From NCBI GenBank assembly GCA_021805395.1, contig JAJZFJ010000117.1, positions 1 through 52,382 on the forward strand: a DNA stretch of 52,382 bases. The letters are read 5' to 3'. Positions 1-52,382 of this stretch are shown here, piece by piece (the first letter of the stretch is position 1; the number at the start of each line of letters is the position of its first letter). The stretch comes from a bacterium (GTDB lineage Bacteria > Armatimonadota > Chthonomonadetes > Chthonomonadales > Chthonomonadaceae). The notes beneath the pieces are model-generated. The model made no database searches. It was given only the letters and a program-made list of their open reading frames with translations, and was not told the DNA's origin. The position numbers were made by a program, and so were the translations under genes.

Positions 1-666
1 GGTGCAGTAGAGATTATCCAGCGATCATCAGATATTAAGCCGGTGATACGAGAGGTGGAAGAGCCTGAAAGCCCTGCAGTCAACAGGCAGAACCCTCGAT
101 CTCGCAACACCGGCGAAATGGGACACAGCTTGCAGTTCGACAGCGAGATGACGCGCAGCTCACAGCCCTCCGCATCTACCAAGCCTCTTCCTTCAACCGT
201 ACGCATATTTCCTTATGGAGTGAGCAGAAGCAGGTTAGACAGAGCAATCGCTGAAATGCACGTCTCCGCATATGTTGCAAGAGATGTGAATGATGCCGAT
301 GCTGTGCTTGCACTAAAGGCAAGCTACAGAAGGGAACCGGGCAAGATGCGGGAAGCGGCACAAAGAAGGCTTCCTATTTACGTGGTGAAAAGCAATACCT
401 ACTCACAGATTGCCGGGATAGTTCGTGAGATCTTTCGCTTAGGGCCAGGACCGGATGAGCCTGTGGAGGATACAGAGGAAGCACTGATGGAGGCTCAGGA
501 AGCCATAGATCATGTGCGTGAAACAAACGAAGCAATTGAGCTGGCTCCCGCGAACTCTTTTGTGAGGCGGCTACAGCATCAGTTGATAGATCGCTACCAG
601 TTAGTTTCCGAGAGTATCGGAGTTGAGCCAAAACGACGTGTGCGCATTCTGCCAGAGCAGAAATGA
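1..666 (+). CDS. R3H-domain nucleic-acid-binding protein (5' truncated)
   Basis: The reading frame is open from the first base, so the window starts inside this gene and only the C-terminal ~221 codons are seen. The visible part has a variable linker, then an alpha/beta segment (residues with ALKASYRREP and the PIYVVKSNT strand), and ends in an R3H-type helix with RRLQH (R-x3-H), followed by the terminal pattern PKRRVRILP. That ending is typical of the bacterial/plastid Ycf45-like AAA ATPases with an R3H tail, which bind single-stranded nucleic acid; the ATPase part would lie upstream of the window. Its stop overlaps the tmk start (ATGA), so the two are probably cotranslated. The precise substrate is unknown. 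Confidence 0.75.
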   Translation, partial: GAVEIIQRSSDIKPVIREVEEPESPAVNRQNPRSRNTGEMGHSLQFDSEMTRSSQPSASTKPLPSTVRIFPYGVSRSRLDRAIAEMHVSAYVARDVNDADAVLALKASYRREPGKMREAAQRRLPIYVVKSNTYSQIAGIVREIFRLGPGPDEPVEDTEEALMEAQEAIDHVRETNEAIELAPANSFVRRLQHQLIDRYQLVSESIGVEPKRRVRILPEQK

Positions 667-1298
667 GTTCTCATAAACGAAAACCACTGTTCATCTCGTT
701 TGAAGGAGTGGATGGTGCTGGCAAGTCTACTCAGGTCAAACTACTTAAAACAGCGCTGGAAAACCTTGGGAATACGGTGTGTATAACCAGAGAGCCAGGT
801 GGAGACAGAGTAGGTGAAACGGTACGATCCCTCCTGCTTCATGAGGAGATGTACCTGCATACCGAATTGCTGCTGTTTCTTGCAGCCAGAGCTCAAAATA
901 CCGAAATGGTAATTCGCCCTGCATTAGTGCGGGGCGAATTTGTGATTAGTGACAGGTATATAGATTCCAGCGTTGCCTATCAGGGTTATGCTAGAGGGCT
1001 AGATCCATCGGTTGTTGAGGCCATGAACCGCTTCGCAACAAACTCTCTACTGCCAGATATAACAATCCTGCTGGATGTGGATCCTGAGATTGGACTAAAT
1101 AGACAGCAGGCGAGAAACCGTATGGAAGAAGAGGGAATTCAGTTCTTGGCTAAGGCAAGAGAGGGATTTTTAGCCATCGCATCGAAATATCCCAGTAGAA
1201 TAAGAATAATAAATGCACTTAATCAGCCTGAATCGGTGCACGAAGAGATATTTGCACTCATTTCAGGTTATATTAAGGAACAGAAAGAATTTAACTGA
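663..1298 (+). CDS. tmk: Thymidylate kinase (dTMP kinase)
   Basis: Cytosolic enzyme phosphorylating dTMP to dTDP with ATP for DNA synthesis. The 211-aa product has the P-loop FEGVDGAGKST near residue 13, the TREPGG dTMP-binding motif near residue 43, the DRYIDSS catalytic/substrate motif near residue 98 and a LID-like region (RNRMEEEG) near residue 155; length is normal for the family. The ATG overlaps the upstream stop by four bases. The downstream gene is a DarA-like protein, the same tmk-darA order known in Firmicutes, although holB does not follow here. Confidence 0.97.
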   Translation: MSSHKRKPLFISFEGVDGAGKSTQVKLLKTALENLGNTVCITREPGGDRVGETVRSLLLHEEMYLHTELLLFLAARAQNTEMVIRPALVRGEFVISDRYIDSSVAYQGYARGLDPSVVEAMNRFATNSLLPDITILLDVDPEIGLNRQQARNRMEEEGIQFLAKAREGFLAIASKYPSRIRIINALNQPESVHEEIFALISGYIKEQKEFN

Positions 1299-1314
1299 AG
1301 AAAAGAGGAAGCGC

Positions 1315-1644
1315 ATGAAACTGGTAGTCACGGTTGTTCATGACCGAGATAACAACAAAATTACAGAAGCACTGTTGCGAAATGGATTTAAGTTTACCAA
1401 ACTTCCAAGCACCGGCGGGTTTTTGAGAGAGGGAAATGTAACTTTTCTGATTGGAGTGGAAGGGGACGATTCCTCCAAAGTGATTCAGGTAATCAGCGAT
1501 AGCTGCAAAACACGTGAGCAGTTTGTGAATGTATTACCACCTGATGCAGCACCAATTGGGTCCTTCATGCCGAGCCCTGTGAAAGTACTGGTTGGAGGTG
1601 CTGTCTGTTTTGTACTTGACGTTGAAAGGTTTGAAAAATTTTAA
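1315..1644 (+). CDS. darA: Cyclic-di-AMP receptor, PII-like (DarA/PstA family)
   Basis: A 109-aa PII-like protein (DUF970 family) expected to trimerise and bind cyclic di-AMP. It begins MKLVVTVVHDRD and carries the family-typical segments LPSTGGFLREGN near residue 32 and a C-terminal PSPVKVLVGGAVCFV strand near residue 90. The ATG at 1315 has a GAGGAAG-type ribosome-binding site; longer starts further upstream lie inside tmk and are unlikely. It sits directly after tmk, as in Bacillus (yaaQ). No c-di-AMP cyclase is in the window, so use of this messenger by the organism is inferred. The effector of the family is not well defined. Confidence 0.9.
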   Translation: MKLVVTVVHDRDNNKITEALLRNGFKFTKLPSTGGFLREGNVTFLIGVEGDDSSKVIQVISDSCKTREQFVNVLPPDAAPIGSFMPSPVKVLVGGAVCFVLDVERFEKF

Positions 1645-1646
1645 TT

Positions 1647-2111
1647 ATGAGAGAATTAGACTTCTTAGCTCTTCATACCGAGAGAATAGCAAAATCGATG
1701 GCGGAATTCCTGAGCAGCACTGCTCCTGATAGATTGACATGGAATCCGGTTTCCGAATCTGGCGATCAGATACGCAGTGTGTTGCAAATTACTGCTGAAT
1801 GTGTACGTGTGAATGATCAGTTTGCCGCTATCATTCGTGGAGAACAGTTTTCCGGTGAAGATCCCATATTTGAGGATGCTGCATGTGCATCCAGTGAGCT
1901 GGAAAGAAGTGCCAAAAATTTAGCAGATACTCTTAGGGCAGCACCTGAGACAGTGATTGATACCGTTTTTCAAACACATCGTGGGCCATTTGCTGGGAAC
2001 AATCTTGTAATTGCTGCATACCGTAATATGGCATATCATTGTGGTCAAATTAATATGATTCAGTCTTTGAGCGGAGATTCAATGTTTCATGCGCCAGCTA
2101 ACTGGCGTTAA
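1647..2111 (+). CDS. DinB-like four-helix protein
   Basis: A 154-aa protein resembling the DinB/YfiT fold: predominantly helical, with a late MAYHCGQINMIQ segment that matches the family's C-terminal H-x2-GQI metal-site helix, and HRGPFAGNN before it. The first histidine usually found in helix 2 is not evident (that region reads ITAECVRVNDQF), so the metal site may be incomplete. The start lies two bases after the darA stop, so it is in the same transcript. DinB-like proteins include thiol S-transferases and damage-induced proteins; the substrate here cannot be told from sequence. Confidence 0.7.
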   Translation: MRELDFLALHTERIAKSMAEFLSSTAPDRLTWNPVSESGDQIRSVLQITAECVRVNDQFAAIIRGEQFSGEDPIFEDAACASSELERSAKNLADTLRAAPETVIDTVFQTHRGPFAGNNLVIAAYRNMAYHCGQINMIQSLSGDSMFHAPANWR

Positions 2112-2129
2112 CTTAGAAAGGAATGCAGT

Positions 2130-2495
2130 TTGAGAAACTGGATTATTCGTTTGCTTGTTAGTGCAATTGCTCTTTCAATGGTCACTCTATTGGACCATGG
2201 TATTAAAATTACTACTCATGGAACTGCTGCTGCTACTACAGTAATTACAGTTGTGATTGTTCTGGCATTAGCCAACTCTATAATCCGGCCAATTGTTATG
2301 TTTTTTGCATGGCCGGTTAACTGCCTGACATTTGGGTTGTTCGGATTTGCTCTTAATATCGGTCTCTTCTGGCTTGCTGGATCTGTAGTACCTGGATTTA
2401 AGGTTATTGGGCCTTGGAATGCTATGATAGGATTTCTTGTGATGGGTTTGATTGGGTCTGTTTTGAACTTCTTTCTGGCTGACGGGAAGAAGTAG
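2130..2495 (+). CDS. Phage holin family 4-type small membrane protein
   Basis: A 121-aa integral membrane protein of the family named 'phage holin family 4' (PF04020-like), which is widespread in chromosomes and rarely a true holin. Four hydrophobic segments are visible (about residues 5-22, 33-53, 60-85 and 95-117), with the typical ANSIIRPIV and CLTFGLFGFALN motifs in the middle. The start is TTG at 2130 preceded by GAAAGGA at good spacing. It closes the tmk-darA operon. There is no endolysin or phage gene nearby, so a lytic role is not supported; its function is unknown. Confidence 0.8.
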   Translation: MRNWIIRLLVSAIALSMVTLLDHGIKITTHGTAAATTVITVVIVLALANSIIRPIVMFFAWPVNCLTFGLFGFALNIGLFWLAGSVVPGFKVIGPWNAMIGFLVMGLIGSVLNFFLADGKK

Positions 2496-3433
2496 ACAAA
2501 GTACCCGTAGGGTTATTCCCTCAATACATTTTATATATCAAAAAAATGATCTTTACCTTGCGAATCAGTAATAATTTTCATTCGGAACCAACCTGCTGAT
2601 GATGCTGTGGCTGACGTTATCACATATGTAAGTTATTGTATCCCAGTGGTTTACTTAATTTGGATGTTACAGCCAATTGCCAAAATCTCTCAAATTAAGA
2701 GGTTGCTATACGCAAAAAATATTATTCTAATATCCCTTTGACATCGATGGTCCTTCCTCAAATTATCCTTAGATGGCTTCTACGAGTCTATTCAGCAATC
2801 TGGAAACTATCCTGCTCTTGAGCAAGTTTTCTCAACATTTTCCATCTGACTATGCATTACAAACGAATATATGTCAGCTGAATATGTCAAGATTAGAATG
2901 AGTTGTCCAGAGTAATACAATGCCAGCAAACGGAGTAATAGATGGCAGGAACTTTACGCACTACATTTCTGTTTAATGGTTGTTGCTTAATATGTGTTGG
3001 ACAATTATATATTATTACCATGCGTGCTGAGCACAAGTTCTATAATGCTCACGTTTAGGTGAACATTCCAGCCTCGCCACAAAACTGGTAAAGGAATCAA
3101 GATGCACTGTCACATGTGCGCAGTATTATTTATTTGAAGTCCATCGCAGTTTGAACAATGTTGTATGAATTAATTGAAACAGCTTCCTAGGTATAGCAAT
3201 CTCTAGCAAAATACGGTATTGATACCAGCTTATTGTTGTTACGTGTTTAAGAGCAGTATCATTGTAAATTTCTATTCAATAATTATAGTATAATATTTTT
3301 GATGCTTAGGTAGGTTAAATATGCATTTGCTTGCATATTTGCTTGAGCGGTCTAAACTGATGTAGTACGCATAGTATTTGATTAGATCGCCTGCATCATT
3401 TAGCCCTATTCTCTTTCTGTGAAAGGTTTTCTA
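2496..3433. other. Gene-free intergenic region, ~0.94 kb
   Basis: AT-rich stretch between the holin-like gene and the choice-of-anchor A gene. No open frame with a ribosome-binding site, no tRNA-like fold and no clear repeat was found. A TATAAT at 3289-3294 is the best -10 candidate, but the closest -35-like hexamer (TTGTAA at 3262) lies 21 bases upstream, so the promoter call is weak. A short AGGG/CCCT hairpin just after 2505 is too weak to call a terminator. Confidence 0.5.
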
Positions 3434-4423
3434 ATGCTTAGACAAAATCTCTCTATTGCTGCAGCGATAGCATGCTTAGGTGCGTGCACACTGCCAGCAT
3501 CTGCTAATGGTCTTGGTGCTGCTAGCAGCTTCAATGTTTGGGTCCTGGGGAATGCAACCACTAATGGTGGTGAGTCTGAAGGTGCAGTGGCTGTAGGTGG
3601 AAACTGGAATCTCCAAAATAACTGGAATTCAGTTATCCATAATATTCCTGGTGTTGTTCCTGGTGATGACCACATTGGAAGCTACATTCAGGGAAACCTG
3701 AGTGGTGGCGGCAGAATGCAGCTGGAAGACGGTACAGACCTGTATGTGGGTAGTACGGTCGATTCCTCCAACCAGTTCAATTACAACAGTGGTACTTTTG
3801 GTACAGGCAAACTTCTTACAGGAAACAATCCTGTGGCTGATAACATTGTCTCTCAATCTGCCAAATATCTAACCAACCTCTCTGGAACGTTAGCCGGGTA
3901 TGCAGGTACTTCAGTTGATACCAGTAACCAGAATGGGTGGACACTGGATGCTAGCACGGCTAACACCTATAGCACAGGAAGTGGAAAAAGTTTGGTAGTT
4001 TTTGACGTGGCTGCATCTGCTCTGAGTGATAATGCCATTATTGCATTGAATAACGTCACTAGTAACGACTCCATTCTGGTGAATGTTACAGGTAGTCTGA
4101 ATGGTATTCAGTGGAATGCCGATGCTCAGAATTCGTCGAGTATTGCAAATCAGATACTCTGGAACTATACTGGATCTGACTCTTTCAGCATCAACAGAAT
4201 ATTTGATGGCTCACTGCTCGCACCAAATGCCACAGTAACGCAGAGTGCAGATGTGAATGGTACACTGATTGCTGGTAACTGGAACAATACAGGAGTAGAG
4301 GATCATTCCTACAACTTCACCGGAAACCTGCCTTCACCACCTCCGGTTCCTGAAGCAAGCTCAGTGCTTGGCTTGGCAGGTATGCTCGCAATTGGCGGAC
4401 TGAGTGTACGTCGCCGACGCTAA
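3434..4423 (+). CDS. Choice-of-anchor A domain surface protein with PEP-CTERM-like tail
   Basis: A 329-aa exported protein. Residues ~1-26 form a signal peptide ending PASANG. The mature part is a choice-of-anchor A domain (collagen-binding-like adhesin fold): SSFNVWVLGNAT, SEGAVAVGGNWN near the start, and NRIFDGSLLAPNATV plus GTLIAGNWN near the end are its conserved strands. The C-terminus reads VPEASSVLGLAGMLAIGG followed by RRRR: a VPE motif, hydrophobic helix and basic tail, a PEP-CTERM-type sorting signal, implying exosortase processing. ATG 3434 is preferred over an in-frame GTG at 3419 because AAAGG lies seven bases before the ATG. The gene is monocistronic; the ligand is unknown. Confidence 0.85.
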   Translation: MLRQNLSIAAAIACLGACTLPASANGLGAASSFNVWVLGNATTNGGESEGAVAVGGNWNLQNNWNSVIHNIPGVVPGDDHIGSYIQGNLSGGGRMQLEDGTDLYVGSTVDSSNQFNYNSGTFGTGKLLTGNNPVADNIVSQSAKYLTNLSGTLAGYAGTSVDTSNQNGWTLDASTANTYSTGSGKSLVVFDVAASALSDNAIIALNNVTSNDSILVNVTGSLNGIQWNADAQNSSSIANQILWNYTGSDSFSINRIFDGSLLAPNATVTQSADVNGTLIAGNWNNTGVEDHSYNFTGNLPSPPPVPEASSVLGLAGMLAIGGLSVRRRR

Positions 4424-4467
4424 GTTCATACCTGGTTTGAAATACAATAAAAACCTTTGCGGCCCTC

Positions 4468-4508
4468 GCCGCCCACTCTCCGGATTTGGAGTGGGCGGCA
4501 TCTTTTTT
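4468..4508. terminator. Rho-independent terminator between convergent genes
   Basis: Perfect 11-bp GC-rich stem, GCCGCCCACTC (4468-4478) with GAGTGGGCGGC (4489-4499), loop of 10, followed on the plus strand by TCTTTTTT. It ends the choice-of-anchor A gene; the convergent SDR gene stops at 4508, so the hairpin probably serves both directions. Confidence 0.9.
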
Positions 4509-5263
4509 CAAGTAGATAGCCATGATCCACCAGCAACAGGGATTGTTATACCTGTGAGGTAATCAGCATCCTGAGAAGCAAGAAATAGTGCGACTCCAGC
4601 TACATCCTCCACAGATGCAATTCGTCCCAGGGGAATGGAGGCAAGTATCTCTGCTTCCTGTGCAGCAACTGCCTCTCGGGCCATTGCCGTTTCCACCCAT
4701 CCAGGTGCAATACAGTATGCAAGAATGTTATTGTGAGCTTCAGCCCTGGCAAGACAGCGTGTGAGATTCACCATGCCCGCCTTGCTGACTGCGTAAGCGG
4801 GGGCTGTAGTTTCAGCGCGAAATGCAGAGCGTGATGCTATATTGATCACTTTCCCTCCTCCATGTTCACGCATACCATGTATTACCGCCCATGTTGCATG
4901 CACAGCACTCATCAAATTCGTATCGAGTACTTGCTCCCAACCCGCTTTCCAATGCTCAAACGATGTCGTATTGAAAGGAGTGTCCCTGTAGATTCCGGCG
5001 TTATTGACAAGTACATCTATTCTGTTTGTCTGCGTGAGCGTATCTTCTACAAGTTGCAGTACATCCTCAGATCTTGAAACATCTGCCGGCATAAGCAATG
5101 GCTCTATGCAGCCCTCGGAAATCAAATCTCTACGAATCTCACCAGCCTCTTTTTCGCCAGTTAGAAACTGAATAACCACCTGCATTCCCGCTCTGGCATA
5201 CCTCTTTGCGATGGCTGCACCAATTCCGCGTGATGCACCAGTGATGAGAGCTACTTTAGCCAT
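4508..5263 (-). CDS. SDR-family oxidoreductase (FabG-like)
   Basis: A 251-aa classical short-chain dehydrogenase/reductase. The Rossmann cofactor motif TGASRGIG is near residue 8, NNAG near residue 87, a serine in INIAS near residue 140 and Y-x3-K (YAVSK) near residue 155, so the catalytic tetrad is complete. The C-terminal PVAGG segment is typical. Acidic residue after strand 2 is absent, which suggests NADP(H), but this is only an inference. It resembles FabG ketoacyl-ACP reductases and sugar/alcohol dehydrogenases alike; with no fab genes around it, the substrate is undetermined. It is divergent from the SRP RNA and related to a second SDR at 31285-32028. Confidence 0.85.
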   Translation of the reverse strand: MAKVALITGASRGIGAAIAKRYARAGMQVVIQFLTGEKEAGEIRRDLISEGCIEPLLMPADVSRSEDVLQLVEDTLTQTNRIDVLVNNAGIYRDTPFNTTSFEHWKAGWEQVLDTNLMSAVHATWAVIHGMREHGGGKVINIASRSAFRAETTAPAYAVSKAGMVNLTRCLARAEAHNNILAYCIAPGWVETAMAREAVAAQEAEILASIPLGRIASVEDVAGVALFLASQDADYLTGITIPVAGGSWLST

Positions 5264-5389
5264 GTGTTTGTATATTTCCCTTCTGTGTTTGATTGTATGA
5301 TGGTTGTGCGAAAGAACTTATGCATCATGGGGTTGCATGTACCTTTATGTTTGAAGATATTCACGTACCTATGCTTCTATCCTGATAAT

Positions 5390-5417
5390 ATGGCAATAGT
5401 GTATACTATCATATACA
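5390..5417 (+). promoter_or_regulatory. Possible promoter of the SRP RNA
   Basis: ATGGCA (5390-5395) and TATACA (5412-5417) are separated by 16 bases and lie about 7 bases before the predicted 5' end of the SRP RNA. Both boxes are imperfect matches to the sigma-70 consensus; the call rests mainly on position. Confidence 0.35.
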
Positions 5418-5423
5418 GGGTAT

Positions 5424-5529
5424 TGAGAGCTGGGCCGATTACATAGGTTGGCAGACGAATCAGTGTCAGGACCGGAAGGTAGCAGCCTTAAGTTTAGCTC
5501 GCCGAGTCTGGTCGTCTACCCGGCTCTCA
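5424..5529 (+). ncRNA. ffs: Signal recognition particle RNA, small bacterial (4.5S) type
   Basis: About 105 nt. The apical domain has the conserved GTCAGGACCGGAAGGTAGCA segment (from 5465), containing the GGAA tetraloop and the Ffh-binding asymmetric bulge. The ends close in a perfect helix: GAGAGCTGGG (5425-5434) pairs with CCCGGCTCTC (5519-5528) with one T-G wobble. There is no room for an Alu domain. It directs cotranslational protein targeting with Ffh. It lies immediately upstream of dnaX, the ffs-dnaX-ybaB-recR order conserved in many bacteria, and was missed by ORF-based analysis because it is not coding. Confidence 0.95.
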
Positions 5530-5574
5530 ATGCCCTTTAGCTCTTATCCATAACAATCGCGGAAAGACGGCTCC

Positions 5575-7440
5575 ATGGCCTACGTTGCACTCTACAGGAA
5601 GTATAGATCCAGCAGTTTCGACGAGTTGATGGGGCAGGATGCAGTAACAACCACGCTCCGCAACTCCATTGCCTCAGGTCGTTTTGGTCATGCCTATCTA
5701 TTCCATGGTGCCCGTGGATGTGGCAAAACTTCAACTGCGCGTCTTCTGGCTAGAGCCTTAAACTGTGAAAATGGTCCAACTCCTAATCCTTGCGGGGAAT
5801 GTAAAATCTGCATTGCGGTGCGAAATGGCAACTGCTTAGATGTTATTGAGATGGATGCAGCCTCTGAAACAGGGATTGATGATGTGCGCGAAAAGGTAAT
5901 AGAGAACGTACAGTATGCTCCTGCTGAAGCACGCTTTAAGGTTTATATAATTGATGAAGTGCATGATCTTTCTGCCAAAGCCTTTGATGCGCTGCTTAAA
6001 ACCCTTGAAGAGCCTCCCGCTCATGTAGTATTCGTGCTCGCCACAACGGAAATGCACAAGGTTCCAATTACGATTCGTTCACGCTGCATGTGCTTTCAGT
6101 TCCGACGCGGCTCCCTTTTGGATCTATCTTCTGCCGTGCAAAAAGTAGTTACTGCTGAAGGATATACTGCAGATCCCGATGCAGTGCAGGCAATCGCTCG
6201 TGCAGCTGAGGGCTCCTGGAGGGATGCTCTTTCGATACTGGAACAGGTTTTAGCATATTCAGATGGCCACGTATCTTCAGAAACTGTAAGAAGGGCTATC
6301 GGCACTGTTGGGGATGCTGATCTGGAAGAAGCTGCTGTCATCTTTTCTACTGGCAGCATGGGAGATGCCCTTGAGCTGGCAGCACGATACGTTGAATCTG
6401 GTGTTGATATCCGACAGCTTATTGGTGCCCTGCAGGGATTTCTGAGAGATATGCTGCTGCTTTCTGCTGGAGCCAATGTTACGGCTGAAAAGGAGCTTGG
6501 CGAAGAGAGGGTGAGCAGGCTCAAGACACATGCAGCCAGATTTGAGCCAGCCATTCTGCTTCAGATGGGTATCGAATTGGCAGCTGCGGAGAAAGATGTA
6601 AGACTGAGTAACTATCACCGATGGATACTGGAAAGGACCCTGGCTCGTCTGCAATCTCTTGCTCAGGGTAAGGTGACTGGCCTCGCCACCTCTCCGTCAG
6701 TCTCGACATCCCCAGCTGCTCAGACAGTTATGCGTCCGCAAACACGTCCATCGAACTCAATAAAGCCTGTAACTCGTATTGATGTAAATGATGAGTATGC
6801 TCAGGTATTCCCTCCTGAAAGTCCTGTTACTTCTGAAGAAAATACTACACAGAGAATAGCTCAACCTCTCAATAGTGGTTCACAAGCTGGAGAAACAGAC
6901 GAACAGTCCAGATTTGCAGCGGCTGTTACCCTGGAAGTAATCCAGCGCGCATGGCCCAATATTGTGAAACTGTTTGTATCTGCCAGCCCGCGAGGCGGTC
7001 CATTTTTAAAGAAGGCACAGGTAGTGGGACTGGAAGGAAACACGGTTTTACTGGCATTTGAGCTAAAGTTTGATCTAGAACAGATTCAGGGTAAGGGAAA
7101 GCCCCTTCTTGAAAAAAAGTTGAACGAGGCTCTTCATACATCAAATTATCGCATTCAGTGTATACAGCAAGATTCATTAGAAACAAAGGCTACGGCTGTA
7201 GTTGAAGTTCCTGCACCACTATTCAATGCTCATTCTGCAATGGATGATGCGAGTAACAGTGATAACTCAGATATTGATTTGATGTCTGTAGAGAGTGGAA
7301 ACATAGAGTTTATTTCAGAATCGAATAAGGGCGTTACGGATATCGAACCTTCTTCAGTTGAGCGCGAAGAGACATCCATTTTGCAGGAGACGCTGGATAT
7401 TTTCGGCGGAGAAGTGGTTAAATCAGACCCGATTCAATAG
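5575..7440 (+). CDS. dnaX: DNA polymerase III subunits gamma/tau
   Basis: A 621-aa clamp-loader ATPase. It starts YVALYRKYRSSSFDELMGQD, has Walker A GARGCGKTS near residue 45, the zinc-binding cysteines C64, C73, C76 and C79, Walker B with IIDEVHDLS near residue 124 and the SRC sensor (RSRCMCFQF) near residue 170. Domain III follows to about residue 365; the rest is a low-complexity linker and a tau-like C-terminal domain. The ATG has GGAAAG upstream. An in-frame A AAA AAG heptamer at 7113-7119 (residues 513-515) is the classic dnaX slippery sequence and is discussed in the findings. First protein gene of the SRP RNA-dnaX-ybaB-recR block. Confidence 0.97.
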   Translation: MAYVALYRKYRSSSFDELMGQDAVTTTLRNSIASGRFGHAYLFHGARGCGKTSTARLLARALNCENGPTPNPCGECKICIAVRNGNCLDVIEMDAASETGIDDVREKVIENVQYAPAEARFKVYIIDEVHDLSAKAFDALLKTLEEPPAHVVFVLATTEMHKVPITIRSRCMCFQFRRGSLLDLSSAVQKVVTAEGYTADPDAVQAIARAAEGSWRDALSILEQVLAYSDGHVSSETVRRAIGTVGDADLEEAAVIFSTGSMGDALELAARYVESGVDIRQLIGALQGFLRDMLLLSAGANVTAEKELGEERVSRLKTHAARFEPAILLQMGIELAAAEKDVRLSNYHRWILERTLARLQSLAQGKVTGLATSPSVSTSPAAQTVMRPQTRPSNSIKPVTRIDVNDEYAQVFPPESPVTSEENTTQRIAQPLNSGSQAGETDEQSRFAAAVTLEVIQRAWPNIVKLFVSASPRGGPFLKKAQVVGLEGNTVLLAFELKFDLEQIQGKGKPLLEKKLNEALHTSNYRIQCIQQDSLETKATAVVEVPAPLFNAHSAMDDASNSDNSDIDLMSVESGNIEFISESNKGVTDIEPSSVEREETSILQETLDIFGGEVVKSDPIQ

Positions 7441-7464
7441 ACAACATTTAATGGGAGGATAACT

Positions 7465-7839
7465 ATGGCAAGATTTGGTGGACCTGGAGGCATGGGTGGG
7501 TTAGGTAATATGGGCGACATCTCGAAACTGATGAAACAGGCCCAAAAAATGCAGGAAGATGCTGAGAAGCTGCAGGCAGACCTTCCTTCAATTCGAGTGG
7601 AAGCGACTGCTGGCGGTGGGATGGTTACTGTAACTGTGAACGGATATGGTCAGCTTGTGGGCATCTCAATCAACCCATCTATTATTGACCCTAACGATGC
7701 AGAAATTCTGGAAGATCTCATTATAACTGCTTCCAAGGAGGCATCAGCAAAAGCACAGGCTATGCAGGATGCTCGCATGGAAGAGATCAGCGGGCCCTTA
7801 AAAGATATTAAGCTGCCTCCAGGGCTATTAGGCGGATAG
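7465..7839 (+). CDS. ebfC: YbaB/EbfC-family nucleoid-associated protein
   Basis: A 124-aa DNA-binding dimer. After a Gly/Met-rich head (GGPGGMGGLGNMG) it shows the family's signature: LMKQAQKMQEDAEKLQ helix, VEATAGGGMVTVTVNG strands, and DPNDAEILEDLIITA near residue 78. The protein coats or bends DNA and is often linked to RecR-dependent recombination repair. SD GGGAGG precedes the ATG. It sits between dnaX and recR, with seven bases to recR, and is certainly cotranscribed with it. Confidence 0.95.
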   Translation: MARFGGPGGMGGLGNMGDISKLMKQAQKMQEDAEKLQADLPSIRVEATAGGGMVTVTVNGYGQLVGISINPSIIDPNDAEILEDLIITASKEASAKAQAMQDARMEEISGPLKDIKLPPGLLGG

Positions 7840-7846
7840 TCGAACG

Positions 7847-8440
7847 ATGCACTTTGCAAAGCCTCTGGCTCGTCTCGTATCAGAACTGGAGCGGCTTCCA
7901 GGTATTGGGCCAAAATCTGCCCAGCGAATGGCTTTTCATATTCTACGGCAGCCAAGAGAAGAGGCGGCACAACTGGCCAATGCCATACTTCAGGTGAAAG
8001 AGTCCATTCGTCTCTGTCCAGAATGTTCAAACTTCACGGATCAGGAGATTTGTGAAGTTTGTTCTGATACCCGTCGCGACAGGGCAATTATGTGTGTGGT
8101 TGCAGAAACCCGTGACCTAATTGCAATGGAAAAGACTGGTGAGTATAAAGGGATCTACCATGTGCTGCAGGGACTTCTCTCGCCTATGGACAACATTACT
8201 CCTGATATGTTGAAAATTAGAGAGCTTTTTCCGCGTATTATGAACGGCGTCAATGAGGTGATCCTGGCATTGAATCCTACAACCGAAGGGCAGACAACCA
8301 CATTTTATCTGGCTAGCAGACTGAAGCCTCTCGGCGTGAAAGTATCTCAAATTGCCCATGGTTTACCCGCAGGTGGAGATCTCGAATATGCAGATCAAGC
8401 CACTCTAATCTCAGCTCTGGAATGGCGTAGGGAGATTTAG
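7847..8440 (+). CDS. recR: Recombination mediator protein RecR
   Basis: A 197-aa recombinational-repair protein acting with RecO (and RecF) to load RecA on gapped DNA. The N-terminal helix-hairpin-helix is seen in RLPGIGPKSAQRMAFH, the zinc finger in CPECSNFTDQEICEVC near residues 57-72, and the Toprim domain in CVVAETRDLIAMEKTG with LALNPTTEGQTT near residue 145. C-terminal IAHGLPAGGDLEYAD is the Walker-B-like RecR motif. Last gene of the dnaX operon. Confidence 0.97.
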   Translation: MHFAKPLARLVSELERLPGIGPKSAQRMAFHILRQPREEAAQLANAILQVKESIRLCPECSNFTDQEICEVCSDTRRDRAIMCVVAETRDLIAMEKTGEYKGIYHVLQGLLSPMDNITPDMLKIRELFPRIMNGVNEVILALNPTTEGQTTTFYLASRLKPLGVKVSQIAHGLPAGGDLEYADQATLISALEWRREI

Positions 8441-8500
8441 AACTTTCGAGTTCGTAGCAATATATATAACCATACAATCTGAGGGATCGAAAGTTTTTCT
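8441..8500 (+). terminator. Possible terminator after recR
   Basis: AACTTTCGA (8441-8449) pairs with TCGAAAGTT (8487-8495), directly after the recR stop, followed by TTTCTT. The 37-base loop is unusually long, so this may be weak. Confidence 0.4.
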
Positions 8501-8756
8501 TCAATGAAGAAAACGGTAAGAGCTACCATATCCTTGTGGGGATATCATGATGCAGTGTTTGCTAAACTGGATATACAGCTGAAAACTGAAATATTCGTGA
8601 TGCTTAAATTGACTATCTGATTGATGGTTAATATATATCCAGACAACCCCAGAAGCTGATTTGCGGGAGCTGGCATAGAAATGTCAGGTCTAAATCAGTA
8701 TTTAGTCGCTGTGGCATGATGGAGTTCTACAGTGCAAATGAAAGAGGAGAGATAAA
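8501..8756 (+). promoter_or_regulatory. Intergenic region carrying the pdxS promoter
   Basis: TTGACT (8609-8614), a 17-base spacer and TATATA (8632-8637) form a good sigma-70-type promoter, giving a leader of about 110 bases before pdxS. A small ATATCC/GGATAT inverted repeat lies upstream near 8528-8545. No open frame with a ribosome-binding site is present, and no binding site for a known PLP regulator is recognised. Confidence 0.55.
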
Positions 8757-9650
8757 GTGAGTATAAATACAAAGAAATCCACATGGCGGACCCGTATTGG
8801 ACTTGCTGAGATGCTAAAAGGCGGCGTGATAATGGATGTTGCCAATGTGGATCAGGCTGTGATTGCTGAAGAAGCTGGCGCAGTGGCCGTAATGGCTCTG
8901 GAGCGCGTGCCATCAGATATCCGTAAGCAGGGTGGTGTTGCACGTATGTCTGACCCAAAAATGATACGGGAAGTGATGGCTGCAGTGACGATTCCAGTGA
9001 TGGCTAAGTGCCGTATTGGCCACATCGCTGAAGCACGCATTCTTGAGTCGCTTGGAGTTGATTTTGTGGATGAGAGCGAAGTTCTTACTCCTGCAGATGA
9101 AGAGAATCACATTAATAAATTAGATTTCAAAGTGCCATTTGTGTGTGGATGCCGAAATCTTGGTGAAGCTTTGAGACGCATCGGAGAGGGTGCTGCGCTC
9201 ATTCGTACCAAAGGGGAAGCCGGGACCGGTAATGTGGTGGAAGCAGTGCGCCATATGCGTACACTAATCAAGGATATCCGCCGAATCCACTCCATGGAGG
9301 CTGATGAGCTTATGGCTGCTGCCAAAGAAATGGGTGCGCCCTACGATCTTGTCCAGTATGTCCATGAGAATGGCAAACTACCAGTACCTAACTTTTCAGC
9401 AGGGGGAGTGGCAACTCCTGCTGACGCAGCACTTATGATGATGCTTGGTGCCGAGAGCGTATTTGTTGGCAGCGGAATATTCAAATCATCGGATCCCCGC
9501 TCTAGAGCACGTGCTATTGTGGACGCTGTAACTCACTACAAAGATCCTGCCATGCTTGCCAAGGTATCAGAAGATCTGGGAGATGCAATGCCCGGTCTTG
9601 ATGTTCGTACCATGCCTGAGGAAGAATTGATGGCAACCCGAGGCTGGTAA
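8757..9650 (+). CDS. pdxS: Pyridoxal 5'-phosphate synthase lyase subunit PdxS
   Basis: A 297-aa (beta/alpha)8 barrel enzyme that makes PLP from ribose 5-phosphate, glyceraldehyde 3-phosphate and ammonia. Highly conserved family segments are present: [46 protein letters not shown], the lysine in [23 protein letters not shown] and [16 protein letters not shown]. The GTG start has GAGGAGA upstream. The glutaminase partner PdxT, which usually follows, is not in this window; a strong hairpin closes the transcript right after pdxS, so pdxT must be elsewhere. Confidence 0.98.
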
Positions 9651-9660
9651 CACTTACCCT

Positions 9661-9706
9661 GTACCCCTTGAGGAAGAGTAAATCTCAAGGGGTACATGTA
9701 TCTTTC
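9661..9706 (+). terminator. Hairpin terminator after pdxS
   Basis: Perfect 12-bp stem GTACCCCTTGAG (9661-9672) with CTCAAGGGGTAC (9684-9695), loop 11, followed by a weak U-rich stretch (ATGTATCTTT). Confidence 0.65.
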
Positions 9707-10040
9707 CACAATCCCTCCCTGAACTACGAAATCTCAAAATGACAGGTATATTATCACGTTTGTAAAAGCAATAGCATGCAAAATCATTGCACATAGTTAA
9801 TATCATGTATTGATTTTGTAATTTTATCCAGAAATAATTGGTAGTATTGCCTGGGATATTTACCATAAAGTCATTTTTGTTTGCCTCGAAAATAATTCAA
9901 ATTCTCTATTCAATAATTTTCAAACATTGATCAAAAACGTCTTGAATAGATATCATCCAACTTACGTTTGAGTAATGTAGTATTTTGGTACCATATTTTT
10001 GTCTCAGCATCAAAATTTAGTCTAAATCGTGGAAAATATG
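9707..10040. other. AT-rich gene-free stretch upstream of the pilin array
   Basis: No supported gene, RNA or repeat. Short open frames on the minus strand have no ribosome-binding site and no recognisable composition. Confidence 0.5.
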
Positions 10041-10069
10041 TTGACATATGGTCTGTTAAAGTCCATAAT
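10041..10069 (+). promoter_or_regulatory. Promoter of pilin cassette 1
   Basis: TTGACA (10041-10046), 17-base spacer, CATAAT (10064-10069). Predicted leader of about 125 bases before the pilin start. The same spacing recurs before the other two pilins. Confidence 0.6.
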
Positions 10070-10199
10070 TATTTAAGCAGAATTCACTAAACCTCAGTTT
10101 ATCAATATCCAACCAAAATGATAATGGTTACCCGGTTTTGGCAGAACATAATCTTGTTCTCGCCATGGTGATTTCTGTTAATATACGGAGGTGTCAATA

Positions 10200-11057
10200 G
10201 TGTTTTGTAACAAGCCCAGAACAAAGGGTGGTTTTACTCTGATTGAGCTATTAGTAGTAATAGCTATCATCGCAATTTTGGCGGCAATTCTTTTTCCTGT
10301 GTTTGCCCAGGCTAGAGAGAAAGCAAGGCAAACAGCCTGTCTTTCTAACGGTAATCAGATCAGTACAGCTATGATGATGTACACTCAGGACTATGATGAA
10401 ACCTATGTACTTGCTATCGAGACTAACGACTGGCAGGTATGGCCTGTTAGAATTCAGCCTTATGTCAAGAACTGGGATATGATGTACTGTCCTTCAGGTT
10501 CATCCAAACGGATGCCTAATTCGTGGTATGCGCTAGGTCCACAATATAACTGGTGGGGAAACTGGGGGCTGTGGGTTCAGTATGGATATAACGCAACTTA
10601 TCTAAATCAGGCAAATGCAGACTGCTCCAATTTAGGAATCAATGGAAATGCTTTCGGTCCACCTACCAAGCTAGCAGCTGTTCAGCAGCCAGCAGCAACT
10701 ATTCTGTTAGCTGAGACAGGGCAGGATGCTGAACCCGACTTTCCAGATAATGTTGGTACCGATATTGTCTACCCACCAGGTGGGTATACTGCGAATGATG
10801 CATGTACATATGGAGACTGGGGCGCATTTGGACCAGACTCGTTGTGGTATGGCAGCAATGGTTCAACGGCAGTAACTAAAATGGGATTTTTCAGACCGCG
10901 ACATAACGGTGGTGGAAATATCACATTTTGCGATGGACATTCCAAATACATGATGCCTGGTGCATTGGCTGCTGGTACAAACTGGAACCTCGCAACTTCC
11001 CAACCTGGCAATATCTATATAGTCGATCGAACACAGTACCTGTGGGATCTGCAATAA
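10200..11057 (+). CDS. DUF1559 / H-x9-DG type prepilin (cassette 1)
   Basis: A 285-aa pseudopilin exported and cleaved by a prepilin peptidase. The type IV prepilin motif is [18 protein letters not shown] at about residues 10-27, with cleavage expected after the glycine pair and methylation of the phenylalanine. [12 protein letters not shown] follows, the version common in Armatimonadota. The C-terminal domain ends with [12 protein letters not shown] (H-x9-DG motif) near residue 238. GTG at 10200 is chosen because GGAGG (10187-10191) lies eight bases before it; the GTG at 10191 overlaps the SD. It forms a unit with the lipoprotein that starts at its stop codon. Whether it builds a pilus, a secretion pseudopilus or a surface layer is unknown. 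Confidence 0.9.
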
Positions 11058-11275
11058 TGTCAGCTATGAGACGCTCATTTACTTTCGCGACATTTTGGGT
11101 GGTAGTAACTGGAATTGGGCTCGTGACGACAGGTTGCTCTAGTTCGAAACCAGCACTAATGACACAGGCACCACCCCCATCAAATCCAAATGACAAGCCT
11201 GAAATACCTGCTTTTAAAAAAATAATCCCTATGCATCCAGGTGCTATCGGGGCACCTACACAGGTTAAGAAATAG
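11057..11275 (+). CDS. Small proline-containing lipoprotein (cassette 1)
   Basis: A 72-aa protein too short for most annotation. It has a charged start (MSAMRRS), a hydrophobic stretch and a lipobox-like LVTTGC with cysteine near residue 29, so lipidation is likely although the residue at -3 is threonine rather than leucine. The mature tail is about 43 residues, rich in proline (APPPSNPNDKPEIPAF, IPMHPGAIGAP) and probably unstructured. The ATG overlaps the pilin stop (TAATG), implying coupled translation. Similar mini-proteins follow the other two pilins. An alternative start is ATG 11066. Function unknown. Confidence 0.65.
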   Translation: MSAMRRSFTFATFWVVVTGIGLVTTGCSSSKPALMTQAPPPSNPNDKPEIPAFKKIIPMHPGAIGAPTQVKK

Positions 11276-11313
11276 GCTGTTCCGATTAGGTGTTGCAATA
11301 GATGACATAAGAT

Positions 11314-11359
11314 AAAGAGAACAGTGGTATGAATATTCATACCCAGTTCTCTTTTTTTT
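11314..11359 (+). terminator. Rho-independent terminator of pilin cassette 1
   Basis: AAAGAGAAC (11314-11322) pairs with GTTCTCTTT (11346-11354); an inner GGTATGA/TCATACC stem extends it, and a run of eight T follows. Confidence 0.92.
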
Positions 11360-11617
11360 GTTAAATTTATCTTTTAGGCTTTAAAAATATATTGATTTAT
11401 CGATAGATATAATCTTATGAAATATCAATCACGTTTAGATATGTGTACTGTTTGATTTCGAATACCGTGGGTTTTATAAAATTTCTGTTTTATTAAAGAT
11501 CTTGCATGCTATAGTTAAAGTAATACAGCTAATTTACTTTCATGCTTAACTTTTAGATAGCATATTACTTTCGAGATACTATTAAAGCATCAAATTAGAC
11601 ATATTTTGTCTATAAAG
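11360..11617. other. AT-rich gene-free stretch
   Basis: Spacer between pilin cassettes 1 and 2. Nothing coding is supported. Confidence 0.5.
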
Positions 11618-11646
11618 TTGACTTTTATGTCTCAAGATGCTATACT
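11618..11646 (+). promoter_or_regulatory. Promoter of pilin cassette 2
   Basis: TTGACT (11618-11623), 17-base spacer, TATACT (11641-11646); an overlapping TATAAT lies at 11646-11651 with a poorer 22-base spacing. The predicted leader is about 155 bases and contains ATCCATG/CATGGAT arms that could fold. Confidence 0.65.
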
Positions 11647-11808
11647 ATAATTGTACGGGGGTATAGTGCGATGAAGCTCTTTAATCCATGTTATCACCGT
11701 TGCACTGCCGCGAATTTCATGGATAAATGAGTTTTATTATTCTGGGCAAGTCTTTAACACTTCCCAAAGTTATTTCGCCCCCGATTTTTTTTAGGGAGGG
11801 TCTTATCC

Positions 11809-12654
11809 ATGTATCATCAGCCTAAAAACAAGTCAGGCTTCACTCTTATTGAATTGCTAGTTGTTATTGCGATTATAGCAATTCTTGCTGCAATCCTCTT
11901 CCCCGTTTTTGCCCAAGCTCGTGAAAAGGCGAGGGCTATAACCTGTGTTAGTAACTTCCAGCAGGGAGCATTAGCAATTACAATGTATGTTCAGGATTAT
12001 GATGAACATATGGTTCCAGCTGAATATGGCTGTTGCTCCTACGATCCTGACACAGGTGACCGATTATGGCCGGAATTAGTTCAGCCATACATGAAGAACA
12101 CAGGCATCTACGTATGTCCTTCTGATCCATACAATACTCCATCCACTGATCTCGCCGATATGGGCTATAACAATAATTCCAATGCTGTTGAAAAAGCGTA
12201 TGCATATGCAATTACTGCAGACTTTGGATACAATTACTACTATTTGAGCCCTTTGAATGGGTTGCCCAAAGCTGATAGTATAGGCAACACAACTGCATTC
12301 GATGGGGTATCACTCGCTTCTATAGTGGAACCAGCTAATAATCTAATGCTCGTTGACTCCGTCTGGAATGTAGTAAATGATGCACCACAAGGAGGTGGTA
12401 ACTGGCTAATTGAAACACCTAGCTACTGGTATGGCACAGGGCAATACTGGTTTGGCGGGTGGCAGATAGATAATACAAATTCTGGATTTGTATATGGTGA
12501 AACATGGCCTCGACATTTTGGTGGAATGAATGTAGCATTCTGCGACGACCATGTAAAGTATCAGAAGCTTGGTCAGCTTATAGCTGGTGTGAATCCGCGT
12601 ACCTATGTAGTTTCAGATCCGGCAGCATACGAGTGGGGTGGTCCCGGGCAGTAA
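11809..12654 (+). CDS. DUF1559 / H-x9-DG type prepilin (cassette 2)
   Basis: A 281-aa paralogue of the pilin at 10200. [17 protein letters not shown] begins at about residue 8 and [12 protein letters not shown] follows; the N-terminal ~45 residues are nearly identical among the three pilins while the globular domains diverge. The late motif reads [12 protein letters not shown], so the final glycine of H-x9-DG is replaced by aspartate. The domain is rich in Tyr, Asn and Trp, as usual for secreted pilins. ATG 11809 has AGGGAGG upstream. Followed by a perfect hairpin, then two small membrane proteins. Confidence 0.9.
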
Positions 12655-12664
12655 GCAATGTAAG

Positions 12665-12703
12665 CTCAATAGTCAGTGGAATGATATTTTACTGACTATT
12701 GAG
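12665..12703 (+). terminator. Perfect hairpin after pilin 2 (terminator or mRNA 3'-end stabiliser)
   Basis: CTCAATAGTCAGT (12665-12677) pairs perfectly with ACTGACTATTGAG (12691-12703), loop 13. No U-tract follows, so read-through into the small genes is possible. Confidence 0.55.
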
Positions 12704-12752
12704 TAATCTTAAGTTGATATCTGGCAATACTTTGTAACTGATGAGGACAATC

Positions 12753-12959
12753 ATGCAAAGAAAAATTGATATGCCCATACTTGTCATTACAGTTATTTTG
12801 TGTGTATGTCTGATTTTGGGATTGTATCATGTATACAATCAGCCATCGGACAATAATTATAGCTCTATTCGATCCCAACTCCCTCCAAGGATTCCGGGTC
12901 AAGATAAACCTTTACCCCCTCCTCCAGGGATGCACATTCCAGGAACCATCAGTCGATAA
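12753..12959 (+). CDS. Small membrane-anchored protein with proline-rich tail (cassette 2a)
   Basis: A 68-aa protein: short basic head (MQRKIDM), one transmembrane helix at about residues 8-26 with no lipobox glycine-cysteine, then an exported tail of ~40 residues with LPPRIPGQDKPLPPPPG and the end GMHIPGTISR. N-in/C-out topology is expected. ATG 12753 is preferred over ATG 12741 because GAGGA precedes it at six bases. It is the third gene-order position after pilin 2 and shares its terminal G-x-H-x-P-G motif with the next small protein. Not a recognised family. Confidence 0.55.
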   Translation: MQRKIDMPILVITVILCVCLILGLYHVYNQPSDNNYSSIRSQLPPRIPGQDKPLPPPPGMHIPGTISR

Positions 12960-13024
12960 CTGTCATGCAACTCATGAAAGACTTTTGAACATTTCTCACA
13001 GTCTTTCTTCTTGAGAGGATTTTC

Positions 13025-13246
13025 ATGAATACTACGAAAAAAAATATGGTCATTGGCCTTCTTGTAATAGGACTGATACTAGCCATCATTTCGTTTAAAA
13101 CATATTTTCTTGATAATAGCAGTGGTTCAGGGGTGAGGGCAGCTGTAACAGCACAACTGCAAGCACAGCCTACTTCCAATGTACCTGAAGCCACTCAATC
13201 CGTTCCATCTACGGTTGGGATTCATTTACCAGGAAACAAACATTGA
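13025..13246 (+). CDS. Small membrane-anchored protein (cassette 2b)
   Basis: A 73-aa protein with a basic head (MNTTKKN), one transmembrane helix at about residues 8-24, then an exported tail rich in Ser, Gln, Thr and Pro that ends GIHLPGNKH. The motif G-[MI]-H-[IL]-P-G is shared with the gene 66 bases upstream, arguing that both are real and related. GAGAGGA precedes the ATG. No known family is recognised; a role with the adjacent pilins is inferred from repeated adjacency only. Confidence 0.55.
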   Translation: MNTTKKNMVIGLLVIGLILAIISFKTYFLDNSSGSGVRAAVTAQLQAQPTSNVPEATQSVPSTVGIHLPGNKH

Positions 13247-13272
13247 AGCAATTGTTCACAAAATTGCTTCAA
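13243..13272 (+). terminator. Hairpin at the end of pilin cassette 2
   Basis: TTGAAGCAATT (13243-13253) pairs with AATTGCTTCAA (13262-13272), loop 8. The stop codon of the small gene lies in the stem. No U-tract. Confidence 0.5.
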
Positions 13273-13304
13273 TAATTCACATTATAACTGTAGTAAAATC
13301 ACAG

Positions 13305-13333
13305 TTGACATAATTTAGATTAGAGGTTATACT
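13305..13333 (+). promoter_or_regulatory. Promoter of pilin cassette 3
   Basis: TTGACA (13305-13310), 17-base spacer, TATACT (13328-13333). The -35 box is a perfect consensus. Predicted leader about 160 bases; it ends CAGGGAGGTATCCATCC before the ATG, similar to the leader of pilin 2. Confidence 0.7.
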
Positions 13334-13501
13334 TGTTAGTATGCGGAATCCTCATTCTAAGTTTACATTTTGGCTCATCTAAAGAAGTTGTCATTCTTAA
13401 TGAGACGAATCATCCGGTATGGGATGAGAAGGGCAGGCAGAAGTGACAACAATCATCTTCTGTACATATTTTATCCGCCATAATCAGGGAGGTATCCATC
13501 C

Positions 13502-14392
13502 ATGTTCAGCCATAAGCCGAAACCATCGGGCGGTTTCACGCTCATTGAGTTACTCGTTGTAATTGCAATTATTGCAATTCTAGCCGCAATTTTATTCCCA
13601 GTCTTTGCTCAGGCACGTGAAAAAGCACGTGCAGCCACTTGTCTTTCCAATCTCAATCAGGAAGCATTAGCTGATTTGATGTATCAGCAGGACTACGACG
13701 AACACTTTCCATTAGGATACGGTTTCTATAATGGAAACTGGCTTACTTCAGGCGGTGTACCTTATCTGGGCGATTGTCCTGCAAACTGGCGTACTTCCAA
13801 TGCAGCATGGGTTGAAGGAATGGGTGAGTATGAATCCAATTCAATCCAGCCATATATGAAGAGTTATCAGGCAATGCACTGCCCTGATGCTACAGATGTT
13901 CAAAATATTGCAACAGCCGGTGCATCGGGGGCAAATGACCCCGCACAGGTCTCCAGTACATTTAATGGTCTCCTGATGGCCTATCCGGATGCAGGAGTTG
14001 TTCAACCAACAACTTGTCCCATGCTCACCGAACAGTGGGGTGCAGCATATTACAAAGGGTTTACAGACGTTAATCCATTCCTTAACTGCGCAAACCCTGG
14101 CCCATGTTCATACCAGCCTGCTACAGGTGGCTGCAGCAGTTCCGTGAATGGTCAGACTAGTGGAATGTTTGGTCAACCTGCAACATTAGGTGTACATTCT
14201 GGTGGTCAAAACTGGGCATATGTCGATGGACATGCCAAGTTCAAACACTTGTCTCTTCAGGATACGACTGTTACAACAGACTATAACCAGGAACCTTGGG
14301 CACAGTACAATACATCTGGTGAAGCAGTATCTTACTGGACAGATGGCTGCCATGCATACTATGATGAGCCAGACAACACAGCTGTTCACTAA
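13502..14392 (+). CDS. DUF1559 / H-x9-DG type prepilin (cassette 3)
   Basis: A 296-aa paralogue of the two upstream pilins: [18 protein letters not shown] at about residues 10-27, then [19 protein letters not shown]. The C-terminal motif is [12 protein letters not shown] (intact H-x9-DG) near residue 237. Several cysteines in the globular domain ([16 protein letters not shown]) could form disulfides after export. The ATG has AGGGAGG at seven to eight bases. It is monocistronic up to a strong hairpin, with a lipoprotein gene 117 bases downstream. Confidence 0.9.
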
Positions 14393-14401
14393 CTGACTAC
14401 C

Positions 14402-14437
14402 GACTGAGTTGAGAGAGGTCTCTCAACTCAGTCTTTT
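14402..14437 (+). terminator. Strong hairpin after pilin 3
   Basis: GACTGAGTTGAGAGA (14402-14416) and TCTCTCAACTCAGTC (14419-14433) are perfect inverted repeats, leaving a minimal loop after one or two end pairs open, followed by TTTTC. Confidence 0.75.
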
Positions 14438-14508
14438 CATGTGAATCACCTTTTTAGCAATATTCCCAATCCATGTAATTATGGACAATAATTCAAACTG
14501 GAGTCTCT

Positions 14509-14700
14509 ATGAGAAAATATCTCACTCTTGCAGCACTATCCCTCATTGGAAGTAGTTTACTGGTGGGGTGTAGTGGAAGTTCTAACAGTTCTACCAGTTC
14601 GACTGGCAACACTCCTCCAGCACCTCCAGCTAATGGAATGGCTGTAAAAGCAGGTGGCCAGCCCCAGGCACCTAAGGTGCTTCCAGCTCCACCTCCTTAA
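14509..14700 (+). CDS. Small proline/serine-rich lipoprotein (cassette 3)
   Basis: A 63-aa protein with a clear lipoprotein signal: MRKYLTLAALSLIGSSLLVGC, lipobox LVGC with cysteine at residue 21. The mature peptide is about 43 residues of low complexity, first Ser/Thr/Asn then NTPPAPPANG and finally APKVLPAPPP at the C-terminus. It resembles cassette 1's lipoprotein in size and in its proline-rich tail. TGGAG precedes the ATG. It lies downstream of the pilin 3 hairpin, so it may depend on read-through or an unseen promoter. Function unknown. Confidence 0.7.
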   Translation: MRKYLTLAALSLIGSSLLVGCSGSSNSSTSSTGNTPPAPPANGMAVKAGGQPQAPKVLPAPPP

Positions 14701-14740
14701 TCTATCTGAACATTATGGTAAGTTTAACTACTGATTACCC

Positions 14741-14780
14741 AATACCCACGATCACTATTTAGATTGTGGGTATTTTTCTT
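14741..14780 (+). terminator. Rho-independent terminator of pilin cassette 3
   Basis: AATACCCACGATC (14741-14753) pairs with GATTGTGGGTATT (14762-14774) with one G-T wobble, loop 8, followed by TTTCTT. Confidence 0.85.
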
Positions 14781-15543
14781 ACGGTATACTGTGAATTCTT
14801 ACTATGAAAGCGATGTAAAGATGCGTAGTAAGTATGGAAATTGGCTACTATATCACCGCGTTACCAGATTAGGATAATAGAGATTTATTCCATTCAGTTA
14901 GTCTCGATAATGAAACATGCACCTATATCGTTAGAAGTGGAAAAGTCAGGCGTCGAACAGGACAGATATGGAGTGGATGTTAAATTCGGAAGTTTTATTG
15001 AAGATATTCTAACCATAGTTTTCTTCCTGGCGCTTAAAGGTTAGCATCCACAATTCCAAACATCTCCTGCCTTGCAATAACGATCAATACGGCCAAACCG
15101 CACACAATGTGTGGTTAAAATTCGTTTTCGTCAGCGTCATAGAATAACAGCCGAAATCAACCATCAAATGCAGCGATCTGTTGTAGATAGCTTGAAGACG
15201 AAGTGGTCTCTAGACTGAACATAATTGTTACCCAATCTGTCATGCCATTTGAACATCAGTTAAGCAGAAATACCATGATGGTCTAGCTGCTATTGTAACT
15301 TTTTATTCGAATTTAAACCTCAATATTAAAATCTAGTCGTGAATAACAATTGCACCAGATATAAGATGAAGATTTTATCTGGGAACCCATGGCTTCTGAA
15401 AGAACACCTCTCTCAATTATTGCCCTTAATCCTGGATACCGCCTTTTTAAGTGCTATTCAGCAAAGCTCATCGAACCTAGAAAACATCGTGGAGAATGAA
15501 CGTTCAGTTTACTATCTTCAAGATCTTTAGAAAGGTGTTCTGG
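14781..15543. other. Gene-free region, ~0.76 kb
   Basis: Lies between the plus-strand pilin array and the minus-strand envelope block. Open frames of about 60 codons occur, but they lack ribosome-binding sites and family-like composition. No structured RNA or repeat was recognised. Confidence 0.5.
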
Positions 15544-16635
15544 TTATCTTTTGAGTGCAGCAAGAACTTGCTGGGTAATGTCTGTAGCACCTCTGGAATG
15601 TGCAGGTACAAGTACAAAACCCAGGGAATGCGCTACCTGCTGAGCTGCCAGTTTTGCATCGGTATGAGCCATTACCATTAAATTTGCTCTTCGACGCGCA
15701 ATCATTGCTTCGGTTTGAGATTGAATTTGAGAGTGCGAATCGCGTATCTGAGTAATACGTGATACCCACTGAACTCCCTGGTTTAATTGAAGAGGGGGTG
15801 GTGACGGAAGAGGGACCATTTTACTCGCAGCTGAGTTGGAGAGATTGATATGCAGTCGATTAAGCAGTGTCATCTGTTGTGAGCTTGCTAGTTGTACTTC
15901 CTTGTCTATCTGTTCAAGCTGCTGCATTTTGTAAGCCTTAAGCTTGGCTTTAAATGCTATCTCCATCTGTATCCTGATGGGTACCATCTCCTTTACAGCT
16001 GTTGGTATGACCGCAGCCTGTAGTTGAGCGCGACGCGTGTTTAGGGCTAAAATGGTACTCTTTACAATATCCAGCTGATGTAATCTATCCAGCCCGGGCT
16101 GCCCAAATGCTCGCCCAGTGTTGGTACTGAGTGCTGCCTGTTTGAGTTCCAGATTTAGCAGCTGTCTATCAATGGTAGTAGACTGTAAATTTGCCGCAAT
16201 CTGGAGGGAGTTCTCATGGCGTTTCAATTGACGGTGGTAACTGTCCTCAAGATCATCTGTTTCACTGTTTTCGAAAAGTCTATACGGAATTCGTGAGGAG
16301 AGAGTAAGCATGTGCCTGTACTGCTTGAGATATCGGCTAAGGTTTTTGCTTACGTTTTGAGCACGTACTTTTGCCAGGGAACTGCCAACATTTTGCGGGG
16401 CGTTAAAAGGCGGAGTGGATGCAGAAATAGGTACTATATGTTCCTGTGATATGTTAGGAGCAAAAATTAAATGCGCGCTCTGCTCCAAACGGTCTGCTTG
16501 TAAAGTGTACGGATCATGTTGAACGAGTGTATTGAGATTCACCCATGCTCTCTGCACTGTGATTTTATTCTGATGACCACACCCGGAAATTAAAAGGAGT
16601 GGGGCAAGCAAGAGAGCACGGTTTGAACGAGGCAT
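15544..16635 (-). CDS. Lipoprotein with OmpH/Skp-like C-terminal region
   Basis: A 363-aa exported lipoprotein: MPRSNRALLLAPLLLISGC gives a lipobox ISGC with cysteine at residue 19. The body is mostly helical and charged (ELKQAALSTN, KLKAYKMQQLEQIDKEVQLA), consistent with long coiled-coil arms. The last ~40 residues, LGFVLVPAHSRGATDITQQV and a final LAALKR, align with the end of the neighbouring OmpH (QGYTVVLDTQ, GGTDITNAVLKVLNK), the Skp core strand and helix. I infer a membrane-tethered Skp-like factor; the N-terminal ~250 residues match nothing I recognise. The ATG is seven bases after the ompH stop, so the two are coupled. Confidence 0.7.
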   Translation of the reverse strand: MPRSNRALLLAPLLLISGCGHQNKITVQRAWVNLNTLVQHDPYTLQADRLEQSAHLIFAPNISQEHIVPISASTPPFNAPQNVGSSLAKVRAQNVSKNLSRYLKQYRHMLTLSSRIPYRLFENSETDDLEDSYHRQLKRHENSLQIAANLQSTTIDRQLLNLELKQAALSTNTGRAFGQPGLDRLHQLDIVKSTILALNTRRAQLQAAVIPTAVKEMVPIRIQMEIAFKAKLKAYKMQQLEQIDKEVQLASSQQMTLLNRLHINLSNSAASKMVPLPSPPPLQLNQGVQWVSRITQIRDSHSQIQSQTEAMIARRRANLMVMAHTDAKLAAQQVAHSLGFVLVPAHSRGATDITQQVLAALKR

Positions 16636-16642
16636 GGCAAAT

Positions 16643-17311
16643 CTACTTGTTTAGTACTTTTAAGACAGCATTTGTGATGTCGGTACCACCAAAAAGCACG
16701 GCTTGAGTATCTAGTACAACGGTGTAACCCTGTTCTTTTGCTACTGTAGCCACAGCCGCTTTGAGATTGGTGGCAGCTTCCTGAATTTTAGCATCAGTTG
16801 CTGCGTTGATATCTTTTACTGTTTGATCATGGAGGGACTGGAGATATGTTTCAGTGCTGCTCTCCATCTGAACATCGTTAGTCAGTGTCTGCTTGTCTTG
16901 AGCAGAAAGGCTGGATGCTGTAGCTGTCTGCAGTTTCTGGAAAAGCTGTAAAGCGTTCTGACTCTGAGCAGTGAGTTGAGTCATCTGGGTTTTTTCGCTT
17001 GGTGTTAAGCCCGCAGGTGTTGTGCTTTTAAGAGTTAATGCTGCAAGAGTTGCCTGATCCTGTGGACTGAGCAGCGGATTTGATTTGTACACATTGATGG
17101 TGCTGTCATACGCTGCTTTTTTGGCATCTACCACTTTTGCATAGTCAACCAGAAGCTTGTAATTACTACGTACTTTGCTAATGTCCACAATAGCTATTTT
17201 CATAGGGGGTGATGCAGGGTTGTCACCATGGGCTACTGTGAGTGATGCCACTATGCAAAGTACAAATGCTGTCACGGCTACCGAGTTCCAGTATTTAGGA
17301 GAAACTGTCAT
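16643..17311 (-). CDS. OmpH/Skp-family periplasmic chaperone
   Basis: A 222-aa periplasmic protein. A signal peptide spans about residues 1-30 (ending VAHGD); the mature part starts with the family's IAIVDISKV strand, passes through two long helical arms rich in Gln/Ala/Thr, and closes with EQGYTVVLDTQ and TDITNAVLKVLNK. Skp/OmpH trimers hold unfolded outer-membrane proteins on the way to BamA. It follows bamA, the gene order known in Proteobacteria. AAAGGA precedes the ATG. The insert NPLLSPQDQ..TPSEKTQM makes the arms longer than in E. coli Skp (161 aa). Confidence 0.88.
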   Translation of the reverse strand: MTVSPKYWNSVAVTAFVLCIVASLTVAHGDNPASPPMKIAIVDISKVRSNYKLLVDYAKVVDAKKAAYDSTINVYKSNPLLSPQDQATLAALTLKSTTPAGLTPSEKTQMTQLTAQSQNALQLFQKLQTATASSLSAQDKQTLTNDVQMESSTETYLQSLHDQTVKDINAATDAKIQEAATNLKAAVATVAKEQGYTVVLDTQAVLFGGTDITNAVLKVLNK

Positions 17312-17325
17312 AAATATCCATTCCT

Positions 17326-17359
17326 TTCGATGTGAAGATACATCTATTGTATCATCGAA
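17326..17359 (-). promoter_or_regulatory. Hairpin in the ompH leader
   Basis: In the 262-base gap between bamA and ompH, TTCGATG (17326-17332) pairs with CATCGAA (17353-17359), with an inner GATACA/TGTATC helix, just upstream of the ompH SD. A second inverted repeat, GTTAGCAGT (17449-17457) with ACTGCTAAC (17515-17523), lies nearer bamA. One or both may separate expression of ompH from bamA. Confidence 0.35.
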
Positions 17360-17573
17360 CCTATTTTGTGTCTATTCTTACGGTTTATGCGTTCATTCGC
17401 TAAGCAACGCAACATAGCCAGTCTTTAACTCAACATAAAGGGGAACCAGTTAGCAGTGCTTCTTTATGCAGATTACCTCTACTATTTTACTCGACTACAT
17501 CAGTATTGTGACAAACTGCTAACTCATACGCTGCATTTCATCAGATATGACATTACAGATGCGAAGTATGCGA

Positions 17574-19526
17574 TTAGAATGCCTGTCCGATGCTGAAGTC
17601 CGCTCGTCCACCCTGATCACCGATACCATAATCTATTCTAAGGTCTCCAAGTGGAGTTCTCACCAGAGCTCCAACACCGACCGCTACATGCATTCTGAAG
17701 CCGCTTTGAAGGTAGTTTGTCAGGTTAACGGTGGAGTATGGTCCACCCCAGGCATCTCCTGAGTCAACGAATAGTACACCTGTAAAGTTTGGAGCAATAG
17801 GCTGGCGAAGCTCTACAGAAGCCAGCAGCTCATTTTTCCCCCAGAACCGGGAATCCAGGTAACCGCGAAGTGTATCGGCACCTCCCACAAAGAACTGTTC
17901 AGCGAAAGGTAAGGTGCCTATTGAAGTCCCTGCGGTTAGTCTTAGAGCAAGGATTGTCTCATCTTTCGTTGGATTGTTAAGAGGACGCTGTCCAGTAAGG
18001 CTAAAGTAACGGCTGGCAGAGATGCTTCCTTTAAGAAAGTGTGCAGTTCCAAATACTCCAGGTACAGATATGCCTGCCAGTGAGATAGGGGAGGTGAGTG
18101 TGGCAACTCCTCCCTCCACGCTAAGCTCTTCGTATCCTCCTTTTGAGGGGTTAAGAGCATAGTCACGCGTATCATGATGCAGTGTGGCACCTGCTGCAAA
18201 GATAGGGCCATCCTGAATTATCTGAAGATCCTGGAGGGGAAGATCAAGCAGATCAGTCTGAACATTTTCTGCTCTCAAGAAAACAGAAGCACTATAATTT
18301 AAATTGATTGGACGTCCTAATGTGATAGTACCGCCAACCCTCTGCTGGTTATAGTAGGAGCTTCCTCCCAGATTATTGCTGCCAAACGCGCTGAAGCCGC
18401 TTGAGAATGGATAGATTGTCTCGTCATAGAGCTGTACACCCAGTGCAGTATGGTGGCTGTCGAGGTAGGGATCTGTAAAGCCCAGGTTTACGCTGTTTCT
18501 ACCAAGTACACCTCCTGTAGATCCGCGTATGCTGAGTGTATCTGCATCCCCTTCGAAGTCATCATCAGATGCCTGAACATATCCAATCACACCCTCTGTT
18601 TGACTGTATCCAACGCCTCCAATAATCGAACCAGTGTGAGTTTCGGTGATATGAAGGGTTATGGAGTATTGTCCAGGTGCAACAGTTTCCGGTGTGATGG
18701 TGATATTCTTGAAGATTCGCAGGTTATACAGCGCTCGCAAATCTGCATCGAGTGTCTTCGTATTATAGTAACTTCCCACCTTTGTGTTCATCTCTCGGGT
18801 AACTACAAAAGGATGGGTTTTGTGAAGGCCAACGATGTGAATTTGAGCAACTTTTGCGACAATCAGTGGCAAGTCGAGAACACCATTTGCCCCCATGGAA
18901 ACATCTGGGCTTACCTGCATCTGATATCCTTCAGAAGTGTAGAGGGCTGTGATCGCGTTAGTGTCGCTAACAAATGTGCCGTAATTAAACACGCCTGTCA
19001 GGTTTTTGAGGTAACCCATCACAATTTGTGGCTTTATTGGACCAGTTCCTGTGAGGGTGATGTTTGTTACGACAGGATTCTCTTCCACCTGTATCACCAC
19101 AGTGCACGTCCCATTCGCCGGGGTAGGCTCTTCATCAATGACAGACACAGGTGGGGATTGATTGCTAAATGAACCGAACAGATTTGTGGAAGTAAGGTTG
19201 CTTATCATTTCCTCTTGAAGTGCAGGAGTAAACTGTTCACCTATTTTCACCCCACTCTGTGAAATGATAAATGGGCTGTTCAGAACTTTATTGCCTTCCA
19301 CAACTACTTTTTTGATGACAGGATATGTCGTGGTATCCAGGTCTGGTGCTGGAGTAGTTGGAGTAAGAGGGTTAGTTCCGGTAGGTGCTGCTGTGGTACC
19401 TTTTGGGTTTGGAGTGGTACCCTGGGCTGCAGCTACCCTGGGATTAGCTGCGAGCAGCGCAAATAGTGCGCCTGTCAGTGTGAGAGGGCAGGGGCGTAAG
19501 ATAGCCCCGTTTCGGCCTCGCTTCAT
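17574..19526 (-). CDS. bamA: BamA/TamA-family outer-membrane protein assembly factor
   Basis: A 650-aa Omp85 protein. Signal peptide at about residues 1-34 (ending VAAAQG), a Pro/Thr-rich linker, then POTRA domains from about residue 68 (YPVIKKVVVEGNKVL; NITLTGTGPIKPQIV; QIHIVGLHKTHPFVV), about three being visible against five in E. coli, followed by a 16-strand-type barrel with FFVGGADTLRGYLDSRFWGK (the RGY motif on L6) and the C-terminal ...GRADFSIGQAF with a terminal aromatic. It inserts beta-barrel proteins in the outer membrane. An AAGGAG lies upstream of the ATG. TamA is an alternative name because tamB is close, but adjacency to ompH favours BamA. Confidence 0.9.
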   Translation of the reverse strand: MKRGRNGAILRPCPLTLTGALFALLAANPRVAAAQGTTPNPKGTTAAPTGTNPLTPTTPAPDLDTTTYPVIKKVVVEGNKVLNSPFIISQSGVKIGEQFTPALQEEMISNLTSTNLFGSFSNQSPPVSVIDEEPTPANGTCTVVIQVEENPVVTNITLTGTGPIKPQIVMGYLKNLTGVFNYGTFVSDTNAITALYTSEGYQMQVSPDVSMGANGVLDLPLIVAKVAQIHIVGLHKTHPFVVTREMNTKVGSYYNTKTLDADLRALYNLRIFKNITITPETVAPGQYSITLHITETHTGSIIGGVGYSQTEGVIGYVQASDDDFEGDADTLSIRGSTGGVLGRNSVNLGFTDPYLDSHHTALGVQLYDETIYPFSSGFSAFGSNNLGGSSYYNQQRVGGTITLGRPINLNYSASVFLRAENVQTDLLDLPLQDLQIIQDGPIFAAGATLHHDTRDYALNPSKGGYEELSVEGGVATLTSPISLAGISVPGVFGTAHFLKGSISASRYFSLTGQRPLNNPTKDETILALRLTAGTSIGTLPFAEQFFVGGADTLRGYLDSRFWGKNELLASVELRQPIAPNFTGVLFVDSGDAWGGPYSTVNLTNYLQSGFRMHVAVGVGALVRTPLGDLRIDYGIGDQGGRADFSIGQAF

Positions 19527-19576
19527 AAGCTAGTTCAGTTCTCCTTCTAAAATAAAACATTCTTGCAATACCCAGA

Positions 19577-20308
19577 CTAATATCGTAAGTATGGCTCTAA
19601 TTTCTTTCTCAGCATTCCTCGGGCTCTAGAAAGTCGGGTCTTCACATTTTCTAGTGATAGCCCGGTAACATCCACAATTTCATTATAGGAGAGCTGCTGA
19701 TATTCACGCAATAACACAATCTCCCTGTAGTCTGCAGGGAGGCCATTCACAGCAGTCAGAATACGTTGCTGCAGTTCCTGATCTTCCAGTAGCTGATGAG
19801 GGGCACTGCTGGAATCGGGTATATCTCGTGTAACATTCATACTATCCTGGTTACCGACTATCTGGTCAAGAGATTCCGTTCGGATAGACCTGTGCCGCTC
19901 CTGTTGCCGTATGCGGTTAATACATAGATTCCGAGCAATTTGATACAGCCAGGTAAAAATTTGGGAATCACCACGAAAATGATCAAAATGCCTGTAGGCA
20001 TTCACGAATGTTTCCTGCGTTATATCTGCTGCTTCTTCATAGTCGTTAATCATGCGATAGACTGCATTGAATAACCTTTTCTCGTTCTTCTCTACAAGTG
20101 CGTCAAACTGCTGTCGTCTGATGAGATCATCTGGCACATGAGCACTCATCTGGTCAGCAGTTCCATGTGATGTGTGGTTTCCATTCTCAATCACTCTGGC
20201 TGGCAATGCATGAACTGTGCTCTCAGAACCCGATTGACAGGGGGATGATGACAACTTGCGCTTGTCTGGATTGGACATTGCAGTTTTTACAATCGAAAAA
20301 GATGTCAT
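19577..20308 (-). CDS. ECF RNA polymerase sigma factor
   Basis: A 243-aa ECF-type sigma factor. After a ~60-residue poorly conserved head, the sigma-2 region runs from about residue 65 (RLFNAVYRMINDYEEAADIT, QETFVNAYRHFDHFRG, FTWLYQIARNLCINRIRQ), a linker, then sigma-4 at about residues 180-240 (LPADYREIVLLREYQQLSYN and SLENVKTRLSRARGMLRKKL). TGGAGGG lies six bases before the ATG. No anti-sigma gene sits beside it. It lies between tamB and bamA on the same strand, which suggests envelope stress or outer-membrane control of the RpoE kind, although this is inferred from position only. Confidence 0.93.
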   Translation of the reverse strand: MTSFSIVKTAMSNPDKRKLSSSPCQSGSESTVHALPARVIENGNHTSHGTADQMSAHVPDDLIRRQQFDALVEKNEKRLFNAVYRMINDYEEAADITQETFVNAYRHFDHFRGDSQIFTWLYQIARNLCINRIRQQERHRSIRTESLDQIVGNQDSMNVTRDIPDSSSAPHQLLEDQELQQRILTAVNGLPADYREIVLLREYQQLSYNEIVDVTGLSLENVKTRLSRARGMLRKKLEPYLRY

Positions 20309-20400
20309 CCTAACCCTCCAGTGGATGTAGCGAAAGCTTAAAGGATTGAAAGATGCGATTATTTGTATAAGTCATGTTTGTGTACGACGCTAAATATGTG

Positions 20401-20437
20401 TGATTGTTACAGTCTATCATCATATTCATAACAATCA
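20401..20437 (-). terminator. Hairpin between tamB and the sigma factor
   Basis: TGATTGTTA (20401-20409) pairs perfectly with TAACAATCA (20429-20437), loop 19. It sits in the 200-base gap after tamB on the minus strand, with no U-tract; probably a weak terminator or processing site. Confidence 0.4.
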
Positions 20438-20509
20438 TTCTTTTGTGTTCATTAAAATTTAATGGCACGAAATTCTCTTCAATCCTAGACTAGTATGGCA
20501 TATCATACA

Positions 20510-23500
20510 TTAGAAGCGATAGATACCCTCCAATTGTAACGCCTTGTCATACTGCTCATTCTGTTCGTAAGACAGCTGAAGGTTGTCACTAAATCGCCAG
20601 CTGAGTTTAAGGTCGTTAAACTGCTGGGTACTGCCAAGATCGCGTGTGTAGGTGATATAAAAAGGCCCAATTAGTTGTCTGGTGAGTGTGAAGCTGAACT
20701 GTCTGAGTGGATCATAGTTTAACGACAAGTCTTCAAAACCCAGTGCTTGCGCAGGCTTTTCAAACAGAGTGGGAAGAACTGAGTTGGCCAGAACACTGGT
20801 AATCTGTTGTGTAATCACCTGCCCCGTATTGTGTCCCAAGTTTGCGATTGCCCCAATGCCAAGGGCATTTGCAACTTGCGTCATCAACTGTTTCTGGTCG
20901 CCTGAGTAATCAGGGGGATTCGTCTGGAAATCCAGCTGGAGCCCTTGCTGAGAGGAGTTCAGATTTTCGGTAGCTCCACTAAGATCACCCCTTGCTGTTA
21001 CCACAACATTATAGCGTTTCTCGCCAGAGAAACCGGGAGATGGTAAATCCAGTGCGGTTTGTGCTCGAACATTCACATGTACTCCCAACGTTGGAGAGCC
21101 TGGTGTAGCTGGTGAATAAACAGGGTAGGTGAGATCGATTAATCCAGGCGGCAGCACTTTAAATCGGGCAGTGGGTAATGAAAGCACTCCCTGTTTAATT
21201 ACCAGCTGTCCGGCAAGGTGTATAGGTGAGGATATGGCTGTAGTTTGAGATTTGGCTGCTGTTCTCTGAGCAGTAAGCGTGAGCAGTCCCTCTACCTGAG
21301 CATCTAGTCCTGATGCTGAAATTGTAACATTTTTGCCAAGCGCTACTCCCATGCGTAGATGCTGGAGTACTGGAAGTGCAAAACTTGATCCCTGACCTCC
21401 CGTTGTGAGAGTAGGCGGTGAAAAATATGCATTGGTTATATTCACATTTCCTGTGAGATCAGGATTCACCAGGGAGCCAGCTATTCCGAATGTGAGTTGC
21501 GCTTCGCCTCGTGCCACGCCACTTCCAAATCCTGGAATTGGACTCTGGTTGAACAGCAGCTGTTTTGCTGCAATCTGGATTGAACTGCCATCGCCTCGAC
21601 CGATGATTGGAAGCGATCCTGAGATAGTGATAGGAGATCCCTGTTTTTCTTTGCCAGGTGCTGAGTTGTCTGCCAGCCAGGATTGTGCTGTGAAACCAGG
21701 GGCAACACTCAATGTGGTGCCATTGAACAGTAGTTCGCCATGAATATTGCTCAGCCAGGTGGCAATATAGGTGGGTTTTTGATTAGGTTTCACCAATCCA
21801 ACTTGCAGCTTTTTGGCATCTACCTGTACTGATCCCGTCACTAATGGATCCGCCAATGTGTTAGTAAGATCTGCTTTTGCTGCAACTGTACCATCGCTGG
21901 AAATGGATATGCCTGGAACCAGTGCCGCAAGATCCTGTATTTTTTGGGAAGGGATGTTCGCAGATAGCTCTAGTGGTGCAGTTCTACTTAAGTAGGGTGC
22001 ATGCCATTGAAAACCGAAGCTGCCATGCATATTTCCTGAGAAGGTTCCTCTAGATCCATCCTGTCGAGTATATGAACGTGAGATTGTGATGAGATCTACG
22101 GTAGCTTTAGGCTGCTCAATTACAGCTCTGCTCAAAACTATCTGATCTATCTTCTGACCACCTACTTGAAGATTACTGAGCTGTGCTGATGCTTCAACCA
22201 CAGGTGATTTCAGGTTTCCGGAAACGCTGCATGTGAGATCGCCCTGGCCGTTCAAATTCTTTATCTGTTTCTCTATAGTGGGTGAGAAGCTAATGGGCAA
22301 AGCCCTCGCTATTGCTCCCACATTCAGATTATATAATCCAAAGTTGCCGGATACTGCACCATGCGTAGTGAGATCTGCACTGTTTGCCAGCACTATTCCA
22401 AGAGGACTTAAAAGACGTAAGGCTGGACCCTGAACGCCAGATGCCGGCATTACAATGTGGTGTTTATCGCCAGAAGCGCTTGCATTTATCTGATCGATCT
22501 GTACTCCACCAACTACCAGATTCTTCCCAGAAACCAGAATGGAAGCAGTTGGATTGGTAATAAGTCCCGACAGTTGTAAAGAGCCAGAAAGGCCGCCTGA
22601 TAATGTTGTGCTGGAGTCTTTCAGGAATGAATTCAGAGCAGAGAGTGAACTGCTCTGCTTCATTTTGGACTGCAGATATGCTGATCGAATACTATCGAGT
22701 GGAATATCGGTCCATGAAGCATTTCCATTCACTTGTCTGGTTGTGAGATTGTATGTTGCATTTTGAATAGATAACTTGCCTGGCGCACTTCCTGTAGAGC
22801 TGTTATCATTTGTGGGTAGAGTGAGCGTGAGGGCATTAACACCGATCTGTTTCCCTGAGGTACTGAGTGTGCCAGTGAGATTTCCGGCATTGAAAGCTAG
22901 GTACCGAAGATTGTCAACGTTTAATGAGGCTGAAGCAACAGGATCCGTAAGAGTGCCACTAGCGGTGCCCTGTATGTGAAGTATGCCAGATACTTTCTGG
23001 TCGGGTGAGCCAGTTGCTGCGGTTAACAGCTGCTGTATCTGCATTCCTTTGACCGAGTATGTAGCACTTAGACTGTGCTGCGTGTTCACATGAGATATTA
23101 ATGATAGTGATCCTCCAGCCATCTGAAGATTAAGATAACCCTGCAAAGTGTGTAAAGGGCTGTAGTATGCAGATAGTGCGGCAGTTGTTATAGGGATACC
23201 ATTCATGGATCCATTATTTAGAGTGAGTGTTGCTGGAGTCAGCATGTATGGACTTTTTAGAGGTCCTTCAATCTCGATTGGACTACTACTTAGAGAACCC
23301 AGGATGGGTGAGACCGAACTGGCACCAGATGCTCCGATTTGAACGTGTGCTAACTGCATCAGGTCACCTATATCGAATTTGCTAGCCTGAACTGTAGCCA
23401 CAATGGAAGGAGATTTAGATTGATAGTTATCGATATTGCCTGAAAAATCCACTACACCTGGGTAACGAACGATAGATCCTTTAGAGAGGGCAATCTGGTT

Positions 23501-25477
23501 CCGGGTCACATTGAAATGGGTACCCGCTCGCACCAGCGAGAGTCTGCCTGCCTTCAGATCAATTGCTACCATTCCACCGTTGAGATTGGGATCATGAAAT
23601 GTACCATCCAGATGCGCCCGCAGATAACCCAAACCTTCCAGCTGGTTCAGATCTATTAGTGGAACTTTTGCCAGCTTGTCGGGACCCATAATAACCGGCA
23701 TTGTTTTACGATGCAGAATGGGCTCAGCAGCCTGCATAAGTGAATTGAGATTGATGTCATCTCCAGCTAACGCCAGGTTATATCTTTTTTGAGAAAGGTT
23801 CACTACTCCCGATGCATGAATATAGCCTTTGGTATCATCAATGCTGAAATTGTGAATCAGCAGACGTCTTGATGCACTGGAAGCTCTCAGATAAACCTGA
23901 GCAAGAGACTGATTTTTATAGCTCACACCATTCAGAATAACCTGTGCTGATATGTGTGGAGTTCTTCCAACCCTGCCAATAATCGCAACATCAGCGTTAC
24001 CCATACCATGCATTGGTGTGTGGAGTAATCGTTGAAGATATGACAGATGCAAATCTCTACCATGTGCTGTGGCTTTAAAAATTCCATCATGGGCCAGATG
24101 CACCGTGCTGCGAATTTCAACATTTCCACTGGCTGCTGCTGCATTCACATCGGCCAGGAGATTATGGTTAAGAAGATATGCATGCAAACCAACATTGCTG
24201 GCAGTGTACACTCCCCACTTCATTTTATTGAAAGAGGCATTTAGTGTTCCCGCAGGATTGTTCAAAAATCCAGAGATGTTAAATGAAGCCATTCCAGAAG
24301 CTGCACCCTGTCTGGAGGATTGTTGCACAAATGGGGATTCATTTCGCAGTAAATACGCCGCGTTAATAGCATGGTAAATTTTAGAATAGTCCAGATTACT
24401 CAATAAACCCTTAACAGTAATGTAGGGGTAAGAGGATGCCTGTGTGGAGAGCAAAGGAACGCCTACAACTTGCCCCTGTACCGATATGCCTGATCCTGCA
24501 AAGTCTCCGGTAAATGTCCCACTCACCGCATCAGCCACCACCATCAGAGGTCCATTAACATTTGTCACGGGGGAATTTAACCCATTTACCGATAGACCAG
24601 CGTTCTTTAAAACTATCTGTCCATTCACCTGTATTGGAGTGTGTCCGGCAACAGGATTATACAGCAGATCTGCATCAGTATCTGCTGTACCACCCAGAAT
24701 TTTCGCTTTGCTTTTCAGTTCCGGAAATAATTCTGCAACCGTTGTTAACCCTAACTTTTGTACTCTTACGTGCGAAATAAATCTAAGTGGGTTTGTGTGA
24801 ATTACACCCGCTACGTCTATATGCTGAAGTAGAGAAGAGTTGCCATATCCATCACCTTTGCACTGTATGCTGCCATCCGGTCTGAAATGGAGTGTGAGAG
24901 CAACAGAATGCAGGGTAGTGTTCAAAACTGGAGAAGGATAGTTTTTAGCATGTGGAAAATCACGGTCGAGATAATGCACCGTCCCATTGACCACCACCAG
25001 TGAACTTATAATTGGTGATGAGGGTTTAGTTGAGGGATGGATCAGGGAAGCGAAGTTCCAAACTCCCGACTTACTTCTATCCAGTGAGATAGTGGGACCA
25101 GACACAACTACCTGCGAGATTGGTGGAGTAGTTTTGTTTGCAGCAAGAAGCAGATTAGAGTTGTAGGTAATTCGAATGGTCTTAACGTTGCCCAAACCTG
25201 GCTGGTGAGTTTTTTTATCTGCTCCAACATACACACCTGTCAGCGTGACTCTGTTTGTACCAGGAATCCAGGGTGCATTGCTGAATGTGACATTGCGAAT
25301 CAAAACCTCACGGTTAAGACTTGTGGTGGCCTGTTTAGAAATGATTTCAGCGAGGTGTGGACCGGTCGTGAGGTAGTCAAACATTCGATGCAGAGTGGAG
25401 ACAGCAAAAAATGTAAGTACAATCGGAGGGGTGACAAGGATATAGAAACCGCCGTGGCGTTTCAATACACTTATCAC
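20510..25477 (-). CDS. tamB: TamB/AsmA-like translocation and assembly module protein
   Basis: A 1655-aa periplasm-spanning protein anchored by an N-terminal helix (about residues 8-27, FYILVTPPIVLTFFAVSTL). The body is a long series of beta-rich AsmA-like repeats (recurring hydrophobic/Gly-Thr strands with V-x-G-x2-x4-P patterns), and the last ~300 residues are the TamB (DUF490) domain, including VLANSVLPTLFEKPAQALG, LTRQLIGPFYITYTRDLG and a terminal YEQNEQYDKALQLEGIYRF, a barrel-like end. Such proteins act with TamA/BamA and move phospholipid to the outer membrane. GTG 25477 is chosen over GTG 25504: AGGAGG lies nine bases before it and nothing precedes the other. It begins 46 bases after lipA. 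Confidence 0.88.
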   Translation of the reverse strand: MISVLKRHGGFYILVTPPIVLTFFAVSTLHRMFDYLTTGPHLAEIISKQATTSLNREVLIRNVTFSNAPWIPGTNRVTLTGVYVGADKKTHQPGLGNVKTIRITYNSNLLLAANKTTPPISQVVVSGPTISLDRSKSGVWNFASLIHPSTKPSSPIISSLVVVNGTVHYLDRDFPHAKNYPSPVLNTTLHSVALTLHFRPDGSIQCKGDGYGNSSLLQHIDVAGVIHTNPLRFISHVRVQKLGLTTVAELFPELKSKAKILGGTADTDADLLYNPVAGHTPIQVNGQIVLKNAGLSVNGLNSPVTNVNGPLMVVADAVSGTFTGDFAGSGISVQGQVVGVPLLSTQASSYPYITVKGLLSNLDYSKIYHAINAAYLLRNESPFVQQSSRQGAASGMASFNISGFLNNPAGTLNASFNKMKWGVYTASNVGLHAYLLNHNLLADVNAAAASGNVEIRSTVHLAHDGIFKATAHGRDLHLSYLQRLLHTPMHGMGNADVAIIGRVGRTPHISAQVILNGVSYKNQSLAQVYLRASSASRRLLIHNFSIDDTKGYIHASGVVNLSQKRYNLALAGDDINLNSLMQAAEPILHRKTMPVIMGPDKLAKVPLIDLNQLEGLGYLRAHLDGTFHDPNLNGGMVAIDLKAGRLSLVRAGTHFNVTRNQIALSKGSIVRYPGVVDFSGNIDNYQSKSPSIVATVQASKFDIGDLMQLAHVQIGASGASSVSPILGSLSSSPIEIEGPLKSPYMLTPATLTLNNGSMNGIPITTAALSAYYSPLHTLQGYLNLQMAGGSLSLISHVNTQHSLSATYSVKGMQIQQLLTAATGSPDQKVSGILHIQGTASGTLTDPVASASLNVDNLRYLAFNAGNLTGTLSTSGKQIGVNALTLTLPTNDNSSTGSAPGKLSIQNATYNLTTRQVNGNASWTDIPLDSIRSAYLQSKMKQSSSLSALNSFLKDSSTTLSGGLSGSLQLSGLITNPTASILVSGKNLVVGGVQIDQINASASGDKHHIVMPASGVQGPALRLLSPLGIVLANSADLTTHGAVSGNFGLYNLNVGAIARALPISFSPTIEKQIKNLNGQGDLTCSVSGNLKSPVVEASAQLSNLQVGGQKIDQIVLSRAVIEQPKATVDLITISRSYTRQDGSRGTFSGNMHGSFGFQWHAPYLSRTAPLELSANIPSQKIQDLAALVPGISISSDGTVAAKADLTNTLADPLVTGSVQVDAKKLQVGLVKPNQKPTYIATWLSNIHGELLFNGTTLSVAPGFTAQSWLADNSAPGKEKQGSPITISGSLPIIGRGDGSSIQIAAKQLLFNQSPIPGFGSGVARGEAQLTFGIAGSLVNPDLTGNVNITNAYFSPPTLTTGGQGSSFALPVLQHLRMGVALGKNVTISASGLDAQVEGLLTLTAQRTAAKSQTTAISSPIHLAGQLVIKQGVLSLPTARFKVLPPGLIDLTYPVYSPATPGSPTLGVHVNVRAQTALDLPSPGFSGEKRYNVVVTARGDLSGATENLNSSQQGLQLDFQTNPPDYSGDQKQLMTQVANALGIGAIANLGHNTGQVITQQITSVLANSVLPTLFEKPAQALGFEDLSLNYDPLRQFSFTLTRQLIGPFYITYTRDLGSTQQFNDLKLSWRFSDNLQLSYEQNEQYDKALQLEGIYRF

Positions 25478-25523
25478 CTTGCTGTACCTCCTTATACTTT
25501 GCACTCAGTCAACAGATACGAAA

Positions 25524-26414
25524 TCAGGCAACCCCAACTCTTGACAATCGTTCGGACAGCAGTTTCTCAGAGAACTCATGGGCATTATATGAAGATCTTA
25601 CAAATGGCCCAGATGCAACAAACAGAAATCCCATTTCAGTACCAATACGTTCATATTCTTTAAACTGATCCGGGTGAATATACTCCGCAACTGGTAGGTG
25701 ACGATCAGTAGTAGGACGTAGATACTGTCCTATGGTGACAGCACTAACTCCTACCTCCCGCAGATCCCTGAGGGTTTGAACGACCTCATCGTGAGTTTCA
25801 CCCAATCCCAGCATAATGCCTGATTTTGTGTATACTCCTGAATCCATCTGGGTAACAACCCTTAAAAGGTCTAGGGTTCTGTCATACTTGGCCTGTGGTC
25901 TCACAACAGGTGATAGTCTTTCAACGGTCTCAATATTATGATTGTAGATATCTGGACGAGCTTCCACAACACGTCGTATACACCAACGTTTGCCTTTGAA
26001 ATCTGGTGTCAGCACTTCAACAATCACCCCAGGTATTGCTGCACGCAGTGCGTAGATGGTATCAGCAAATTGGGATGCACCTTCGTCCGGGAGTTCATCC
26101 CTGGCAACAGATGTAACCACCACATGCTTCAGTCCCATCTCTTTTGCTGCTTCCGCCACCCGTCGCGGCTCATCCACATCGAGGTCTAAAGGCTTGCCAA
26201 CTTTTATTGCACAGAAGCCGCAGTTCCTGGTGCATATATCTCCAAGAATCATAAACGTTGCTGTTCTTTTCGACCAGCATTCGCCAATATTAGGACACCG
26301 TGCACTTTCGCAAACAGTATGGAGTTTGGAGGATCGCATCATCTCCTCCACATTGTTCACAGTTTCAGGATTGGGGACTCTTTTTGTTAACCACACAGGC
26401 AGTCGATTATTCAA
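25524..26414 (-). CDS. lipA: Lipoyl synthase
   Basis: A 296-aa radical SAM enzyme that inserts two sulfurs into octanoyl groups on lipoyl carrier domains. The auxiliary-cluster cysteines appear in TVCESARCPNIGEC at about residues 34-45, the radical SAM C-x3-C-x2-C in ICTRNCGFCAI at about residues 60-67, and the family-typical LTPDFKG, NHNIETVERL and TIGQYLRPT follow, with the terminal GPFVRSSYNA motif. Length is normal. The start is TTG with GCGGAG eight bases upstream. lipB is not nearby. It is the first gene of the lipA-tamB transcript on the minus strand. Confidence 0.97.
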   Translation of the reverse strand: MNNRLPVWLTKRVPNPETVNNVEEMMRSSKLHTVCESARCPNIGECWSKRTATFMILGDICTRNCGFCAIKVGKPLDLDVDEPRRVAEAAKEMGLKHVVVTSVARDELPDEGASQFADTIYALRAAIPGVIVEVLTPDFKGKRWCIRRVVEARPDIYNHNIETVERLSPVVRPQAKYDRTLDLLRVVTQMDSGVYTKSGIMLGLGETHDEVVQTLRDLREVGVSAVTIGQYLRPTTDRHLPVAEYIHPDQFKEYERIGTEMGFLFVASGPFVRSSYNAHEFSEKLLSERLSRVGVA

Positions 26415-26608
26415 TTGAACAACTCCGCAATGTAAAGAAATATCATATCATCTTCTAGCAGTGTACCGCATCATTTCCTACGTTTGCCACATCGCGTTTT
26501 GCTACTGTGTGAACATTCAAGTTATTCTTGTAATTACTTCAATACTGATTTAAACATTCAATCGATACCGCATCCTTAATAAATTGTTTAACCCCCATAC
26601 CCGCTCAT

Positions 26609-27574
26609 TCAAATACCTGATTCAGGTACTGTTCTATTCGCTTCCGGGACACTGGCTGAGTCTTCTGCAGCTTGTTCCGACATGATCTGAGCGTGGCGGG
26701 CACAGTGTCTGCTTTCACGAATGAGTGTTGTCATACCTACGCCAATAACTGTAAACATTACCAGTGCAAGTGGTAACCCTATGGTATCAAGATTATGAAT
26801 ATGGATATCTGTGTCTATTTTGAATGTGGCTAATTTTGGAAAAATAATTCCAAAAATGCCCCCGAGGGTAAAAGCCACTCCGCCCCAAACAAGCGTATTT
26901 GCAGCGGTCACAAGTGCTATTCTGCGGGTTTGAGCTTCATTGAGCCCATTTCGGGATGCCCATTTTCCAAAGAAAGCGCCAGCAGATACTTGAACTGCCA
27001 TGGTACCCAAACCGAACAGTGCTCCAGGCATCCAACCGGTGGTTACGGATGGCATGGATGGGGCGAGAGTGGTGTAGATGATGAGTGCAAAGGCACCAAA
27101 TCCCCAGCCAGCAATAAATCCGTGCAGAGCAGGCATCCAGGGTAGGGGGTCTTTGATAGCATCAACTGGTTCTTCCATTCCATTATGGTTATGTTTGCTC
27201 TTTTTGTTCAGAATGGGGAGATGAAGATGATATGCCCATCCTCTTCTTACAATGGTTAGTCCGGAGGCCGTCATAACCCCACCTACAATGATATAAATTG
27301 CATTTTCAGCACCATTGAATGTAAGAAGTTTTGAGAGCCCTATATATGCCAATTCACTGGCAACAGCCCTTTGCAGAGTGAAAGCAAGTGAGAACAGCAG
27401 ACCAGCTCTTAGACCTCTACGTGTGGAGTAACTCCCTATTGCGTAACTGAATGTAATCGGCCAGGTGTGCTCATCGGGAGTGATCCCGTGCACGATGCCA
27501 AGCAAAAATGCTGTCATCAGAGCTGCACCCATAGCCATGTGGGACGGATTCCATAAATTCACAAAGCTGCTCAT
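26609..27574 (-). CDS. NicO/NiCoT-like membrane transporter
   Basis: A 321-aa polytopic membrane protein with about seven hydrophobic segments. The first carries GIVHGITPDEHTWPITFSYA: H-x4-D-x-H, close to the H-x4-D-H metal motif of nickel/cobalt transporters, and a second half begins ALHGFIAGWGFGAFAL, another His-containing helix. Loops contain His clusters (KSKHNHNG; DTDIHIHN). By these features it belongs to the NicO/UreH/TauE superfamily; metal transport is likely, the metal unknown. ATG 27574 is preferred over the in-frame GTG 27592. No urease or hydrogenase genes accompany it. Confidence 0.65.
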   Translation of the reverse strand: MSSFVNLWNPSHMAMGAALMTAFLLGIVHGITPDEHTWPITFSYAIGSYSTRRGLRAGLLFSLAFTLQRAVASELAYIGLSKLLTFNGAENAIYIIVGGVMTASGLTIVRRGWAYHLHLPILNKKSKHNHNGMEEPVDAIKDPLPWMPALHGFIAGWGFGAFALIIYTTLAPSMPSVTTGWMPGALFGLGTMAVQVSAGAFFGKWASRNGLNEAQTRRIALVTAANTLVWGGVAFTLGGIFGIIFPKLATFKIDTDIHIHNLDTIGLPLALVMFTVIGVGMTTLIRESRHCARHAQIMSEQAAEDSASVPEANRTVPESGI

Positions 27575-27962
27575 GCCATCATTCTTTCTCACTTAAATGC
27601 AGACCAGTGTGCTTAACCATATTTGAAAAAGACATCATCAAATATTAAAGCTGCTCAATTGCTGATACTGGTAAAATTATCTATTCGTGTATGCTAATCT
27701 AGAAAGTTCTCTCAGTATTGTATACCTCAGGTGCATAGCTAACAATCCTTACGCAGTCTGTTCAAATGATCGTCTACCCGGTGGATTCGCCTGATTTACT
27801 GATATAAATTAAGTTCAAAGATAACGATTCTAACCAAGGGCTAATAATCTGCATGCACCGCTTGAGGTATAAAGATATAAGAAACGGAATACCTCAATAA
27901 CGTCTATTCTATAAATTTTACAGATGCACATTAAGAAGCTTGATGCCTAATTGAAGAAAACG
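27575..27962. other. Divergent intergenic region, ~0.39 kb
   Basis: Lies between the minus-strand transporter and plus-strand tilS, so it must carry both promoters. No box pair clear enough to call was found, and no RNA or repeat. Confidence 0.4.
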
Positions 27963-28964
27963 ATGGATAGAACAATTGAAGATGAGTTAATTCAGTTCCT
28001 ACAGATCCCCGGTGTCCTCACTAAGAACAGAAAAATTCTTGTTGCAATTTCCGGTGGACCCGATTCAACTGCATTGCTTCATGCTCTTGCTCAATTGCAA
28101 AAAACACTGAGGTTTCATGTTACGGCGGCTCATCTTAATCATTCAATACGTGGGATTGAGGCTGATGAGGATGCGCTCTATGTACAAAAACTCTGTGATT
28201 CACTGCAAATTGAAGCTGTGATTGAGAAGGTTGACGTTCCGCTAATTAAGTCAGAACAACATATGTCTATGCAGGAGGCTGCAAGAACGGCTCGTCATAA
28301 ATTCTTGAGAACAGTGGCTGGGGAGAGATCCATTGAAAGAATAGCCTATGCCCACACTCGAGACGATCTGGTGGAGACTGCTCTTCTAAACATCTTCCGT
28401 GGTACAGGACTGGATGGACTCACCGGGTTACCCTCTGTAGATCCACCTGTAATAAGGCCAATATTAAACATTAAGAGAAGTGAAACGTCTATCTATTGCA
28501 GTGAGCAGCTTTTGAACCCAAGACAGGATTCGTCTAATGCAGATAACCACTACAGGCGGAATCGCCTCAGAACGGAACTGCTGCCCAGTCTGAGGGCGTA
28601 TTTTAATACAGACATCGACAGTGCTGTCGTCCGCATGTGTCAACTGTGTGATGCCGATAACTCCCTGATCAACGAGATAACTGCCAAATTTTTAACTGCA
28701 CACATCACATTCACTGAGAGTAATGCCAGTATTCTCATTTCAGATTTAACCACAGAACCTGTTGCACTGCAGCGAAGGGTTGTTAGAAGTATGATTGAAA
28801 AAGTTCGAGGAACCCTTCATGGTGTAGAATTTTCAGCGGTGGAACGCCTATTGGAGACGTCCCGGAAGGGTGGCATATTTGGCGAACAACTTCCGATGTT
28901 AAACGGTCTTTGTGTTAGACTAATTTCCAATGGAGTAATGATTAAAGTAGAGAAAGTCGTCTAA
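27963..28964 (+). CDS. tilS: tRNA(Ile)-lysidine synthase
   Basis: A 333-aa ATP-dependent enzyme that converts the wobble cytidine of tRNA-Ile(CAU) to lysidine. The PP-loop motif ISGGPDST is at about residue 30, HLNHSIRG near residue 56, AHTRDDLVETALLNIFRGTG near residue 133, and the LLNPRQDSSNADNHYRRNRL segment near residue 182 matches the family's tRNA-recognition region. The C-terminal domain is short. Start choice between ATG 27963 and an in-frame TTG at 27951 is uncertain; GAAG lies before the ATG. Followed by ftsH, the tilS-(hpt)-ftsH order common in bacteria, here without hpt. Confidence 0.95.
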   Translation: MDRTIEDELIQFLQIPGVLTKNRKILVAISGGPDSTALLHALAQLQKTLRFHVTAAHLNHSIRGIEADEDALYVQKLCDSLQIEAVIEKVDVPLIKSEQHMSMQEAARTARHKFLRTVAGERSIERIAYAHTRDDLVETALLNIFRGTGLDGLTGLPSVDPPVIRPILNIKRSETSIYCSEQLLNPRQDSSNADNHYRRNRLRTELLPSLRAYFNTDIDSAVVRMCQLCDADNSLINEITAKFLTAHITFTESNASILISDLTTEPVALQRRVVRSMIEKVRGTLHGVEFSAVERLLETSRKGGIFGEQLPMLNGLCVRLISNGVMIKVEKVV

Positions 28965-29034
28965 CAATAGTATATTAGTAATACAGAGTCTCATATACCA
29001 GATTAGCTGGCGTTAGAGATTAATTTGAAATTTG

Positions 29035-29043
29035 TGATATAAT
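29035..29043 (+). promoter_or_regulatory. Extended -10 promoter of ftsH
   Basis: TGATATAAT: an extended -10 (TG-A-TATAAT), with no good -35 at 17 bases. The transcript would begin near 29050, and a short ATCCTC/GAGGAT hairpin lies around the start site. Confidence 0.5.
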
Positions 29044-29099
29044 CCTCTTTTATATGAGGATATCTGCTAAGTCATACGATGACATGCAGGGAGGTAGAT

Positions 29100-31073
29100 T
29101 TGAAGAACGGTATAAATTGGGGTAAGGTTATGATTATTGTTGCAGTCCTTGCAATAATCGTAGCCATCGTGTCTAGCAAGGCAGGAAGTCTGTTTGCTGG
29201 TCTTGGTGGAGGACAAACACTTACCTACTCTGAATTCAGAAGCGATGTGGATCACGATCCACAATTTTTTAAAAGTGTTGTTATAGATAAAGCTAGTAAC
29301 GAAGCTACAATCACCTTCCTTAAGCCTATTATTCCAGGACAAGCATTATCACAGTCAATAATGCTGCCAGATTCAGCCCAGACGAGAAATGACCTGTATA
29401 ATGCCTTGCAGAAGCAAGGAATTAAATACAACTTCATTTCCCCATGGCTGGGAGGTATGGTTCAAACAGCACTTACAGTTCTGCTGTTTCCCGTTGGACT
29501 TCTCGTCCTATTCTACTTCCTCATCATGAGACAGTCTCAAAGTGGCGGAAATCAGGCACTTAATTTCAGCAAATCCCGCGCCAAGAGGCTTTCTGACTCA
29601 GTGCCGAAAGTCACATTCAAAGATGTTGCGGGAGTGGATGAAGCCAAACAGGAGCTTGAGGAGATCGTTGAGTTTTTGAAAAATGCTCGCAAGTTCCAGG
29701 CTTTAGGTGCGAAAATTCCTAAAGGTGTACTGTTGCTTGGACCTCCAGGCTGTGGTAAAACTATGCTTTCTCGCGCCATCGCTGGAGAAGCGGGTGTGCC
29801 ATTCTTCCATATATCTGGTTCCGACTTTGTGGAGATGTTTGTAGGAGTAGGCGCAAGCCGCGTTAGAGACCTGTTCGAAACTGCCAAGGCTAACCGTCCT
29901 TCTCTCATTTTTATTGACGAAATAGACGCGGTGGGCCGACAGCGTGGTGCAGGATTAGGCGGTGGCCACGATGAGCGTGAGCAGACATTGAATCAGCTTC
30001 TCGTAGAGATGGATGGATTTGACCAGAACTCCGGTGTAATTATGATTGCTGCCACCAACAGGCCAGATGTTCTCGACCCAGCACTGCTGCGTCCAGGCAG
30101 ATTCGATCGAAGCGTAATCGTAGATGCACCAGATGTGGAGGGCAGAAAAGCCATCTTTGGAGTGCACATGCGAGGCAAACCTATCTCTGCGGACATCAAT
30201 GTGGAGACGCTGGCACGCCTTACGCCTGGCTTTACCGGTGCGGACATCATGAACATGGTGAATGAGGCTGCTATTCTTGCTGCACGCAGGAATGAGACTC
30301 AGATCTCTATGGTAGATTTCGATGAAGCTCGAGATAGAGTTAGTATGGGACCGGAAAGAAAGAGCAGGAAAAACAAAGATAAGCAGCTGCAGATTGTTGC
30401 GTACCACGAGTTAGGCCATGCTATCGTATCCGCTAACCTTTCCAGTCGACACGATGAAGTCTATAAGATCACTGTTGTACCTCGAGGCATGAGCCTGGGA
30501 GCTACATGGTATCTCCCAAAAGAGGGTGGACTTGATTCCAAACAGGATATGCTTGAGGATATAACAAGTCTGTTAGGTGGAAGGGCTGCAGAAGAGATCG
30601 TATTCAACGATGTGACCACCGGCGCTTCCAGTGATCTTGACAGGGCAACACAAACTGCACGCGCTATGGTGTGTGAGTTTGGAATGAGTGACAGACTGGG
30701 TATGGTTAGGCTGGGTAAGCGTCATAGCAACCCATTCCTGGGACGCGATCTTATGGAAGACAGAGACTACAGCGAAGATGTTGCAAGGGCGATTGATGAG
30801 GAAGTACGTGCTTTTATAGACGGCTGTTATGGACGTGCGCGAGATATTCTTACTGAACACCGCGAGAAAATGGATATGATCGCTGGAATACTCATCGAAG
30901 TGGAAACGCTCAGTCGTGAAGAGTTTATTGCACTGCTAAATGGTACCAGTACACCAGATGACATACGCAGACAGCGAAGTGCAAAGGTACCACCACCACC
31001 GCCTGTAGCTCTGCCTCCCGCAGCATCTCAGGAACAGCCGAGACTGCAGCAGCTTAAACCTGAACCTGCATAG
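29100..31073 (+). CDS. ftsH: ATP-dependent zinc metalloprotease FtsH
   Basis: A 657-aa membrane AAA+ protease for quality control of membrane and regulatory proteins. Transmembrane helices at about residues 9-27 and 118-140 flank the periplasmic domain; the AAA module has Walker A GPPGCGKT near residue 213, Walker [12 protein letters not shown], and the second region of homology [20 protein letters not shown]. The zinc site reads HELGH near residue 435, where nearly all FtsH have HEAGH; HExxH is preserved and the distal acidic ligand is in SSDLDRATQ. The tail is Pro/Gln-rich. TTG 29100 is chosen because GGGAGG sits five bases upstream; ATG 29079 has no SD. Confidence 0.96.
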
Positions 31074-31085
31074 TATGAACGAATT

Positions 31086-31112
31086 AAAAAGCCTCACTTG
31101 GTGAGGCTTTTT
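31086..31112. terminator. Bidirectional Rho-independent terminator after ftsH
   Basis: AAAAAGCCTCAC (31086-31097), a 3-base loop, and GTGAGGCTTTTT; poly-A/poly-T flanks make it work in both directions, between ftsH and the convergent SDR gene. Confidence 0.92.
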
Positions 31113-31284
31113 AACTTCCTGTATGCTGTCTTAAAGTTTTTGGGGAATGGTTGTAAACGGGAAAATCCAGCCCAGTTAATTTCATATACTACTCCATTTG
31201 CTCTCTGCTGTACACCAGCCAGTTGAAGCGTTAGTCCCTCATGATACCAAGTGAGCCATGGAGACACTAGTTATAGAGTGCAGT

Positions 31285-32028
31285 TCAGTATCTTACAATC
31301 CCTCCATCTACCACTATATTCTGCCCGGTTATGTATGCTGCATCCCCTGAAACCAGAAAGGAAACTGTGCCTGCAATATCCTCTGGACTTATAGTTTGCT
31401 GAAGCGGTTGAGATGCTGCTACGCTCTGGAATACATCCTCGGTGGTAAACTGTTCCGTTGATTTGGTTCGTACAAGCCCGGGCGCCACACTATTCACTGT
31501 GATCCCATATTCAGCAAGCTCTGTGGATAGGGCACGTGTCAAACCAATTAGTGCCATTTTGGATGCCATATAGTGGCTCATGTCCTGAAGAGTGAGCCAG
31601 AGTGCGTTGCTGGTAATGTTAACTATTCTTCCACATCGGGAAGCTTTCATGTGTGGTAATACAGCTTTACAAAGCAGGAAAGGCGCATCCACGTTCACAG
31701 CAAAAACATCGCGCCACATATCGAATGTGATATTTTCGAAAGGTACTCTTGGGTAGATGCCTGCATTGTTTATGAGAATATCACATCTTCCATACTGCGT
31801 TATTACTTCATTAAGGGCAGAAAGGATGGAGCAGGGAGCTTTTAAATCACAAGATACACCCAAAGCTGATCCTCCTGCTTCCTGAATATCCTGCACAAGA
31901 TGAAACGTGTCTGATCTGGCAAGCAGGGCAACACTCGCTCCCTCCATGGCAAGTCGTCTGGCGATAGCTTCACCAATTCCTCGAGAGGCGCCAGTGATAA
32001 TAGCCACTTTTTGTTCGTGTTTCTTCAT
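31285..32028 (-). CDS. SDR-family oxidoreductase (FabG-like), second copy
   Basis: A 247-aa classical short-chain dehydrogenase/reductase with TGASRGIG near residue 13, NNAGIYPRVPF near residue 88, the catalytic serine in NITS near residue 137, YMASK near residue 152, and VDGG at the C-terminus. ARS follows strand 2, compatible with NADP(H). It resembles the SDR at 4508-5263 (for example NNAGIY-x3-PF) but is clearly diverged. AGGA lies nine bases before the ATG. Substrate unknown. Confidence 0.85.
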   Translation of the reverse strand: MKKHEQKVAIITGASRGIGEAIARRLAMEGASVALLARSDTFHLVQDIQEAGGSALGVSCDLKAPCSILSALNEVITQYGRCDILINNAGIYPRVPFENITFDMWRDVFAVNVDAPFLLCKAVLPHMKASRCGRIVNITSNALWLTLQDMSHYMASKMALIGLTRALSTELAEYGITVNSVAPGLVRTKSTEQFTTEDVFQSVAASQPLQQTISPEDIAGTVSFLVSGDAAYITGQNIVVDGGIVRY

Positions 32029-32234
32029 AAAAAATTTCCTGTCGATGATACAGTCTATACTAGAATTATTACACCTAACTCATGCCTTATGCATAACAGT
32101 AACCATGGCACAAGCAGGATATCAAATCATAAGTGTAAAAATAGTAATAGTATTGCGCGACGGTGAGTGTAACAATCACTCTCCATTAGTGTCTGTATTA
32201 GGTAAGGCAAACCAATAGGAAGTGAGGCAATCCA

Positions 32235-33353
32235 TTGATTAACATTTCAAAATGGATAATGTTTTCAGCATTAACATTTACGGTTATTTCTCCAACCTGT
32301 GAGGCTCCAAAAAGTCAGCCCCTCATTATGAGAGCAGATAATGCAGTATCTAAAGGAGTGGCGTATCTTCACAGTATACAGGAGAAGGATGGATCCTGGA
32401 GTCACTACCCAGCTATCACAGCACTTGCACTCATGGCGTTACAGGGTAATGGTCACACCGAGAATAATGATGCTTCTGTTGCCAGAGGGATTGCTTTCCT
32501 GCTGAAATTTCAGCAGCCAAATGGTGCCATCTACAGCTCCAGGGACCCGAATACAGCCTTGCCGAATTACAACACAGCGCTTGCCATAATGGCACTTGCC
32601 ATGACACATAATGTTGAGTATCACCCCATCATAGTTCGTGCCAGAAAGTTTCTGGAAAACCTGCAGTTCGGTGTTACAGATGGTATGAAACCCTCTAATC
32701 CTTTGTACGGCGGAATTGGATATGGCTCTGATCCAGATGACCATCCAGATCTTTCCAACCTGGCAACTGCACTTGAAGCATTGAAAGCGAGTGGGTTGCC
32801 TTCTGATGCACCGGTGTTCAAACGTGCTATTATTTTTATACAGCGCGTTCAGAATCGTCCTGAAAGCAACGATCAAGCGTGGGTGAAGTCTGGTCCAAAA
32901 GATGGCGGCTTCGTGTATGATCCGTTAGGTGATACCAAATCCCCAAAAGGACATCATACCTCAACTGGATCGATGACATACTCAGGAGTAGAGAGCTACA
33001 TAATATGCGGTGTCTCCAAAAAAGATCCCAGATTGCAGTCTGCATGGAGTTGGATAACACAAAATTTTTCAGTGAACCATAATCCGAATCAAGGCAATGC
33101 TGCTTTATACTATTACTACAACATTATGGCAAAGACTCTGGATGCTTACGGCTCCAAACTGGTGTATGGAAAACATGGCACTCCTCATAACTGGGCAGAC
33201 CTTCTGATGGCCAAGCTTGTAACTCTTCAACATCCAGATGGCTCCTGGTATAACACCAACCCGAGATATTGGGAGAATCAGCCACCTTTGGTCACAGCGT
33301 ACACACTAATCTCTTTATCACACTGTATTCACCCTAAAGGAGTAGCTCTTTGA
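32235..33353 (+). CDS. Secreted alpha/alpha-toroid protein (squalene-cyclase/prenyltransferase-like repeats)
   Basis: A 372-aa exported protein. Residues ~1-22 are a signal peptide. The mature part repeats the toroid motif of a Gly/Trp-containing turn followed by a helix: [57 protein letters not shown] and a final [13 protein letters not shown] with TAYTLISL. The catalytic DxDD/DCTAE motifs of cyclases are absent, so a binding or scaffold role is more likely than terpene cyclisation. The start is TTG with GTGAGG upstream. It overlaps the MoxR gene by four bases (TTGA), so the two are cotranslated. Confidence 0.8.
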
Positions 33354-34381
33354 CAGCATCCACCAACCCATCACCTATCGGCCCAGATGATGATATCGCC
33401 AGGTTAGCGCATTTGCAGGAATCCATGAAGACAATTCGGGCGGAGCTATCCAGAGTAGTGATTGGACAGCAGGATGTGGTAGAAGAGCTGCTCATTGCAA
33501 TATTTGCAAAAGGCCACTGCATACTTGTTGGAGTTCCTGGTCTTGCCAAAACCCTGCTCGTGAATACGATGTCGAAGGTTCTTACCCTGTCATTCAAAAG
33601 GATTCAGTTTACTCCCGACCTGATGCCAGCAGACATAACAGGTACTGAGATTATTCAGGAAGATCCCATTACACGTGAGCGTCGTTTCATCTTTCTGAGA
33701 GGACCGCTGTTTGCCAATATGATACTGGCCGACGAAATAAACCGAACCCCTCCAAAAACTCAGGCCGCACTACTGGAAGCAATGCAGGAGCATCGCATCA
33801 CGGTAGGGGGACAGTCTCATGCTCTTAGCGATCCGTTCTTCGTTTTAGCCACCCAGAACCCGATCGAGCAGGAGGGAACATACCCTCTCCCTGAAGCACA
33901 GCTAGACAGATTCATGTTTATGGTAGTGGTGGGATATCCAACGCAGCAGGATGAGATTGCAATAATGAAAGCCACCACTGGATCACAGCAGGTGTCACTT
34001 ACGCCCTGCCTCACAGGGGAAGATATCATCAACATGCAGGAGACGGTCCGGCGTATCCCTGTGGGTGACCATCTGTTCCAGTATGCAGCTGCATTAACAA
34101 GGGCAACAAGGCCAAATGAATCTGAAGCTCCTGACTTTGTTAAACAGTGTGTCAGCTGGGGAGCAGGACCACGTGCATCTCAGTATCTGGTACTGGGTGC
34201 GAAAGCACGTGCTGCCTTGCAGGGGAGAATGTATGCAACAAGTGAGGATGTTGCTGCAGTTGCACTTCCTGTGCTGAGGCACAGAATTTTAACGAACTAT
34301 AATGCTGAGGCTGAAGGGATAACAGCAGATACCGTAATTCGGAGGCTGCTGGAAAGAACACCCAAGCCAGTAGAAAAATAA
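33350..34381 (+). CDS. MoxR-family AAA+ ATPase
   Basis: A 343-aa cytosolic AAA+ chaperone-like ATPase. Walker A is [11 protein letters not shown] near residue 63, the typical [17 protein letters not shown] follows, Walker [21 protein letters not shown] near residue 127, [21 protein letters not shown] (split across two motifs) near residue 165, and the C-terminal lid contains GASPRASQ-like [10 protein letters not shown]. The start is TTG inside the previous gene's stop, with AAAGGAG upstream. MoxR genes normally precede DUF58, vWA and transglutaminase genes; none is present, and a terminator follows at once. Confidence 0.92.
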
Positions 34382-34405
34382 TTCCGACATATTCATCTGT
34401 TAACG

Positions 34406-34475
34406 CACTCTCTTCTCAAAAGATCTGGTGTTACATTGCATTATGAAGAACACTAGCAGAAGAGAGTGTTATTTT
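34406..34475 (+). terminator. Terminator after the MoxR gene
   Basis: CACTCTCTTCT (34406-34416) pairs with AGAAGAGAGTG (34458-34468); the long 41-base loop holds a nested GTGTT/AACAC helix. TTATTTTT follows. The remaining bases to 34700 hold only the upstream region of rpmJ, with a TATATT at 34658-34663 as a weak -10 candidate. Confidence 0.75.
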
Positions 34476-34700
34476 TAGAATCAGCCAGGATTTTATGATT
34501 GTTTGTATTTGAGCATGGTGATTAACAGAAGCATATCAGATATGATAAATCGCTGGCATATCTGTACAAGTCACCATGTTTATGGCCAGATTTCACGGGA
34601 AGTAACCTATTTGCAGAGATTACGGAGATTCCTTTTCCATTTCGCTTACAAATAGGGTATATTAAACTGTTTGCCGCCCGCAGATAAGGAGGTAAATCCC

Positions 34701-34814
34701 ATGAAAGTGCGAGCTTCCGTAAAAAAAATGTGTGACAAGTGCAAGGTCATCAAGCGTGAAGGCGTTCTGCGCGTCATCTGTGTGAACCCGAAGCACAAAC
34801 AGCGACAGGGCTAA
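34701..34814 (+). CDS. rpmJ: 50S ribosomal protein L36
   Basis: A 37-aa ribosomal protein too short for a length-filtered ORF list: begins [20 protein letters not shown] and ends NPKHKQRQG. The zinc ligands are the CDKC pair near residues 11-14, the cysteine in VICVNP and the histidine in KHKQ. AAGGAGG lies nine bases before the ATG. In most bacteria infA precedes rpmJ; here the upstream gene is the terminated MoxR unit, so this starts a separate ribosomal transcript. Confidence 0.97.
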
Positions 34815-34858
34815 CGTGCATAGCCGCAAGATGCGGCTTCACGGCAAGGAGGAACAGT

Positions 34859-35236
34859 TTGGCACGTATTGCAGGCGTGGACCTGCCACGCGACAAACGG
34901 ATTGAGTATGCGCTCACATACATCTATGGCGTAGGGCTAACAAGCGCTCGTCAGATTGTAGCGCGTTCTGGTATCGATCCAACCACGCGCGTTCGAGAAC
35001 TCACCGAGTCCGAGGCAACTCGTATTCGTGAAATTCTGGATCGTGATTTCAAGGTTGAGGGCGATCTTCGCCGAGATTACCAGCTCAGTATCCGCCGTCT
35101 GATGGAAATAGGATGCTATCGTGGTATCCGCCATCGCCGTGGTCTGCCAGTGCGTGGACAGCGCACCAAAACAAATGCCCGCTTCCGAAAAGGCCCGCGA
35201 CGAGCAGTTGCAGGCAAGAAGAAGCTTAAGAAGTAG
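34859..35236 (+). CDS. rpsM: 30S ribosomal protein S13
   Basis: A 125-aa protein of the small-subunit head: begins [20 protein letters not shown] and contains the helix-hairpin-helix [11 protein letters not shown], the [20 protein letters not shown] segment, and a lysine-rich tail ([10 protein letters not shown]). The start is TTG with AAGGAGG upstream. Second gene of the alpha-type operon. Confidence 0.98.
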
Positions 35237-35245
35237 GAGAGCAGA

Positions 35246-35653
35246 ATGGCAAATAAGCAGACTACGAAGGGTGCAACCCGCACCAAATCACGTGAAAAAA
35301 AGAATGTACTTCAGGGTATTGCTCATATTCAGTCTACATTCAATAACACACTGGTAACACTAACCGACGTTCAGGGCAATACTTTGGCCTGGGCAAGTTC
35401 AGGTAGTGTTGGCATGTTTAAGGGCACTCGTAAAGGTACACCTTTTGCAGCTCAAATTGCTTCTGAAAGAGCTGCCCGGGCAGCAATGGAGCACGGGTTG
35501 CGCAGGGTGGAAGTATATGTTCGAGGGCCAGGGTCCGGTCGTGAAACCGCAATTCGTGCACTGCAGAGTGTGGGACTTGAAGTTACCATGATCAAGGATG
35601 TGACACCAATTCCTCACAATGGATGCCGTGCACCCAAGAGAAGAAGAGTTTAG
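35246..35653 (+). CDS. rpsK: 30S ribosomal protein S11
   Basis: A 135-aa platform protein: [55 protein letters not shown] and the terminal [13 protein letters not shown] are all canonical. GGAGAG precedes the ATG. It lies nine bases after rpsM. Confidence 0.98.
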
Positions 35654-35715
35654 AATTTCGGTTTAATTTGCTTATGTGGGTGGATGAAGTACCACTTTTC
35701 AGGTATGTAAACACC

Positions 35716-35737
35716 CGATGAGAAGATCATCTCATCG
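35716..35737 (+). promoter_or_regulatory. Hairpin in the rpsD leader
   Basis: CGATGAGA (35716-35723) pairs perfectly with TCTCATCG (35730-35737), loop 6, in the 131-base rpsK-rpsD gap. S4 autoregulates translation of its operon in several bacteria, so an S4 target is possible; no known leader consensus was recognised. Confidence 0.35.
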
Positions 35738-35784
35738 TTAATTACTGGCAACGGTAAACGTCCAGAAGGAGTTTTTAGTAGAAT

Positions 35785-36453
35785 ATGGCTGATAACCACG
35801 ATCCGAGGTGTCGGCAGTGTCGTCGTGAAGGAATGAAACTATTCCTGAAAGGCGATAAATGCTACACCAAGTGTACGCTCGACAGGAGCAAAGACCAGAA
35901 GACCAAATGGCGCGATAAGCCACCAGGGTGGGGAAGCGGCGCTGGTCAACAAAATCCCCTTTTCCAGAAGAAAATGACAGAATATGGTCACCAGTTACGT
36001 GAAAAACAGAAACTGAGACGCATATATCGTGTACTGGAAAAACAGTTCCGTAACTATCTTGACCTTGCATTAAGACAGCCTGGAGTTACAGGCGAAAATC
36101 TCATGAGACTGCTTGAGTTGCGACTGGATAATGTTATTTTCCGATTAGGATACGCTTCATCCAGAGCGCAGGCACGTCAGATGGTTACTCACAGACACTT
36201 TACTGTAAATAATCAGAGAGTGAATATTCCTTCCTACATTGTCAAAAAAGACGATAGAATCGGTGTTTACGAGACAATGTCCCAAAGTGGGGTTATTAAA
36301 GAGGCTAGGGAAAGAATCCATAAACGATCTATCCCCGTTTGGCTTCAGATGAATACCCAAACTCTCGAAGGGGTTGTTGTGGAAGTTCCAACCAGAGAGA
36401 TGATAGACACCAACGTTCGCGAGCAACTGATCATCGAATTCTATTCGCGCTGA
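35785..36453 (+). CDS. rpsD: 30S ribosomal protein S4
   Basis: A 222-aa primary 16S rRNA binder. The N-terminal zinc cluster is intact (CRQCRREG and CYTKC at about residues 9-30), followed by KQKLRRIYRVLEKQFRNYLD and the S4 domain, NLMRLLELRLDNVIFRLGYA and HRHFTVNNQRVNIPSY. The N-terminal segment is longer than in E. coli S4 (206 aa). AAGGAG lies about 12 bases before the ATG. First gene after a 131-base gap, then rpoA. Confidence 0.97.
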   Translation: MADNHDPRCRQCRREGMKLFLKGDKCYTKCTLDRSKDQKTKWRDKPPGWGSGAGQQNPLFQKKMTEYGHQLREKQKLRRIYRVLEKQFRNYLDLALRQPGVTGENLMRLLELRLDNVIFRLGYASSRAQARQMVTHRHFTVNNQRVNIPSYIVKKDDRIGVYETMSQSGVIKEARERIHKRSIPVWLQMNTQTLEGVVVEVPTREMIDTNVREQLIIEFYSR

Positions 36454-36513
36454 TGCTGCGATTTCTACTGTTTGTACTCACACAATGCAAACAGTATCGA
36501 GGAGAGTGAGATT

Positions 36514-37530
36514 ATGGAAATTACTCCGAACATCCACACGCTCGAGGAGACCAGCAGCTACGGCAAATTTGTCGTTGAGCCGCTCGAGCGTGGATACGGG
36601 GTGACGTTAGGCAATTCACTTAGAAGAGTTCTGCTTTCTTCTATTCCTGGTGCTGCTGTAACTTATGTACGAATCGATAAGGTTCTGCATGAGTTCTCCA
36701 CTATACCAGGAGTTAAGGAAGATACCACCGAGCTGCTTCTCAACATAAAAGAGTTGGCTGTTAAGGTAGACGATATCAGCCAGAATGGCAAAACAGAACC
36801 TAAAACAATTAAGATCAGCAGAAGTGGTGAAGGAAGAATTACAGGTTCTGATGTTGATTGCCCATCTGGCGTGGAAGTAGTGAATCCAGAACTCTATCTG
36901 GCAACTATTTCTGATACAACAGCAAAGCTGGATATTGAAATGACTGTGGACGTGGGTAGAGGATACGTTCTGCCAGAGCGGCTAGAGCGCAGAGCATCCC
37001 AGCCTATCGGATCCATCCCAATTGGTGCTGCATTTACACCTGTTCGAAAAGTCAATTTCAATGTTGAATCAACCAGAGTACAATCGAATACCAATTTTGA
37101 AAGACTTGTTCTAGAAATTTGGACAAATGGTGCTGTAAAGCCAGGTGTTGCACTTAGCAAAGCTGCAGTCATTCTGGGCGACTATTTTGCCCTGTTCGCA
37201 GAGTACACCTCAACAGTATCTGTTCGTGGATATTTCGAAGGGGAAGAACCTGCTGCTCTGCCAAGTCTCGATACTGGTGTGTATGCTTCACGCATTGAAG
37301 AGCTGGACTTTTCAGTACGTACTTACAACTGTTTAAAGCGTGCGTCTGTTCTCACGGTTGGCGATCTGGTACAGTATTCAGAGAACGATCTAATGCAAAT
37401 TCGAAACTTCGGTCGCAAGTCTCTTGCAGAAGTTAGAGTTAAGTTAACTGCTCTTGACCTCACGTTAAAAGGTGGTGCCACAATAGACCTTGGTGACATT
37501 GATCTTGAGTCAGATACTGAGAACGAGTGA
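36514..37530 (+). CDS. rpoA: DNA-directed RNA polymerase subunit alpha
   Basis: A 338-aa subunit. The NTD shows EPLERGYGVTLGNSLRRVLL near residue 30 and the dimer/beta contact segments up to residue ~235; the CTD near residue 255-320 carries NCLKRASVLTVGDLVQYSEN and IRNFGRKSLAEVRVKL, the helix-hairpin-helix that binds UP elements. ATG 36514 is chosen over ATG 36472 because GAGGAGAG lies just upstream and MEITPNIHTLEE begins like other alpha subunits. Confidence 0.98.
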   Translation: MEITPNIHTLEETSSYGKFVVEPLERGYGVTLGNSLRRVLLSSIPGAAVTYVRIDKVLHEFSTIPGVKEDTTELLLNIKELAVKVDDISQNGKTEPKTIKISRSGEGRITGSDVDCPSGVEVVNPELYLATISDTTAKLDIEMTVDVGRGYVLPERLERRASQPIGSIPIGAAFTPVRKVNFNVESTRVQSNTNFERLVLEIWTNGAVKPGVALSKAAVILGDYFALFAEYTSTVSVRGYFEGEEPAALPSLDTGVYASRIEELDFSVRTYNCLKRASVLTVGDLVQYSENDLMQIRNFGRKSLAEVRVKLTALDLTLKGGATIDLGDIDLESDTENE

Positions 37531-37543
37531 AAGGATAGATTAG

Positions 37544-38086
37544 ATGCGCCATCGTAAGGCATTACGTAAATTCAGTCTACCTAGTGATCAGAGACGTGCT
37601 CTTTTAAAGGGACTAACACGAAATCTTATCATTAATGATCATATAATTACTACTGAGACTCGAGCCAAAGAGGTTCGTCCTATTGTTGAGAAGCTGGTTA
37701 CAATCGCTCGAAAAGGCGGAGCAGATGCAACTGTTGAGATGCAGCTGCACACCAGACGTCTCGTTAGAAAATACATCGACAGCAATATGGATGAGTTCGT
37801 GCGGGATCCAATTCGCAAAGGACCCAAAGGCGGTGCTAAAATCGCTCGAAATCCATTCTACTCTGTACCGCGCCTGTTTGAGGAGATCGCTCCTCGCTAC
37901 ATCGGGCGAAACGGTGGTTATACAAGAATTGTGAAACTGGGAGCCAGACGCGGAGATGGTGCTCCAATGGTATTGCTTGAGTTCGTTGAAGGCAATGAAG
38001 TGAACATCAAGCCTAGAGAAGATGTAGCGCAAGCACCCGAACAGGGTCGCAAAAGCCTCTTTGGTTTAGGCAGAAAGCACAACTAA
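37544..38086 (+). CDS. rplQ: 50S ribosomal protein L17
   Basis: A 180-aa protein starting MRHRKALRKFSLPSDQRRALLKG (the family's conserved start), with NDHIITTETRAKEVRPIVEK and GGYTRIVKLGARRGDGAPM. It is longer than the usual ~120-130 aa: a 20-30 residue insert (SNMDEFVRDPIRKGPKGG) and a C-terminal extension rich in Gln/Gly/Lys (PEQGRKSLFGLGRKHN). It follows rpoA directly, as in most bacteria. Confidence 0.97.
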   Translation: MRHRKALRKFSLPSDQRRALLKGLTRNLIINDHIITTETRAKEVRPIVEKLVTIARKGGADATVEMQLHTRRLVRKYIDSNMDEFVRDPIRKGPKGGAKIARNPFYSVPRLFEEIAPRYIGRNGGYTRIVKLGARRGDGAPMVLLEFVEGNEVNIKPREDVAQAPEQGRKSLFGLGRKHN

Positions 38087-38101
38087 GCTTCTGGCAACAC
38101 G

Positions 38102-38890
38102 ATGAGTGATCTGCATACCTTCAGAGCAGTGGTCCAGTATGATGGCACTGACTTTGCAGGGTATCAATGGCAGCATGGTGTTAGAACAGTGCAAGGTGAA
38201 TTGGAGAGGGCAATCTCGCAGAGATGCTCACTCGCAGGCAGAATAACAGCTGCTGGCCGTACCGATACAGGGGTACATGCGCTAGGGCAGGTGATAAGTT
38301 TTTCAGGAAGTACTCCGGTACCACTTGATAAGCTCACCGTCTCTATTAACAGCGTGCTGAACCAGGATATAAGTATAAGTCGGGTGGATGTGGTACAAAA
38401 CGAGTTCAATGCTCGCTTTTCTGCATCCTCACGGACCTATGTATATCTTATACTGAATACCGATACACGTTCTGCTCTGTACCGCAGATACAGTACGCAC
38501 GTGAAAGCTAAGCTGGATACTTCAGCAATGCAGCTGGCTGCGGGATATTTGATTGGTGAACAGAACTTTGCTTCCTTTGCAAATGAGCTCAAACCTGATC
38601 AAACACCATGGCGGGATGTGATGAGGTGTGATGTGGTCACACGCCGGCAGCTTGTGTTTGTTCGAATAGAGGCCAACGCCTTTTTGCGAGGAATGGTCAG
38701 AAATATAGTTGGAACTTTAATTGATGTCGGGAAAGGGAAGCGTACTGCTGACTGCATTCCCGAAATCATTGCAAAAGAAGATCGTAGGTCCGCAGGACCA
38801 TGTGCGCCACCACAAGGGCTGTGTCTTGCTCGAGTGAGCTATGGGGTTCGCAAATTATACAACGCGCACAGTTTAGATACTAAAGAATAG
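38102..38890 (+). CDS. truA: tRNA pseudouridine(38-40) synthase
   Basis: A 262-aa enzyme making pseudouridine in the tRNA anticodon stem. YDGTDFAGYQWQ is near residue 13, the catalytic aspartate lies in AAGRTDTGVHALGQV near residue 55, FNARFSASSRTYVYLI near residue 102, and LRGMVRNIVGTLIDVGKG near residue 200. It commonly follows rplQ and precedes rplM, as here. Confidence 0.96.
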   Translation: MSDLHTFRAVVQYDGTDFAGYQWQHGVRTVQGELERAISQRCSLAGRITAAGRTDTGVHALGQVISFSGSTPVPLDKLTVSINSVLNQDISISRVDVVQNEFNARFSASSRTYVYLILNTDTRSALYRRYSTHVKAKLDTSAMQLAAGYLIGEQNFASFANELKPDQTPWRDVMRCDVVTRRQLVFVRIEANAFLRGMVRNIVGTLIDVGKGKRTADCIPEIIAKEDRRSAGPCAPPQGLCLARVSYGVRKLYNAHSLDTKE

Positions 38891-38917
38891 GTAGATAGTT
38901 TAAACAAACGACTGTTG

Positions 38918-38951
38918 GGAAGAGTGTTCTCCGATATCCGGAGTGTCTTCC
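38918..38951 (+). promoter_or_regulatory. Structured leader of rplM (possible L13 autoregulatory element)
   Basis: GGAAGA (38918-38923) pairs with TCTTCC (38946-38951), enclosing an internal loop and an apical CTCCG/CGGAG helix (38929-38933 with 38939-38943). It lies about 25 bases before rplM. L13 leaders that control rplM-rpsI are known in other phyla; this one shares position only. Confidence 0.4.
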
Positions 38952-38976
38952 ACGGTATGATAACGAGGAGATTGAT

Positions 38977-39435
38977 ATGAAAATCACCGTGTCGGCACGG
39001 CCAGAAGATATGGAGATGTCACGCACATGGTACGTGATGGATGCTGCCAATAAACCACTGGGACGTTTAGCTGTTGATGCTGCTAAAATCCTTAGAGGAA
39101 AGCATAAAGCCATTTTTACACCTCATGTAGATACTGGTGACTTCGTCATTATAATTAATGCCGAACAAGTTGTGCTTACTGGCAACTCCAAAGGTAAAGA
39201 AGAAGTTTATCACCACAGCGGATGGCCAGGTGCACTCAAATCTGTGCAGCGCCTCAAAGAGTTGGATAAAACTCCAGAAACAGCAATCCGAAGAGTGATT
39301 AGAGGTATGGTTCCTCACAATAAACTGGGTGACCAGATTATTACCAAGCTTAAGGTCTATCGTGGCCCTCTACATCCTCATAGTGCTCAGATGCCTGTCA
39401 TCTACACCGAGGGTGTGCAGAAGAGAGGAGAGTAG
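38977..39435 (+). CDS. rplM: 50S ribosomal protein L13
   Basis: A 152-aa protein with [60 protein letters not shown] and [15 protein letters not shown], all canonical for L13. CGAGGAG precedes the ATG. Two bases separate it from rpsI. Confidence 0.98.
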
Positions 39436-39437
39436 GT

Positions 39438-39833
39438 ATGGCAGTAGCAATTCGATATTACGGAACTGGTAAACGCAAAGATGCCGTAGCCCGAGTATGG
39501 ATTACTCCTGGTACAGGTACTGTAACCATCAACGACAGACCAGCCGAAAAGTACCTTGGGCGAAGAGTACTCGCTCATTTGGTACATCAGCCATTCCGTA
39601 TTACTTCCACTGTAGGACATTTCGATGTGATCGCAAAATGTCATGGTGGAGGTCTCAGCGGACAGGCAGGAGCTGTGAGACATGGTATTGCAAAGGCTCT
39701 CCTTGAGGTAGATCCTGAGATGAGACCAAGTCTTCGCCGAACCGGTATGTTAACAAGAGATCCAAGAGTGAAAGAGCGTAAGAAATACGGACGCAAACGT
39801 GCACGAAGAGGCTTCCAGTTCAGCAAACGCTGA
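39438..39833 (+). CDS. rpsI: 30S ribosomal protein S9
   Basis: A 131-aa protein: [54 protein letters not shown] and the invariant C-terminal FQFSKR that reaches the P-site tRNA. Cotranscribed with rplM; last gene of the ribosomal block. Confidence 0.98.
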
Positions 39834-39847
39834 TATCTACCAATCAC

Positions 39848-39884
39848 AGGCTGGATTCATGCAGTATATATATGAAGCCAGCCT
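39848..39884 (+). terminator. Hairpin at the end of the ribosomal block
   Basis: AGGCTGG plus TTCAT (39848-39860) pair with ATGAA plus CCAGCCT (39872-39884) across one mismatch. No U-tract follows. Confidence 0.55.
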
Positions 39885-39910
39885 TGCACCCTAATTGTCA
39901 GGGGGTAAGA

Positions 39911-40819
39911 ATGCTTTTTCTTAACCATGCTAAAAGCAAACCATCATTAGAGTTCATAACGAAAATATCGTTATGGACTTTTGTGATTCTTGCATGTTCA
40001 TCTACTACCGATTATGCCGATACCTCAATAACGTTCAAACTGCCTCCATCCAAAGCCAACATCACTGCTACAGAAGCTAGATTAAAGGCAGAACGTCAGG
40101 TGGAGAAGCAGCGAAACTACGATAGACAGCTCACGTCAAGGGGTGATCAGCCACCCAGGAACGATGTGGGAAGGTTGGCTGAAATTATCACGAATACAGT
40201 CATACATCGTAATCCTAACGTTAACTCTCGCGAGTTATGTGAAGTCTCAGCTGGAACCGATGTGGCAGTTAACAGCCAAAAGAATGGCTGGGTAGGAATC
40301 CTCATGCAGGACGGCTCCTCTGGATGGCTGCCAACTCAGGCACTACAGATGATGCACGAGGATGCTGTGCTTTCTGCACTCAGCATGCCAGACTCGCCAG
40401 GTCCCGAAGAGAGAAACAATTTCCCCTCAGGGTCTGTTCCTTTCTTTCATGGAAACCCGCAGCAGCTTGTGAACGTGGCAGAATCATTCCTTGGTGTTCC
40501 CTACGAATGGGGTGGAAATACCCATAAAGGGATAGACTGCTCAGGGTTTGTGAAAAGGGTGTTTGGTGCTCTGGGCTATGATCTTCCGAGGGTTGCAGAC
40601 GAACAGATCGATGTTGGGGTACCTGTATCTCCTGATTCCCTTATCTGTGGAGATAGGCTCTATTTCGAATTAAGCAGAGATGGTTCCAGAGTGAAACATA
40701 CAGGGATATATCTGGGCAATGGCTATTTTATTCAGTCATCTGTTACAGGGCATGGTGTATCCATCAATAAACTGTTCGGCACATATTGGTGGAGCATATT
40801 CGTCTGTGCTCGTAGATAA
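39911..40819 (+). CDS. Secreted NlpC/P60-family cell-wall hydrolase with SH3-like domain
   Basis: A 302-aa exported protein. A signal peptide or anchor lies near residues 12-32 (with ILACSS, a possible lipobox-like cysteine). Residues ~95-150 form an SH3-like domain (VSAGTDVAVNSQKNGWVGIL and GSSGWLPTQAL), then the NlpC/P60 catalytic domain from about residue 190: YEWGGNTHKGIDCSGFVKRV with the nucleophile cysteine, and VKHTGIYLGNGYFIQSS with the histidine. It cleaves peptidoglycan stem peptides. ATG 39911 is chosen because GGGGGTAAG lies immediately upstream; the earlier ATG 39872 is inside a hairpin. Confidence 0.88.
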   Translation: MLFLNHAKSKPSLEFITKISLWTFVILACSSTTDYADTSITFKLPPSKANITATEARLKAERQVEKQRNYDRQLTSRGDQPPRNDVGRLAEIITNTVIHRNPNVNSRELCEVSAGTDVAVNSQKNGWVGILMQDGSSGWLPTQALQMMHEDAVLSALSMPDSPGPEERNNFPSGSVPFFHGNPQQLVNVAESFLGVPYEWGGNTHKGIDCSGFVKRVFGALGYDLPRVADEQIDVGVPVSPDSLICGDRLYFELSRDGSRVKHTGIYLGNGYFIQSSVTGHGVSINKLFGTYWWSIFVCARR

Positions 40820-40989
40820 ATCTGTTCCGTATGTTTTTGTTAACATATTGGTTGAGTGTCAAATGGCACAACAACTGACCAGAGTGACGGAGTTTGAAAA
40901 GCTTATCAGATGGCTACATAACGATATCCTCTCTGAATGTGAGTGCGGTGTGATTGATTAGCATAAATGGCTGTAAGCTTGCCGAAAAC

Positions 40990-41040
40990 TCCACCTCACG
41001 CCACTGACTGCGCTCATTAAGAAAGGGTGGGAGGTGTGAC
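40990..41040. repeat. REP-like palindromic unit, copy 1
   Basis: Core CGCTCATTAAGAAAGGGTGG (41011-41030), with CCACCTCACGCCA on its left and GAGGTGTGA on its right, so the flanks CACCTCA/GGAGGTG can pair. Confidence 0.55.
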
Positions 41041-41116
41041 GGTTTTGCTGTATAGGGCTGTACCGGACGGGTTCAAACCCATGCCAGACAAACCTCTCCC
41101 CGCGCCTTTGTCGCGA

Positions 41117-41168
41117 CCTTCCCCTCGCCATTCGCTAGCGCTCATTAAGGGAGGGTAAGAGTGCGAGA
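41117..41168. repeat. REP-like palindromic unit, copy 2
   Basis: Core CGCTCATTAAGGGAGGGTAA (41139-41158), preceded by CCTTCCCCTCGCCATTCGCTAG. The ten-base core CGCTCATTAA is identical to copy 1, 128 bases apart. The CCCCTC/GGGAGGG flanks pair. Confidence 0.6.
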
Positions 41169-41447
41169 AGCTTAGCATTAGCGTATGCTGGATACGCTTC
41201 ACGAGGCGCACTGTCTCCTCCTCCTTCAATATGCACCAGCACGCGCCGGGAGGAATTGGGAGTACGCAGCCCGGAGGGTGGAGTCGCATTTACAGGTTTG
41301 CGTGCACGGCACTGGAGTACCGTGCAGAAAGCCCAAAGCCCACCTGCGTGGAGTAGACGCGATAGTCTGATTGCTCTGTTTGCTGCCACTGTTAAACTTT
41401 TACGTACCGCTACCCTGCCTTCGGCACCTATACTAGCACTTATGGTT

Positions 41448-41500
41448 CAAACCTCCATTCACATCGCACTAGACGCTTGCTAATGGAGGGTGAAGATTGC
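41448..41500. repeat. REP-like palindromic unit, copy 3 (degenerate)
   Basis: CGCTTGCTAATGGAGGGTGAAG (core at 41474 onward) preceded by AACCTCCATTCACATCGCA; CCTCCATT pairs with AATGGAGG. Confidence 0.5.
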
Positions 41501-41502
41501 TT

Positions 41503-41543
41503 AATTGCTGCATATGGTGTATTCCGCACTATATGCAGCAATT
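41503..41543 (-). terminator. Terminator hairpin of the glycosyltransferase operon
   Basis: AATTGCTGCATAT (41503-41515) pairs perfectly with ATATGCAGCAATT (41531-41543), loop 15, ten bases after the stop of the minus-strand operon. No U-tract follows. Confidence 0.6.
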
Positions 41544-41552
41544 ATCATTGAA

Positions 41553-44500
41553 CTAAACGCTGTCTACAGCTTCTTGTTTCATTCCGGCTATCATCTCGAG
41601 ATTATGTGCAGAAGCACTATGATTCGGATTGACTCGAAGTTGTTGCCGATACGCTTCTGCGGCTGCCTCATATTGCCTAATCTGGAAAAGTGAGTTGCCC
41701 AGAACAAAGTAGCCGGTTTCATGATTCGGTTGTCGTTCAAGTCCTGCCACATATAGTTCTACCGCACGGCCATACTCTCCAATAGAATATAGAAGATCGC
41801 CAGCATTGAAGTAGGAGTTTGCGTAGGAGGGATCGATCATGATAGCTTCAGTGTAGCTGTCTAGAGCCTCGACTGTCTGGTTCATGGCAGCCAGTATCCT
41901 GCCTCTATTCACACATACCTCAGCATTAGGGTCTGTGAGATCTCCCAATCTCTCTATGGCATCAAGAGCGCGAGACCACTGTTTTGTGTTCTCGTAACAC
42001 GTGGCCAGGGAAGCGACCACTACCGGAACACTTGGGTCTGCATCATCCAGAATTTGCAGGTGTGAAATCGCCTCATTGTACTGTTCATTTTTCACAAGCA
42101 GTTCAGCCAGCGACAACCTTGCCTCCAGATGATTTGGTACAAGTTCAAGCACCTTCTTCAGGTCAGAGATTGTCTCATCTTCCCTGCCTAAATGCTTCTT
42201 GCAAACAGTCCCCATATAGAGTGGTTCATGCCAGTTCGGTTGTCCTTCCAAGGCAAGGGCGCATTGCTCCAGCGCCTCCTCATATTTTTCCTGTGCTGTG
42301 AGTGCCATAGCCAGACCGAAATTGGCTTTGAACGTGCCTATGCCAATATCTCCACTTTTCTGTATGAATCCGCTTCCTCCGCTTCCAAGGTGCAGAGCCC
42401 TTCTAAACGCAACTTCTCCCTCTTCATACTGTCCAAGATGAAGATGACAAAATCCTCTGGAAAACTCAATTCCACTATGAACTAATCCTAATTCATCTGC
42501 TTTGCAGCACACTTCAAGTCCATCTTCCGCACGTTCAATACGGTGAAGTGCAGTTGCCCATTCCACATAAAGCAGTGTGGTGTACTCCTCCGAGGAGATA
42601 GCGGAGACTGCAGCCTGACTGAAGTACTTGGCAGCATTTTCCATATCCCCTTTTGTGAAATAGGCATTTCCCAGGTTGAATAACTGAAACGCCTTCAGCC
42701 ACTCTTCTGGGCACTCTTCCACCTCCCGGTGCAGCATTCTAAGGAATCGGTCATGTTTGTTTCGGGCAGACATCACTTCTGCGGCATATCCAAAGTGATC
42801 AATCTTGAGGTTTTCGTTATGCATGCACGAGTAACCTTTTGCTAGAATTGATCCAAGATTTTGCTCATGGATTCTGCCAGTAAACGTCACATCTGGCGTT
42901 AGTCTGAACAGTCGCGCAGCATGGTGAAACGCCTTCTCACCATCTGGTACACGCTCTGTGGTGGATAGCCAGTTACAGATTGAGACCATGAATGCACCAA
43001 CGTTTGCTGGAGCCATATCGACCTCTTCTCTAAATACAGTCAGTGATGAGGGATCGATCTCTTCGTCAGCATCAAGCCACAAGCCCCAGTCACCTGTTGC
43101 ATGTTTAAGAGAGACATTACGCGCTTCTGCAAAGTTATCCGTCCATTCAAAGTGTACAATTTTGGCGCCAAACTCTTCCGCTATCTGAACGGTTTTGTCG
43201 GTAGATCCCGTATCTACCAAAACAATTTCGTCAACCAGTCCCTGAACGCTTTGTAGGCAGTTTCTAAGAAAATGCTCTTCATTTTTCGCAATCATACAGA
43301 GTGATATGCGTGGTCGCGAAGGTGTATTCTGTTTCGTGAGAATCTCTTCTGCCTCATTGTATAGTGCCATCAGCCGTGTATATTCTGCAGAGCGTCTAAC
43401 CTCTTTGCGCCTGTTAGATGGTGCCTGTCTCAACAGACGTCTGGAAAGTTGAAGAACGCCATCGTGTGCCCGTTCTACCATCCTCTGGACATCCTTGTTA
43501 TCAGGCGAGATTTTTAATGCAATAAGGGCGTGTTTGAGAGACTCCTCAAATTTGCCGTCATCCATTAAACAGAATGCCAAGTTATGGTGGATATCTCTGG
43601 AATTGGGAGATTTTATTACACCTTCATGAAGCAGCGAAAGTGCTCTCACTTTCTCGCCGCGCCTGAAACAGGCAATGGCAAGAGCGCTGATAACTTCAGG
43701 ATCATCTGGATTCTCTTTCAGGCACGTTTCAAGAGTATCAAATCCTTTTTTCCACTCTGCTCGTCGAAGCATCTGTACTCCACTGGCAACTCTCTCTGCA
43801 TAATCTTCCTTCACGAAATCGTCGAGGGAGATGTTCTCTATGCCTAAAGAGATAGGAATATTCGTGACAGATTTGCTTTCGGTTCGGTCGCTCAGCTCCA
43901 GAAGTCTGCCAGCAGCAATGGCAGCTGCATGATCCCATGTATGATGGGAATGCATGCATTCTGCTGCCCTCAGTCCAGTGGCTGCTGCTTCAGCTCTATG
44001 GTTGTTAACATAGCGCATCTGCTCTATGAGTGCCTCAACGCTGGGATCTCCCCAGAATGGGAATCCCATCGTCTCGGTGTTGGAGATTGAGCAGACAGTG
44101 TGAGCGGTTCTGCGAGCAGGCACATAGTATACAGTGGAGGCGGATGTGAAATCTAATGGAGCTCCAAACTCCGTACAGATTACGGGCTTACCGCATGCCA
44201 TTGCCTCAGCAATTGGCAGTCCATAACCTTCACCTCTGAAAGGATGCACCAGACAGTCGCAGGCGGCATATAGGTCGGTAATCTCCGAGTCTGTCAGTTC
44301 CGAATCTGTGTACAGAATTGTTGCAACATTACCCACAGCCTGCAGCTCTTCTATTTGCGGCTTTAGACCCTGGTTTGCATAAAAGGAAGAGGTTCCGAAA
44401 TCTTTAATTAGTAGTGCAACGTTATCCTGCGGGGTGAAAGCAGCAGCCCATGCATTGAGAAGTGCATCGGCACCTTTTCTTGCTATTGTGCCTCCCACAA

Positions 44501-45050
44501 ACAGATAGAGTGTGGTGTCTTCGTTAATGCTGGAAAGAAGCGGATGCGTACTTCGCTTAGGTCTGGGCATAGTCGGGTAGAATCTTGATGGGTTGATTCC
44601 TGCAGGTACCACAAACACTTTATCTTCAGAGATACCTGCACGCATATATGTATCTTTCACAAAACGTGTGTATGCCCAAACTTCATCAACCCGGCTCTTC
44701 ACTGGTTCAATCCAGGCTTTGGGTAATGCTCCATACTCCCATGGCTGATTAATAACGAGCAGACCAGAGCGAGGTGATGAAAAATCCGGTGGCCATCTGT
44801 GACGAACGGTTATGTTAGGGTGTTCGGCCGCAGTCATTTTGCCGGAGAGTATTTTAAAGCTCTCATCTAATTCCGGAGTGTAATACTCACTAGTGATTGT
44901 GTCTAGACTGATATCAAATCTATCCTGGACATCTTTACGTTTCAACAATGATAAAACAAGTTCTCTGTTAACCATTGAAAGGCTGTGATTAGCAAAGAAA
45001 GATCCGTTCAATACAACGGAGTTATGTTTTGACTTCATCTGTAGTGGCAT
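41553..45050 (-). CDS. Mosaic GT4 glycosyltransferase-TPR-GT2 glycosyltransferase-TPR protein
   Basis: A 1165-aa fusion with no membrane segment, so cytosolic. Residues ~90-410: GT4-type domain (VPAGINPSRFY, FVGGTIARKGADALLNAW, HPFRGEGYGLPIAEAMACGK with the E-x7-E region). Residues ~425-550: TPR repeats (ENPDDPEVISALAIACFRRG). Residues ~578-780: GT2-type domain (SLCMIAKNEEHF, EIVLVDTGSTDKTVQIAEEF, LWLDADEEID with its DxD-like triad). Residues ~800-1150: further TPR repeats. Two transferase activities in one chain imply sequential addition of sugars to a glycan or protein. Seven bases before the ATG lies GGAGA. It is last in a three-gene operon. Confidence 0.88.
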   Translation of the reverse strand: MPLQMKSKHNSVVLNGSFFANHSLSMVNRELVLSLLKRKDVQDRFDISLDTITSEYYTPELDESFKILSGKMTAAEHPNITVRHRWPPDFSSPRSGLLVINQPWEYGALPKAWIEPVKSRVDEVWAYTRFVKDTYMRAGISEDKVFVVPAGINPSRFYPTMPRPKRSTHPLLSSINEDTTLYLFVGGTIARKGADALLNAWAAAFTPQDNVALLIKDFGTSSFYANQGLKPQIEELQAVGNVATILYTDSELTDSEITDLYAACDCLVHPFRGEGYGLPIAEAMACGKPVICTEFGAPLDFTSASTVYYVPARRTAHTVCSISNTETMGFPFWGDPSVEALIEQMRYVNNHRAEAAATGLRAAECMHSHHTWDHAAAIAAGRLLELSDRTESKSVTNIPISLGIENISLDDFVKEDYAERVASGVQMLRRAEWKKGFDTLETCLKENPDDPEVISALAIACFRRGEKVRALSLLHEGVIKSPNSRDIHHNLAFCLMDDGKFEESLKHALIALKISPDNKDVQRMVERAHDGVLQLSRRLLRQAPSNRRKEVRRSAEYTRLMALYNEAEEILTKQNTPSRPRISLCMIAKNEEHFLRNCLQSVQGLVDEIVLVDTGSTDKTVQIAEEFGAKIVHFEWTDNFAEARNVSLKHATGDWGLWLDADEEIDPSSLTVFREEVDMAPANVGAFMVSICNWLSTTERVPDGEKAFHHAARLFRLTPDVTFTGRIHEQNLGSILAKGYSCMHNENLKIDHFGYAAEVMSARNKHDRFLRMLHREVEECPEEWLKAFQLFNLGNAYFTKGDMENAAKYFSQAAVSAISSEEYTTLLYVEWATALHRIERAEDGLEVCCKADELGLVHSGIEFSRGFCHLHLGQYEEGEVAFRRALHLGSGGSGFIQKSGDIGIGTFKANFGLAMALTAQEKYEEALEQCALALEGQPNWHEPLYMGTVCKKHLGREDETISDLKKVLELVPNHLEARLSLAELLVKNEQYNEAISHLQILDDADPSVPVVVASLATCYENTKQWSRALDAIERLGDLTDPNAEVCVNRGRILAAMNQTVEALDSYTEAIMIDPSYANSYFNAGDLLYSIGEYGRAVELYVAGLERQPNHETGYFVLGNSLFQIRQYEAAAEAYRQQLRVNPNHSASAHNLEMIAGMKQEAVDSV

Positions 45051-45052
45051 TT

Positions 45053-47185
45053 TTATTCTCCATCCTTAGAATGCAGGTGCGCAATCTCATCTTGAGATAG
45101 CAGAGTACGTTTCAAATTTTGAGCGAGGCTTTTGTCTCTTTCAGATAGAGACGGAGTGGTTAATAAAACATCTGCCTGCGCAATCAGTTTCCATCTTTCA
45201 TCTCCATCGTATCTGTGGTTCAGTGCTGTAATATGCGGAAATCTATTTGGGCTTATCTGGATTTCACATTCCAGATAACGTTTCACATTCCCCAGTACCA
45301 TTCGGGTATCCATACCGTCTGGGTGTGAATAGAGGATTAGAACCATCGGATCCTCCCTTTTGATATGCGTAACATACTGTTTTAGGGTTGGCATCCAGTC
45401 TGCAGTGTTACTCCAATCTGGCAAGAAAAGACAGCGTGTTAATGCAATAGAAGCTGTATCGTTTGATAGATGTTGTTTTGCCGCCTTATGAAGCATTTCA
45501 ATCTCAGGCATGAAAGGTTGAAAGCTGGAAATTGAAGATCCTTTAGTAGTCAGTTCTGTAAGAAGTCGATCTCCCTCTCTGTATCTTCTGCTATCTATCA
45601 AAACGCGTGCAAATTCCAGCTGTGCACCAATATCCATTGGGTTGATTGTATACAGGCGTCGATACATATCAACTGCATCGTCCAATCTGCCAACAAACAA
45701 TAATGAACGTGCAGCCAGTATCATCAGATCAGAATTATCCGGGAATAGCTCAAGAGATTGAATTGCAAGTTCAACAGTTTTTTCATAATTTCCAGATAAC
45801 GAAAAGCATTCAGCCAACAGCGCCTGCAGTCGAGCTTTCAGAACTACTGTCATATTCTGCTTCCACTCAAAAGAATCTACAGGGGCGTTTTGCCATACTA
45901 TATCAGATTGAATATCGAAGAATGAGTATTGCAGCGGAAGTATAAGCCCTTTAAGATTCGTCTCATCCAGTAGTGACTGGGCATAAGTTAATACCTTAAT
46001 GGCTCCCTCATACTGATGTGTTGATTTCAAGCTCCATGCTCTGTTCAACAGTTCAGGAACATTGCGGCTTGAGTAATCTTCATTAATTGTTTGCGTTACA
46101 GCTAAAAGTCCCTCTGCGACACTTTTTAAGCACCTTACGTCATGAGATGGTGGTGATTTTTGAATTGTTTGAAGTGCAGATTTCCATACTTCCGGGAATG
46201 GAGTGAGTAACCACTGGGTGAGATATTCAATCGTGCAGGGTTTTCGTCTGCTATGATTCTCACTCTCCTGTTCATACCATTGCATGGCCTGCTTCTCTAC
46301 TTCCTCAAGAAGAAGCCGCATGTGAGCTTCATAGGTATGAGGGATCACATTCTTCCTTCCGTTCTCAGCTATTTCTATCCTTCTGCTTTCCCATGACTTG
46401 CTAAGATATCTTTCTAAAAGATCCTCCAGGTTATCCCTGTTGTAGGCAATGTAGTGCTCATCCGGTATTGAGATAGATTCAAGCTCCCGGTTGCCTTCCT
46501 CGTTAAAAGTGAGAGCACCGCATGCAGCAGACTCGTAGCTCCGCATGTTTGCTTCTCCACGTACGCTCATATTGAAGACTATCCTGGCGCGATTCATGAG
46601 CTTCACATACTCTGCTCCAAACACACCGGAAACAATCTGGATGTTGTAACTCTCTGAAAGACCGGCAACCTGATAGAGTAACTGATTGCGTTTTTGCTGT
46701 ATTCTTGGATTGAAATTTCCTATCATAAGCACATCAATATCTCTGTTGGCAGAATTGACTGGATTACTCAGTCTATGTACCTCTGGATCATAAGCCCACA
46801 GATAGCCATGGGTTACTGAGGAATGTCCCATGCGCTGTAACAACTCACAGCCAGGCATATCTGCCACCAGACCATCGAAAAGATTGCGACTTATCTCCAA
46901 TGCTCTTCCACCCAAATTCCAGTCTCCCAAAACACCAACCGTATAACAGGCAGCATCCTCAATGCCATGCGGGATGGGGTTGTACTCTATTGACCAGTGG
47001 ATGTAGATATCTGGCACCCAGCCTGCAGGGCATACTGCAAGGATCTCCTGCCAGTTCATTTTGGGGTTCCAGGGTATCTGTCTTATGTTCCAGTCATAAA
47101 AAAGAATGTCATGACCCGTATCAGCAAGAGTATTGTGTTTCAAAATCTCTTGAATATGTGGAGCAAAGGCTAAAAGTATTCGCAT
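45053..47185 (-). CDS. CgeB-like glycosyltransferase with TPR region
   Basis: A 710-aa protein. Residues ~1-340 resemble CgeB/glycosyl transferase 1-2 proteins: MRILLAFAPHIQEILKHNTL, DIDVLMIGNFNPRIQQKRN near residue 150, and NMSVRGEANMRSYESAACGA near residue 213 with the GxL-x2-NEEGNRE acceptor/nucleotide region. Residues ~380-600 are TPR-like helices (SLSGNYEKTVELAIQSLELF). A C-terminal alpha/beta segment of ~90 residues is not recognised. CgeB proteins are known from spore crust glycosylation in Bacillus. It starts 12 bases after the third gene and stops two bases before the first. Confidence 0.8.
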   Translation of the reverse strand: MRILLAFAPHIQEILKHNTLADTGHDILFYDWNIRQIPWNPKMNWQEILAVCPAGWVPDIYIHWSIEYNPIPHGIEDAACYTVGVLGDWNLGGRALEISRNLFDGLVADMPGCELLQRMGHSSVTHGYLWAYDPEVHRLSNPVNSANRDIDVLMIGNFNPRIQQKRNQLLYQVAGLSESYNIQIVSGVFGAEYVKLMNRARIVFNMSVRGEANMRSYESAACGALTFNEEGNRELESISIPDEHYIAYNRDNLEDLLERYLSKSWESRRIEIAENGRKNVIPHTYEAHMRLLLEEVEKQAMQWYEQESENHSRRKPCTIEYLTQWLLTPFPEVWKSALQTIQKSPPSHDVRCLKSVAEGLLAVTQTINEDYSSRNVPELLNRAWSLKSTHQYEGAIKVLTYAQSLLDETNLKGLILPLQYSFFDIQSDIVWQNAPVDSFEWKQNMTVVLKARLQALLAECFSLSGNYEKTVELAIQSLELFPDNSDLMILAARSLLFVGRLDDAVDMYRRLYTINPMDIGAQLEFARVLIDSRRYREGDRLLTELTTKGSSISSFQPFMPEIEMLHKAAKQHLSNDTASIALTRCLFLPDWSNTADWMPTLKQYVTHIKREDPMVLILYSHPDGMDTRMVLGNVKRYLECEIQISPNRFPHITALNHRYDGDERWKLIAQADVLLTTPSLSERDKSLAQNLKRTLLSQDEIAHLHSKDGE

Positions 47186-47197
47186 AGTGTTTCTGCA

Positions 47198-50155
47198 TCA
47201 GATAAGACGCAGAATCTCCTCTTCCAAAATCTTGACAATCGGCTCGTATGTGAAGCAGGTCTCTATATGCTGGCGGGCCTGTTTGCCCATTTGCAGACCT
47301 TCTTGCCGGTGCTCAAACGCTGTTCTCATAAGCTGTTTGAGATGTGAGAGCGAGGGTTCGGCACATTTGTGTCCCTTAAAAACAGGCAGCTCTTCTGTCA
47401 TGGAATCAGATACATCTCTTAGCTCATAGTCCAGAAGCAGGGCTGTGTCGGGTGTTGTGAATGCGGTTGGACCGCTCCAGTTAGTAGCAATAATCTGCTT
47501 GCCAGATGCCATTGCTTCCATATATGGCCGTCCCCAGCCTTCCCCACGCGTGGGCATTACATAGCAATCTGATGCAGCATAGAGAGCAGGCATCAGTTTG
47601 TCTGGAACTACCTCGGTTCGCAGGATAATGTCTGGGACTCTGTCGGGATCAACCCCTTCGATACCAGCGATACAAGTTTGGGCCTGCTGAAGGATCTCGT
47701 CGTCTGAAAGTCCCTCGGAGGAGTGAACCTGCAGTATGAGAGCTACATCTTCCTGATAAGAGAATTCTGTGACATACGCCTTAAGGAGCACATCCCATCC
47801 TTTTCTCAGGTTCCAATCGAATATAGAGAGGAAGTTATAACCTTTGCTGCCATCAATCTTCATTGGCGACTGAACTGCATTGTATGGAGCCATATCGATT
47901 GCTCCTGGAACAACCCGTAACTTTTCAGCAATTACACCGGAAGCAGCAAAGGTATTTCTGTTAAATTCGGATGGCACCCAAATGGCATCCATAGCGTTAC
48001 AGTTTGCAACCCATTCAACTGGCAGTCTGTCTGTTTCAAACATGGTTCTTCCAATACAAACTCGAGCTTCAGGGATTCGTCTGAGATGGCTTCCAAGAAT
48101 GTGACAGATATAGACAGCACCTGGTGGACGTGAGCGACGAATCATTGCCTCCAGGATCCTTGCCTGTTCTGGCTGCAAAGAAGCCGATCTGTTATTCCAG
48201 CGAATCTCCCGTGCTGTAGGGCGGCATCCGGTTTTATGCAGAGCGAGTAAAAAGTGCCGAGCCTCATCCGCATAGCCACTGGGGTCTTTTATGGGGGCAT
48301 GCCACAGAAGGGGAGTTTCCAGTATGCTGGCAGGTTTTTTGTTTACTACTGGCTCATTTTCTTCAAAAGGGCAGGGTAATCCAGATTTTTTGTAGGCTCT
48401 ACTTAGGGTTGAGCGCAGATCTTCCAGCTCCAGGCGCAGTTTTGGTGTGACAGCAGAACGAAGTGCAGCTTTCATCTCCGAAACCGCTACTTCCATCAGC
48501 CCACCTCTATACATATCGGTGGCGTAGGCAAGCTCTCCTCGCACTGCATCTTCATTACGCGCCAGATAGTCGTAGCTGGAATCTTCCACGTCATTTACTA
48601 CAACTGTGAAAGGATGCTGTTCATCCCAGGTGACCTGTGATGTGGCGAGATTCCGAAAAGTAACCTCGAAAGCTCGGCTGATATAGGCATTTTTATACAG
48701 GAAGGGAACGATAGCTGAACGGAACGGTCCTTCCACAAATGTTCTTCTGTTGAATGTAAGGACTCGCTCTTTCTCGTTCCAGTGAATAACCCAGCGGTGT
48801 GTAGGATGTCCGTACACACATTCCCATAGAAGGTTGGGAGTCTCCAGAAAACCTCGTTTTGCAACTCTTTGCAGCTCTGCACATGCCGAGGCTGGATCTT
48901 GAACATGTTCCAGAACCATTCTGCAGCAGGCTACATCGAAGGCATGGTTCCTGAATGGAAGTCGTTGTGCATCTCCACAAACGAGAGGGCGATCTCGCTG
49001 AATTTTTAACCCCTGCCGATGTACACCTTCGAGAATATCAGAGTCAACACTGATGCTTGCACTTTCGAAAGGACGTTGACCACCGCCGATATCCACAACT
49101 TTCTCACGCTTTCTAATTTTCAGGTCTCGTGCGAGGCGGCTGTCGTAATTTCGGAAAGCATAGTATATTTTTCCGCCGAAGTTATCTTCTATGTCTGAAG
49201 TCTCATCTGGGGCAAACGGTAACAGCTTCAGGCATGGCCAGTTTTGTGGTGAAAAGGAAAGAAAGGAATTCTGTCTGTAATCAGACACATTGGGTTCAAT
49301 TCTGCATGCTTCCACAAACGCTTTTCTAGCTTCTTCAAACCTCCCAGCGAACCAGAGCGCACAGCCATGGGTGTTTTGCACAAGAGCTAATTCGGGGCAG
49401 TTTTGCATAGCCCGTTCGGTGAGTTTAAGGATTAAGTGGGGTGGCACACCCCCCAGCCTCATACGGCAGATGGCTGCATCAAGGCATGCCTCAGCGATGT
49501 GGTCCGGCTCGGCAGGGTCGTATACAGATGGTCCATACTCCACTTCATATTCTATTTTGTCTTTCCATTGATACTGTGTATGGGAGATGTTCCTATAGTG
49601 AACTTCCCAGTTTGTTCTAAACTCAATGTCCTGATGCCATGGTCCGGCTAGTACATGTCTGAAGGGGACACGTATAAAGGGACGAGGCGCAAAATGCAGT
49701 ATCTTCTTGCCGTTCGGCTTATTAACAACACTAACTAACCAGCGCTGGTCTGGCGATGCACCAAGCAGCGATGCTTCATAGGATGGTGTCTCTATGAAAC
49801 CACATGGTGCAATGCGCATGAGTTTTTCACAAAATTCTGCTGGGTCCGCCACTGTATGTGCCATGCCTCTGCTTATCACAGCATCATACTTTCCAGAATA
49901 ATCCCACTGCAAAGGCGAATCGGCCCTGAAATACTCCCGCTCATCTATCATACAAATGCTGGCATCCTTTTCTACCCCCAATGCCCTCTTCATCCATTCC
50001 AAATCGAGAGCAGGGTAGTTTATACCTGCAAAATTGTGACCTTTAACTTCGATTTCAGCATTTTCAAAGACTGTGAATGTTAAATCGTGATGGTCTTTTG
50101 AATGATCCGATCCAGAAGAGAATATAGAATTTGGGTTAAGTGGCAGGCTAACCAT
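47198..50155 (-). CDS. Mosaic methyltransferase (duplicated)-GT4 glycosyltransferase protein
   Basis: A 985-aa fusion. Residues ~87-200 are a degenerate SAM-methyltransferase-like copy; residues ~350-520 are an intact one (VVDIGGGQRPFESASISVDSD, VCGDAQRLPFRNHAFDVACC, MVLEHVQDPASACAELQRVA). Between them is a TPR-like helical segment, after them a helical linker, and residues ~690-985 form a GT4 domain (FDWNLRKGWDVLLKAYV, TRGEGWGRPYMEAMASGKQ). The two methyltransferase copies align (see findings). ATG 50155 is chosen as AAGGA lies 10 bases before; an in-frame TTG at 50221 has no SD but cannot be excluded. First gene of the operon. Confidence 0.82.
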   Translation of the reverse strand: MVSLPLNPNSIFSSGSDHSKDHHDLTFTVFENAEIEVKGHNFAGINYPALDLEWMKRALGVEKDASICMIDEREYFRADSPLQWDYSGKYDAVISRGMAHTVADPAEFCEKLMRIAPCGFIETPSYEASLLGASPDQRWLVSVVNKPNGKKILHFAPRPFIRVPFRHVLAGPWHQDIEFRTNWEVHYRNISHTQYQWKDKIEYEVEYGPSVYDPAEPDHIAEACLDAAICRMRLGGVPPHLILKLTERAMQNCPELALVQNTHGCALWFAGRFEEARKAFVEACRIEPNVSDYRQNSFLSFSPQNWPCLKLLPFAPDETSDIEDNFGGKIYYAFRNYDSRLARDLKIRKREKVVDIGGGQRPFESASISVDSDILEGVHRQGLKIQRDRPLVCGDAQRLPFRNHAFDVACCRMVLEHVQDPASACAELQRVAKRGFLETPNLLWECVYGHPTHRWVIHWNEKERVLTFNRRTFVEGPFRSAIVPFLYKNAYISRAFEVTFRNLATSQVTWDEQHPFTVVVNDVEDSSYDYLARNEDAVRGELAYATDMYRGGLMEVAVSEMKAALRSAVTPKLRLELEDLRSTLSRAYKKSGLPCPFEENEPVVNKKPASILETPLLWHAPIKDPSGYADEARHFLLALHKTGCRPTAREIRWNNRSASLQPEQARILEAMIRRSRPPGAVYICHILGSHLRRIPEARVCIGRTMFETDRLPVEWVANCNAMDAIWVPSEFNRNTFAASGVIAEKLRVVPGAIDMAPYNAVQSPMKIDGSKGYNFLSIFDWNLRKGWDVLLKAYVTEFSYQEDVALILQVHSSEGLSDDEILQQAQTCIAGIEGVDPDRVPDIILRTEVVPDKLMPALYAASDCYVMPTRGEGWGRPYMEAMASGKQIIATNWSGPTAFTTPDTALLLDYELRDVSDSMTEELPVFKGHKCAEPSLSHLKQLMRTAFEHRQEGLQMGKQARQHIETCFTYEPIVKILEEEILRLI

Positions 50156-50362
50156 GTGTGCAGCATCCTTATTTAGGTGGATGAAATCTGGTGAAAGTTG
50201 TTCCTGTAATGGAGCTTCCAATGTATGTATCGGAAATCAGCCACCGAAATCTCAGGTTTTCCTGAGAGCTAGTAGGTATACCAGTTTACTGCTAAAAACA
50301 CCTATCACTCCTCTAACATCATTGTTATCTGACCGAGAATAGTTACCAGGAGAAAACGATTG
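50156..50362. promoter_or_regulatory. Divergent intergenic region with hairpin
   Basis: Region between the minus-strand glycosyltransferase operon and cheC. TCTCAGG (50250-50256), loop TTTT, CCTGAGA (50261-50267) makes a perfect small hairpin that could be an operator or a leader structure. No box pair was clear enough to call. Confidence 0.3.
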
Positions 50363-51001
50363 ATGTCTACCTATATGAAGGAAATTGAAGTGAAACCATC
50401 TCACCTTGAGATAATGCGTGAAATAGCAAACATTGGTGCAGGCAATTCAGTAACCTCGTTAGCAACTCTAACGGATCAGAGAATTGACATGTCTGTTCCC
50501 GAGGTGGGAATCGTCAGCCTTGCAGACTTCGTTGCAACGATGGGAGGCGCTGAGGAGATTTCTGTCTGTATCTACATGTTTGTAGAAGGAGACGCTCCTG
50601 GGCACATTGCATTCCTAACATCTCAATCTGGAGCCATGAGAATGGCAGACAGAATGTTATGCAGAGAGTGGGGGGAGACAGAACAGCTGGACGAGCTGGA
50701 ATGCTCCTGTATTATGGAACTGGGGAATATACTGTCGTGCTCGTATCTCACAGCAATCTCAGACATGACGCATCTCACACTTACAGCCACACCTCCTGCC
50801 TTTGCACTGGATTATGCAGCTGCGGTTCTGTCATCTTTACAAATCTATTTGGAATCGGTGGATGCGCTGAATGCTGAAGCTCTCACCATTCAGACAGAGT
50901 TAGGTGGAGGTAAAGAAAGTATCACTGGCTTTTTTATCTATGTACCAGCCCCCGGGAGTATGGAGATAATTCTAAAGGCACTCAACATGGAAGGAGACTA
51001 G
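50363..51001 (+). CDS. cheC: CheY-P phosphatase CheC
   Basis: A 212-aa chemotaxis protein that dephosphorylates CheY-P and binds CheD. Both active-site helices are present, each with E-x2-N: EIMREIANIGAGNSVTSLAT near residue 18 and CIMELGNILSCSYLTAIS near residue 122 (a cysteine replaces the usual glycine). TEQLDELECS links the halves. ATG 50363 has AGGAG ten bases upstream; a TTG at 50360 is an equally placed alternative. First of cheC-cheD-cheR, eight bases before cheD. Confidence 0.93.
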   Translation: MSTYMKEIEVKPSHLEIMREIANIGAGNSVTSLATLTDQRIDMSVPEVGIVSLADFVATMGGAEEISVCIYMFVEGDAPGHIAFLTSQSGAMRMADRMLCREWGETEQLDELECSCIMELGNILSCSYLTAISDMTHLTLTATPPAFALDYAAAVLSSLQIYLESVDALNAEALTIQTELGGGKESITGFFIYVPAPGSMEIILKALNMEGD

Positions 51002-51009
51002 CGCTTCAC

Positions 51010-51561
51010 ATGCAAATGGTAGGGATGGGCGAATGCAAGATATTCAGAGGAGAAGGTGATCATCTTGTTGCACTCGGATTAGGAAGCTGTATTGGCCTAT
51101 GTGCGTTTGACCCGGTAAACATGGTTGGAGGAATGGTACATGTTGTTCTTCCAGAGAGTCATGGAGCACAGGATTTTCCTGGTAAGTATGCGGACAGCGC
51201 GGTTAAATTCTTAATAGAGAAAATGAGTGGATTAGGTGCTGACAGCAAAAAAATAAACTTTGCAATGGCTGGTGGAGCTCAACTTTTTAAAGGATCTGAT
51301 AATGGGAAGATGCTGAATGTGGGGCCACGAAATGCAGAAGCAGTACTTGCCATGTTGGCATCTTTAAGAATTACACCTGCAGCAGTTGACGTTGGAGGGG
51401 TGTGTGGCAGAACAGTAACATTAACTGACAACGGTGATATGCGGGTTAAAACGCTGGGTAAAGATGATAAAGTATTAATCAATCTTAAGACATGTAACAT
51501 ATTAACAATGGTGCAATATAAACAGACTATGGATAGTTCACAATTAAAACGTGCAGCCTAG
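51010..51561 (+). CDS. cheD: Chemoreceptor glutamine deamidase CheD
   Basis: A 183-aa enzyme that deamidates receptor glutamines and is regulated by CheC. The catalytic cysteine is C27 in LGLGSCIGLCAFDP and the catalytic histidine H44 in GGMVHVVLPES, matching numbering in Thermotoga CheD. The threonine at position 21, part of the triad in that enzyme, is alanine here (VALGLGSC). FAMAGGAQLF and VGPRNAEAV in the middle are conserved. Its RBS is not obvious; translation is probably coupled with cheC. Confidence 0.93.
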   Translation: MQMVGMGECKIFRGEGDHLVALGLGSCIGLCAFDPVNMVGGMVHVVLPESHGAQDFPGKYADSAVKFLIEKMSGLGADSKKINFAMAGGAQLFKGSDNGKMLNVGPRNAEAVLAMLASLRITPAAVDVGGVCGRTVTLTDNGDMRVKTLGKDDKVLINLKTCNILTMVQYKQTMDSSQLKRAA

Positions 51562-51574
51562 AAAGGAATTCAGG

Positions 51575-52382
51575 ATGGCAAACACACCGGTATTTACGGC
51601 ATCAGAAGAGGGTCAGCTTTTTCTGGATACAGAGGATTACATCCAGTTCAGAAAGTTGATGTTTAAAAAATCTGGCATCGATCTAAACTTGTACAAACAG
51701 CAGCAGATGCATAGAAGACTTTTAACGCTGGTTGAAAAGGCAGGCTGTAAAAACTTTGTAGAGTATTTCAATTTCCTGGACAAAAACAGCACAGAGTATG
51801 CATGTTTCCTGGACAGAATGACTATCAATGTTTCGGAACTCTTCCGAAATCCCGAAAAATGGATCGAGATGGAGAAGCAGATACTCCCTCCTATGCTGGC
51901 TGGAAGGAAGCCACTTAGGATATGGAGTGCTGGGTGCTCTTACGGTGCCGAACCATTTTCTCTTGCAATTTTGCTGGACCGGATATCACCTGGTGTAAGC
52001 CATACCATACACGCAACTGATCTGGATCTTTCAATTTTAGCAAAAGCAAAGCAGGGAATTTTTGATTCTAATGACATACGAAACCTGCCAGCTGCTGATA
52101 TTGAGAAATATTTCCAGGTGATACCTTCTACAAAAGGTCCTGGTATGCCTCAGAGATATCAGATTATTGATAAGCTGAGATCTCGGGTGACTTTTAGACA
52201 GCAGAATCTGTTGGCAGACAGATTTGAAGAGGGATATGACCTGATCTGCTGCAGGAATGTGGTGATTTATTTTACGAATGAAGCAAAGGATGCACTATAT
52301 GCGAAATTTATGAATGCTTTGAGACCTGGAGGGGTACTGTTTGTGGGCGGAACAGAGCGAATATTTGGATATCAGAATCTCG
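51575..52382 (+). CDS. cheR: Chemotaxis methyltransferase CheR (3' truncated by window end)
   Basis: Open from ATG 51575 to the last base, 269 codons seen. AAAGGA precedes the ATG, 13 bases after the cheD stop. The N-terminal helical domain runs to residue ~85, with NVSELFRNPEKW near residue 88, the SAM-binding IWSAGCSYGAEPFSLAILL near residue 115 (usual family text: GCSTGEEPYS), then HATDLDLSILAKAKQGIF and the C-terminal ICCRNVVIYFTNEAKDAL followed by RPGGVLFVGGTE. It methylates glutamates on chemoreceptors using S-adenosylmethionine. Cotranscribed with cheC and cheD. Confidence 0.95.
   Translation, partial: MANTPVFTASEEGQLFLDTEDYIQFRKLMFKKSGIDLNLYKQQQMHRRLLTLVEKAGCKNFVEYFNFLDKNSTEYACFLDRMTINVSELFRNPEKWIEMEKQILPPMLAGRKPLRIWSAGCSYGAEPFSLAILLDRISPGVSHTIHATDLDLSILAKAKQGIFDSNDIRNLPAADIEKYFQVIPSTKGPGMPQRYQIIDKLRSRVTFRQQNLLADRFEEGYDLICCRNVVIYFTNEAKDALYAKFMNALRPGGVLFVGGTERIFGYQNL

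Follow-up and report, generated by a model that had tools for sequence, protein, structure and literature searches.

Why would a pilin gene, three times over, have a tiny membrane-anchored protein encoded just behind it? The window analyzed here, a 52,382-nt stretch of DNA from a member of the Chthonomonadaceae (Armatimonadota), contains three genes for DUF1559 prepilins, starting at 10200, 11809, and 13502, each followed by one or two anchored proteins of 63–73 aa. The original prediction had described these partners as lipoproteins or single-helix proteins, and all of its genes were confirmed in place.

Three prepilins and their small partners

Pilin 1 (10200..11057, + strand), pilin 2 (11809..12654, +), and pilin 3 (13502..14392, +) all passed the curated cut-offs of PF07596 (DUF1559 / SBP_bac_10) and PF07963. 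Pilin 1, which has a GTG start and the SD sequence GGAGG, additionally exceeded the cut-off of TIGR04294 (H-X9-DG-CTERM) with 25.4 bits; pilins 2 and 3 stayed under this 19-bit threshold (17.9 and 14.7 bits) despite H-x9-D[GD] being present in both. Matches to the Verru_Chthon cassette proteins C and D (TIGR02599 and TIGR02596), for which membership means a full-length match over 256.5 and 70 bits, were confined to the prepilin helix and reached at most 18.9 and 23.4 bits. An AlphaFold model of the pilin domain (pLDDT 64) had no significant match in the PDB, the best being a Myxococcus pilin over 59 columns (E 0.22).

Partner 1 (11057..11275, +) is a 72-aa lipoprotein with a Pro-rich, basic tail, and its ATG overlaps the stop codon of pilin 1 (TAATG). 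Pilin 2 is followed by two single-helix membrane proteins, namely the 68-aa partner 2a (12753..12959, +; tail LPPRIPGQDKPLPPPPGMHIPG), preceded by the SD sequence AGGA that an alternative start at 12741 lacks, and the 73-aa partner 2b (13025..13246, +). Both match the HMM of the transmembrane class, whose training alignment included these same two sequences (own E-values of 2.4e-12 and 3.7e-6, respectively). Partner 3 (14509..14700, +), a 63-aa lipoprotein with a Pro-rich tail, has a clear lipobox (LVGC); that of partner 1 reads TTGC and is kept as TTGC, TAGC, or VAGC among its relatives. Their short, basic tails have no predicted structure, and the predicted model of a micro-protein consists of helix plus coil (pTM 0.23).

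The top three promoter-like sites of our scan lie one upstream of each window pilin: at 10041..10069 (+; TTGACA-17-CATAAT, 11 of 12 consensus positions, among the two best of the scan and a consensus match only), at 11618..11646 (+; an extended −10, 10 of 12 with TG), and at 13305..13333 (+; TTGACA-17-TATACT, 11 of 12). As these sites come one per pilin and the third is located after 13025, we assigned partner 2b to cassette 2. Terminator-like hairpins follow cassette 1 (11316..11358, +; inner stem 11326–11343, with a T run in the sequence) and, according to the hairpin scan, cassette 3 (14741..14774, +). Within the cassettes, a 19-pair stem without U-tract separates pilin 2 from partner 2a (12664..12704, +; z −5.3), and a 14-pair stem followed by TTTTC, weakly terminator-like, separates pilin 3 from partner 3 (14402..14433, +; z −4.9), with shuffles that preserved single-base composition only.

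Pairing across the genome and the phylum

Is this arrangement a peculiarity of one locus? The proposed genome-wide check for small anchored genes 3′ of DUF1559 genes revealed a strong enrichment: throughout the genome, a partner lies within 250 nt of 28 of 47 DUF1559 genes, as compared to 8 of 238 control genes (Fisher p = 2.6e-19), with the statistics covering ~470 kb around DUF1559 genes and the controls taken from these same regions. Of the eight control matches, three lack independence, two being members of the family in the vicinity of DUF1559 genes and the third a fragment of a prepilin; the same count yielded 2/47 for the antisense strand and 0.9/47 for shuffled sequences. An SD sequence of at least 4 bases precedes 19 of the 28 partners versus 13% of random sites, and in 12 pairs the partner start overlaps the pilin stop by 1–13 nt, ten of these being of the TAATG/ATGA type. 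At least ten partners in the genome use a transmembrane helix as their anchor, and ~40% of the DUF1559 genes have no partner. In the other genomes of the order, which were sampled at H-X9-DG matches and are thus biased toward relatives with this motif, a partner followed 17 of 51 DUF1559 genes and 8 of 188 controls. The converse test gave the same picture, with matches to the transmembrane class adjoining a prepilin in 11/13 loci of the own genome, 26/29 of the order (the best matches in its other genomes), and 13/17 of the phylum; where orientation was available, 46 of 47 neighbors were on the same strand. The pairing of pilin and micro-partner is real and far beyond chance.

For each of the three window cassettes, relatives with a partner of their own exist in other genera or families. 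Relatives of pilin 1 in other genomes are 88% identical, and the tail of partner 1 is conserved in L152–L154 and G021; its lipoprotein relatives show dN/dS values of 0.06–0.24 where computable, dS being saturated. The C-terminal part of pilin 2 is 88% identical in G027 and 58–62% identical in G019–G021, and the tail pattern of partner 2a is retained in these same four genomes. Pilin 3 has relatives of 33–47% identity in 18 other genomes of the order, and a lipoprotein is found at +12 to +22 after those in G030, G023, G003, G024, and G020. Cassettes 1 and 2 remain adjacent in G021, the pair as a whole (both genes) is tandemly duplicated in L153 and L154, and a pair with a YTPGVPPW tail occurs in at least five families of the phylum. 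Within one orthologous group, L155 has exchanged the lipid anchor for a transmembrane helix with the tail still recognizable. This distribution points to pairs inherited together across genera and families and hence to a putative dedicated helper for each pilin. The idea that pilin and mini-protein act together is thus supported along several lines: small anchored genes are enriched after DUF1559 genes, the converse test agrees, pairs are duplicated as units, and both orthologous pairs and tail motifs are conserved.

A candidate role for the partners, and its rivals

What, then, might the partners do? We see about an even chance that they are accessory proteins for their cognate pilins, held in the membrane and produced at low levels, with a periplasmic tail that presents the own pilin to a shared machine. 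The anchor, lipid or helix, would keep the tail on the periplasmic side of the inner membrane, where the basic tail may bind the acidic domain of its cognate pilin just after processing; the partner, probably without being incorporated in the filament, would hold this pilin or present it to a type IV pilus/type II-like assembly machine that the pairs share. The pilin domains are acidic in 69 of 69 cases and the partner tails basic in 65 of 69, with partnerless DUF1559 domains being equally acidic. A Mantel test of pilin against tail similarity gave 0.108, not above permutations and nil below the level of close relatives, and given this null result beyond close relatives we do not claim lock-and-key binding. 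The genome encodes few machines, with two secretins and T2SSF genes on contigs 98, 156, 206, and 225, versus about 50 pilins. We also considered the small proteins as secretin pilotins and rejected this assignment, with only two secretins versus dozens of partners.

The hairpin might keep the level of the partner under that of the pilin. Hairpins were present in 16 of 18 pilin–partner gaps of at least 40 nt versus 6 of 31 control gaps, one with a U-tract; most intergenic hairpins lack the U-tract of a Rho-independent terminator. Partnerless pilins also have a hairpin 3′, which is hence not specific to partnered ones and is better regarded as part of the pilin gene.

The original prediction had the partners anchor, cap, or gate a surface structure. 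Nothing specific supports a cap or gate. The exchange of lipid and transmembrane-helix anchors, as read from the sequences, is most compatible with the inner membrane, and the tails, as noted above, are short and basic without predicted structure. An anchor likewise lacks specific support and is retained here as a rival, in which the partner fastens the assembled pilin structure to the cell envelope, at the outer membrane or at its base. None of the partner lipoproteins has an Asp at +2, so that an outer-membrane place is possible, and by the E. coli rule they would go there; Pro-rich tails are typical spacers, and the layout is sub-stoichiometric. We nevertheless consider this anchor unlikely, as ten or more partners use a transmembrane helix, which the outer membrane cannot accommodate, and one orthologous group switches between anchor types.

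Alternatively, the pairs may be modules for sugar uptake or glycan degradation, wherein the pilin-like protein binds a glycan or presents an enzyme, the small protein tethers either, and no filament is formed. Many cassettes adjoin LacI/GntR sugar regulators: of the 18 LacI genes in the genome, 12 have a DUF1559 gene no more than 3.7 kb away, 14 of 67 neighbors have a LacI-type sugar domain, and the exported neighbors include Vps10/GH74-like and ASPIC/UnbV proteins. An upstream regulator was found for 7/28 partnered and 1/20 partnerless pilins, a difference that is not significant (p = 0.12). In ABC importer operons, moreover, an internal low-U terminator follows the binding-protein gene, and the first gene is over-produced relative to the next (PMC9045158). 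The pilin cassettes share the long-stem, low-U hairpin after the first gene and the regulated carbohydrate context with these operons, yet contain no ABC transporter, and the hairpin is here known from sequence. Against sugar modules without a filament, which we deem improbable, stand the strict conservation of the full prepilin cleavage and methylation signals and of the pilin helix, and the fact that a sugar gene adjoins none of the window cassettes and is likewise missing next to many others. Finally, that unrelated small lipoproteins or membrane peptides are just passengers of a pilin gene that is mobile and often duplicated would agree with the fast divergence of tails between cassettes and the missing global pilin–tail correlation, but is very unlikely in view of purifying selection, tail motifs retained across families, the same-strand rule, and the converse test.

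Known systems and outlook

Reading the partners as pilin accessory proteins places them beside TfpX, TfpY, and TfpZ of Pseudomonas aeruginosa. TfpY genes are situated 3′ of pilA behind an attenuating terminator, and TfpY aids pilus assembly while being absent from the pilus (PMC11841053). In both systems the accessory gene directly follows the pilin gene (for the above-mentioned 28 of 47 here), a hairpin separates the two (attenuating in Pseudomonas; here in nearly all of the longer gaps), and the product is a membrane protein with a variable periplasmic part, tied to particular pilin types. TfpY-like proteins, however, comprise ~235 aa with three transmembrane helices and a C-terminal globular domain, whereas the window partners have one anchor, and the TfpY-like terminator is of the Rho-independent type, in contrast to the low-U hairpins here. 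As a group, the Armatimonadota partners differ from TfpY: they measure 50–120 aa, carry one anchor of interchangeable type and a basic, Pro-rich tail predicted to lack structure, and are present dozens of times per genome. The earlier statement that such partners have no described function consequently holds for the proteins—at curated cut-offs, Pfam and NCBIfam contain no family for the four window micro-proteins or six relatives—and fails for the layout, given this precedent. PilP, the inner-membrane lipoprotein of type IV pili, has a flexible stretch and acts in pilus assembly. Compared by description, it resembles the partners in being an inner-membrane lipoprotein with such a stretch; unlike them, it is a folded protein of larger size that occurs in single copy and belongs to the alignment complex.

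In several phyla, DUF1559 pilins rank with the largest families of paralogues, with 74 paralogues in Rhodopirellula baltica (PMC2754498) and 68 in Planctopirus limnophila, where they form the largest paralogous group (PMC10632474). The window pilins belong to these planctomycete DUF1559 / H-X9-DG prepilins (PF07596, TIGR04294) and share their dozens of paralogues per genome; in contrast, a micro-partner of the Armatimonadota kind was seen behind none of three planctomycete plasmid copies of DUF1559 and none of the copies in UBP13 (G031; 0/9) and G032 (0/8). Behind one planctomycete copy, a 136-aa lipoprotein-like protein is encoded instead. Plasmids searched with pilin 1 gave no match.

LacI/GntR-type regulators may switch many of the cassettes, and the cell may thereby swap its pilins according to sugar supply. 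Taken further, and quite unlikely in our estimation, dozens of sugar-switched pairs would be interchangeable surface or secretion modules feeding one pilus-type machine, with the micro-protein as the lock that chooses which acidic pilin is loaded. If true, pilins would be swapped by a modular system that responds to glycans, and we found no description of such a system in any phylum. To our knowledge, DUF1559 pilins have no known function. The swap between lipid and helix anchors offers a direct clue to how the partners work, and the conserved small partner, the YTPGVPPW motif, and the link to sugar regulators provide concrete handles on the role of these pilins.

Small anchored proteins behind DUF1559 prepilins

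The window, which is contig C187 of this 4.16-Mb, 319-contig genome, carries three DUF1559 prepilin genes (pilin 1, 10200-11057; pilin 2, 11809-12654; pilin 3, 13502-14392), and the original prediction of one or two small anchored proteins behind each holds at these positions: a lipoprotein whose ATG overlaps the stop of pilin 1 (partner 1), two single-helix proteins behind pilin 2 (partners 2a and 2b) and a lipoprotein behind pilin 3 (partner 3). Since the region's top three promoter-like sites, which are consensus matches only, lie one upstream of each pilin, and terminator-like hairpins lie downstream of partners 1 and 3, the cassettes are most naturally read as three putative transcription units. 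No regulator gene adjoins any of them. Beside the array, a cluster resembling outer-membrane biogenesis genes (15544-25504, minus strand; translations judged by eye) encodes Skp/OmpH-like, BamA-like (650 aa) and TamB-like (1664 aa) proteins. Elsewhere in the window, an exported protein (3419-4423) bears a PEP-CTERM-like tail (VPEASSVLGLAGMLAIGGLSVRRRR), and three glycosyltransferase-like proteins of 1165, 710 and 1007 aa follow one another on the minus strand (41553-50221); again judged by eye, they seem to contain repeat domains, and one also has a part that resembles a methyltransferase.

How general is this pairing? Under a rule fixed for all genes, which asks for an ORF of 40-125 aa that begins within 250 nt and has a basic start, a single hydrophobic segment and a hydrophilic tail, a partner lies behind 28 of the 47 DUF1559 genes of the genome as compared to 8 of 238 control genes (p = 2.6e-19), confirming the anticipated enrichment; the same rule yields 2 on the antisense strand and 0.9 in shuffles for these 47 genes. 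Partners were likewise found behind 17/51 DUF1559 genes versus 8/188 controls in 12 relatives and 4/16 versus 3/69 in Capsulimonas, counts that are lower than in the own genome and come from a biased sample of loci; in UBP13 and genome G032, the rule found none behind 17 DUF1559 genes. The pairing is confirmed and extends to the phylum.

Conversely, the own genome gave 12 matches below 1e-5 to a profile of the single-helix partner class. Ten lie no more than 1.5 kb from a prepilin; the remaining two are ~3 kb off, behind a TPR-type gene, and their contig carries two DUF1559 genes. This result is partly circular because many profile rows were drawn from those very loci. The test is cleaner in other genomes, though eight rows come from relatives: across the order, the best match per genome lay within 1.5 kb of a prepilin in 26 of the 29 other genomes, and the phylum sample gave 13 of 17. 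Prepilin neighbours shared the strand in 46 of 47 oriented cases, with the partner downstream in 34 cases and upstream in 12. The helix class occurs in all 31 genomes of the order and in 49/121 of the phylum sample, and this converse test is as strong as the forward enrichment.

The partner families are absent from Pfam and NCBIfam. In planctomycetes, DUF1559 proteins form a large family, described as of unknown function or solute-binding (PMC2754498, PMC10632474). The Fimbriimonas genome report counts 79 PulG-type pseudopilin genes, with no mention of such small partners in the passages covered (PMC4072686). Within the open-access literature searched, we found no paper joining Armatimonadetes or Armatimonadota with pilins. 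On a plasmid of Planctomyces sp. SH-PL62 (L192:3878-5334), the gene at +54 nt behind a DUF1559 gene encodes a protein of 136 aa that has a lipobox-like GCG close to the N-terminus as well as a GRVLVDDRPAEGVYVVF stretch; it could be another type of partner, used in the planctomycete phylum.

Conservation and duplication of the pairs

Relatives of pilin 1 (88% identical; loci L152, L153 and L154) have, at -4, a lipoprotein partner whose tail reads PLLTKAPPPSNPNLKPEISPFKRMPMAPPTMGGG or differs little from it. L153 and L154 carry two pilin/lipoprotein pairs in tandem; the pair was thus duplicated as a unit. Among these lipoproteins, dN/dS (Nei-Gojobori) was 0.06-0.24 where computable, rough values given that dS is saturated or nearly so. 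At L155 (pilin 58% identical), the partner, again at -4, has a transmembrane helix in place of the lipobox and a tail alignable with those of the lipoproteins (K.PPP ... KR.P ... P[TM].GGG; dN/dS 0.36-0.53 against them). Here, the anchor has been replaced and the tail retained.

Cassette 2 has relatives in G027 and in three genomes from a different family, all with the tail pattern.PP..PG.DKP..PPPG...PG.I preserved, and cassette 3 relatives have lipoproteins at +12 to +22. In relative G021, counterparts of cassettes 1 and 2 are adjacent; pilin 2- and pilin 3-related genes lie in window order on one strand ~2 kb apart in G019:C325 and ~3 kb apart, with other frames between, in G020:C14. A fourth pair of the own genome, a DUF1559 pilin with a single-helix partner on C313 (L040), occurs in no fewer than five of the phylum's families (L162-L165, L266-L274, L276, L279; pilin core 43-85% identical). 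The motif [YF].PG.PPW, mostly YTPGVPPW, is present in the partner tail of 15/15 aligned relatives, a constancy partly due to their selection by motif.

A candidate accessory role

What might the partners do? Their tails contain 15% proline, with 126 PP as compared to 86 in shuffles (maximum 104 in 200), and the helix class starts close to MK[KR]x[IV]xP. Tails carry a mean net charge of +3.3 (65/69 positive, none negative), pilin domains past the helix one of -11.4 (69/69 negative; -5.1 per 100 aa versus -1.0 in controls). In the own genome, a strong hairpin occupies 16 of 18 pilin-partner gaps of at least 40 nt, only one with a U-tract; among control gaps, 6/31 hold a strong hairpin (Mann-Whitney p = 6e-6). 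Other genomes have such a hairpin in 7/19 gaps, and partnerless pilins have hairpins, too.

The gene layout matches the pilin-accessory cassettes of Pseudomonas aeruginosa, which run in the order pilin, attenuating terminator, accessory membrane protein; this protein promotes assembly, is not detected in the filament and may bind the pilin (PMC11841053). By analogy, we infer that the partners have the same kind of job; however, they differ from TfpY in size and topology, and would thus work like it rather than belong to its family. At the periplasmic face, the membrane-held basic tail may bind its own pilin by the acidic domain, and the partner would hold this pilin or present it to a shared machine. 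The genome encodes two secretins and has T2SSF genes on four contigs, compared to ~50 DUF1559 genes. The hairpin might keep the partner amount below that of the pilin, much as low-U internal terminators downstream of binding-protein genes lower the amount of the next gene (PMC9045158). Enrichment, the converse search and the co-duplicated, conserved pairs support the earlier suggestion that pilin and mini-protein act together, but not that the latter anchors, caps or gates a surface structure.

Regulators and enzymes around DUF1559 genes

Of the genome's 18 LacI genes, 12 have a DUF1559 gene within 3.7 kb (contigs C15, C54, C127, C166, C204, C224, C245 (two), C301, C304, C313 and C319), where ~2 would be expected since ~10% of the genome is that close to one. 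A LacI-type sugar domain was found in 14 of 67 neighbours of DUF1559 genes, others including exported enzymes, TPR and ASPIC/UnbV proteins. In many cases the LacI gene immediately precedes the DUF1559 gene and shares its strand, and exported enzyme-like genes often come after. Such loci resemble those for sugar utilisation, of which they seem to be a pilin-based counterpart.

Follow-up and report, generated by a model that had tools for sequence, protein, structure and literature searches.

An ECF sigma factor encoded within a bamA operon and a probable, unlinked membrane anti-sigma factor suggest a split circuit for outer-membrane-assembly stress

In the RpoE/RseA system, the C-termini of unfolded outer-membrane proteins (OMPs) trigger proteolysis of the anti-sigma factor RseA (reviewed in PMC8103513). 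Class I anti-sigma factors, to which single-pass proteins of the RsiW/RseA type belong, have been collected from gene neighbourhoods, and orphan ones were mentioned as a possibility for ECF12 (PMC7406223). In diderm bacteria outside the Proteobacteria, the sensing of outer-membrane assembly is largely unknown. Here we describe a phylum-wide candidate, which comes with a named sigma factor, a named anti-sigma factor, a promoter and a probable client.

The locus lies in a window of 52,382 nucleotides (the whole stretch of DNA analysed) from a draft genome of 4.16 Mb in 319 contigs. The phylum is taken as Armatimonadota; the closest named matches listed when the sigma alignment was scanned against the whole collection are Armatimonadetes/Fimbriimonadaceae MAGs, two of them with sigma-bamA adjacency. 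The window also carries DUF1559 pseudopilin-like genes, which fit Armatimonadota. ORF calls and matches to Pfam and NCBIfam gave the minus-strand order lipA, tamB, ECF sigma, bamA, ompH and the gene of a Skp-like lipoprotein, and the one-strand block from tamB to the lipoprotein gene claimed in the original prediction is confirmed. The lipoyl synthase gene lipA (25524..26414, minus strand; TIGR00510, 379.8 bits, above the cut-off) is an upstream neighbour outside the proposed sigma operon. The next gene (20510..25504, minus strand) encodes a tamB-like AsmA/TamB protein of 1664 aa, named from its conserved position before sigma-bamA, its DUF748/AsmA match (DUF748, E 1e-11, under the cut-off) and its C-terminal region, with no curated TamB match. 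The sigma gene (19577..20149, minus strand; about 190 aa from a conserved ATG at 20149) is separated by 50 bp from bamA (17574..19526, minus strand), an Omp85 gene with POTRA domains identified by POTRA, Omp85 and OM_YaeT matches. These are followed by a gene for an ompH/skp-like periplasmic chaperone (16643..17311, minus strand; PF03938, E 3e-11) and by the Skp-like lipoprotein gene (15544..16635, minus strand; lipobox LISGC), whose slot is shared with close relatives. A Pfam search of the lipoprotein gave no match; its C-terminus resembles OmpH (39% over 44 aa, E 0.003). No anti-sigma-like ORF was found between the genes of the block.

The sigma factor matches PF04542 (63 bits), PF08281 (56 bits) and TIGR02937 (116 bits, cut-off 42.9). 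With region 2 and region 4.2 (Sigma70_r2, Sigma70_r4_2), no region 3 and a length of about 190 aa, it is an ECF sigma factor, and its nearest solved structures are AlgU, RpoE and SigW. It was not assigned as RpoE, scoring 123.9 bits with the equivalog TIGR02939 (curated cut-off 236), and it stays below the curated cut-off of the SigW equivalog NF007223 as well (134.7 bits against 209).

We then compared the locus across the phylum, where BamA was matched in 59 of 61 related genomes. The sigma gene lies directly upstream of bamA on the same strand, almost always after tamB, in 49 relative loci; because these come from many families of the phylum, the tamB-sigma-bamA arrangement far exceeds chance. 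The original prediction had staked itself on such conservation, and its observation that no anti-sigma gene is adjacent also holds phylum-wide, since RpoE-RseA-type adjacency was found in the bamA slot of none of the 49 relative loci. In an HMM comparison, bamA-slot orthologues scored at least 241 bits, against at most 184 for the other ECFs compared, and in the distant families f34, f43 and f44 a sigma gene in the same slot scored 181-214 bits. The slot is empty in f14, f5 and part of f19, with bamA directly after tamB where tamB is readable. The same arrangement outside the phylum was seen at none of the best 80 ECF loci listed from the genome collection, which is weak evidence given the few Armatimonadota among them.

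Just upstream of sigma and downstream of tamB, the window's family has a clean promoter of the ECF type, TGTAACA-N15-CGTCCTA; the copy in the window reads TGTAACA-N15-CGTCGTA (20383..20411, minus strand). GTAAC-N16-CGTC is present in the tamB-sigma interval of 15 of 16 family genomes (0.018 genomes expected from shuffles), and GTAACA and CGTCCTA are the only conserved elements over the ~230-nt stretch of the aligned family leaders. No further copy of GTAAC-N16-CGTC was detected in the whole ~10-kb block, nor any separate sigma promoter upstream of bamA, ompH, the lipoprotein gene or tamB. Since this promoter immediately precedes sigma and has no second copy in the block, one self-driven sigma-bamA-ompH operon is likely. 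The shared promoter that had been anticipated in front of bamA, ompH and lipA individually was thus not found; the idea of a locally wired circuit is nevertheless supported by this single conserved promoter, which the sigma factor presumably recognizes. The exact form TGTAAC-N16-CGTCNTA occurs once in the window's own genome, at the sigma locus, and 19 times over 17 family genomes, mostly at the sigma locus. Elsewhere in these 17 genomes there was no general excess, the reversed control pattern giving more matches overall, and on this ground we rejected the idea that the exact promoter serves a large regulon across the genome. Most likely, sigma, bamA, ompH and the lipoprotein gene form an autoregulated operon with few other exact targets.

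GTAAC-N16-CGTC is absent at sigma in the sister family f3. There, the codons ACG-AAC...GTC at the 3' end of tamB stay constant against variation at the remaining synonymous sites, which hints at a promoter overlapping the gene. Sites of the class to which the promoter of the window's family belongs number 2 in the window (0.39 expected); the possible further one, GTAAC-N16-TGTC (32169..32193, plus strand), is followed by genes for a secreted cyclase-like protein (32235-33353) and a MoxR ATPase.

Twelve of the 15 ECFs found in the window's own genome have an adjacent anti-sigma-like gene, the exceptions being the bamA-slot sigma and the ECFs of C285 and C17. The genome search for an RseA-like or zinc anti-sigma factor that the original prediction had suggested turned up one candidate, a gene for a 348-aa protein unlinked to the sigma block (G000:C40:13630-14673). 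All other zf-HC2 matches of the genome adjoin sigma genes, which leaves C40 as the only unpaired zinc-finger-type anti-sigma found; a match at C131 was rejected as an orphan since it adjoins a sigma-like ORF. The zf-HC2 score of C40 is 24.2 bits for the trimmed domain (cut-off 22.2) and 21.7 bits, just below, for the whole protein, and zf-HC2 was matched in 15 of 21 orthologues. C40 carries the N-terminal ASDI/zf-HC2 domain of class I (ASDI) proteins, followed by a helix at residue 112 (hydropathy 1.88) and a periplasmic tail; a single transmembrane helix after the N-terminal domain is found in C40 and in 26 of 36 orthologues. The family profile best matches RsiW (E 7e-9), then RskA, DdvA, RseA, RsrA, MucA and ChrR. 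As its kin RsiW, RseA and MucA are partners of the sigma factor's kin AlgU, RpoE and SigW, the two types fit. The sister family f3 retains the ligands of the zinc-binding motif Hx3Cx2C, which the window's family lacks; elsewhere, zinc and non-zinc proteins occur side by side within anti-sigma groups (PMC7406223). C40-type anti-sigma genes are conserved phylum-wide and mostly precede a gene for a giant putative outer-membrane protein. By its sequence features C40 is an RsiW/RseA-like class I membrane protein, and it is probably the brake of the bamA-slot sigma. The unconventional control mechanism that had been envisaged would then be conventional in its protein, and unusual in that this protein is encoded elsewhere, beside the giant gene.

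Three lines of evidence link the two genes. Firstly, they are present or absent together: among 46 genomes with both loci readable, 35 have both, 11 have neither and 0 are discordant, in a sample where sigma-positive genomes were partly chosen, not blindly, because their anti-sigma was found. Three of the 11 double negatives (G032, G059, G161) have weak giant-protein homologues (108-122 bits) and weigh less. On the BamA tree, sigma and anti-sigma change 4 times each, and 3 of 3 independent pairs on well-supported branches agree; the co-loss thus rests on 3-4 events, and the sign test on three pairs gives p 0.25 and cannot reach 0.05. The sigma-less lineages retain tamB-bamA adjacency and the putative OMP gene. 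The anti-sigma gene is upstream of the giant gene at 0 of 16 loci in f14, and the giant gene likewise stays without it in the f19 genomes G091 and G110, implying that the anti-sigma loss was specific. Secondly, when the region upstream of the anti-sigma gene was scanned for dyads without bias, GTAAC-N16-TGTC emerged; 8 of 14 family genomes carry it (0.0165 expected). Written out, this promoter of the anti-sigma operon (GTAACA-N15-TGTCnCA) is of the same class as the sigma promoter, with an identical -35, spacing and GTC core and a differing -10 (TGTC versus CGTC). Thirdly, by elimination, an unpaired sigma and an unpaired anti-sigma in one genome lead us to infer that they pair. The C285 and C17 ECFs, with no adjacent anti-sigma gene either, speak against this last argument, and one of them could be the true partner of C40. 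A comparison of distance trees revealed no sigma/anti-sigma co-evolution beyond the species signal (partial r 0.03), and we set this mirror-tree test aside as uninformative for the link.

In most genomes where it was found, the gene after the anti-sigma encodes a protein of 1000-1400 aa with few cysteines. Inspection of the sequences by eye points to a signal peptide, and 26 of the 28 long orthologues end in Phe, as in BAM clients; the protein thereby combines the two marks of BAM-dependent OMPs, a signal peptide and a C-terminal aromatic residue. Sixteen orthologues matched no Pfam family, and the giant protein showed neither a TonB plug nor a barrel or secretin domain. Strand alternation is weak (mostly z 0-2, versus 3.2 for the BamA barrel); the giant protein is likely, on indirect support, to be a beta-barrel. 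Several sigma-positive families have no detected giant gene, and in f15 and f24 it is missing from the anti-sigma locus while an orphan anti-sigma gene is still present. The giant OMP was rejected as the co-lost partner of sigma because it is retained where sigma and anti-sigma are lost.

Taken together, we consider it probable that these genes form a split sigmaE/RseA-type circuit for outer-membrane-assembly stress, with a local output and a control encoded elsewhere. The sigma promoter is identified by conservation and its recognition by sigma is predicted; the link to C40 draws on co-loss, promoter class and orphan status. The sigma factor between tamB and bamA would use the TGTAACA-N15-CGTCCTA promoter to transcribe the operon to which its gene belongs (sigma-bamA-ompH-lipoprotein) and would be held inactive by the single-pass class I anti-sigma factor encoded at C40. 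The anti-sigma gene lies directly upstream of the gene for the giant putative OMP of ~1100-1300 aa, under the same promoter class in the window's family, and sigma would read both promoters. When OMP folding lags, perhaps that of the giant protein, the anti-sigma would be relieved, probably by proteolysis by analogy with RpoE/RseA; the released sigma would then raise BamA and Skp, and new anti-sigma synthesis would close the loop, again as in RpoE/RseA. A more tentative extension, which we hold to be possible rather than probable, is a phylum-wide loop in which the sigma driver sits in the BamA operon and the brake sits with a giant, family-less BAM client that serves as a sentinel of BAM capacity.

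The sigma factor might instead be a housekeeping, growth-coupled driver of BAM, and not a stress regulator, with the anti-sigma serving only to fix the ratio of the giant OMP to BAM. This has a small but real chance of being right: the exact promoter is almost confined to the sigma factor's own operon, and the anti-sigma gene makes up one unit with the OMP gene. It sits badly with the persistence of BAM genes without sigma in several lineages and with the architecture of C40, since class I membrane anti-sigma factors with a long periplasmic tail normally transmit an envelope signal.

It is unlikely, in our judgement, that the sigma factor works without any anti-sigma, under the sole control of its own transcription or leader, the orphan anti-sigma serving another ECF. 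The lack of an adjacent anti-sigma gene at the bamA slot throughout the phylum would be explained in this way, the promoter implies autoregulation, the probable 5' leader of the sigma mRNA is long and non-coding (~230 nt; 20150..20376, minus strand), and there are precedents for ECF control that needs no anti-sigma factor (PMC8999054). The perfect co-loss with the orphan anti-sigma over 46 genomes, the promoter class common to both genes and the fact that nearly all other ECFs of the genome own a partner are left unaccounted for, however, and a leader RNA element was rejected because the aligned leaders showed no conserved element and no Rfam match.

That the sigma gene sits in a conserved operon by accident and its product governs non-envelope functions is improbable: operon gene order can persist without regulatory meaning, but the promoter lies between tamB and sigma, so that its transcript should carry bamA and ompH, and the order tamB-sigma-bamA is kept across the phylum while the other neighbours vary.

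The longest sigma ORF (20308-19577) has 243 aa. Over its first ~53-54 codons, substitutions between close relatives are even over codon positions (e.g. 12, 13, 19), while the sigma core has a strong third-position bias (18, 7, 108); the counts in one genus (L054, L055, L112) were too small to decide. Since, in addition, a start codon at the domain boundary (20149-20147) is kept in 15 of 16 genomes compared, the sigma factor has about 190 aa and its leader about 230 nt, and the 243-aa start is almost certainly too early. A regulatory N-terminal domain replacing the anti-sigma is therefore highly improbable and was rejected as non-coding: in many relatives the ORF does begin 30-76 aa ahead of the conserved domain, but the extension has no third-position bias in two genera and is missing from two relatives, and the start is conserved at the boundary.

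We return to the split circuit, of whose sigma/C40-type system we found no description in the literature on Armatimonadota, ECF sigma factors and BamA. An ECF sigma factor without an adjacent anti-sigma gene need not be free of one, and surveys confined to gene neighbourhoods would miss such pairs. ECF12 outside Actinobacteria offers a parallel, in the postulate that an orphan anti-sigma may serve an ECF that has none as its neighbour; that remark names no partner (PMC7406223), whereas here a specific candidate comes with co-loss and promoter evidence. As in FecI-FecR-FecA, the anti-sigma gene adjoins that of a large, putative outer-membrane protein. The TonB-dependent receptor with a signalling domain that marks the Fec system was not found: domains for a TonB plug, a barrel or a secretin were not detected in the giant protein, and its 16 orthologues match no Pfam family. 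The sigma gene, moreover, lies outside the cluster. The resemblance to SigW-RsiW of B. subtilis is in the proteins: among solved structures, the anti-sigma profile matches RsiW best, and SigW is one of those closest to the sigma factor; the Bacillus pair is adjacent, in an organism with no outer membrane, unlike the unlinked pair described here. With RpoE-RseA-RseB of E. coli (and DegS/RseP) the system shares an ECF of the RpoE/AlgU/SigW kind, a class I single-pass anti-sigma, bamA and skp as output and probably, to judge from the promoter, autoregulation of sigma. It differs from it in that sigma is inside the bamA operon and the anti-sigma is unlinked beside the giant putative OMP, in that no RseB homologue is shown here and in that the regulon seems narrow. 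If true, the loop sensing BAM capacity would be a two-locus sensor without counterpart in the described RpoE, SigW and Fec systems.

The giant secreted protein, whose gene usually lies directly downstream of the anti-sigma gene (L172:3791-7615, G000:C40, in the window's own genome), has homologues throughout the phylum. Members of this family, for which Pfam gives no match, are 1000-1400 aa long, share a conserved N-terminal motif (LRGNGTR.GY.LSHG) and have Phe as their last residue; the gene is retained even in lineages without the sigma and the anti-sigma. Both are absent from genome G151 (family f14), where a paralogous ECF gene (133 bits) is located directly upstream of the giant gene (locus L250). 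The sigma at locus L418 (G058, family f4) is nearly orthologous (222 bits) but encoded away from bamA, with an anti-sigma of the same kind two genes upstream, in what looks like a duplicated and relinked pair. Two genes upstream of its anti-sigma gene, the own genome also encodes a periplasmic DUF2092 protein (L172:9449-10204); among the relatives that were compared, none had such a gene next to the anti-sigma.

In the sister family f3 (loci L063-L080), the 3' end of tamB has ACG, AAC and GTC codons that do not change across 11-12 genomes, although synonymous positions elsewhere do vary, a pattern of codon conservation suggesting that a promoter overlaps the tamB stop region. The window itself, which also holds a pair of pseudopilin-like genes (DUF1559/N-methyl; 11809-14392, plus strand) whose products are almost identical at the N-terminus, contains a second GTAAC-N16-TGTC site, the promoter class found before the anti-sigma, at 32169-32193 (plus strand). 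A squalene-hopene-cyclase-like secreted gene, a possible regulon member, starts 66 bp after this site and is followed by a MoxR ATPase gene.
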